DNA of 34,105 nt. Source: a virus. Location of the stretch: IMG/VR virus record IMGVR_UViG_3300046680_000318, positions 1-34,105 of that record, one strand, 5' to 3'. The notes beneath the pieces were generated by a model, which was given only the letters and a program-made list of their open reading frames with translations, ran no database searches and was not told the DNA's origin. Position numbers and translations under genes: made by a program. Shown piece by piece: positions 1 to 34,105 of this stretch (positions within the stretch are counted from its first letter, which is position 1; every line of letters begins with the position of its first letter).

Positions 1-1
1 C

Positions 2-2911
2 TACGTCGATGGCAGTCTCATCGGCTTCCTTATGACTTCCGACACGGCGAACTCGCTCTACCTCGCGCTGACCGGCGGCACGATGCAGGGGATGCTGTAT
101 TCCAACAGCGGCATCAATTTTAACAACGGCGCGGTTTCAAATCCGCAGGACACGTCGCGCGGGATCACGCTCTGGGGTGCTATGAGCGGCGGTTACGGGT
201 TCTGTGTCACCGGCAGCACCCTGAACTACAACACCGATGCCACTAACTGTAAGCACGATTTCTACGCTGGCAGCAACTTACTGTTCCGCATCTGGGGCAG
301 CAATTACGTTATCTCAAATCTGCCGATGAGTTTGCAGGGTTGGCTGGCTGTTGGCGGCACGTCGAGCCTTGGCGGTGCGGTGACGATCAATGCCTACACC
401 CCTGGGTGGGGCGCCTTCAATTTCGGTCAGCAGTTGGTCATCACTGGGCCGATCAACAACGGCATGGGCATCGCCGACAGCACCGGGGCGAACTGGGTCG
501 GCATTCATAATTCCGGCGGCACGCTTCAGATCAGCGGAATGCCTGCGCTGACCGATAACACGACCGTGCCAAGGATGTGGCTAACGCTGGGGAATGGCGG
601 CGCGACGTTCGGCGGTGGACTAACTGCTTCACAGATCACCGGCACCACGTCCGGGGGCGGTGCTAGTGCTGCCGTCAGGGCAATTGCGGGTGGCAACGCC
701 ACATTCTTCTGGCAAGAAACCAGCGCAGCGGCAGATAACCAGAAGTGGGATGCGATCGCGGGCGGCGGCTGGTTGTATTTTCGCGCGTTGAACGACAGTG
801 AAAGCACTGCGACGGCGTGGCTCACCGTCCAAAGGAGTGGCGCTACACCGACCCAGATTAACCTCAACACCACGGTCGGCCCGCTGCATTTCGGCAACCG
901 CATCGCGCCCAACAACGACCCTGCCAATACGTCGAACCACATTACGCTGTGGGACGGAGGCTACGGCTTCTCGATTACCGGCGGCACGCTGAACGTGGTG
1001 TTCGGCGGCACCTGCATGTTTATGAACAACGGGCAGCAACAAGCCTACTTCAGTTCCAGCGGCCTCACGGTGGCGCCCAACACGACCGTGCTGCTCGGTC
1101 GCGATCCGACTGCTCTCTTAGAAGCCGCGACCAAGCAATACGTCGATGCGAAAGCTGGCAGCGGCGGTATTGCCGATGCGCCGAGCAACGGCAATGCCTA
1201 CATGCGTGTTAACGCAGCTTGGTCGAGCGGCGGCAACCTCACCGGCAATCTGAACGTCAATAGGTCATCGGGGACCATTGCGGTCAACGACCCGGGCGGC
1301 GCCTACGCGCAGTTGGGCGCGTATCCCGGCGGCGGCACGTTGGCGGTGTATGGCAGCAACTCGCAAATCACTCTGGCTAATGCGGGCAGCGGCCACGTCA
1401 ACGCCATCTCCGGTTATAGCGGCACGACGTATCAACGCTGGTCGATCGCGATGGGAGACGCGACGCCGGAAAGCGGCAGCAACGCCGGTTCTAATTTCGG
1501 CATCACGCGGTTTGGTGATACCGGCACCAGTCTCGGCACGGCGTTTTCCATCCGTCGCTCCGATGGCCTCGTCACCGTCGGCACATCGATGAACGTCAAT
1601 CAGACGCTGAGCGTCTTTGGCACCGCCATCGCCATATATGGCGCCTATACCAGTCTCAATATGGCCAAAGCCACTGGCAACGCCAACGCAAACCAGATCA
1701 TGGGCTACACCGGCAGTTTGCTCCGCTGGCAAATCCAACCTGGGAACGGCAATGTAGAAAGCGGCGGCAATGCTGGTTCCGATTTCGGCATCTATAATTA
1801 CGATGACAACGGCAATTATATCGGGCAACCGTTTTCCATCACCCGCAGCAGCGGTTACGTCTATATCGCGCAGGCACTCGGTGTCGGTTCCACTATCTCA
1901 TGCTCAAGCTGGATAGTTGGCTCCAACATCGTGCGAAGCCAGGGCTACAGCAATCCATCGGTGGCCTGCTACAACTTAACTGGTGGCTATGTGTCCGGTA
2001 TGTGGTGCGAGAGCGGCGGCACGCTTTCGTGGGGCGACTGCGACGGCAACGGCACGCCGAGCAACACCCGCATGTATCTTGATCGCAGTAACAACCTCAC
2101 GGTTGCTGGTGGTTCCTTCGCGACCTATCTTCACAGCAGCGGCGAGACCAACACCAACACCATCATGAACGCGAGCGGCGTGTTCTACGTTGCCAACAAC
2201 TATGCTTATTATCTGGCCCGCGACGGTGGCTCCGGTGTTTGGAATTTTGTCGAGAACAGCCAGTGGAATTTTGCCGTCCGCACCAACGGTGACATCTCCT
2301 GTCGTAATTCGCTGTATGCCTACGGCGCGGTGTTCGCTGCCAACGACGGCAGCTTCGGTTTCTATCAGGCTGGGGGCGCTCAAAGGCAATTCGCGTTTGC
2401 TGCTAATTGGTTCTGGGACTGGGACGGCAACAACGGCACGCTGTATTGGTATAGCGCAGCGTTTTCCGGTGCCCACTGGTTTATCCGCAACGACGGCTGG
2501 TGCTTTAACAACTGGTTTGTGGTCGGTGGCCACGGTGCCTATCAAGACCTGTCCGACGAACGCGCCAAGACCGACATCACGCCATCGCTGGCGGGCCTCA
2601 CGGAAATCCTTCAGATCAACCCGATACGCTTCCGTCGCGTCCGCAATTTCAAACCCAAACCCAAGATCGATGACTACCACGACGTGGGGTTCTCGGCGCA
2701 ACAGGTGCGCGGGATTATCCCCGAGGCGGTTATGGTGGCGGGATTTGAATTGCCCGGTGGCGGCGGCACAATGGACAGCGCCAACCCGAGTCTGAGCATC
2801 GGCACCACGGCGATCATTGCCGCGCTGGTCAACAGTGTGAAAGAACTGACAGCGATGAATGCGGCACTCGCGGCGCGCGTGGCAACCCTGGAAACAAGGA
2901 CGCTTCACTGA
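2..2911 (+). CDS. Tail fibre protein, 5'-partial, with C-terminal S74-type intramolecular chaperone domain
   Basis: The frame is open to the window edge (it reads YVDGSLIGF before the first ATG at 32), so the N-terminus lies outside; about 969 residues are visible. The body is Gly/Asn/Ser/Thr-rich and beta-repetitive, as in trimeric fibres, with an LTGGTMQG hinge motif near the start. The last ~120 residues look like a peptidase S74 / intramolecular chaperone domain: LSDERAKTDI (candidate self-cleavage Ser near visible residue 851), then a VGFSAQQV segment, then a C-terminal heptad-like helix. In known members this domain trimerises the fibre and is then cleaved off. Internal modules recur within the protein and in the second fibre at 18202. 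It probably binds the host receptor. It ends in a TGATG overlap with the next gene. It is unusual in lying before the neck genes. Confidence 0.88.
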   Translation, partial: YVDGSLIGFLMTSDTANSLYLALTGGTMQGMLYSNSGINFNNGAVSNPQDTSRGITLWGAMSGGYGFCVTGSTLNYNTDATNCKHDFYAGSNLLFRIWGSNYVISNLPMSLQGWLAVGGTSSLGGAVTINAYTPGWGAFNFGQQLVITGPINNGMGIADSTGANWVGIHNSGGTLQISGMPALTDNTTVPRMWLTLGNGGATFGGGLTASQITGTTSGGGASAAVRAIAGGNATFFWQETSAAADNQKWDAIAGGGWLYFRALNDSESTATAWLTVQRSGATPTQINLNTTVGPLHFGNRIAPNNDPANTSNHITLWDGGYGFSITGGTLNVVFGGTCMFMNNGQQQAYFSSSGLTVAPNTTVLLGRDPTALLEAATKQYVDAKAGSGGIADAPSNGNAYMRVNAAWSSGGNLTGNLNVNRSSGTIAVNDPGGAYAQLGAYPGGGTLAVYGSNSQITLANAGSGHVNAISGYSGTTYQRWSIAMGDATPESGSNAGSNFGITRFGDTGTSLGTAFSIRRSDGLVTVGTSMNVNQTLSVFGTAIAIYGAYTSLNMAKATGNANANQIMGYTGSLLRWQIQPGNGNVESGGNAGSDFGIYNYDDNGNYIGQPFSITRSSGYVYIAQALGVGSTISCSSWIVGSNIVRSQGYSNPSVACYNLTGGYVSGMWCESGGTLSWGDCDGNGTPSNTRMYLDRSNNLTVAGGSFATYLHSSGETNTNTIMNASGVFYVANNYAYYLARDGGSGVWNFVENSQWNFAVRTNGDISCRNSLYAYGAVFAANDGSFGFYQAGGAQRQFAFAANWFWDWDGNNGTLYWYSAAFSGAHWFIRNDGWCFNNWFVVGGHGAYQDLSDERAKTDITPSLAGLTEILQINPIRFRRVRNFKPKPKIDDYHDVGFSAQQVRGIIPEAVMVAGFELPGGGGTMDSANPSLSIGTTAIIAALVNSVKELTAMNAALAARVATLETRTLH

Positions 2912-3264
2912 TGGTCGCACTCGTGATCCCCAACCAGACCACGTTCGGTCAGATGACCAACAGCGTGGTCAGCCGCATCGCCGGTCTTAACACCTCGGTG
3001 CTGCGGCTGAACGAAGCGGTCGCCACCGCGTCGGAAAGCTATACCGGCACACCCGGCACCGAGTTTGAGGCAGCGACGCCCGCAATGGGTGGCATGTCGG
3101 TTGGTAACAACTTCGGCGTGATGGCGGACCCGGACAACGCGGGCGTCAACGGCGCGGCTTATGCCGATGCGGTGACCGGGCTGACTGTCGCGTGGCAGGC
3201 GTTCTGGACCGCTGCGACGCCCTATATCAAAACCCTCGACAATGGAATGGCGGCAATGTCATGA
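2911..3264 (+). CDS. Small phage protein of unknown function, downstream of tail fibre
   Basis: A 117-residue protein whose ATG overlaps the fibre stop codon (TGATG), which suggests translational coupling. The N-terminal third reads like an amphipathic helical segment (LNTSVLRLNEAVATASESY), followed by a Gly/Ala/Asn-rich middle and a helical C-terminus with Trp residues (VAWQAFWTAATPYIKTL). There is no signal peptide or membrane segment. I do not recognise the family. The position between a fibre and small Cys proteins suggests a fibre accessory or assembly role, but this is inference only. Confidence 0.7.
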   Translation: MVALVIPNQTTFGQMTNSVVSRIAGLNTSVLRLNEAVATASESYTGTPGTEFEAATPAMGGMSVGNNFGVMADPDNAGVNGAAYADAVTGLTVAWQAFWTAATPYIKTLDNGMAAMS

Positions 3265-3530
3265 GCGACCCAGGCATGGGCAATCCGCCCCCGGCACCGA
3301 ATGCCAACCCGGACTGCCCCAATCAACCGGACTATTCGCAGTGCCGCGTCAGTCGCACGGCCTCGGTGCAGCAACCCATCATCGCCTGGGAGCCAATCTA
3401 CGACGGCACCGGCATGATGACCAACAGCGATCCCAACACCCACGTCTCGACCTATACCTGCTCGGTGTGCACGCAGAGTTGGGAAATTGCCCAGGTTGCC
3501 GGTCAGCAACAGGTGCTGAAGAAATTATGA
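3261..3530 (+). CDS. CxxC mini-protein A (tandem paralogue)
   Basis: An 89-residue protein. The ATG at 3261 is chosen because it overlaps the upstream stop as ATGA. It carries a Pro/Asn-rich start, then an NPDC...C pair, a central IAWEPIYDGTG strand-turn, a DPNTH motif, and a CSVCTQSWEI knuckle near the end. The four cysteines (C-x7/8-C ... CxxC) suggest a small zinc-ribbon-like or disulfide fold. The next gene encodes a clear homologue with the same motif order, so this is one half of a tandem duplication. I do not recognise the function. Confidence 0.72.
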   Translation: MSDPGMGNPPPAPNANPDCPNQPDYSQCRVSRTASVQQPIIAWEPIYDGTGMMTNSDPNTHVSTYTCSVCTQSWEIAQVAGQQQVLKKL

Positions 3531-3769
3531 GTGGCGTCGCGGCACTGCGCAATCCGGACTGCACGGATAATCCGTCACGCTGTCGGATTATCCGGGTGGT
3601 GGCGCCAGTCGAACCGGCGCAGGAATGGGTGATCATTTACGACGGCAACGGCAACGCCACCAACGAGGACCCCAACACCTACATCGCGCATTCCGATTGC
3701 GGCGTCTGTGGGCAAAGCTGGGAAGTCGAATGGACCGGGGCTGAGCCGCCGACCTATCGGAAGCTGTAA
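3527..3769 (+). CDS. CxxC mini-protein B (tandem paralogue)
   Basis: An 80-residue protein. The start at 3527 overlaps the stop of the previous gene (ATGA); a longer version of the frame exists upstream but lies wholly inside the paralogue. It shares the motif order of its neighbour: ALRNPDC..C, a WVIIYDGNGNATNEDPNTY stretch, then CGVCGQSWEVEW. Cysteine spacing is almost the same as in copy A, but the N-terminal Pro-rich extension is missing. A metal-binding knuckle is plausible from the CxxC pair. Function unknown. Confidence 0.72.
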   Translation: MSGVAALRNPDCTDNPSRCRIIRVVAPVEPAQEWVIIYDGNGNATNEDPNTYIAHSDCGVCGQSWEVEWTGAEPPTYRKL

Positions 3770-3772
3770 GCC

Positions 3773-4411
3773 ATGGACGTGAAGCGCACCGTCGACAACG
3801 TCGACAAGATCATGGCGCGGATTGAGGCGCTGACCGGGCAGGAAGTGCTGGTCGGGATACCGATGGAGCGCACCGCGCGGGCCGGTGAACCGATCACCAA
3901 TGCGTCGCTGGCCTATATCCACGAATTTGGCAGTCCCGCCCGCAACATCCCGGCACGGCCGTTCATGCGGCCGGGGGTGCGCAATGCGCGCGAGTCGATC
4001 GTGGCTGAAATGGAACGTGGCGCCAAGGCGGTGATGGACGGCGACAACGGCGCGGTATCCCGCACGCTCAATACCGTGGGTATGCTGGCCCGCAACAGCG
4101 TCGTGAGGGCGATCACCGAACCCAACCCGCCCTTCGTGCCACTGCGACCCGCGACCATCAGGGCGCGGTTACGGCGCACCCAGGCGGGCCGTCGCAAGCT
4201 GGTCAAATTGCAGCAACAGGGCACCCCGCTGACCGTGTGGGCGCAGCAACTGAACAAGTTTGGCGACATGAACATCATGCCGCTGTTGGACACGCTCAAA
4301 ATGCGCAACGCGATCACCTACGTGGTCCGCCCCGCGCGCAATGCGACGCGGTTCACGTTCTGGGGTTACCAGCGCGACTACGGACAGATCATCACCCGCG
4401 CCACGAGGTGA
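3773..4411 (+). CDS. Neck / tail-completion protein, HK97 gp10-like or Mu virion-morphogenesis-like
   Basis: A 212-residue protein. The segment LAYIHEFGSPARNIPARPFM (about residues 43-62) is the hallmark of connector and tail-completion proteins, where a 'hEfG....IPaRPFl' motif follows an N-terminal strand (EVLVGIPM). A basic Arg/Lys-rich region and a C-terminal beta segment follow (RFTFWGYQRDYGQI). Such proteins sit at the head-tail interface and complete the neck before the tail joins. The gene is followed closely by a head-closure-like gene and, after two small genes, by the tail terminator, which fits a neck block. The exact subfamily is uncertain. Confidence 0.75.
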   Translation: MDVKRTVDNVDKIMARIEALTGQEVLVGIPMERTARAGEPITNASLAYIHEFGSPARNIPARPFMRPGVRNARESIVAEMERGAKAVMDGDNGAVSRTLNTVGMLARNSVVRAITEPNPPFVPLRPATIRARLRRTQAGRRKLVKLQQQGTPLTVWAQQLNKFGDMNIMPLLDTLKMRNAITYVVRPARNATRFTFWGYQRDYGQIITRATR

Positions 4412-4414
4412 CAT

Positions 4415-4804
4415 ATGGCCAACATCTCGGTCACTGAGTTGCTGTTCGATGCCGATTTCGTGGACCCGGTCACGGTGCTGCGCAACATGGAACTCGTCGG
4501 CCCCGACGGCATCGTGACCTATGCCGAGGCGGCCATTCCGATCGTCGCCTCGGTGCAGTCATCCGCTGGCGACAGCCTGATGATGACGCCCGATATGGCG
4601 CGCAGCGGTTCCACCTATGACATCATCACCACGTTCCCGCTGGCCACCGCGACCGACGCCAACAAGGCGGATACGGTGATCTGGCGCGGTATCGAGTTCG
4701 TGGTGACGGGCGTCGCCCGGTTCGGCAATTTCGCCAACAACGCGGGACACTACGAGGGCACCATGGAAGCCAAAACCATCTCACCCCCAGCGGGGCCGCC
4801 ATGA
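4415..4804 (+). CDS. Probable head-closure / stopper-like neck protein
   Basis: A 129-residue protein, beta-rich, with no membrane segment. It has a short N-terminal strand (ISVTELLFDADFVDPVTVLR), a central region that resembles head-closure proteins, and the pattern TVIWRGIEFVVTGVARFGNF before a terminal EGTMEA strand. A 'Y-I-I-T...D-V-W-G..F-V-...Y-G-G.Y..G' arrangement is common in stopper or joining proteins of myoviruses. The call rests mainly on this pattern and on its place directly after the neck protein. It ends in an ATGA overlap with the next gene. Confidence 0.55.
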   Translation: MANISVTELLFDADFVDPVTVLRNMELVGPDGIVTYAEAAIPIVASVQSSAGDSLMMTPDMARSGSTYDIITTFPLATATDANKADTVIWRGIEFVVTGVARFGNFANNAGHYEGTMEAKTISPPAGPP

Positions 4805-5037
4805 GTAGCAAAGTGGACTTCAGCGCGATCAACGCCGAAACCGCCACGACGGTTGCTGAGCAGGCGGAAGCGGCAGGGCGGACCCAGGTCGACCCGAATG
4901 ACCTGATCACCCAGCTTGAGGACCACGCCAAGCGGGTGATCGATCAACTGGCAATGCCGTCGCATCACCGCATGATGGCGTTGCCCAAGCTGCAAGAACT
5001 GGTGTTCTGGCTGCGCGCGGGCGCGGGACGCGGCTGA
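4801..5037 (+). CDS. Small helical phage protein, function unknown
   Basis: A 78-residue protein, predicted mostly helical (AINAETATTVAEQAEAAGR; LITQLEDHAKRVIDQLAM), with a C-terminal helix containing LQELVFWLRAG. It starts in an ATGA overlap and stops in a TGATG overlap, so it is embedded in the neck operon. It is not recognised. A role as a small structural or assembly factor is inferred only from position. Confidence 0.65.
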   Translation: MSSKVDFSAINAETATTVAEQAEAAGRTQVDPNDLITQLEDHAKRVIDQLAMPSHHRMMALPKLQELVFWLRAGAGRG

Positions 5038-5222
5038 TGCAGGAGCGCGCCATCGTCTATGGCGTGATTGCGTGGCTGGCGTGCTGGCTGGTCGATCTGG
5101 TGATTTTCGTGGCGCGTAGTCCGGTGCTGGCGATCGACCCGATTCTGAAGCTGGTCATCGTGCTGGCGTGCCTCGTGATCATCCTGCTCGGGCTGGCGCG
5201 CAACAGGTGGCTGTTGCCATGA
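5037..5222 (+). CDS. Small membrane protein with two predicted transmembrane helices
   Basis: A 61-residue protein. Two hydrophobic helices are visible: residues ~7-27 (VIAWLACWLVDLVIFV) and ~34-54 (ILKLVIVLACLVIILLGLA), ending in a short basic tail (RNRWLLP). Both ends overlap neighbouring genes by 1-4 bases. Size and topology would allow a holin, but no endolysin lies beside it and its place in a neck block is unusual for lysis genes. Function left open. Confidence 0.65.
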   Translation: MQERAIVYGVIAWLACWLVDLVIFVARSPVLAIDPILKLVIVLACLVIILLGLARNRWLLP

Positions 5223-5857
5223 GCGGCAACACCTCGGCGACCGGCGGCTACATCATCGAAATCCCGCCCGGGCCGCCGACCGGGGAGCAGATCACGGCGG
5301 CCCTACAGGCGACCGTGCGGGCGCTCACGGGGCTGCCCGGCAATCTGGTGCGGCCGCGCTGGCAGCCGATGCCGCCGACACAGCCCGACGCGGGCGTTAC
5401 GTGGGCCTCTGTGGGCACCACGCACATGGAGGCGGACGATTACCCCGTCATCACCCACGACGGCCTAGCGCAGCTTGTGGGCGCCCCTGGGCCGGGGGTG
5501 GACCGGATGACCCGCCATGTCACGATAACCGCCGTGGTGACGTTCTACGGTCCCGAGGCAGAGGACGTGGCGGGGACGTTCCGCGACGCCTTCTACGTGC
5601 AACAGAATTGGGAACCGCTGCACGTGCTGGGGCTGAATATGCGCGAGGTAGCCGATTTGGCGCGCGCGCCCGAATTGATCAACCAGCAATGGATCGATCG
5701 CATCGACATCAAGCTGGAAATGCGCGGCCAACTGACCCGCGTCTATCCGGTGCTTAATCTGGACGGCGCCGACGTGGTGATCCACCGGCCCAACGCCGAC
5801 GGCAGCGTGACCGACACCTCGGTCAGCGTGCGGGAAACCACGGCCACCCGCCCCTAA
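5219..5857 (+). CDS. Tail terminator protein (neck terminator gp12-like / LIC_12616-type)
   Basis: A 212-residue protein. The start at 5219 is chosen from the ATGA overlap. It has a helical N-terminus (ITAALQATVRALTGL), then VRPRWQPMPP, GVTWASVGTT and DDYPVITHDG, and a strand pair MTRHVTITAVVTFYGP. This layout matches the gp12-like neck terminator family, which caps the tail tube and sheath and joins tail to neck. The C-terminal half (VLNLDGADVVIHR) is beta-rich. It lies immediately before the sheath, the expected place for a terminator in contractile-tail operons. Confidence 0.72.
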   Translation: MSGNTSATGGYIIEIPPGPPTGEQITAALQATVRALTGLPGNLVRPRWQPMPPTQPDAGVTWASVGTTHMEADDYPVITHDGLAQLVGAPGPGVDRMTRHVTITAVVTFYGPEAEDVAGTFRDAFYVQQNWEPLHVLGLNMREVADLARAPELINQQWIDRIDIKLEMRGQLTRVYPVLNLDGADVVIHRPNADGSVTDTSVSVRETTATRP

Positions 5858-5898
5858 AGCCTACCCCTTTCACATCGCTGAACTGAAGGAGCGCAGCC

Positions 5899-7770
5899 AT
5901 GCCCGGTCTGAGCGTATCGGACGTCGTCAATGTGCAAATCAATATGTCCCCGCTGGCGGTGCCGCTGCGCAATTTCGGTGCGCTCTGCATTGCCGGTCCG
6001 TCCACCGCGATCGATGTGAATGAGCGCATCCGGCAATACGCCACGCTGGACGGCGTCGCTGCGGATTTCGGCTCCACCGCGCCGGAATTTATCGCCGCCG
6101 ATCTGTTCTTCTCGCAGTCGCCGCGTCCCGCAATCCTCTACATCGGGCGATTTGCGCAGACCGGAACCAACGCCGTCCTGCATGGCGGCATCATGACCAC
6201 GTCGCAACAGGTCACCCTGCTCAACCAGCTAAAGTTGGTCACCAACGGCACCATGCAGATCACCATCGACGGCATCGTGCATCAGTTACAGGCCACCTCG
6301 GGACACCTCACGGGCGGCACCTTCCTGCCAGTCGCGCAGGACGCGTTGGTGACCCAGTTGCAGGGCATCGTCAACGGCGCGTTCGATATCACCATCGACG
6401 GCACGCTGCGCCATGTGGCGGGGGTCAATTTCTCCACCATGACCGGCACCGACACGCCGACCCATCTGGCCAGCGCAGGCGCCCTGATCTCGACCGCGAT
6501 GGCCAGCTACGGCACCGCGTCGTGGAACAACCAGCTTGGCGCGTTCGTCATTCGCAGCGCCACCACCGGCACAGTGTCCACCATCACGTTTGCCAGCGCC
6601 CCAGCCAGCGGCAGCGATGTGTCGGCCATCCTGCAACTGACCGCCGCCACGGGCGCGCTGGCGCCCGCCAACGGCACCACGGGCATGGACTTCACCAGCG
6701 TCACCAACCTGAACGGCGCCGCGACCGTGATCAACAACGCGCTGACCGCTGGGACGTGTTGGTGGGATGGCACCCGGTTCCACATTCAGTCGATTTCGTC
6801 CGGTCCCGCCAGCACGATCACCTACGCCAGTTCGTCCGGGCTGGGCCAAGACGTGTCGACGCCGATGAAGCTGACCCAGGCGGCCGGTGCTTCCATCCCG
6901 GTCGACGGCATCGCGGCGGAAACCGCATTGCAGGCAGCCATCGCACTGCGCGCGCACCCGCAATGGTATGGCCTGCAATTCGCCCTGGTGAACGACATCA
7001 CGGTGACCGACTATGTCAACGTGGCCGAGTTCATTGAGGGCTGCGACCCGGTGTCGATCTTCGGCTACACCTCGCAGGACACGGGCGGTCTCGATCCCAC
7101 GGTGAATTCCGACATCTTCAGCCAGATGAAGGCGCTGGGCTATACCCGCACGTTCGGGCAGTTCAGCAGCAACAGCAAGTATGCCTCGGCCAGCATGTAT
7201 GGTCGGGCATTTACCGTGGACTTTGAGGCGTCCGATACCGTCATCACGCTGAAGTTCAAGCAGGAGCCGGGGGTATCGGGGGAAATCCTGACCGAGAATC
7301 AGGCGGCCTCGCTCAACCTCAAACGCGCCAACGTGTTCGTTTACTATTCCAACGACGTGGCGATCATCCAACAGGGCGTCATGGCGTCGGGCATGTTCTT
7401 TGACGAACGCCATAACAGTGACTGGCTGGCCAACCGCATCCAGACCGATCTATTCAACGTGTTGTATACCGCGCCGTCCAAAATCCCGCAGACCAACCAG
7501 GGCGTCCATATCCTTGTAGCTACAGTCGAAAACAGCATCCAACAGGGCGTGGTGAACGGTATGATCGCGCCCGGGCAGTGGAACGCGCCGGGGTTCGGTC
7601 AGATCGCCTATGGACAGATGCTGCCCAAGGGCTTCTACGTGTGGGCGCCGTTGGTGGAATCACAACCCCAGGCAATCCGCGAACAACGCATCGCGCCGAC
7701 GATCCAGGCGGGCATCAAACTGGCGGGCGCCGTGCATTTCGCCAACGTGATCGTGAACGTCAACCGATAG
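5899..7770 (+). CDS. Tail sheath protein, DUF3383 family
   Basis: A 623-residue protein with a good ribosome site (GAAGGAG, nine bases before ATG). The N-terminus (LSVSDVVNVQINMSP, then FGALCIAG) and the C-terminal half (YGLQFALVN, YVNVAEFIEG, FGYTSQDTGG, QMKALGYTRTFGQFS, ITLKFKQEPGV, ANVFVYY, FNVLYTAPSKIPQT) match the DUF3383 group of contractile sheath proteins. Sheath subunits surround the tube and contract to drive injection. Between them is an insertion of ~200 residues with two similar Thr/Ser/Ala-rich modules (FVIRSATTGTVSTITFAS and FHIQSISSGPASTITYAS). This is probably the surface-exposed domain of the sheath. Confidence 0.9.
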   Translation: MPGLSVSDVVNVQINMSPLAVPLRNFGALCIAGPSTAIDVNERIRQYATLDGVAADFGSTAPEFIAADLFFSQSPRPAILYIGRFAQTGTNAVLHGGIMTTSQQVTLLNQLKLVTNGTMQITIDGIVHQLQATSGHLTGGTFLPVAQDALVTQLQGIVNGAFDITIDGTLRHVAGVNFSTMTGTDTPTHLASAGALISTAMASYGTASWNNQLGAFVIRSATTGTVSTITFASAPASGSDVSAILQLTAATGALAPANGTTGMDFTSVTNLNGAATVINNALTAGTCWWDGTRFHIQSISSGPASTITYASSSGLGQDVSTPMKLTQAAGASIPVDGIAAETALQAAIALRAHPQWYGLQFALVNDITVTDYVNVAEFIEGCDPVSIFGYTSQDTGGLDPTVNSDIFSQMKALGYTRTFGQFSSNSKYASASMYGRAFTVDFEASDTVITLKFKQEPGVSGEILTENQAASLNLKRANVFVYYSNDVAIIQQGVMASGMFFDERHNSDWLANRIQTDLFNVLYTAPSKIPQTNQGVHILVATVENSIQQGVVNGMIAPGQWNAPGFGQIAYGQMLPKGFYVWAPLVESQPQAIREQRIAPTIQAGIKLAGAVHFANVIVNVNR

Positions 7771-7839
7771 TCACGAGCCACGGTTGCAAAATGCGCGTAT
7801 AGGCAGCGCGCGACCCTATCAACCAAGGAGAACGCAAAC

Positions 7840-8307
7840 ATGGCGAAAACAGTTTTCGCGATGATCACACTGCTCGATGATCGAGACGCAATCGACCCCG
7901 GCTTCGGCAATCGCCCGGGCGCGATCGACCCCGGCTACGATAGGCCGATCCATCACCCCGGGCACCCGGACCACGGACTGCCCAGCCGTCCCGACCACAT
8001 CGGCGGCGGTCCGATCTACCATCCCGGCCACCCGGACCATGGGCTTCCCAGCCGCCCCGACCATGCATGGGGAGGCGGTCGCCCCGACCGCCCAGAGCAG
8101 GGCCTGCCATGGGCACCTGGGCACCCGGACGCCGGTCTGCCGGTGCCTCCCGGCCTGCCGCCGCTTCCCGCGCCGCCAGCGCAGATCGCCAACAAGGTGG
8201 TCGTGCTGTGGCATCTGCCCGGTCAGACGGAGTGGCACGGCAAGGTGATTGACCCCTCGCTGGAAGGTGGCACGCCGCTGCCACCGGCACCGGCACCCAA
8301 GGGCTAA
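7840..8307 (+). CDS. His/Pro/Gly-rich repeat protein between sheath and tube
   Basis: A 155-residue protein with a clear ribosome site (AAGGAG). After a short N-terminus (MAKTVFAMITLLDD), the middle holds tandem copies of HPGHPDHGLPSRPDH (two near-perfect, plus partial copies IDPGFGNRPGA, APGHPDAGLPVPP). The end has a short ordinary stretch (KVVVLWHLPGQTEWHGKVID), so the protein has a real C-terminal domain. The many His residues could bind divalent metal, though no experiment is implied. Similar Pro/Gly/His repeat genes occur at this position in some proteobacterial myoprophages (recollection, not checked). Function unknown; likely structural. Confidence 0.7.
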   Translation: MAKTVFAMITLLDDRDAIDPGFGNRPGAIDPGYDRPIHHPGHPDHGLPSRPDHIGGGPIYHPGHPDHGLPSRPDHAWGGGRPDRPEQGLPWAPGHPDAGLPVPPGLPPLPAPPAQIANKVVVLWHLPGQTEWHGKVIDPSLEGGTPLPPAPAPKG

Positions 8308-8317
8308 GTGACGTCCC

Positions 8318-8542
8318 GTGGCGATCGAACCCACCAACGGGAACGGTCGCCACGGTCTGATTGCCAATGTCAGCGACAAGCTGATCCGCGCGCTGCCACC
8401 GGCATTTTTATTGCTGGTGCTGCTGAATATCTGTTTCCTCGGTGTCGCAACGTGGACGTTCTCGCATAACACCGAAGTGCGAAACACCATGTTGACCAAG
8501 ATCATCGAAAGCTGCCTCACCCGGCCGCCCGCGCGCGACTAG
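8318..8542 (+). CDS. Small single-pass membrane protein
   Basis: A 74-residue protein with a GTG start at 8318. It has a polar N-terminus (MAIEPTNGNGRHG), then one strong hydrophobic helix at residues ~27-49 (LPPAFLLLVLLNICFLGVA), then a polar C-terminal tail with one Cys (IIESCLTRPPARD). No signal peptidase site is evident. A single-helix protein at the sheath-tube junction may be a holin-like or membrane-associated accessory, but no lysis gene is next to it. Not recognised further. Confidence 0.6.
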   Translation: MAIEPTNGNGRHGLIANVSDKLIRALPPAFLLLVLLNICFLGVATWTFSHNTEVRNTMLTKIIESCLTRPPARD

Positions 8543-8600
8543 CGCGCCCCTCACCACAATCCACGCCTGCCCCAAAGCGAAATCCTGAAAGGAGGTCGTT

Positions 8601-9053
8601 GTGACCACGTATTCGTTCATTGACGTGGCCGCGTCCATCGTCGGACCCGGCGGTAGCTTCTCACTCGGCTATGGCTCGGGTAACTCCGAGGAAGGCATCT
8701 CCATTGCCATGACCGAAGATAAAAACACGATGACAATTGGGGCCGATGGCAGCGTGATGCACTCGTTGCACGCTGGCAATGGCGGCACCGTGACGCTGCG
8801 GTTTCTGAAAACCAGCCCGACAAATCAAATGCTGTCGGTGATGCTCGATCTGCAACGCGTGTCATCGGCGCTGTGGGGCAACAACACCATCGTGGTGTCC
8901 GATCCGGCGCGCGGCGATCAGATCAGTTGCAGGCAATGCGCCTTCGTCCGCTGGCCCAACGTCAACTACGCGAAAGACGGCGGCACCCAGGAATGGACGT
9001 TCCACGCCGGATCGATCGACGGAATCCTGGGCGACGGCACGGCGGGAGTGTAG
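8601..9053 (+). CDS. Tail tube protein, DUF3277 family
   Basis: A 150-residue protein with a GTG start behind a near-perfect ribosome site (AAAGGAGG, six to seven bases upstream). The sequence reads TYSFIDVAASIVGPGG, EGISIAMTEDKNTMTIGADG, GTVTLRFLKTSPTN and a final EWTFHAG strand. This matches the DUF3277 family, the tube subunits of contractile tails. The tube is the inner channel through which DNA passes and is the most abundant tail component after the sheath, which fits the strong start signal. It is followed by the tail assembly chaperone. Confidence 0.88.
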   Translation: MTTYSFIDVAASIVGPGGSFSLGYGSGNSEEGISIAMTEDKNTMTIGADGSVMHSLHAGNGGTVTLRFLKTSPTNQMLSVMLDLQRVSSALWGNNTIVVSDPARGDQISCRQCAFVRWPNVNYAKDGGTQEWTFHAGSIDGILGDGTAGV

Positions 9054-9056
9054 CCC

Positions 9057-9521
9057 ATGGCAGAATTTGACAGCGGCGGGCACCACTACCGCACCGAGCG
9101 AATGAACGCGCGCGATCAGTTGCATCTGTTGCGCGGCCTCGGCCCGTTGTTCGGACCCATGGCGCGCGCTGCCATGTTAAGCGAAACGGCGGACGATGTG
9201 ACGCGCCGTATCCACGTTATGATTCCATTCTTCGAGGCGTTCTCCAAGATGGAAAAACACGAGGTGGATGTGCTGGTCGATCGCTGCCTGAGTGTGACCC
9301 GCCGACGCGAGGGGGGCGGCAATGGGACCAGCCAATACGGGCCGCCGATGCACAGTGGTTCGCGTGATCAATACGAGGACCTGAGCCTGGGCGATCTGAT
9401 GACGATTTGCTGGGAGGTGGTGCAGGACAATCTGGGGGGTTTTTTCGCTACCGCGTCGCCGCCGGGAGCCGGGAATATCCCGCACTCGCCGCCGCTCGCG
9501 ATGCCGATGTCAGTTTCATGA
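9057..9521 (+). CDS. Tail assembly chaperone (G-like), zero-frame product
   Basis: A 154-residue protein directly after the tube and before the hub and tape measure, where tail assembly chaperones are encoded. Helical N-terminal part: RMNARDQLHLLRGLGPLFGP, ADDVTRRIHVMIPFFEAFSKM, VDVLVDRCLSVTRRR. A slippery run of six G then six T at 9434-9445 lies at codons 126-130, and a second frame continues past it to 9703. The tail after the slip point (ATASPPGAGNIPHSPP) is low-complexity and would be replaced in the fusion. The stop overlaps the ATG of the next ORF by ATGA. Confidence 0.75.
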   Translation: MAEFDSGGHHYRTERMNARDQLHLLRGLGPLFGPMARAAMLSETADDVTRRIHVMIPFFEAFSKMEKHEVDVLVDRCLSVTRRREGGGNGTSQYGPPMHSGSRDQYEDLSLGDLMTICWEVVQDNLGGFFATASPPGAGNIPHSPPLAMPMSVS

Positions 9522-9703
9522 GCATGGCCAACGACGAAGGGTTTCTGATGGCACCCGTGCTGAACGGTCTGTGCCGTCTGGAAAGCCTGCTCGACGGCAC
9601 GCTGAGCCTGGAACACATCGCCTGGGCGAATGACGCATTGGCGGTGCGCGAGGAAAACAAGGCGCGCCAGCAACAGGCGGCCGAGGAAAGGGCGCGCAAG
9701 TGA
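9057..9703 (+). CDS. Probable -1 frameshift fusion of tail assembly chaperone (GT-like)
   Basis: If ribosomes slip -1 at GGGTTTT (9437-9443) or the overlapping TTTTTTC (9440-9446), the reading frame passes from the G-like chaperone into the ORF ending at 9703. This gives a protein of about 215 residues ending in the Ala/Glu-rich QQQAAEERARK. In many tailed phages the two chaperone forms (G and GT in lambda) come from this kind of slippage; GT helps recruit the tape measure during tail assembly. A small 5-bp stem (9470-9482) lies 24 bases after the slip site. The frame arithmetic is direct; use of the shift is inferred. Confidence 0.6.
9434..9446 (+). promoter_or_regulatory. Slippery sequence for programmed -1 frameshift
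   Basis: Six G followed by six T and a C. In the zero frame this provides two canonical X-XXY-YYZ heptamers, G-GGT-TTT and T-TTT-TTC. The downstream frame is at -1 relative to the chaperone ORF and is open across the site, as required. It lies between tube and hub genes, the standard place for this kind of signal. Confidence 0.65.
9518..9703 (+). CDS. Small tail protein, DUF6889-like (independent start)
   Basis: A 61-residue ORF whose ATG overlaps the upstream stop (ATGA at 9518), so it could be made alone by re-initiation. The sequence LNGLCRLESLLDGTLSLEHIAWANDALAV, quoted in parts here (LCRLESLLDGTL; IAWANDALAV), resembles short DUF6889-type phage proteins found after the chaperone. It ends in a highly charged EENKARQQQAAEERARK helix. 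It is also the C-terminal part of the predicted frameshift fusion; both products may exist. It ends in a GTGA overlap with the hub gene. Confidence 0.65.
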   Translation: MSMANDEGFLMAPVLNGLCRLESLLDGTLSLEHIAWANDALAVREENKARQQQAAEERARK

Positions 9704-10854
9704 GCGTCACGACCACCCCACGCGTTGACGGCGGCAGCGGTGGCGGCGGTGGCGGTTCCGACATCACCCTGCCGCCCGTTGAGGTGACCGCAAAGCGCCT
9801 GCCGATCACCGCACCGTCCAATGTCACCTCGGTGCGCTCACCGAACGACGGCAAGACGCAGCAAGGCGAACAGCTATGGATGCGCAAATGGAAGCTGACG
9901 GTCGGCACGCCACAGGGCGACAAGGCGATGGACCTGTCGCTGTTGGATTTTGAGTTCACCATCAATCAAGATCGCTACAAAGTGCCGTGGACCGGCCGCA
10001 TTAAGATTTGGAATGTCGGCGACAACATCATCAGCCGGATGAACAAGGAACTGACCAAGGTCTACCTCAAGGCTGGCTATCAGGAGCCATCCAACCAGTA
10101 TGGCGATCTGTTCGCGGGGCAGATCAACTATTTCAAGCACGGTCGCCAGAACGCGACCGACACGTTTGTGGAAATTTTCGCCAGCACGTTTGAGGACCCG
10201 CTACGTTCGGCCATCGTCAACACGTGGCTGCCGGTGGGCTACGCCAAGAAAGACGAAATCCAGGCGGTGGCGGCGGCGCTGGCGCCGTGGGGCATCACGC
10301 TTGGTCAGGTGACCGATCTGAAGGACGCCAACACCAAGGCACCACGCGGCAAGCTGATGTTTGGCATGGCGGCGGATTATATGCGCGACATTGAGCGCAC
10401 CCAGAAAGCGCATTTCTTTACCGACACCGACGGGCGGCTGCATTTGTTGAAGGATAGCGAAGCGCTGGCGCTCGGCAGTGAGACGATCCCGATTTTGACC
10501 AGCAAGACCGGACTGATCGATGTGCCGACTACGACGTTGGATGGCGCGGCCGAGGTGCAGTGTCTGCTGAACCCCCGCATCACCCCAGGCACACGCATCA
10601 GGATCGCCAACAAGACCGCGCATAAGAAACCCGACGAGGCGATCACCAAATACACCAACGTCGACACATCTGTTTTGGTGGCGGACGCCTACAAGCTGTC
10701 GCTGACCGAATTCAACTTCCACGCCGACGGCACCTACACCGTGGGCGCGGTGCGCCACCAAGGGGCGAACCGGGGCAATCCCTGGTATTCCCACATCATC
10801 ACGCTGAAGGTTGACCAAGTGCCCGGCCTGACGACCAGCGCGGGCGCCGCCTGA
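9700..10854 (+). CDS. Baseplate hub protein
   Basis: A 384-residue protein with a GTG start overlapping the previous stop (GTGA). It begins with a Gly/Ser run (VDGGSGGGGGGSD) and a PPVEVTAKR segment, then a beta-rich body (MRKWKLTVGT, LDFEFTINQD, WTGRIKIWNV, VYLKAGY, LFAGQINYFKHGRQNATDTF). The strand pattern 'a-V.V..G Y....G.lF.G.i......... D' is that of gpD/gp27-like hub proteins of contractile tails. The hub holds the spike and starts tube assembly. It precedes the tape measure here, while in many related phages the tape measure comes first. Confidence 0.72.
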   Translation: MSVTTTPRVDGGSGGGGGGSDITLPPVEVTAKRLPITAPSNVTSVRSPNDGKTQQGEQLWMRKWKLTVGTPQGDKAMDLSLLDFEFTINQDRYKVPWTGRIKIWNVGDNIISRMNKELTKVYLKAGYQEPSNQYGDLFAGQINYFKHGRQNATDTFVEIFASTFEDPLRSAIVNTWLPVGYAKKDEIQAVAAALAPWGITLGQVTDLKDANTKAPRGKLMFGMAADYMRDIERTQKAHFFTDTDGRLHLLKDSEALALGSETIPILTSKTGLIDVPTTTLDGAAEVQCLLNPRITPGTRIRIANKTAHKKPDEAITKYTNVDTSVLVADAYKLSLTEFNFHADGTYTVGAVRHQGANRGNPWYSHIITLKVDQVPGLTTSAGAA

Positions 10855-13256
10855 TGGCACAGACGCTTGAAGAATTTCTGATCTCAGTCAAATACAACAT
10901 CGACGCACCGTCGCAGCAGACTTTCTTCAATGCCATGAAGCGTGCCGCCACCTCGGTGGCAGGTGTCGCGGGTGAACTGACCGGCCTCGGCCTCGCGGTG
11001 ATGAAGATCGCCGACATGATGGCGCAGTCGGGCGAGAAACTCTATTGGATGAGCCAACGCCTGGGCGACAGCGTCGCCGATATTCAGGGCTTGGCCTACG
11101 CCATGTCGGGCCTGGGCGAATCGGCCGAGCAGGCAACGGCAGGCATTGAACGCTTCGGCGCCTGGACCCGCAGCATGGGACCGGCTGCGACGGGCTATCT
11201 GCACGCACTCGGCATCACCGCCACCGACACGGTCGGGCGGATGCGCCAGCTTGGTGAATACTTCCGCGCCCATGGCGGCACCCAGGCACAGCAAGGCACC
11301 TTGGAATACGCGCTGACGCTGCGCCGCGCCCAGATGATGGGCATTGACGAGCAGACCATGCTGGCGGCCAGTAGCGGCAAGCTGGAACAGAATCTGCAAC
11401 AGGCTGGCCTGATGCAGCGGCTGGTATGGGGCGCGAACTGGCAGAGCGGACCACAGCAGTTCGCGACGCAGTCCGTGGAGGTGATGAACCGGTTCCGCCA
11501 GATGGGGTTTTTCTTTCAAAACCTCACCCAGCAATTTGGGCTTGGCCTGTTCAACGCGATCTTGCCGGAACTGGACAAGATCAACGCGCTGTTGATCGAC
11601 ATGCTGCCCGCCATCCAGCGGTTTCTCAATCATCTGATCAGCTACGCACCGGCCGCGCTGCAATTCCTGCAAGACATCATGCGCGGTTTCAAGTTCATGC
11701 TGGAAATTGCCACGTTTGCCATGGAGACCTGGGACAAGCTGCCCGGTGTGGTGCAGCACGCGGTGGAAGCAATGCTATTGTTCCCCTCGGCGCTGAAGCT
11801 GATGGGATCGCCGCTGTTCTGGATACTCGGTGGCATCACCGCACTGTTGCTGTTGCTGGACGATTACCAGCACTGGCAGAAGGATCAGGAGACCGGCAGT
11901 AAGGAACAGCACAGCTATTTCAAATGGGACGCGATTGATAATTTCATGAAGCCGATCATCGCCGCCTACAAGACGATGAGCGAATACGTCGACAAGGTGA
12001 TGCCCATCAAAGGGCTGTTCGATATGTTCGCGTCTACCACTGCGGCTGTCGGTCTGTTGGCGATCAGCGGCGCGTTGGACGGCATTATGACGCGGCTGTT
12101 GGCGATGGGCACTTTCCTGATGCTCAACCCGATTGGGGTTGGGATCATGGCGGCGCTGGGACTGCTTGACGTTGCGGTGTTCGGCAAGCAGGGCAACGCG
12201 ATTATTGAAAAGCGCGCCAAAGAACTCGGCTACACCATCCAAGGTGAAGGCACGCCAAATCCAACCTTCACCAAAGACGGCAAGACGCTGGACTACGGAC
12301 AGATGATGCGGGAGGAAGGGTTCGGTCCATCCGGCGTCACGTTCGGGCAGGCGCATGGTTTCAAGCCGCTGCCATGGCAACCGGGCTACAAGGACGATCA
12401 ACCGTTCACGCTGCCTGATCTGAAACGCCCGGCGCCGGGCGAAGGGCGGCACGATGAGCCGACCCCGGGTGATGACACCGGCAAGGGCATGATCCTCGGC
12501 ATGCGGGGCGGCGGGCGATACCAGACCGCATCCACCGGCTGGATCGGTGGCCCGAGCGACGCGGGCGGTAACAGCGACCCGTTCTACAATATGTTGCGCT
12601 TTAATCTCGACGCCATCATCGAAAAGCTGAGCGATCTGTTGGACACGCTCAACGCGATGGCGCTGAAGATGGGCGTCGAGCGGGGCGACCTGGGCGGCGG
12701 CGGCAGAACTGGCGGCGGCGGTGGCGGCGACGGTGATCTGTTGCCACCGGGCGCGTCACCGGAAGAACAAGAGGCGCGGCTACGCCAGATCGAGCAACGC
12801 GAGTCGGGTGGCCAAAACATCAATAACCGGACGGGGCCTGGGGGCAGCCCAGCAAGCAGCGCGTCGGGCTTCTACCAGATGATCGACAGCACGTGGCTAC
12901 ACGCGGCGCACCTCGCTGGCATCAACACGCAGCACTACCCCCGCGCCATCGACGCGCCGTGGGACATCCAGCACAAGGCCGCGCTGGCACTGATCAACGA
13001 GCAGGGCGAACGGCCGTGGATTTCCAGCGCGGGGCATCATCTGTCGCACCAGCCGCTTGGGTCCGATGATACCAGTCCAGGCTGGGCGGGGCGCGCACTT
13101 ACCGGGCAGCGACACAGCGGCATAATCCAGAACAACAACACCAACATCTCGGTCGTGGCACCCAGCCCCGCGTCAGCGGGGGCACAGGTCGCCGAGCATC
13201 AGATACGCATCCATGAACACCATTCGCGCTTCACCGCAGGGAAATTACTGGCATGA
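10854..13256 (+). CDS. Tape measure protein with C-terminal lytic transglycosylase-like domain
   Basis: An 800-residue protein. The first ~250 residues are helical (QTFFNAMKRAATSVAGVAGE; EQATAGIERFGAWTRSMGPA). Hydrophobic, membrane-like helices occur at ~313-340 (SPLFWILGGITALLLLLDD) and ~400-440 (LLAISGALDGIM; IGVGIMAALGLLDVAVFG), as is usual for tape measures that insert into the host membrane. After a Gly-rich linker, residues ~640-755 form a transglycosylase/lysozyme-like domain: QIEQRESGG (probable catalytic Glu ~650), then SASGFYQMIDSTW. This domain would open the peptidoglycan during injection. It sets tail length and starts in a TGATG overlap with the hub. Confidence 0.88.
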   Translation: MAQTLEEFLISVKYNIDAPSQQTFFNAMKRAATSVAGVAGELTGLGLAVMKIADMMAQSGEKLYWMSQRLGDSVADIQGLAYAMSGLGESAEQATAGIERFGAWTRSMGPAATGYLHALGITATDTVGRMRQLGEYFRAHGGTQAQQGTLEYALTLRRAQMMGIDEQTMLAASSGKLEQNLQQAGLMQRLVWGANWQSGPQQFATQSVEVMNRFRQMGFFFQNLTQQFGLGLFNAILPELDKINALLIDMLPAIQRFLNHLISYAPAALQFLQDIMRGFKFMLEIATFAMETWDKLPGVVQHAVEAMLLFPSALKLMGSPLFWILGGITALLLLLDDYQHWQKDQETGSKEQHSYFKWDAIDNFMKPIIAAYKTMSEYVDKVMPIKGLFDMFASTTAAVGLLAISGALDGIMTRLLAMGTFLMLNPIGVGIMAALGLLDVAVFGKQGNAIIEKRAKELGYTIQGEGTPNPTFTKDGKTLDYGQMMREEGFGPSGVTFGQAHGFKPLPWQPGYKDDQPFTLPDLKRPAPGEGRHDEPTPGDDTGKGMILGMRGGGRYQTASTGWIGGPSDAGGNSDPFYNMLRFNLDAIIEKLSDLLDTLNAMALKMGVERGDLGGGGRTGGGGGGDGDLLPPGASPEEQEARLRQIEQRESGGQNINNRTGPGGSPASSASGFYQMIDSTWLHAAHLAGINTQHYPRAIDAPWDIQHKAALALINEQGERPWISSAGHHLSHQPLGSDDTSPGWAGRALTGQRHSGIIQNNNTNISVVAPSPASAGAQVAEHQIRIHEHHSRFTAGKLLA

Positions 13257-14002
13257 GCGGGGCACTGCTTGGCATCTCGGCGGTTGGCGGCATCGCACAG
13301 CAGGCGCTGCAAGCCACCGGCCTGATGCCCGCGTGGTTCCGCGCGCCACGCTCGATCGGCGACAGTAGCAGCAAGGGCGGGGCGATCATTCCCGACGTGA
13401 CGATTGAGGAACAGCACAGCGACCGGTTGACCGTGACGCAGCACCCGATCGCCGACGGTTCGCCGATCCACGACCACGCCTACAAGCTGCCCGCGACGGT
13501 GGTGATGCGGATCGGGTTTTCTAATTCCAACATCGTCGGCGCGGCGGTGCAGGGTTTTCAATCGGGCGGTGGGTTCTCTGATATTGGCGGCGGCCTCGCG
13601 GGCGCTGGCCAGGGGCTGTTATCGGCGGCGACCGAGCAGCGTTGCAACGACATCTATAAGAAACTGGTGAAGCTGCAATTTGATCAAGAGGCATGGGACC
13701 AGGGCATGGCGCCGCTGGCTGCATTCAGTCTGACCACCGGCAAACGGCCTTACAAGAACATGGTGATCACCGAACTGTCGATGCGCAACGACAAGACCAC
13801 GGAATACGCCCTGATCATCGAAGTGCACATGCAGGAAGTGTTCATCGTCAAAACCGCGTCGACCACCCAGCCGTCGCAAACCAATCAGTCCAACCCGGAA
13901 AAAACCGCATCACCCACCGACCAGACGGATAAGAGCGCGACACCCACGCCCAATCCGAATTCGTTCATAAAACGTGGCGCTGATTTTTTCTTCGGGGCGT
14001 GA
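13253..14002 (+). CDS. Dit-like baseplate/tail protein
   Basis: A 249-residue protein starting in an ATGA overlap. It contains GAIIPDVTIEEQHSD near residue 43, then LTVTQHPIADGSPIHDHAYK, and the strand LPATVVMRIGFSN. This is the pattern of Dit-like N-terminal domains (IpDv.i.E.h.d.l.iT.hPVe.Ga.ItDH). A later strand pair (KNMVITELSM, YALIIEVHMQEVFIV) is also typical. The last ~45 residues are Thr/Ser/Asn/Pro-rich and probably disordered. Dit-like rings link tube to baseplate. Confidence 0.75.
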   Translation: MSGALLGISAVGGIAQQALQATGLMPAWFRAPRSIGDSSSKGGAIIPDVTIEEQHSDRLTVTQHPIADGSPIHDHAYKLPATVVMRIGFSNSNIVGAAVQGFQSGGGFSDIGGGLAGAGQGLLSAATEQRCNDIYKKLVKLQFDQEAWDQGMAPLAAFSLTTGKRPYKNMVITELSMRNDKTTEYALIIEVHMQEVFIVKTASTTQPSQTNQSNPEKTASPTDQTDKSATPTPNPNSFIKRGADFFFGA

Positions 14003-14004
14003 TC

Positions 14005-14358
14005 ATGCAGTCGTTTGAAATCCCGCTATCGGGCACGCCGCAGCGGTTCACCATCTCGCTGCCGCTGGAAAACAACCCGACCGGCGCGCTGGTGTCCTAT
14101 GTGATGACGTTCCAGTATCGCGACGCCGAGCCGTCCATGGCGGGCGGCTGCGGCTGGACGCTCGATCTGGCTGACCAGTTTGGCAACGCCATCCTGTGCG
14201 GCGTGCCGCTGGTGACCGGCGCGGACCTGTTACGCCAGTATGACTATCTGGCGCTGGGTGGCCACCTTGCGGTGGTGTCCGACGGTCTGCCCGACGAGGT
14301 TCCGTCGTTCGACAACCTCGGTTCCGGTTCACATCTATTTTGGGTGACCATACCATGA
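14005..14358 (+). CDS. Baseplate plug protein
   Basis: A 117-residue protein; the ATG at 14005 is preferred, but an in-frame GTG at 13999 overlapping the upstream stop is possible. It reads QSFEIPLSGTPQRFTISL, YVMTFQYRD, GGCGWTLDLAD, FGNAILCGVPLVTGADLLRQY, then LGGHLAVVSDG. This matches the small beta-rich plug family found between Dit-like/hub and spike genes in small contractile-tail phages. It is thought to link hub and spike. It ends in an ATGA overlap with the spike gene. Confidence 0.68.
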   Translation: MQSFEIPLSGTPQRFTISLPLENNPTGALVSYVMTFQYRDAEPSMAGGCGWTLDLADQFGNAILCGVPLVTGADLLRQYDYLALGGHLAVVSDGLPDEVPSFDNLGSGSHLFWVTIP

Positions 14359-15077
14359 GCGAAGCCGCTGGACCGCTGGAATACCGCCAGCACTACGCCA
14401 CCGACATCGAGGCGATGCAGACCCATCTGGACGGACGGCAGGCGCAAATCCATACCGCGATGCCGGGCCACATCGTCAGCTATGACCCGGCCAGCATGAC
14501 GGTCACGGTGCAGATCGGCTTGCAGGCGCTGCGCGAGATGACCGATGGCAGCATACAGCCGGTGACCATTCAACCGATCAGAAATGTGCCCGTGATGTTC
14601 CCGACCGGGGGCGGCCACACCCTGACGTTTCCGATTAAGCCGGGCGACGAATGTCTGGTGATCTTCACCGAACGCAGCATCGACAATTGGTATCAGCACG
14701 GCGGCACCCAGCAACCGAACGACTACCGGATGCATGATATCAACGACGCGCTGTGCTTCGTCGGCATCCGCAGCCAACCGAACGTGCTGGGTGGTGGCGC
14801 TGCCACTCACGCTGGCGTGGCGACAACGGCGTCGGCTGACACCGTGCAACTCCGCAGTGACGACGGCCAGACCTACATTGAACTCGATGGCGCTGGCCGC
14901 GCAGTGAACATCCGCTGTCCGGGCGTCATCACGCTGGATTGCGTGTCGCTGCACGTGACCGGCGATATTCAGTGTTATTCCGAGGTGTTCGCCCAATCGC
15001 AGACTATGGGCTTCGTCACCCTGTCGAAGCACTTCAAGCACAGCGGCTCGCCGTCCACTCCGACGCCGGGGACCTGA
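14355..15077 (+). CDS. Baseplate spike protein (gpV / Gp138 N-terminal type)
   Basis: A 240-residue protein; the start at 14355 is set by the ATGA overlap. It has an OB-like N-terminal half (MPGHIVSYDPASMTVTVQIG; NVPVMFPTGGGHTLTFPIKP; GDECLVIFTERSIDNWYQHG), the known layout of Gp138/gpV spikes. It continues with a beta-repeat stalk (YIELDGAGRAVNIRCPGVIT). The end carries KHFKHSGSPSTPTPGT; the His-x-His arrangement near the tip recalls the metal-binding tip of P2-type spikes. The spike is the tip that pierces the outer membrane. Confidence 0.8.
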   Translation: MSEAAGPLEYRQHYATDIEAMQTHLDGRQAQIHTAMPGHIVSYDPASMTVTVQIGLQALREMTDGSIQPVTIQPIRNVPVMFPTGGGHTLTFPIKPGDECLVIFTERSIDNWYQHGGTQQPNDYRMHDINDALCFVGIRSQPNVLGGGAATHAGVATTASADTVQLRSDDGQTYIELDGAGRAVNIRCPGVITLDCVSLHVTGDIQCYSEVFAQSQTMGFVTLSKHFKHSGSPSTPTPGT

Positions 15078-15079
15078 CC

Positions 15080-15610
15080 ATGCGCTATCGCAGACTGGAC
15101 GCCAATGGCGACATGACGTTCGGCCAGGGCCTGGGCAATTTCTGGATCAACCAGCCCGAGGCGGTGGCACAGTCGGTGTTGACCCGGCTGCGGCTCAACC
15201 TCGGCGAATGGTTCTACGACACCAGCGACGGCACGCCGTGGAACACCGAGGTCCTGGGCGAACGCACCCAGTCCACCCGCGACGTGGTGGTGCAAGACCG
15301 GGTGCAGACCACCACGGGGGTGGTGGAGATCATCAGCTATGGCTCGCTGTTCGATCCCAACACCCGCACGTGGACGGCCGCCATGACGCTGCAAACGGTC
15401 TACGGGCCGGTGGCGCTGGTCGCCACTAAACTGCCGGGCATCGTGCCGCCGCTGCCTGGGGCGGCCCCCGCAGGCGCGGCAATGGCCGCCTCCGGGCTTG
15501 GCATTCAGGGTGGCACGCCGCTCACCATGGTGCCCGCCGATCTGACCCAGGGGCCACGCAGCGATATCACCGATTTTGAGATTCAAACCCTGAACGCGGG
15601 AAGCTGGTAG
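15080..15610 (+). CDS. Baseplate wedge protein, gp25 / W-like
   Basis: A 176-residue protein. The ATG at 15080 follows the spike stop by two bases. The N-terminal ~115 residues show the gp25-like fold marks: ALTRLRL-type helix (VLTRLRLNLGEWFYDTSDG), then PWNTEVLGER, DVVVQDRVQTTTGV, VEIISYGSLFD. A Pro/Ala/Gly-rich linker leads to a terminal module that begins GGTPLTMVPADLTQ and ends NAGSW. That module is not part of ordinary gp25 proteins and recurs at the end of the next gene. gp25 joins wedges to the sheath at the start of contraction. Confidence 0.85.
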   Translation: MRYRRLDANGDMTFGQGLGNFWINQPEAVAQSVLTRLRLNLGEWFYDTSDGTPWNTEVLGERTQSTRDVVVQDRVQTTTGVVEIISYGSLFDPNTRTWTAAMTLQTVYGPVALVATKLPGIVPPLPGAAPAGAAMAASGLGIQGGTPLTMVPADLTQGPRSDITDFEIQTLNAGSW

Positions 15611-16036
15611 ATGCCACTGGCCATCCTGAAGCCCGACCCGCCATCGCGCGTGCTGCGGGCGCGGCAAGCGCCCCGTCCGCGTCCCCAGGTGGCGCTACGC
15701 GTCGCAGCGCCGCGACTGCGGCTCGTTGCCCCGCCTGCCGTCGCAGCCCCGCCACGCCCCGCCAGGGCGCGCCCTGCGGCCTTGGCCTTGCCGAAGCTGC
15801 AACCGGTGCTGCGGCTGGTGCTGCCGACGCCACCCCGGCCGGTGCGCCTCGTGCTGCGCGCACCAGCGCCGCCAGCGCCTGTGCCAACGCCGCTGGCCGA
15901 GGTGACGGGGGCGGTCGCGGTGGGTGTGCTGGGCACGGGCGGCACCCGGGTGATCATGGTGCCCGCTGACCTGACCCAGACCGGGCTGGTCAACATCACG
16001 CAATTCCGGATTTCGCTGGCAGCGGGAGTTTGGTGA
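15611..16036 (+). CDS. Pro/Ala/Arg-rich protein sharing the wedge protein's C-terminal module
   Basis: A 141-residue protein that starts on the base after the wedge stop and ends on the base before the gpJ-like start. Residues 1-95 are low-complexity and basic, rich in Pro, Ala, Arg and Leu (e.g. RQAPRPRPQVALRVAAPRLR). The last ~32 residues (GGTRVIMVPADLTQ to LAAGVW) align with the end of the upstream gp25-like protein, including MVPADLTQ and the terminal AG-x-W. It seems to be a partial duplication joined to a disordered linker. I do not recognise a function. The gap-free placement and shared module support it as a real gene. Confidence 0.6.
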   Translation: MPLAILKPDPPSRVLRARQAPRPRPQVALRVAAPRLRLVAPPAVAAPPRPARARPAALALPKLQPVLRLVLPTPPRPVRLVLRAPAPPAPVPTPLAEVTGAVAVGVLGTGGTRVIMVPADLTQTGLVNITQFRISLAAGVW

Positions 16037-17269
16037 ATGTCGGGAACCGTTGCGCCAGTCTCACCCACCGCAGCCTACGTCGATCGCACCGGCATCCACG
16101 CTCCCGACTACGCCGCCGTGCTGGCGTTCCTGAAAGGCCAGTTGCAGGCGATCTACGGCAGCGACACCGTGATCGACAACGACAGCCAGGACGGCCAACT
16201 GATCGGGATTTTTGCGCTGGCGCTCAGTGACACCAATGCCGCCTGTGTCGCGGTTTACAATTCGTTCAGCCCGTCCACCGCGCAGGGGGTGGGCTTGTCC
16301 AGCATGGTCAAGATCAACGGCATGGCGCGCCACGTGCCGAGCAATTCAACCGCGCCGATGACCATTATCGGCGTGGCCGGGACCGTGATCACCAACGGCA
16401 TCGTGCAGGACACTCCCGGCAACAACTGGGCACTGCCTGCCAGCGTGACGATACCACCCAATGGCGACATCATCGTGACCGCGACCTGTCAGACACCGGG
16501 CGCGGTGACGGCGCCCGACGGGGACATCAGCCGCATCTACACCGTGACGCTGGGCTGGCAGTCCGCGACCAACGGCCCGGTGACGGTGGGCGCGCCGGTT
16601 GAAAGCGACGCTTTGCTGCGCATCCGCCAGAGCGTCTCCACGGCGCTCCCCGCCTTGTCGGTGCTGTCAGGCATCATCGGCGCGGTGGCCGCGCTGCCCG
16701 GGGTGATCGCCACCAAAGGCTACGAAAACGACACCAACGTCGACTACACGACGGCGGTGCCGCCGCTGGGCGAGGGGCCGCTGCCACCGCACAGCATCAG
16801 CCTCGTGGTGCAGGGCGGTGACGCGATTCAAATCTGCCAGACCATCCTGCTGAAGAAAACGCCCGGCGCCTACACCTACGGCAGCACGCGTGAACTGGTA
16901 GACGACGTCTATGGCCTGCCGCACGATATCGGGTTCTTTATTCCGACGGCGGTGGCGATCGGGGTGCATATCACACTGACCGCGAAGGCGGGCTATTCCA
17001 CCATCATCGCCCAGGCGATCCGCGACACCGTGGCGGCCTACATCAACGGGCTGGGGTCGGGCGTCTCGGTGATCTATTCCAAGCTGTGGCTACCCGCCAA
17101 TCTGGACGGTGCTACCGACGTGCCAGAGAATGCCACCGCAACCTATGACATCACCGCGATGACGATGGCCAGCCCGGTCACCGGCACCTATGGCACCGCC
17201 AACATCACGCTGAACATTTTCCAGATGGCCGTCTGCGATCCGACCGACGTGATCATCACGGTCAGCTAA
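16037..17269 (+). CDS. Baseplate J-like wedge protein
   Basis: A 410-residue protein. It contains GIHAPDYAAVLAFLKGQLQA, then DNDSQDGQLIGIFALALSDT, AACVAVYNSFSPSTAQGVGL and LPASVTIPPNGDI. This is the standard N-terminal signature of baseplate J family proteins (dtG..a.....a......A....dpds..G.l....A...). The middle has ESDALLRIRQSVS and a long region with GYENDTN and PPHSISLVVQGG; the end is beta-rich. gpJ-like wedges form the outer baseplate and hold the fibres. Followed by a small opposite-strand gene and the DUF2612 wedge gene. Confidence 0.9.
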   Translation: MSGTVAPVSPTAAYVDRTGIHAPDYAAVLAFLKGQLQAIYGSDTVIDNDSQDGQLIGIFALALSDTNAACVAVYNSFSPSTAQGVGLSSMVKINGMARHVPSNSTAPMTIIGVAGTVITNGIVQDTPGNNWALPASVTIPPNGDIIVTATCQTPGAVTAPDGDISRIYTVTLGWQSATNGPVTVGAPVESDALLRIRQSVSTALPALSVLSGIIGAVAALPGVIATKGYENDTNVDYTTAVPPLGEGPLPPHSISLVVQGGDAIQICQTILLKKTPGAYTYGSTRELVDDVYGLPHDIGFFIPTAVAIGVHITLTAKAGYSTIIAQAIRDTVAAYINGLGSGVSVIYSKLWLPANLDGATDVPENATATYDITAMTMASPVTGTYGTANITLNIFQMAVCDPTDVIITVS

Positions 17270-17474
17270 GCCGCTTCTGCCAGCGCAGGAACGCCATCAG
17301 GTCCGCGTCGTCGGTGACCGGCTGGCCGTCCGCCAGCGCGTCCATGAATTGCTGGAAACTCTCGGCATCGATGATGCGCTGGCCGGTGTCCAGCACGTGG
17401 CATTTGAGGTCGATGCCGAACACCCGGAAGGTGCCCGACCATACTGCTGTGGGGATTTTTATATCTGAGGGCAT
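17262..17474 (-). CDS. Small antisense-oriented gene inside the baseplate operon
   Basis: A 70-residue ORF on the minus strand that fills the only sizeable gap (208 bases) in this part of the operon. It reads SGTFRVFGIDLKCHVLDTGQ, then RIIDAESFQQFMDALADG, and ends RWQKRLS. This looks like ordinary protein sequence, not a shadow, and recalls the short N-terminal strands of phage antirepressor/P63C-type proteins (F.v.g.....c.VL.dG.Ri), though this is only a resemblance. The start is ATG at 17474; the ribosome site is weak. No terminator or promoter is obvious. Confidence 0.55.
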   Translation of the reverse strand: MPSDIKIPTAVWSGTFRVFGIDLKCHVLDTGQRIIDAESFQQFMDALADGQPVTDDADLMAFLRWQKRLS

Positions 17475-17477
17475 CGC

Positions 17478-18182
17478 ATGACACTCGCTGATTACATCGG
17501 CCGGATCACCTCATGGCATAGCGACAAACCGCGTTTCGTCAACACGGTCGCCGTGCTGGTGCAGCCGCTGATCGACGCGCAGGACATGCTGGCCAAGCTG
17601 ACGGCGGATTTCGATCTGGATACCGCTGTCGGTGTGCAGCTTGATCAGGTCGGGCAATGGATCGGGCGCACCCGCTATGTGGAAACCCCGGTCGCAGGGG
17701 TGTTCTTTTCCTTCAACGACAGTTACGACGGCACACCGGGCGACAGCCCGCGCACCGGGTTCAATCAGGGCATCTGGCTCGGCCAGTATGACCCGGTTGA
17801 TCAGATCACCGCACTGGACGATGACACCTATCGGTCGGTGTTGAAATTACAGGCGATTGCCAACCAGTGGGACGGCACTGTTCCAGGCATTGCTGACGAT
17901 CTGGACCGGGTGTTTCCCGGTACTGTCATTCAGGATTTGGGCGACACGCCGCCCGGTCGTATGGCGATGGACGTGCTGATACCCGGCGTGCTGATCAACT
18001 CGCTGTTGCTCAGAGTGCTGGAACAGGACTTCCCGGTGAAGCCCAGCGGCGTGCATGTCAATTTCATCGAATCAACCGTGTCTACGGAACAGATTTTTGC
18101 ATTCAACATCGACGGCTCGCAAGGCGGACCGCTGGGCGGCTTCAATCAGGGAGCGTGGGGCGTCATCGTTCTGACGGTATAA
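17478..18182 (+). CDS. Baseplate wedge protein, DUF2612 (gpI-like)
   Basis: A 234-residue protein with GAGGG six bases before ATG. Sequence: YIGRITSWHSDKPRFVNTVA, then FDLDTAVGVQLDQVGQWIGR, FSFNDSYDGT, then FNQGIWLGQYDP and DDDTYRSVLKLQAIANQWDG. The 'G.qLD..G.wvGv.R' and 'DD..YR.lL...i..n.wdG' motifs are those of DUF2612 wedge proteins, which stand in for gpI. The C-terminus repeats FNQGAWGV. It lies between gpJ-like and fibre genes, as expected for the protein that links wedges to fibres. Confidence 0.83.
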   Translation: MTLADYIGRITSWHSDKPRFVNTVAVLVQPLIDAQDMLAKLTADFDLDTAVGVQLDQVGQWIGRTRYVETPVAGVFFSFNDSYDGTPGDSPRTGFNQGIWLGQYDPVDQITALDDDTYRSVLKLQAIANQWDGTVPGIADDLDRVFPGTVIQDLGDTPPGRMAMDVLIPGVLINSLLLRVLEQDFPVKPSGVHVNFIESTVSTEQIFAFNIDGSQGGPLGGFNQGAWGVIVLTV

Positions 18183-18201
18183 AACAAGGGGCACGCCAAC
18201 C

Positions 18202-20250
18202 ATGGCAACCAATGACTTCCTGACATTCGCGGGCGATCCGGCAGCCGACGTGTTGCCGCAGTCGCAATACATCGCGACCGGGTTTACCGCGCGCATCCTC
18301 GGATTTTCCACCGGCACCGCGCTGTCGATCCAACTGAACAAAGTCTGGCGGCAGGCATCGCTGATCAGCGCCATGATCGGTCAGTTCACCGTCGATGAAA
18401 TCAATCAGGACATGCTGGACGACGGCACGCCCGCTGGGATGACGGCATTGGAAACCCATTTCCGCGCCGCCCTTGTCCATGTCGCACAGAGTTCGATCGG
18501 CACCAACTTCCTGCCGCTCACAGGAGGCGCCCTTTCCGGCCCGCTTCAGATCAATGCCAGCACGCTCGGCATCACCGCGCCATCTGGCTCAGTAGCGATC
18601 AACCTGACACGTCAGCAAGGACAGTATGCCTTTCTTGCTGGCTACACCGGCACGTTCGCGCGCTGGCAAGTGTTTCTGCCCGACAACGCACCTGAGCAGG
18701 GCGGCAACTCGGGTTCCAATTTTGACATCAACAGTTTCAACGACCAGGGCGGCTATCTCGACACACCGCTAAGCATCAACCGTGCCACGGGCGTGGTGAA
18801 CTTCAGTCATGGCCCCACCGTCAATGGTGCGTCGCTGCCTTATGTGCGACTGGCTGGCGATGTGATGAGCGGCGCACTCGGCGTCGGCAGCACCGGGATT
18901 TCCTACAATGGTCTCGGCGGTTATTGGGCGCAGCACCATATCGCGTTCGGCTGGGACGGCAACGTCAATGTGGCGGTGGACGGCACCTTTGTCGGCCAGA
19001 TCGCCATGCAAAGCTGGGTCGGCGCCGTGGTCGGGGGTTACCTGCCACTCGGTGGCGGAAATCTTTCTGGGCAATTGAACGTATACGCGCCGCTTGAAGT
19101 GTTTGGCACTGCATTCCACCACTCCACGACGTTTTTCGGTTACACCGATTTCGCCAATTTCTGGGATGGCCGCTACCGCTACCGGCAATGGGCGGGAAGT
19201 TGGTATGACGCCTGGGACGGCCAGAGCGGGTTGCGCGCCTGGGCCGCGCCCGGCGCCTGGATCATGACGTTGGATGGCACTGGAAGTTTATATGTCCGTA
19301 ACATCCTGAGAGTTGATGGCAGTCGCATCATTTCCGCCAGTGGTCTGAGCGGTGGTGGTGTCGCACCTTCGGTGTGCTGCTACTGGACCGGCGGCGTTGC
19401 CAAGGGCATGTGGGTCGATGGCACCGGCCTGTGGCTCGGGCAAATGGATGGCAACGGCAATCCGTTGCGCGCGGACGTGGTATTCGACAACAACGGCTAT
19501 ATGACATTTTATGGCTCCGCATCAATCAACGGCAGCCTGTGGGTCGGCAACCAAGTGGCTGCGGCTGGCTCGATCGTTACCAACTATTTTAGTTGCAACG
19601 GCGCCGGTGTTTTCAATGGCCACTTTACCGTCAACAACGACGCCAACGTAGGCGGCACAATGGCCGCCACCGTGCTTTATTCTGGCAGCATCGTGCAGGC
19701 TCACACCCAAGTCTATTCCTACGACGGCGGTGGCGCTTCGCTCAATGCTGATGGCGTCATGTATAACGGCAACGGCGTGCAGATCGGTTGGCGCTGGGAC
19801 GGCAACTGGATGTGGTGCCGGATCAACGGCTGGGAAAAGGAAGTCATCGTTGGCAATAACCAGCGCGTCCGCAATCTGCAAATGTATAGCACCTCGTTGC
19901 AGTGGACCGACAGCGACAATTCGGGATGGCTGGCCAACACCTACCGGTCCGATCCTCGTTTCAAACGTAACATCCGAGAGGCGGATGATTTCGACAGCCT
20001 AAGCGCGATCTGTGCCACGCCGACGAAGTCATTTGAATGGCGCGAGGACTACCGCGCTGCGCCCGTCCCTTATGGGATGATCTCGACCGATGTTCGTATG
20101 ACATTGCCAGACGCGGTGATGGAAGCGCCGTCTGAGGGCGACGAACCACCGGTCGATCATCTCGATCCGCCCGCGCTGTTCGCGCATCTGTTCCGCGCCA
20201 TCGCGCAACTCAACCGCAAGATCGCAGCCTTGGAGGCACGTCATGTCTGA
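18202..20250 (+). CDS. Second tail fibre with tail-attachment N-terminus and S74-like C-terminal domain
   Basis: A 682-residue protein. The N-terminal ~110 residues (FLTFAGDPAADVLPQSQYIA, IQLNKVWRQASLISAMIGQF) are the usual attachment region of phage fibres. The hinge motifs FLPLTGGALSGPL, YVRLAGDVMSGAL and YLPLGGGNLSGQL separate body segments. The C-terminal region resembles an S74 chaperone: YRSDPRFKRNIRE with a candidate cleavage Ser near 583, then PYGMISTDV and a coiled tail (IAQLNRKIAALEAR). Sequence modules are shared with the fibre at the left edge. Expected role: receptor binding. Confidence 0.88.
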   Translation: MATNDFLTFAGDPAADVLPQSQYIATGFTARILGFSTGTALSIQLNKVWRQASLISAMIGQFTVDEINQDMLDDGTPAGMTALETHFRAALVHVAQSSIGTNFLPLTGGALSGPLQINASTLGITAPSGSVAINLTRQQGQYAFLAGYTGTFARWQVFLPDNAPEQGGNSGSNFDINSFNDQGGYLDTPLSINRATGVVNFSHGPTVNGASLPYVRLAGDVMSGALGVGSTGISYNGLGGYWAQHHIAFGWDGNVNVAVDGTFVGQIAMQSWVGAVVGGYLPLGGGNLSGQLNVYAPLEVFGTAFHHSTTFFGYTDFANFWDGRYRYRQWAGSWYDAWDGQSGLRAWAAPGAWIMTLDGTGSLYVRNILRVDGSRIISASGLSGGGVAPSVCCYWTGGVAKGMWVDGTGLWLGQMDGNGNPLRADVVFDNNGYMTFYGSASINGSLWVGNQVAAAGSIVTNYFSCNGAGVFNGHFTVNNDANVGGTMAATVLYSGSIVQAHTQVYSYDGGGASLNADGVMYNGNGVQIGWRWDGNWMWCRINGWEKEVIVGNNQRVRNLQMYSTSLQWTDSDNSGWLANTYRSDPRFKRNIREADDFDSLSAICATPTKSFEWREDYRAAPVPYGMISTDVRMTLPDAVMEAPSEGDEPPVDHLDPPALFAHLFRAIAQLNRKIAALEARHV

Positions 20251-20677
20251 ATCCGATCAGCCAGAGGTCGATCCCGGCACGACAATTCCGACGCCGCCCA
20301 CCCAGCCACCAGCCTCGGCGCTATATCCGCCAGCAGGCCCAATCATCGAACACCCGTGGCAACCGGCGACGGTGCTTCCGACCCCGGTAGGACCACCGCT
20401 GCCCACGGCCGCGCCTGTGGTGGTTGATACGCCGTATCTGTCGCAGTCGGGGAACCTGTTGAATTGCACGATGGGCAACTGGACCAACGAACCAAACCAC
20501 TATACCTACCAATGGCTCAGCAATGCCACTGACGTGACGATGGTTGGGCCTTTCTGTGCCGTTACAGCAACTGACGAAGGTAGCACTTTCACCTGTAGCG
20601 TGACGGCGGCTAACCTCATCGGTGCCGCCTCGGCAACGTCAAATTCCGTCGTTGCCACCTACACCCCACCAACATAG
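20243..20677 (+). CDS. Virion-associated Ig-like domain protein
   Basis: A 144-residue protein whose ATG lies inside the end of the fibre gene (8-base overlap). Residues 1-60 are Pro-rich (TTIPTPPTQPPASALYPPAG) and likely an extended linker. Residues ~65-140 form an Ig-like beta-sandwich pattern: SGNLLNCTMGNWTNEPNHYT, YQWLSNATDV, then CAVTATDEGSTFTCSVTAAN. The 'W.n.p....YqW......' and 'G.tftC.VtA.N' elements match bacterial Ig-like repeats. Such domains decorate phage heads and tails and may bind cell-surface sugars. Placement after the fibre suggests a fibre accessory. Confidence 0.7.
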   Translation: MSESDQPEVDPGTTIPTPPTQPPASALYPPAGPIIEHPWQPATVLPTPVGPPLPTAAPVVVDTPYLSQSGNLLNCTMGNWTNEPNHYTYQWLSNATDVTMVGPFCAVTATDEGSTFTCSVTAANLIGAASATSNSVVATYTPPT

Positions 20678-20686
20678 GAGACGCAT

Positions 20687-20893
20687 ATGCCTAAAGACCC
20701 GGAAATCGTTTGGACGCTGAACATGATACAGGCCAACCAGATCATGGGCACGTTGGCCAAGCAGCCGTTCGGCGAGGTCGCCGAATTGATCGCCGAATTG
20801 CAGAAGCAGGCGCAGTCGCAATTGCAGGGGCAGCAGATGCCGCCGATGCACAGCACGCCATCCAAGATGGACGGCGAGGCGCGGGTGCAATGA
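20687..20893 (+). CDS. Small phage protein, function unknown
   Basis: A 68-residue protein with a good ribosome site (AGGAG, six bases from ATG). It is helical (EIVWTLNMIQANQIMGTLAK; VAELIAELQKQAQSQLQGQ) with a Met/Pro-rich tail (MPPMHSTPSKMDG). No signal peptide or membrane helix. It is in the late operon and ends in an ATGA overlap. I do not recognise it. Confidence 0.65.
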   Translation: MPKDPEIVWTLNMIQANQIMGTLAKQPFGEVAELIAELQKQAQSQLQGQQMPPMHSTPSKMDGEARVQ

Positions 20894-21087
20894 GCCTGCA
20901 ACGCGTCACGGTGCAAGTGAGCGCGGTCAAATTCGGCGACGTGTGGCTGGGATCGTCCGTCACCGGCATCGCCAATTCATGGCGGCCGGGGAACATGGAC
21001 ATCACGCTCTATGATCCCGCCACGCAGGCCAGCCGCACCGTGACCATCAACCGCAATCAATGGTTCGCGGTGGATCGCGACGTGTGA
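20890..21087 (+). CDS. Small phage protein at the end of the late operon
   Basis: A 65-residue protein; the start at 20890 is set by the ATGA overlap. It is beta-rich (LQRVTVQVSAVKFGDVWLGS; NMDITLYDPATQASRTVTIN; QWFAVDRDV). It is the last gene before the intrinsic terminator at 21121. Not recognised. Confidence 0.65.
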   Translation: MSLQRVTVQVSAVKFGDVWLGSSVTGIANSWRPGNMDITLYDPATQASRTVTINRNQWFAVDRDV

Positions 21088-21120
21088 TATAGTCAGCCTA
21101 TCGAGATTGGACAGCCTTGG

Positions 21121-21147
21121 CCCCGCCAGCGATGGCGGGGCTTTTTT
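21121..21147 (+). terminator. Intrinsic terminator of the late tail operon
   Basis: Perfect 8-bp GC-rich stem (CCCCGCCA / TGGCGGGG) with a GCGA loop, followed by C and a run of six T. It lies 33 bases after the stop of the last plus-strand gene and before the convergent minus-strand genes. Confidence 0.9.
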
Positions 21148-21273
21148 CATGCCTAAATTTCCGCTGCCGTGCGGCGTGGCAGACCAGACATCGCAGCCAG
21201 GATTTGCCGGTTTGGGAATGACGCATCAACGTCGCGTTGCGGCTGTGTAGCAGATGACCGAACCGGCACTGCT

Positions 21274-21756
21274 TCATTTTTCGTCGCTCGGGCTGAACAC
21301 GACGCCCGCGTCGAGCAACATCCGCAGCAGCGCCGAGCCTTCGGCGAGCGGCAGCGTCACGTCCAGCTTGATATGGGCCTCGCCCTGGGCGGTGACCACG
21401 AATGCCAGCGCGTCCGCCCGCCTGGGGGACACCCAGGCGGCGCCCGAGGCGGTGCGGGGTGCAGACGGTGCGGGGATAGCCTTGACGCCGTCTGGCACGC
21501 GCGCACGCACCTTGGCGGCGAGGTCATCGGGCTGGCAGCCGAGCAGCTTGGCCAGCTTGACGCGGTTCTCGGGGCCGGGGCCGCCCTTGCCGTTGAGCCA
21601 ATGATAAACCGAGGTATGGCCGCGTGGCATATTGATCGCTTTGTTGAGATCACCAATGTCCTTGCCGGTGCGTTTCAGGTAATCGCGCAGCGCGATGGCG
21701 ATGTGGCCATACGCGGCGATCTGTTGCGGTGTGGCGGGGCCTGCGGCGAAGGGCAT
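21274..21756 (-). CDS. HTH transcriptional regulator (XRE-like)
   Basis: A 160-residue protein; the ATG at 21756 overlaps the stop of its upstream neighbour (TGATG). Residues ~17-80 show a cro/C1-type helix-turn-helix: IALRDYLKRTGKDIGDLNKA, then GHTSVYHWLNGKGGPGPENR and VKLAKLLGCQPDDLAAK. A Pro/Ala linker leads to a C-terminal beta-rich region (FVVTAQGEAHIKLDVTLPLA; LRMLLDAGVVF), perhaps for dimerisation. As the last gene of the minus-strand block it may control the cargo genes or the early-late switch. Which operator it binds cannot be seen. Confidence 0.75.
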   Translation of the reverse strand: MPFAAGPATPQQIAAYGHIAIALRDYLKRTGKDIGDLNKAINMPRGHTSVYHWLNGKGGPGPENRVKLAKLLGCQPDDLAAKVRARVPDGVKAIPAPSAPRTASGAAWVSPRRADALAFVVTAQGEAHIKLDVTLPLAEGSALLRMLLDAGVVFSPSDEK

Positions 21757-22040
21757 CACGCGGTCTTTCGGTTATCCACCACGCGCAGCCGGGGGCGGCT
21801 CAGCGAGGGCGTGGCGGTGCCCGCGACCAGGGCATAATAGGCGTCGCGATAGCAGGCGGTCTTGGTTTTCAGTCCAAGCTGGAATTTACCGCCATGCTTG
21901 GCCTGCCAGCACCAGCCGGTGAGCAGGCGTAGTTCGTTGGGTTTGCGGTGTTCGTTCCAAACTTTGCAATCGAGTTTGGCGACGTAGTGAATGCGCGCCA
22001 CGTTGTTGACTTCGGTGATGATTGGGTCTGGCAACCACAT
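21756..22040 (-). CDS. Small phage protein coupled to the HTH regulator
   Basis: A 94-residue protein: EVNNVARIHYVAKLDCKVWN, NELRLLTGWCWQAKHGGKFQ, then LKTKTACYRDAYYALVAG. It is rich in aromatic residues and Cys and basic overall, so nucleic-acid contact is possible. The stop overlaps the ATG of the HTH gene. Not recognised. Its ribosome site is weak and a strong hairpin (22065-22092) lies just upstream. Confidence 0.65.
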   Translation of the reverse strand: MWLPDPIITEVNNVARIHYVAKLDCKVWNEHRKPNELRLLTGWCWQAKHGGKFQLGLKTKTACYRDAYYALVAGTATPSLSRPRLRVVDNRKTA

Positions 22041-22064
22041 ACTTCAGTTTCCCATGAGATGGGC

Positions 22065-22092
22065 GCGGGCCGGGCTTGCACCCCCGGCCCGC
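22065..22092 (-). terminator. Strong hairpin after a PEP-CTERM gene, possible terminator
   Basis: A perfect 10-bp GC-rich inverted repeat (GCGGGCCGGG and its complement) with an 8-base loop, six bases beyond the stop of the 22098 gene in transcription direction. A second small hairpin (CCCAT-GAG-ATGGG, 22051-22063) follows. There is no T-run, so it may be an RNA-stabilising hairpin or a weak terminator. Confidence 0.5.
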
Positions 22093-22097
22093 TGGTA

Positions 22098-22802
22098 TCA
22101 GCGCCGCTTTCTGGCGGTCACGGCGCCGATGCCGAGGACGCCCAGGCCGAGGATGGCGATGGACGCCGGTTCGGGCACGCTGCCACCGTCAGTCGGATTG
22201 ATCACGCAATCCGGGCAGGTGGTGTTCACCGGGATATCCTGCGACACAAGGTCGTAATTGTTGGCGCTGCCGACCCAATTGATCTTGAACGCCGGGTTGG
22301 TGTAGCCCGACCAGTCACCGGTCTTCACTGTCACGCTGAAGTCAAACACCAGCGTGCCGCTCGACGCCGGGCTGCTGTTGGTGATCGCCGTGTCGTGGAA
22401 GCAGAAGAAACTCCCGCTACCATTACAATCACCGGACGGCGAGCCACTGTTCGACAGGCCGCCATCCACGAACGTATAGCCAGTAGGTGAGGATACCGAC
22501 GCGGTCGATACGTCACCCGCTGGATCACCTAAAGCGAACGACTCGACCCCGGTGCGGCCTGCATGGATGCCGCCTTTGGTGTCGCTGGCGGTGTTCTCGC
22601 CGCTGATCGTGAGCGCGAAATTAGCGGTCGGGTTGCCAGCGGTCGCAGACATTTCCAACGTGTAGGTGATGCCCTCGCAGGTGCCGGGGGAACCGCAGTT
22701 GCCTAGTGCGTTGCTCATCGACACGAGCGCAGCGTGGGCTGTGGGTGGATGAAACCAGAGTGCACCGCAGACGATGGCGGTGGTAGTCAATAGTCGTTTC
22801 AT
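22098..22802 (-). CDS. Secreted PEP-CTERM protein 1
   Basis: A 234-residue protein with an AAGGAA ribosome site. N-terminal signal peptide: MKRLL, hydrophobic core, then AHA-A near residue 24. The mature part is Ser/Thr/Gly/Asn-rich and beta-like, with Cys pairs (NCGSPGTC; CPDC). The C-terminus carries a PEP-CTERM sorting tag: VPEPAS, a hydrophobic helix (IAILGLGVLGIGAVTA), and a basic end (RKRR). In known systems exosortase cleaves at the PEP motif during export, usually linked to extracellular polysaccharide production. No exosortase is in the window, so a host enzyme would be needed. Finding it between phage genes is unusual. Confidence 0.88.
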   Translation of the reverse strand: MKRLLTTTAIVCGALWFHPPTAHAALVSMSNALGNCGSPGTCEGITYTLEMSATAGNPTANFALTISGENTASDTKGGIHAGRTGVESFALGDPAGDVSTASVSSPTGYTFVDGGLSNSGSPSGDCNGSGSFFCFHDTAITNSSPASSGTLVFDFSVTVKTGDWSGYTNPAFKINWVGSANNYDLVSQDIPVNTTCPDCVINPTDGGSVPEPASIAILGLGVLGIGAVTARKRR

Positions 22803-22824
22803 TGTGTGACGTTCCTTATGTTAG

Positions 22825-22865
22825 AAAATCCAGGGCGGCGTCCTTGCAAGGGGTCAGCGCCGCCC
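22825..22865 (-). terminator. Probable intrinsic terminator between the two PEP-CTERM genes
   Basis: On the minus strand an 8-bp stem (GGGCGGCG / CGCCGCCC, 22865-22833) with a 17-base loop is followed by TGGATTTTC. It lies 56 bases after the stop of the 22921 gene. A second tight hairpin (GCGGG-ATAA-CCCGC) lies directly at that stop codon. It suggests the two PEP-CTERM genes may be separate transcription units. Confidence 0.5.
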
Positions 22866-22920
22866 CGGTAGTTGCTGCTTTTAGCTGCGGGTTATATCCC
22901 GTAGCGGCGGGTTATCCCGC

Positions 22921-23604
22921 TTACACCCGGCGGCTCTGACGGCGAACGAAGCCGAGGCCGAGCAAGCCAAGACCAACCAGGGCAAGCGAACCCGGCTCGG
23001 GCACCGCAGCCGCGCTGGCGTTGGCGATGCCGCTAAACCCGGCAGTGAACGACTGGATGGTGTTGCCGGAAACTTCCAGGCCGCCGCCGTCAGGGCTGAC
23101 CACGCTGGCCAGTGACAGGGTGAAGCTGGACGGCGCCAACAGTTCACTGGCCGGGATCACGCTGGACGTAAGCGACAGCGTGTCGGGCGGGTTGCTGATG
23201 TTCACTGAAAGCTGCGAGCCGGTGAGCAGACCGAACGCGGCGTCCGTGAAGGTGCCGCTCAGATCGTTGACATTGCCGACGCCCGCGCAGTTCAGGGTCG
23301 AGCAGACCGAGAACGTGCCGTTGTAGTGCTGCACGACGGCATTGCCGACGCCGATGATACCGCCGGTCGAGGTCGCCGCGAGGGTGACGAAAGCGGCGAT
23401 GGCGGGCGGGGTGGTGGCGCCGAGCAACTGATCGATCAGCACCGGAGCGTTGGTGATGGAGATAGTGGTGCTGGTGCCGCCGGTCGCGGTGCCGGTGACA
23501 GTGGCGGCCAGACCGACCTGACCGAAGTCGATAATCTGGGTGGCGTTGGCCGAAGCCATCCCCAGCCCGATCATCGCGGCCGTGGCGAGTAAGATGTTAC
23601 GCAT
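22921..23604 (-). CDS. Secreted PEP-CTERM protein 2
   Basis: A 227-residue protein with a strong ribosome site (AAGGAG, six bases before ATG). Signal peptide MRNILLATAAMIGLGMASANA, with likely cleavage after ANA. The mature part is Thr/Ser/Val/Gly-rich and beta-like (VTGTATGGTSTTISI; DTLSLTSSVIP; FTLSLASVVSPDGGG), with one Cys pair (CSTLNC). It ends with VPEPGS, a hydrophobic segment (LALVGLGLLGLGFV) and RRQSRRV, a textbook PEP-CTERM tag. The architecture matches protein 1 but the mature sequences differ, so this is not a recent copy. Expected location: cell surface or extracellular matrix. Confidence 0.9.
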   Translation of the reverse strand: MRNILLATAAMIGLGMASANATQIIDFGQVGLAATVTGTATGGTSTTISITNAPVLIDQLLGATTPPAIAAFVTLAATSTGGIIGVGNAVVQHYNGTFSVCSTLNCAGVGNVNDLSGTFTDAAFGLLTGSQLSVNISNPPDTLSLTSSVIPASELLAPSSFTLSLASVVSPDGGGLEVSGNTIQSFTAGFSGIANASAAAVPEPGSLALVGLGLLGLGFVRRQSRRV

Positions 23605-23623
23605 GGAGAACTCCTTGTGTGTG

Positions 23624-23642
23624 TCCGTCTAGATCGGACGGA
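23624..23642 (-). promoter_or_regulatory. Small hairpin in the leader of PEP-CTERM gene 2
   Basis: Inverted repeat TCCGTC / GACGGA with a 7-base loop, 20 bases upstream of the ATG and just before the ribosome site on the minus strand. It may affect mRNA stability or act as a small operator. The 99-base gap up to the next gene also holds TTGTCA followed by an AT-rich stretch, so a promoter here is plausible, but no good -10 box is seen. Confidence 0.35.
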
Positions 23643-23703
23643 TGCAGTGAAACACGGGTGGAAGTCATTCCGAAAAGAAAACGCGTCTTTTGACAACAAT
23701 GGC

Positions 23704-23916
23704 TTAGTGGCCGGAAGTTGGCGTTTTTTGAAACGACTCTAAGTCTGCCGACACCGTCTCAAGCCATAACGCCAGCGCCTGGGTGATCGCTGTCGCCCGC
23801 AGATGTGCCATATTCTCCTCTGTGACGCCCCGCCCCGAGGTCAGGTATGACGCCAGCATCGGCGCATAGAGCGACGCCGCCATCAGGCTGATATGCTCGG
23901 CGAGGTCGTCGGTCAT
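23704..23916 (-). CDS. Small early-operon protein, function unknown
   Basis: A 70-residue protein, helical (DLAEHISLMAASLYAPMLAS; AHLRATAITQALALWLETVS). The ATG overlaps the stop of the coiled-coil gene upstream (ATGA). It is the last gene of a run of overlapping minus-strand genes. Not recognised; no membrane helix strong enough to call. Confidence 0.62.
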   Translation of the reverse strand: MTDDLAEHISLMAASLYAPMLASYLTSGRGVTEENMAHLRATAITQALALWLETVSADLESFQKTPTSGH

Positions 23917-24146
23917 TTGCCACGCGACGGATGCGCCATGTTCTTGGCCAGCAATTCCGAGGGCGCAGGCTGCAACAGCACGTCCACGGCCGCGCGTAGC
24001 TCGATGATCTGGCGTTGCTGGTCAGCGATACAGCGCGCCTGTTCGGCAAGCGTGCTGCGCAGATCGTCTCGCTCGGCTTCCAAATCTTGGATGCGGTATC
24101 GCAGCGCGCGCGCCAGGGTCTCGCCGGTCATAGACTCATTCTTCAT
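23913..24146 (-). CDS. Small coiled-coil protein
   Basis: A 77-residue protein (or 72 from a second Met at 24131). Residues ~10-58 form a clear heptad-like coiled coil rich in Arg, Glu, Asp, Leu and Gln (LRYRIQDLEAERDDLRSTLA; IADQQRQIIELRAAVDVLLQ). The C-terminus is short and basic. Overlaps both neighbours by ATGA. Possibly an adaptor or oligomerisation factor; function unknown. Confidence 0.62.
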   Translation of the reverse strand: MKNESMTGETLARALRYRIQDLEAERDDLRSTLAEQARCIADQQRQIIELRAAVDVLLQPAPSELLAKNMAHPSRGK

Positions 24147-24361
24147 GCGCCGGGTATCCCTTGCTCTGGTGGTTCATGCACCACGTGCCTGACCTGTCCG
24201 CTGGGCAGCGTCACCTGAAAGGGTGGCGGCCCGAGGTCAGCCAGCAACAGCGGCGTCTTGGGCAATAGATGCCACACACCGTCGTTGGTGATGTGGCCCC
24301 ACGGCTTGCCGTCGTCGTGCGCCAGTTCTTTCTCGCGCAGGGTTTTGACTTCGTCGCTCAT
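24143..24361 (-). CDS. Small phage protein, function unknown
   Basis: A 72-residue protein. The start at 24361 is chosen from the ATGA overlap with the beta-helix gene; an in-frame ATG 15 bases upstream exists. It reads SDEVKTLREKELAHDDGKPW, GHITNDGVWHLL, then FQVTLPSGQVRHVVHE. It is charged at the N-terminus and beta-like afterwards. No recognised domain. Confidence 0.62.
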   Translation of the reverse strand: MSDEVKTLREKELAHDDGKPWGHITNDGVWHLLPKTPLLLADLGPPPFQVTLPSGQVRHVVHEPPEQGIPGA

Positions 24362-25530
24362 GGATGCGGACTCCATAGATCGCCTGCTAGCGGCGTGGTC
24401 AGCACACTGGTCGAGGTCAGTTCGCTGACGATCGCGGTGAGCGCGGCCGAGTTGGTCCAGACGCTCGGATGCGTCGCCGCGTAGGTCTGGAAATCCGCCA
24501 GCGTGACGGCGTGGTATTGATCGAGCGTCAGCGCGGGAGGCGGCGGTGTCGGGGGCACAATTGGCGGTGGCGGCGGGGATGGTGGTGATGGCGGCGGTGG
24601 TGGTTCTGTTGGTGGCGGTGATCCTGCTGGTTGTGTAATGAACACCAGCGACGCGGTGTCGAGGCTAGGCCGGTTGTCCAAATGGACAGTGTCGCTGCCA
24701 AAGCTGGACGCGGGCAGGCCAAACACCTGATTCCCAGATAGTCCGAGCGGTGTTCCGTTGGGATCGAGGATGCCAGCGCCCCGCGAGTCATCGTTGACCA
24801 CGGTGTTGTTGGTGATCGCGACGTTGGTGCCAGGGTTGCTGGCGCCTTCCTCGCCATAGGCGATTATGAACGGGTTCTGGGTGTTCGGCCCTTGCTCGAT
24901 TTGATTGTCAGAGATGTTCGCATTGCCGCCGTTTGGCAGATCGATCGAATAGCTGGCACTGCCGTTGTTGTCGAAGATGCGGTCGCTGGTGATGGTGTTG
25001 GACGCGGCGCGGGATTTGATTTCGTGTCCAACGACGGCATCATGGACATAGCTGTTGGTGAGACTGAACGAGGCAATGGCGCCAATATAGATGTTATGCG
25101 TTGATCCGCTGCCGTCGCCGTTGAAGGCGAATTCCGAATGGTCGATGGCAATACTGCCGTTGCTATCGGCGGCACCGAGCAGTCCTTCTTGGTTGTTGTG
25201 GAAATAGTCGTCGGTGAGGGTGAGACTACCGCCCTCATAGCGGATCGCAGCCCCATTTCCATCCGATACAGCCACCCCGCCAATATCGAACCCGTTGATC
25301 GCCACAGTGACACCGGGTTGGCCCTCCGTAATCATCGCCTTGCCATCGGGTGGTGACTGATCCTCGGTCATCACCACTTCGCCGCCGACCGCTTGCAGTG
25401 TGACGCTCTTTTCGACCGTCAGGAACTGGTCGTTGTAGCTACCAGCGGTCACGTCGATCGTATCGCCGGGTGACGCCGCATCAATCGCAGACTGGATCGA
25501 CTGACCTTGGGATACCGTCAACGTGGCCAT
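24358..25530 (-). CDS. Right-handed beta-helix protein with Pro-rich linker
   Basis: A 390-residue protein with an AGGAG ribosome site. It begins ATLTVSQGQSIQSAIDAASP, GDTIDVTAGSYNDQF, the usual cap of pectate-lyase-like parallel beta-helices. Coils with short turns and Asn/Asp/Gly ladders follow (ITNNTVVND; ISDNQIEQG; ITSDRIFDNNGSASYSID) to about residue 290. A Pro-rich stretch (~300-335) joins a C-terminal ~55-residue helical part (LTLDQYHAVTLADFQTYAAT). There is no signal peptide. Beta-helices often bind or cleave polysaccharides, but catalytic residues cannot be assigned. It is co-directional and nearly contiguous with the recombination genes, which is unusual for a tailspike-like fold. 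Confidence 0.78.
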   Translation of the reverse strand: MATLTVSQGQSIQSAIDAASPGDTIDVTAGSYNDQFLTVEKSVTLQAVGGEVVMTEDQSPPDGKAMITEGQPGVTVAINGFDIGGVAVSDGNGAAIRYEGGSLTLTDDYFHNNQEGLLGAADSNGSIAIDHSEFAFNGDGSGSTHNIYIGAIASFSLTNSYVHDAVVGHEIKSRAASNTITSDRIFDNNGSASYSIDLPNGGNANISDNQIEQGPNTQNPFIIAYGEEGASNPGTNVAITNNTVVNDDSRGAGILDPNGTPLGLSGNQVFGLPASSFGSDTVHLDNRPSLDTASLVFITQPAGSPPPTEPPPPPSPPSPPPPPIVPPTPPPPALTLDQYHAVTLADFQTYAATHPSVWTNSAALTAIVSELTSTSVLTTPLAGDLWSPHP

Positions 25531-25539
25531 GGCACGCTC

Positions 25540-25887
25540 CTATGCAGCCGGGGGTGGCTGATTGGGCAGCGTTGCCAGATATGCGTCGAACCGTCGAGCC
25601 AGTTCCTTCAGTAGCCTTTCAACGGTTGGACCGTGTTCACCGAACGGCGCCGACACGGTGGCGATGCGAAAGGTTATTTTGTAAGCCTCTGCCGCTACGC
25701 GGTTCACTGCCGCCGCGAGGCACATCGCCTCAAACATCCGCTCGATAGCCACCGCGTGCGCCTCGGGCGTCAGGTGGCCGGGCAGGCGCAGCGGCGCGAC
25801 GTTGGACGGCGTAGGACCGCGCCCAGCGGCTCCCTGGACGCGTGTCTGACCCGGCTCAATGGCGTCGATGGGCGGACCTTCCGTCAT
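25540..25887 (-). CDS. Small phage protein, function unknown
   Basis: A 115-residue protein that overlaps its upstream neighbour by ATGA. The N-terminal ~40 residues are Pro/Gly-rich and probably disordered; the rest is helical (AHAVAIERMFEAMCLAAAVN; VERLLKELARRFDAYLATLP). Not recognised. Part of the Gp157-ERF operon. Confidence 0.65.
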   Translation of the reverse strand: MTEGPPIDAIEPGQTRVQGAAGRGPTPSNVAPLRLPGHLTPEAHAVAIERMFEAMCLAAAVNRVAAEAYKITFRIATVSAPFGEHGPTVERLLKELARRFDAYLATLPNQPPPAA

Positions 25888-26126
25888 GCCGCCCCCATCA
25901 GGTGGTCGAACGCGGCCACGGTGGTGTTGGTCTGTTTGGCTTTGGTTTCCAGTTCAATGGCGATGTCGATCAGTTCGTCCACCGAGTAGGTGCCGTGCAA
26001 CTGCACACGCCCGCCCTTCTGATAATAGAACGGCGTCACAGTTCCGATCATGTTACGAACGGCCCGCCGCTCCGTAGGGGTGAGGGCGCAGTATCTTTGG
26101 AACGCGGTCATGGCGGGATCGCTCAT
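25884..26126 (-). CDS. Small phage protein, function unknown
   Basis: An 80-residue protein coupled to the ERF gene by an ATGA overlap. It contains FQRYCALTPTERRAVRNMIG, then TPFYYQKGGRVQLHGTYSVD and LIDIAIELETKAKQT. The C-terminal helix may form a coiled coil. No domain recognised; it could be a partner of the annealing protein, by position only. Confidence 0.65.
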   Translation of the reverse strand: MSDPAMTAFQRYCALTPTERRAVRNMIGTVTPFYYQKGGRVQLHGTYSVDELIDIAIELETKAKQTNTTVAAFDHLMGAA

Positions 26127-27160
26127 GTCGCCACCCCCAGTTCAGCGGCGCGTGCCTTGATCGCGGCGTCGATGCGGTCCTGTTCGGGGAACGACAGCCC
26201 CAGCACCGCCTGATTGAACAACGGGGTGGTGAGCAGACTGTCCAGTTGCGCCTGATCGGCGCGGCTGATTTCGTTCAGCAACGCCGTCATGGCAGTCGAT
26301 TCGGGTGGCGTGGACTCTTGTGGCGCCACGCGGGCGGTGTGGGTGACGACCAGGGCGTCGATGTCGGCGCGCACGGCGGGGCTGGCACCGTCGCGCCACG
26401 CTTTGATCGCGTCGCGCCCCATCACGGCGGCAATGTCGTCCAGCACCTTGCAGCCGCCCAACAGGGTGTCCAGCCGCTTCAGCCACGCGGTGGCATCAAC
26501 GGGCTGGCCGGTGGTGGTAGGCGCTGTGGCGTGCTGTGGCGGGCGCGGCGGGGCATGTTGCGCGGGCGGGTGAGACGCGGGCTGCGACTGGCGCGGCCCG
26601 CGCGTCGGATCGCCGCCATCGTCGTCGGCGGCAATGTCGGGCATGTGCTGGATCAGGCTGAAAACCATGCCCAGCAAATACCGCGACAGGTAGGTGACCG
26701 TGCCGCCGACCGCCTGCAAAGCGTTCATCTGGGTTTTGCCACCCCGGATGCCTTCGCCCGACAGGATCGGGCCAGACAGCGCGGTGATTTCCTCGTGGTC
26801 GCCGAGCGACAGGATCAGGGTGACCGTCATCCAATCGGGGTCGGGGTGCGGTGCGGTGCCGAAGCGGAATGCCAGACCGTGGTAGGCGGTGACCGGTTTG
26901 ATCACGCCCAGCATACCGGGCAAAGTGGCGTAGCGGCTGTGCAGATAATCGTTCTTGGCGTCCTTCGGCACTAGCTGCATCTCGGTCGCGGCGCTTGTCA
27001 TCGCCTCGTTGAACGCACGGTGCGCCAGCACTTTACGTTCGGCGCTATAGGCGTCCAGCAACGCCTGAAACTTCGTGGTATCGAAATTCGGGTCGGCCGC
27101 CGCGCGCTGGATCAGCGCCAGCATGGGGTGGGTGTTGCCGGTGGGCACAACGTCATTCAT
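26123..27160 (-). CDS. erf: ERF-family single-strand annealing recombinase
   Basis: A 345-residue protein. The ATG at 27160 is preferred over a TTG 21 bases upstream because AGGAAG lies seven bases before it. Residues ~45-190 match the ERF domain: LAHRAFNEAMTSAATEMQLV, DYLHSRYATLPGMLGVIKPV, YHGLAFRFGTAPHPD, and later ALQAVGGTVTYLSRYLLGMV. A Pro/His/Gln-rich linker (~205-235) leads to a C-terminal helical domain. ERF proteins anneal complementary single strands in phage recombination and circularisation. It lies next to a Gp157-like gene, a frequent pairing. Confidence 0.88.
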   Translation of the reverse strand: MNDVVPTGNTHPMLALIQRAAADPNFDTTKFQALLDAYSAERKVLAHRAFNEAMTSAATEMQLVPKDAKNDYLHSRYATLPGMLGVIKPVTAYHGLAFRFGTAPHPDPDWMTVTLILSLGDHEEITALSGPILSGEGIRGGKTQMNALQAVGGTVTYLSRYLLGMVFSLIQHMPDIAADDDGGDPTRGPRQSQPASHPPAQHAPPRPPQHATAPTTTGQPVDATAWLKRLDTLLGGCKVLDDIAAVMGRDAIKAWRDGASPAVRADIDALVVTHTARVAPQESTPPESTAMTALLNEISRADQAQLDSLLTTPLFNQAVLGLSFPEQDRIDAAIKARAAELGVAT

Positions 27161-27181
27161 GGCAGCTTCCTCTGTGGGCAA

Positions 27182-27732
27182 TTAGAACGGCGTGATCCTC
27201 ACGACCAACCCTGGATTTGATAACTCTGCGCCGGGGATGGTTTCGTCGGGCTTCAGCGCTTTCAAATCCTTGGCCAGTGCGATCTTGTCGGGTTCTCGGG
27301 TGATGGTGGTGCGGATGTATTTTTCCGGCAGCCAGTCCACGTCGGCGATCACCTTGGGCGGCGCCTTCACCATGCTGACGCTACCCAGTTCGGACTCCGC
27401 TGCGGTGATGCTCAACACGTCAAGCAACTGCACGATGGTAGCGCGGAGGTGGTCGCTGCGCTCGGCATAACGGTTCTTGCGCGCGGTGTAGCGCTTGGCG
27501 AGGTTGGCCGCCTCGGTCTCGCGCCGCTCGCACCAGATTTCCGCGTCGATCGCCTGACGGAGCAGCACCGAAGGATGCGGCCACTTGGACTGATCCTCGG
27601 GCAGCGCTGGCAGCTTGGCCGCCAGTTCGTCGGGGTCCATCGAGGGGTCGTCGGCCAGCTTTGCCTGGATTTGCTGATACAACGATACGGATTTTTCCAG
27701 CACGTAGGCTGATGGGGGCTGTGTCATGCTCA
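27182..27732 (-). CDS. Gp157-like phage protein
   Basis: A 183-residue protein; the start at 27732 (or 27726) is chosen because the longer frame enters the divergent promoter gap and reads as non-native sequence. The pattern fits the siphovirus Gp157 family: ALEKSV-type helix (YVLEKSVSLYQQIQAKLADD), long charged helices (AANLAKRYTARKNRYAERSD), LRATIVQLLDVL, and a C-terminal MVKAPPKVIADVDWLPEKYI stretch. Members are linked with phage resistance or recombination operons, without a settled role. First gene of the minus-strand operon that includes ERF. Confidence 0.78.
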
Positions 27733-27776
27733 TGGCTCGTCTTGACATGGACGCGGGGCAAATGCAAGGTGGATAA
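27733..27776. promoter_or_regulatory. Divergent intergenic control region, Gp157 / RHH
   Basis: Only 44 bases separate the divergent Gp157-like and RHH starts. A TTGACA hexamer lies at 27741 (plus strand); no good -10 box follows at 16-18 bases. The plus gene has AAGGTGG as a ribosome site. The RHH protein could repress its own promoter here; this is inferred. Confidence 0.35.
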
Positions 27777-27974
27777 ATGCGACACAGTAAAAAACCCAAC
27801 CGAGGGCTACCGCGCTCCTCCCATGAGCGGCAGCGCGTGCAGATCACCATGACGATTGACCGCGAGGTGTTGCGGCAGATCGACGTGATTTGCGAGCGGG
27901 AGCAACGGTCGCGTTCCCAGATCATGGATTGGGCAGCGACTCAGTTTGCCGCGAAACACAACAAGGCGGCGTGA
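27777..27974 (+). CDS. Ribbon-helix-helix (CopG/Arc-like) regulator
   Basis: A 65-residue protein. A basic N-terminal arm (MRHSKKPNRGLPRSSHERQR) precedes an RHH fold at residues ~20-60: the strand RVQITMTID, helix REVLRQIDVICEREQ, then RSRSQIMDWAATQFA. Proteins of this shape are dimeric DNA-binding repressors. It diverges from the Gp157-ERF operon and overlaps the VRR-NUC gene by one base, so it may autoregulate and control early genes. Confidence 0.82.
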   Translation: MRHSKKPNRGLPRSSHERQRVQITMTIDREVLRQIDVICEREQRSRSQIMDWAATQFAAKHNKAA

Positions 27975-28399
27975 TGGCACGGATACAGCAGTTCAAGCTG
28001 ACCATACCGGAACCAAAGGAACTGGACCTGCATCGGCAGATCGCCGACTGCCTGCGACTGGAAATTGGCCTGCCGGGACGGTTGTCCAAGCAAGGCGTGA
28101 TGTGGTGGGCCTACGATATCTCAAACAGCGCGGCGATTGCGCCCGGCGCACGGACCACGCTCGGCATCATCGCGGGCATTCCCGACCTGATGTTCCTGTA
28201 TCGGGCCAAGGCGTATTTTCAGGAAATCAAACGGCCGAACGGTGTGTTGTCCGATGCGCAGGGCGCGGTGATGGCGTCCGCGCGGCTGGCCGGTGCCGAT
28301 ATCGCGGTGTGCATCGACGCCCGGTCGTGTCTGGCCAATCTCGATGTGTGGCAGGTGCCACGCACGCGTCGCACGGTGTTCCCGATGGAGGTGGTATGA
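27974..28399 (+). CDS. VRR-NUC domain nuclease
   Basis: A 141-residue protein; the start at 27974 overlaps the RHH stop (TGATG). It shows a PD-(D/E)XK core of the VRR-NUC type: GIPDLMFLYR (Asp71), FQEIKRPNG (Glu84, Lys86), followed by LSDAQ and a helix-strand end (VMASARLAGADIAVCIDA). Stand-alone VRR-NUC proteins in phages are thought to act as structure-specific nucleases, perhaps on recombination or Holliday-type intermediates, which fits the ERF gene nearby. Confidence 0.85.
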   Translation: MARIQQFKLTIPEPKELDLHRQIADCLRLEIGLPGRLSKQGVMWWAYDISNSAAIAPGARTTLGIIAGIPDLMFLYRAKAYFQEIKRPNGVLSDAQGAVMASARLAGADIAVCIDARSCLANLDVWQVPRTRRTVFPMEVV

Positions 28400-28845
28400 T
28401 GGCAGGCAGGGCACGCAGCACCGATCCAGGCACGTCGCATTCAGCGGCCGCGCACGTCAACACAGCCGATCTGGAAGCCAAGTTCATTGCCGCGCTGCGG
28501 CGCATCGGGCATCCGCTGACGACCACTGAAATCGCCGTGGTCTGTGGCTATCCGCGCGACAGCTTTTCGCCGCGTGCGATCCCGCTGTTGGAGAAGCGGC
28601 TGATCGTCAAGGCGGCCAAGCGGCTGTGCCAGAACGGCAAGGGCAATTGGCGGATGATGTTGGCCTACGGGCTGCCAGGATGGTCCAGGGAGTTATTGCT
28701 TGGCGAGGGCGACACGCGACCGAAGCCCAGCAAGCGCGCCAAGGCGAAGGCGCCGGTCGAGCCGGTGCCCGAGCCGGTGGCGGCGCCCAAGCCATCAGCG
28801 CAACGGCGTGGGTTCAATGATCCTCGGCAGGGCGCCTTGCTGTGA
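28396..28845 (+). CDS. Winged-helix-like DNA-binding protein
   Basis: A 149-residue protein with start codons at 28396 and 28399 (MM). Residues ~24-75 resemble a winged helix: EAKFIAALRRIGHPLTTTEI, AVVCGYPRDSFSPRAIPLLE, KRLIVKAAKRL. The C-terminal ~50 residues are Lys/Arg/Pro/Ala-rich, likely disordered and DNA-contacting (KPSKRAKAKAPVEPVPEPV). It overlaps the VRR-NUC stop. The specific role is unknown. Confidence 0.68.
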   Translation: MMAGRARSTDPGTSHSAAAHVNTADLEAKFIAALRRIGHPLTTTEIAVVCGYPRDSFSPRAIPLLEKRLIVKAAKRLCQNGKGNWRMMLAYGLPGWSRELLLGEGDTRPKPSKRAKAKAPVEPVPEPVAAPKPSAQRRGFNDPRQGALL

Positions 28846-28880
28846 TATGAAAGGAACCGGTGAACCAGAGTTTGCGATCT

Positions 28881-28894
28881 GCCGGTCCACCGGC
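28881..28894 (+). terminator. Small hairpin between convergent genes, possible terminator
   Basis: Palindromic stem GCCGG-TCCA-CCGGC followed by CCCGTTTG. It lies between the end of the winged-helix gene and the end of the convergent ParB-like gene. The short T-tract makes termination weak at best. Confidence 0.35.
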
Positions 28895-28911
28895 CCCGTT
28901 TGATGCGGTGG

Positions 28912-29625
28912 TCAGGCGGCCTTGCGCATGGACTTCATGACGCCCACGACGAGTTCCCCGTCGGGATACTTTTCGCCACTGATCCGCTGGCGGCCTTCGA
29001 TCGCGGTGCGGACCTTGTCGGTGTGACCCTGATCAATCGAGACGCGGACGTTGACGCTGTCGCCCGAGTTGACCAGCCACGCGACCAGCTTGCGCATGGC
29101 GGCGGTGTCGGTGCGGTCGTAGCCACAGAACTCGCCGACGCGACGGGCCAGACCGTAGACGCTGGGGCCTTGGCGGCGGGCGATGGTGAGCAGTTCATCG
29201 GGGCTGAACAACCCGGCCAGCGCCGAGATGGCGGGCGCCAGCCGCGACGGCAGATCGCCCGCAGCGCCGCCGAGGGCGTGTACTTCCAGCCACTGCTTGC
29301 CGGTAAGCTTCTTGCTGGTTTCGTTAATTTCGCGAAAGATTTTCGTGAGGTATTCCGCGCCCACTTCGATCACCAGGGCGGGGACGTGGGCGAACTCGGG
29401 GTTCTTCAGTTTCTTCAAGCTGTAGACGGCAAACCTGCGATGCCCTTCGATGATCATGTAGCGGCCGTCGTCCTTCTTGTTCACCAAGATCGGGTAATAG
29501 AGTCCGATCTCGCTGATCGACGCCAGCAAACCCTTGATGTCAGCTTCCTCGCCGCGCCCGCGCGGGTTCAGCGGGTTCTTGTCCACCAAATCGAGCGGGA
29601 TGTTGTGGACCGTGTAGTCCTTCAT
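28912..29625 (-). CDS. ParB-like nuclease domain protein
   Basis: A 237-residue protein with a strong GGGAGG ribosome site. Residues ~8-75 form a ParB N-terminal domain: IPLDLVDKNPLNPRG, DIKGLLASISEIGLYYPILV and the IIEGHRRFAV box (residues 58-67). Further helices follow (FREINETSKKLTGKQWLEVH). The typical ParB helix-turn-helix is not obvious, so this is more like a phage ParB/Srx-type regulator or nuclease than a chromosome-partition protein. It diverges from the Dam gene over a region with repeated GGACCG elements. Confidence 0.82.
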   Translation of the reverse strand: MKDYTVHNIPLDLVDKNPLNPRGRGEEADIKGLLASISEIGLYYPILVNKKDDGRYMIIEGHRRFAVYSLKKLKNPEFAHVPALVIEVGAEYLTKIFREINETSKKLTGKQWLEVHALGGAAGDLPSRLAPAISALAGLFSPDELLTIARRQGPSVYGLARRVGEFCGYDRTDTAAMRKLVAWLVNSGDSVNVRVSIDQGHTDKVRTAIEGRQRISGEKYPDGELVVGVMKSMRKAA

Positions 29626-29645
29626 GACATATCCTCCCTTTCACA

Positions 29646-29733
29646 CCGGACCGGGTCAAATCGTGCAGGACCGGGCGAATTGGACCGAATACGGAATCTT
29701 TATGCGAGTCAAGCAGCAAAATCGCCGGTCCAG
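29646..29733. repeat. GGACCG direct and inverted repeats in the ParB-Dam control region
   Basis: GGACCGGG occurs at 29648 and 29668, GGACCGA at 29682, and the inverted form CCGGTCC at 29725. Three direct copies 20 and 14 bases apart plus one inverted copy lie in a 139-base divergent intergenic region. They look like operator sites or iterons. Confidence 0.5.
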
Positions 29734-29764
29734 CGATAAAGTTGCGTTGTGGGGGATAAAAGTG

Positions 29765-30649
29765 ATGAATGATGTGGTGATGCTGCGCCCTGTGTCGGGT
29801 GATCTGACGGTCTTTGATCCAACCGAGACGATCGCTAATCTGGCTCAACTGGACGGCGACATCGTCAAATGGCGACGGCTGAAGGATTGGCCGAAGCTGG
29901 AGGACGCGGTCGATGCCAAGATTGCCGAGCAGGCGGCGTTCGTGGCGAACTGGGACACGACGGTGCGGGCTGCCCATCGGCCAGGAACGAACTCCCAAGC
30001 GGGTTTGTTTTCAAAGAGACAAGCGGAGGAGGCGTGGGGGTTCAGCCAGCAAACGGTGTCGCGCTGGCGCACGTGGCTCGCCGAGACGCCGGTCTATCGC
30101 TCGCGGCTGATCCTGGGGGCGCATCGGCTGGCGGGGCTGATTCCCGAGGACAACCATCGCGCCATGGGGACCGGTGAGAACGAGTGGTTCACGCCCGAAC
30201 AGTACATCGCGGCGGCGCGGTCGGTGATGGGTGAGATCGATCTGGACCCGGCCAGCCACGACGATGCACAGGACATCGTGCAGGCGACAAAATATTACAC
30301 CAAAGCGGAGGATGGTCTGGCACCGGACTGGCACGGCCGGGTGTGGCTCAATCCACCCTATGCGCGCGATGACATTCGGCCCTTTGTGGAAAAGCTGGTG
30401 GATGAGCGCAACGCGGGACGTGTGACCGAAGCGATTATGCTGACACACAATTACACCGACACCGCATGGTTTCAGTTGGCGGCGCGGCGTGCGGCGTTAA
30501 TTTGCTTCACGCTGGGGCGAATCAAATTTGTCGGGCTTGACGGCAAAGAAAGCAATCCGACCCAGGGACAGGCGTTTTTCTATTTCGGTGACAACGTGCA
30601 GGATTTTCGCCGGGTGTTCAGCTATGGGTTTTTGGTATGGCCCGGTTGA
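29765..30649 (+). CDS. dam: Phage DNA N6-adenine methyltransferase (Dam family)
   Basis: About 294 residues from the ATG at 29765; the frame is open back to 29624, but that part overlaps the control repeats and reads poorly. An N-terminal region with a helix-turn-helix-like segment (RQAEEAWGFSQQTVSRWRTW) is followed by the methyltransferase part: NEWFTPEQYIAAARSVMGEI, DLDPASHDDAQ, TKAEDGLAPDW, WLNPPYA (NPPY catalytic motif, ~196-199). This matches the phage Dam group, which methylates adenine in DNA and often protects against host restriction. No restriction partner is nearby. Confidence 0.85.
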   Translation: MNDVVMLRPVSGDLTVFDPTETIANLAQLDGDIVKWRRLKDWPKLEDAVDAKIAEQAAFVANWDTTVRAAHRPGTNSQAGLFSKRQAEEAWGFSQQTVSRWRTWLAETPVYRSRLILGAHRLAGLIPEDNHRAMGTGENEWFTPEQYIAAARSVMGEIDLDPASHDDAQDIVQATKYYTKAEDGLAPDWHGRVWLNPPYARDDIRPFVEKLVDERNAGRVTEAIMLTHNYTDTAWFQLAARRAALICFTLGRIKFVGLDGKESNPTQGQAFFYFGDNVQDFRRVFSYGFLVWPG

Positions 30650-30846
30650 ACCGTGACGCAATTGCCTACCGAACCGAACTGGCGCGCGCGTTCAATGCGC
30701 GTCGCTGCGCTTGTGGCGCGCCTGCGCATTGTGTGACGGTCGGCACGGCGTCGAATAAGACGGTCGGGGTTATCGTGTTGCGGCGCGGCGCGCCTGACCG
30801 CAACCTGTGCCTAAAATGCGCCGGGTTGCGGGAGGTCGTCGCATGA
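30637..30846 (+). CDS. Small Cys-rich (zinc-ribbon-like) protein
   Basis: A 69-residue protein overlapping the end of the Dam gene by 13 bases. It has CACGAPAHC and LCLKCAG with a beta hairpin between them (TVGTASNKTVGVIVLRRG). Two Cys pairs of this kind suggest a zinc knuckle. Not recognised further. Confidence 0.65.
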   Translation: MARLNRDAIAYRTELARAFNARRCACGAPAHCVTVGTASNKTVGVIVLRRGAPDRNLCLKCAGLREVVA

Positions 30847-31061
30847 AGCAGCATCTGAGGATCGACGTGCTTGAGGACGACGACGCGGTCACCGTCAAAT
30901 TCAAGACCACATCACAGCATTTGCAGGATTGCCCGCATTGCATCGCGGCGCTGGCGCTGCATGTCGCCAACTCTTTCCACAATGCCATGATGGACGCCCA
31001 GGCGCGCGCGGCTGACGATGAGGATGACGATAGCCCCGAGGACCACGCGTTCCTGCATTGA
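30843..31061 (+). CDS. Small acidic protein with a CxxC motif
   Basis: A 72-residue protein; the start at 30843 is set by the ATGA overlap. LRIDVLEDDDAVTVKFKTTS is followed by CPHC in a helix (QDCPHCIAALALHVANSFH) and a strongly acidic tail (ADDEDDDSPEDH). A DNA-mimic or metal-binding role is possible but not shown. Confidence 0.65.
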   Translation: MKQHLRIDVLEDDDAVTVKFKTTSQHLQDCPHCIAALALHVANSFHNAMMDAQARAADDEDDDSPEDHAFLH

Positions 31062-31301
31062 GCCTGTGGGTGTATCGGGGGACCGTTTCAAAGCGGAATG
31101 ACACTAGGTGCGTCTGGTAGTTAGCCGCCCGACGGTCTAGCCTTGCCAGATACAGCAACGCCCCCGACTGCCAGATCGGGGGCGGTATTGCTGCCAATCA
31201 GAAAACCGCCCTGACGCGGTTCGGTCGTCATAGTGCAGAAGGAAGTCGCAACGGTTTTCTGCCCTATCCGCGACCCGAACGCAAGGGAGGAGCGAGGTCG
31301 C
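31062..31301 (+). promoter_or_regulatory. Non-coding, highly structured region upstream of the replication gene
   Basis: No credible ORF occupies these 240 bases. They contain several inverted repeats: GACCGT/ACGGTC (31081-31137); a 15-bp stem, CAGCAA+CGCCCCCGA with its complement (31153-31193, 3-base bulge); and CAGAAAACCG/CGGTTTTCTG (31199-31261), whose left arm can also pair locally with GCGGTT (31204-31221). This may be a replication origin, a leader RNA or an operator zone. Confidence 0.5.
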
Positions 31302-31400
31302 ATGCCCGGATTTCCATATCCGTCACCTATCATTGATGCCCGATTGATTGCTGCCCGCTATCGACGGCCTCGGGAGGTGTGTGCGCCGAGGGGCAGTTAG
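31302..31400 (+). CDS. 32-residue ORF coupled to the primase gene
   Basis: ATG at 31302 follows an excellent ribosome site (AAGGGAGGAG). It encodes MPGFPYPSPIIDARLIAARY, then basic residues (RRPREVCAPRGS), and its TAG stop lies directly before the primase ATG at 31401. The primase itself has no obvious ribosome site of its own within this ORF except GGAG-like bases near the end, so re-initiation from this ORF is likely. Confidence 0.5.
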   Translation: MPGFPYPSPIIDARLIAARYRRPREVCAPRGS

Positions 31401-34025
31401 ATGCCCGATGTGCACCCGATCGCGGCGCTGCGCTCGCTGGTGTGGCAACACGGCTTCCGCCCGATGGCGGTGTATTCCTGGGACTTCGTGGAACCGCAGC
31501 CGCCGCCGGGCAAGAAACCGACGCCGCCGCGTGCTGGCAAGGGACCTTATGGTAACGGCTGGCAGACCGGCGCACGGAAGGACCCGCCAGAAATCATCGA
31601 TCTGGGGTCCGTGGTTGCCTGGGCGCAGAACACCGGCATCCTGTGCGATGGGTTGCGGGCTGTCGATCTGGACATTGACGATGCGGCCCTGATCGAGCAG
31701 GCGGTTCAGCTTGCCTTCACCATGCTTGGCGAGACCATCGTCCGATCGCGGGAGAACTCGCCGCGCTGCTTGCTGGTTTACCGCGCGGCCGAGGGTGAGC
31801 CTGCAAAGCTGACGCTGGCAGGCGACGGCTGTAAGATCGAGGTGCTGGGCAAGGGCCAGCAATTCGTCGCCTATGGACAGCACCCTTCGGGCGCGGAGCT
31901 ACAATGGCTGTCAGGCGGGCCAGCGGATCATGATCTGGCACAGATCACAGCGGTCACTGAGGCGCAGATCAACGCCTTCCTCAATGCCTGTGTGCCGCTG
32001 ATCGGTGCCCGCCCCCTAGCGCCGCCCAAGGCGGCACCCAAGGCCAACGGCCACGACCACGACGGGCCGCCAACCGCCGAAATCATGGACATCACGGCGG
32101 CGCTGGCGCTGGTGCCGAACGACGGGCCACCTGACTGGGAAGCCTGGAACAATGTAGGGCTGGCGATCTACGCCGCCACTGAGGGCGCGGAGGCTGGCTG
32201 GGCGCTGTGGCGGGACTGGTCTGCCAAGAATCCGGCAGACGACCCTGACGCCACGCTGGCGCGCTGGGAACACTATGCGACGTCACCACCGGACCGCACC
32301 GGGGCGGGCAAGCTGTTCGCTATGGCGGGAGCGGCATCGCCGGGCTGGCGTCGGCCAAGCACTCTGAAGGCCAAGACCAACGGCGCGGCGCAGCCCGAGG
32401 TCAAGGCGCCCCCAGGGGCGCCCCCAGGGGCGCCAATGCCCGAGGCACCTATCGTCGTGGATGACGGCGGGCCGCCCGAGGTGCCGCCCGTGGGTGACCC
32501 CGACGGGCCAGGGAACGACCCGCCGCTGCCGGTGATCACCTGTCGGGCGGGTGAACTGCCGCGCATGATCCGCGAGGCACAGGCGGCACTGCTCGACAGC
32601 GGTGCCCCGATCTATCAGCGCAGTATGCTGGTGCAGCCCACCGAGCAGCAATACACCGCCGCCGACGGCAGCGTGACCCATAGTGCCGCCCTGGTGCCGC
32701 TCACAGCGCCCGCGCTGCTCAAACTGATGGCGAAATCGGCGATCTACCAGAAATGGGACGGTCGGGTGGCGGGCGGCGGCGGCTTTGTCACCTGTGACCC
32801 GCCCGATAAGCTGGTCAACATCGTGCTGCACAACCGGGGCGACTGGCCGTTTCCGGTGGTGCGCGGCGTGCTGACCTGCCCGACAATTCGCCCCGACGGG
32901 TCCCTGCTGATCACACCGGGCTATGACCCGATCAGCCGTTATTACCTGATGTTCCCCAAGGGGCTTGAGGTGCCTGCCATCCCTGACGTGCCAACCGGAA
33001 ATGATGCGGTCGATGCGTTGTTCCGGCTCAAAGCATTGCTGACCAGCTACCCGTTCGTGAGCAAAGCGTCGCACAGCGTGGCGCTGGCTATGCTGATGAC
33101 CCAGGTGCTGCGCTGTGCCATGCCGGTCAGCCCGCTGATGGCGGTTAGCGCCAAGGCGCCGGGCACCGGCAAGAGCCATCTGGTCGATCTGTGCAGCACG
33201 ATTGCGATTGGGCGTCCGTGCCCCGCGATGGGCACGGGTAAGAAAGACGAGGAGGTGGAAAAGGGCATCAACACGATGCTGATCGCGGGCGTCCCGGGCT
33301 TCTCGATCGACAATGTCAGCCGCGATCTGGACACGCCCATCCTGAACATGGCGACCGAGCGACCACTGATCACCATCCGGCTGTTCGGCGTGCTGGAAGC
33401 GGTCGAGATCGAGAACGCGGTCACGATCTACATGACCGGCAACAATCTGGCGATCATAGACGAACAGGGCAGGCGCACCATCCGGTGCGAACTGGACGCG
33501 GGGCAGGAAAACCCCGAGCGACGGCATTTTCGGGAAGACCCACTTAAGACCGCACGGGACAATCGCGGCCGCTACATCGCCGATGTGCTGACCATCGCGC
33601 GGTTCTATGTCGCGGGCGACCGAGGTGTCGATGTGTTTCCGATCGGTTCTTACGGCGCCTGGAGCCGCTTCGTGCGTGAGCCTCTGGTCTATCTTAATGA
33701 GGCCGACCCTTGCGCCACGATGGCAGAGACGGCGAAGGACGATCCTGCAACCGCACGTTTAGTGACAGTGTTGAACGGCTGGTATGATGAGTTTCAGTCA
33801 ATCCCCAAAACACTAGCGGACGTGGTCAGGGATGCGGCCATAGATGGATTCTACCCCGTGCTGAAGGAACAATTCCCCGCACGTGGTGGTTCCGAGGTCG
33901 ATACGTCTAGGATGGGATATTGGCTCCGAAGGTATGTCGGGCGGGTGGTAGGCGGCAAACGGTTCTTAAAGGAAGATGGTGGGACGCACCACTCAGTCCG
34001 TTGGTATGTCGAGAAACTTGCCTGA
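31401..34025 (+). CDS. Primase-polymerase / ATPase-helicase fusion
   Basis: An 874-residue protein. The N-terminal ~200 residues resemble the bifunctional primase/polymerase (PrimPol) domain: GRPM-like start (HGFRPMAVYSWDF), NTGILCDGLRAVDLDIDD (catalytic DxD near 89-91), and EVLGKGQQFVAYGQHPSG. Residues ~230-300 match a PriCT-2 module (DWEAWNNVGLAIYAATEGAE, NPADDPDATLARWEHY). A Pro/Gly linker leads to an ATPase with Walker A APGTGKSH (586-593) and a later FSIDNVSRDLDTPIL that may carry the Walker B-like Asp. It would synthesise primers and unwind DNA at the phage origin. The gene ends at 34025. Confidence 0.86.
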   Translation: MPDVHPIAALRSLVWQHGFRPMAVYSWDFVEPQPPPGKKPTPPRAGKGPYGNGWQTGARKDPPEIIDLGSVVAWAQNTGILCDGLRAVDLDIDDAALIEQAVQLAFTMLGETIVRSRENSPRCLLVYRAAEGEPAKLTLAGDGCKIEVLGKGQQFVAYGQHPSGAELQWLSGGPADHDLAQITAVTEAQINAFLNACVPLIGARPLAPPKAAPKANGHDHDGPPTAEIMDITAALALVPNDGPPDWEAWNNVGLAIYAATEGAEAGWALWRDWSAKNPADDPDATLARWEHYATSPPDRTGAGKLFAMAGAASPGWRRPSTLKAKTNGAAQPEVKAPPGAPPGAPMPEAPIVVDDGGPPEVPPVGDPDGPGNDPPLPVITCRAGELPRMIREAQAALLDSGAPIYQRSMLVQPTEQQYTAADGSVTHSAALVPLTAPALLKLMAKSAIYQKWDGRVAGGGGFVTCDPPDKLVNIVLHNRGDWPFPVVRGVLTCPTIRPDGSLLITPGYDPISRYYLMFPKGLEVPAIPDVPTGNDAVDALFRLKALLTSYPFVSKASHSVALAMLMTQVLRCAMPVSPLMAVSAKAPGTGKSHLVDLCSTIAIGRPCPAMGTGKKDEEVEKGINTMLIAGVPGFSIDNVSRDLDTPILNMATERPLITIRLFGVLEAVEIENAVTIYMTGNNLAIIDEQGRRTIRCELDAGQENPERRHFREDPLKTARDNRGRYIADVLTIARFYVAGDRGVDVFPIGSYGAWSRFVREPLVYLNEADPCATMAETAKDDPATARLVTVLNGWYDEFQSIPKTLADVVRDAAIDGFYPVLKEQFPARGGSEVDTSRMGYWLRRYVGRVVGGKRFLKEDGGTHHSVRWYVEKLA

Positions 34026-34036
34026 AATACCGTCAT

Positions 34037-34061
34037 GGGGGGATGGGGGGCATGGGGGGGG
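34037..34061 (+). repeat. G-tract cluster downstream of the primase
   Basis: Three G-runs of 6, 6 and 8 bases separated by AT and CAT lie just after the primase stop, with a further GG at 34063 and a run of five C at 34075. This fits a G-quadruplex-forming pattern on the plus strand. No gene is visible in the remaining 44 bases to the window edge. Confidence 0.45.
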
Positions 34062-34105
34062 AGGTTAGGCTATTCCCCCTAAACTGTCATATTCTTTTAT
34101 CGTAT

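Follow-up and report, generated by a model that had tools for sequence, protein, structure and literature searches.

What is a phage doing with two secreted proteins that carry a bacterial surface-sorting tag? PEP-CTERM proteins are numerous, and the function of most of them is undetermined. The question is raised by a virus record in IMG/VR, 34,105 bases long, which was analysed over its whole length (the window) and is probably a fragment of a larger phage genome. Two neighbouring genes on its minus strand encode such proteins: P2 (22921..23604, 227 amino acids) and, downstream of it, P1 (22098..22802, 234 amino acids).

Two tagged proteins in phage DNA

P1 begins with MKRLLTTTAIVCGALWFHPPTAHA and ends with SVPEPASIAILGLGVLGIGAVTARKRR; P2 begins with MRNILLATAAMIGLGMASANA and ends with AVPEPGSLALVGLGLLGLGFVRRQSRRV. 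The signal peptides, called by inspection and a simple script rather than by SignalP, span approximately residues 1-24 of P1 and 1-21 of P2, and both have a basic start, a hydrophobic core and a cleavage-type site (AHA/ANA). The tag starts at residue 209 of P1. The TIGR02595 profile scores P1 at 26 bits and P2 at 28.7 bits (cut-off 16), and Pfam PF07589 scores them at 27.2 and 32.1 (cut-off 20.7), which bears out the preliminary description of a signal peptide and a complete PEP-CTERM tag in both genes, with the right coordinates and strand. TIGR02595 matched nothing in 14 control genomes, and a looser filter (signal peptide plus xEP), applied to 1.6 Mb of related prophage loci of bacterial genomes, returned 7 short ORFs, none of them with a PEP motif. 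When the P1 and P2 profiles were compared with each other, only the last 30 columns, which are the tag, could be aligned; at that level of comparison the mature parts are unrelated, and the description was right that they differ.

The structure of P2 was predicted with AlphaFold2 (pLDDT 78.9), and the model shows a small beta-barrel domain and a tag helix at residues 204-226. Foldseek found nothing significant for it in the PDB or BFVD. The best VIA-align match was the cyclase PloI4, itself a small beta-barrel, with a Z of 9.2; many unrelated barrels scored just below it, and so no function was read from the fold. The P1 model was too poor to keep (pLDDT 54.9) and was discarded.

The C-terminal helix could be a mere anchor, as in a spanin-like lysis factor or a virion factor, with no exosortase involved. 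The signal peptide, beta domain and C-terminal helix superficially resemble a unimolecular spanin, and the genes are in tandem, often overlapping, with an endolysin directly upstream in one phage (L012). However, neither P1 nor P2 has a lipobox cysteine where its signal peptide is predicted to be cleaved, and 48 of 49 aligned P1 and P2 sequences keep the E-P of the motif and the basic end (42 have the full PEP), features for which a plain anchor would have no use. We consider a simple anchor very unlikely.

One lineage of P2 relatives has lost the tag (L048:10001-10570, L050:96-665 and L060:10001-10570). These proteins end in SASAVPGR and the DNA that follows is unrelated, so the tag is not always needed.

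Both flanks of the pair are phage. On the plus strand lies a contractile-tail module with neck, sheath, tape measure, baseplate and a tail fibre (18202-20250), and a terminator-like hairpin (21119..21142, plus strand) separates this tail operon from the minus-strand operon that holds P1 and P2. The last gene of the minus-strand operon encodes a putative HTH regulator (21274..21759; weak HTH_3/HTH_31 match, under the Pfam cut-offs), a relative of which adjoins P2 in another phage contig, L043. Between it and P1, on the same strand, is a small gene (21756..22040) that is kept in L043 and in the sister contig L018. Three more small minus-strand genes (23704-23916, 23913-24146 and 24143-24376; together 23704..24376) lie between P2 and a beta-helix gene, here called BH. 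A PHROG search found no match for the three, and PADLOC, run on the window, gave no defence match beyond a marginal one (E 0.015) for 23913-24146. The same-strand operon also includes an Erf-like ssDNA-annealing protein of phage recombination (26123..27181, minus strand; phrog_155 E 1.9e-26, PF04404) with Gp157/Gam-like and ParB-like genes, and a Dam methylase and a primase follow on the plus strand. Elsewhere in the window, the open reading frame at 7819-8520 (minus strand) is unlikely to be a real gene.

The preliminary description allowed that this segment might be host chromosome. That alternative fails: L018 matches both flanks at 99.5-99.9% and has, at the corresponding place, both P2 and a gene in the P1 slot. 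The GC content and codon use of P1 and P2 resemble those of the adjacent phage genes, and with phage genes on both sides the placement of the two tagged genes in phage DNA is upheld.

A cassette in many phages

Viral contigs hold 15 relatives of P1 and 44 of P2, the P1 relatives having been aligned from 11 phages. At least one gene with a signal peptide and xEP-CTERM occurs in each of 77 IMG/VR contigs, and these loci form 41 DNA clusters; a TIGR02595 match is present in 42 of 48 related phage records. The carriers are many unrelated, uncultured phages, and none of P1, P2 and BH has a match among the INPHARED phages. P2 had no match in plasmids and no relative in genome_contigs, hence no prophage with P2 there, and none of the named genomes carries it. 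In 385 Alphaproteobacteria and 349 Burkholderiales its profile found the tag region and at most a weakly matching adjoining part. Order-level searches around two alphaproteobacterial genomes, G071 and G204, covered five genomes.

The tagged genes are usually arranged with the P2 type directly 5' of the P1 type, often with a 4-base overlap. P1 here occupies the second slot (mature family 1) and P2 the first (mature family 0); the loci together contain nine mature families, of which three occupy the first slot and six the second, and one locus has the slots in reversed order. The third member, which the preliminary description lacked, is BH (24358..25530, minus strand), a predicted right-handed parallel beta-helix protein with a Pro-rich linker and no signal peptide. 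A search with BH found 58 viral loci, and those flanked by 3 kb or more in both directions, 29 in number, were counted: 26 of these, and 9 of their 12 DNA clusters, have a PEP-CTERM open reading frame within 3 kb of BH, in a sample that is not fully independent because the BH seed alignment was built from cassette members. The P2 type, the P1 type and BH are thus a conserved cassette. It had been suggested that the two tagged genes were acquired or kept separately, which is not borne out in this form, since many phages carry the P2 and P1 types in tandem along with BH.

The position and gene order of the cassette vary, and the kind of phage gene beside it varies by phage. It adjoins a terminase in L005 (directly upstream of P2), a portal in L100, a capsid gene in L019 and L024, an endolysin in L012, a tail fibre in L124 and L010, and Erf in L031. 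Relatives of the window's phage have a PEP-CTERM pair in the tail region (L013:2319-3775 and L076:7698-8812), in L013 within the tail operon with the tube gene on one side and the tail-assembly chaperone on the other; the cassette therefore seems to move between sites.

Variable position and order, and the occurrence of BH relatives in host chromosomes, might be expected of passenger genes, that is, genes of host exopolysaccharide (EPS) loci carried along by transduction and useless to the phage. Against this, pairs of like type have pairwise dN/dS values of 0.05-0.23, by which measure the P1 and P2 proteins are under purifying selection. The cassette is moreover found in many unrelated phages, and the P2 mature domain was not found in the 734 Alphaproteobacteria and Burkholderiales genomes. 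Useless passengers are highly improbable. A dN/dS value for P1 between the window and L018 was dropped because the mature parts are not homologous.

Exchange of mature domains and phage life style

The comparison of the window with L018 is the clearest view of how the tagged genes change. Identity is 99.9% over 12865-22223, 96% over 22745-25979 and 99.5% over 26119-33631; P2 is 94% and BH 100% identical as protein. Between the first two blocks, the segment that encodes the P1 mature domain (22224..22744, minus strand) has no BLASTN match to L018, with flanks 96-99.9% identical. The last 81 bases of the P1 gene are the same in both, and the two signal peptides are still recognisably alike, so that the mature domain of the window is replaced in L018 by an unrelated one. 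The L018 version is also present in L032, from another metagenome, and is therefore unlikely to be an assembly error. In a second pair of contigs, L014 and L132, two other mature domains sit between signal-peptide DNA that is 86% identical and tag DNA that is 88% identical. The mature part is exchangeable in each slot.

The tail fibre and BH are unchanged between the window and L018, so the partner that drives the P1 change is probably neither of these two phage proteins, in a comparison where L018 does not cover the tail-spike gene at 2-2911. A second, short divergent tract between the two contigs lies at 25979-26119, within a small gene (25884-26126); the DNA to either side of this tract is 96-100% identical.

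When in the phage life cycle would such proteins act? The preliminary description assumed a lysogen, in which a temperate phage changes the surface of its host. The HTH regulator adjoins P1 in the window, and two of the 51 records yielded a tyrosine integrase, both as lysogenic conversion would have it. But the integrase is absent from the 34 kb window and from 49 of the 51 records, many of them 40-84 kb long although still fragments; several phages have the cassette among their structural or lysis genes, and no prophage bearing P2 was found in genome_contigs. The scarcity of integrase argues against temperate growth, with room left for it by the fragments, and makes lysogenic conversion less likely than action in lytic growth. 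The lysogen premise is not supported, and we regard conversion as improbable.

An exopolysaccharide partner and a proposed role

BH links the cassette to exopolysaccharide. A strong BH relative was found in 19 of 289 Alphaproteobacteria, and an exosortase in 15 of those 19 as against 19 of the 270 others (Fisher P 1.3e-12, phylogeny not corrected for). In three genomes (G058, G071 and G108) the BH relative is 13-27 kb from the exosortase, near genes for PrsK, PrsT, the XrtA chain-length determinant, a PEP-CTERM outer-membrane protein or an EpsB-type glycosyltransferase. The proteins from these loci share 33-40% identity with phage BH over most of the helix; the one in G108 ends in a PEP-CTERM-like tag (not scored by Pfam), and other bacterial relatives have DUF4214 and RTX domains, some of them adjoining polysaccharide flippase genes. 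Bacterial relatives thus variously have a signal peptide, DUF4214/RTX or a PEP-CTERM-like tag, whereas the phage BHs have none of these. Because the partner gene has relatives in XrtA/PEP-CTERM EPS loci of several bacteria, the exopolysaccharide link made in the preliminary description is supported.

One use of such a partner would be to loosen host EPS in late infection and so let progeny out of the floc or biofilm, with BH acting on polysaccharide and P1 and P2 binding EPS and displacing host PEP-CTERM proteins. The BH relatives in XrtA EPS loci are consistent with this, as is the position of the cassette against late genes (endolysin in L012, terminase in L005, portal in L100), and in the bacteria tested PEP-CTERM proteins are believed to make the attachment of EPS more stable (PMC12188702). 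On the other hand, the match of BH to the PL6 alginate lyase BcAlyPL6 (7dmk) is a weak profile likeness over short stretches at the start of the helix, in the N-cap only, so that any activity is hypothetical, and EPS loosening alone does not explain a swap of P1 with identical BH and fibre. Matrix escape by itself is possible but rather unlikely.

The preliminary description also had the phage use the host's exosortase. No exosortase was found in any of the 48 related phage records, so the host's must serve, if the tags work; this much of the claim stands. A scan with the tail sheath gave relatives of at most 54% identity in many Proteobacteria, and for that reason no host was called.

With these pieces together, we propose that the cassette makes use of the host's exosortase (XrtA/PEP-CTERM) pathway to recoat the infected cell, its debris or the matrix, a reading we hold to be about evenly balanced between right and wrong. 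Sec would export P1 and P2, and their C-terminal helix would keep them in the inner membrane until the host exosortase cleaves them at the PEP motif and they move on to the cell surface or the EPS matrix. BH, whose family also occurs in such EPS loci in some bacteria, would work with them on polysaccharide, while mature domains would be swapped behind a constant signal peptide and tag. The recoating would exclude competing phages, or keep progeny from being trapped or adsorbed. This mechanism is proposed because it fits the tags, the missing phage exosortase, the partner from EPS loci and the exchangeable mature parts. Counted against it are the loss of the tag in L048, L050 and L060, the lack of a signal peptide in BH, and the lack of a sigma-54 site: none was found 5' of P1 or P2 with up to two mismatches allowed, and sigma-54-like matches elsewhere in the window are at chance level. 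Such a site is typical rather than defining, being upstream of 99 of 167 proteobacterial PEP-CTERM genes (PMC1569441).

Judging from the sequences, the cassette would display exchangeable proteins, most likely to exclude competing phages or alter EPS; phage exclusion as its purpose, which the preliminary description gave as an example, is a hypothesis. The benefit may be competitor exclusion, debris avoidance or matrix escape, and the sequence does not tell which. A more specific version, which we put forward tentatively and at a little less than even confidence, is a modular display cassette with constant ends for export and exosortase processing, whose mature domain is recombined apart from the fibre and BH to give a variable, host-made coat on a Gram-negative cell.

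The nearest known system is the PEP-CTERM/exosortase (EpsH, XrtA) sorting of Gram-negative bacteria (Haft et al. 2006, PMC1569441), which the phage genes resemble in signal peptide, PEP motif, hydrophobic helix and basic end, as well as in the link to EPS loci and the highly divergent mature parts. Unlike the bacterial genes, which mostly form single-gene operons, they come as tandem pairs accompanied by a beta-helix gene, without an exosortase, with no sigma-54 site found upstream, and with mature domains swapped between near-identical genomes. Llp of phage T5 and other superinfection-exclusion lipoproteins (PMC9586334) are likewise small exported phage proteins in the host envelope during infection. 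Llp blocks adsorption to infected cells and debris (PMC9586334), the same role as one of those proposed for P1 and P2, but it is a lipoprotein that acts on FhuA from the periplasm, whereas P1 and P2 have an exosortase tag and no lipobox. The open-access literature searched, as far as its available text goes, reports no phage-encoded PEP-CTERM protein, and the founding PEP-CTERM paper (PMC1569441) makes no mention of phage.

The tags, together with the swaps of mature domains between constant ends, suggest that a bacterial system for sorting proteins to the surface is borrowed by phages to alter the coat of the infected cell. If exclusion or EPS change is indeed what results, this would be a new phage route to reshaping biofilm and floc surfaces where EPS governs infection. 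The phage PEP-CTERM set, being selected, paired with a fixed partner gene and swapped in its mature domains, offers natural minimal substrates for probing exosortase sorting. The cassette also marks phages whose hosts should be exosortase-positive, which may aid host assignment.

Several beta-helix genes outside the cassette are worth recording. A viral contig (L140:3005-9000) has three tandem beta-helix paralogues with no PEP-CTERM neighbour. Two Alphaproteobacteria, G204 (L270, L271) and G071 (L272, L273), have four or five BH paralogues each; those scanned carry DUF4214, and one carries RTX too, with a polysaccharide flippase gene close by. In the exosortase region of G058 a ZorA-like protein, under its family cut-off, adjoins the BH gene (L280:10255-12093). 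On contig C7 of G204, which has no recognised phage genes, a bacterial BH relative lies directly 5' of a PEP-CTERM protein (L278:1276-2982), a pairing also seen in the phages.
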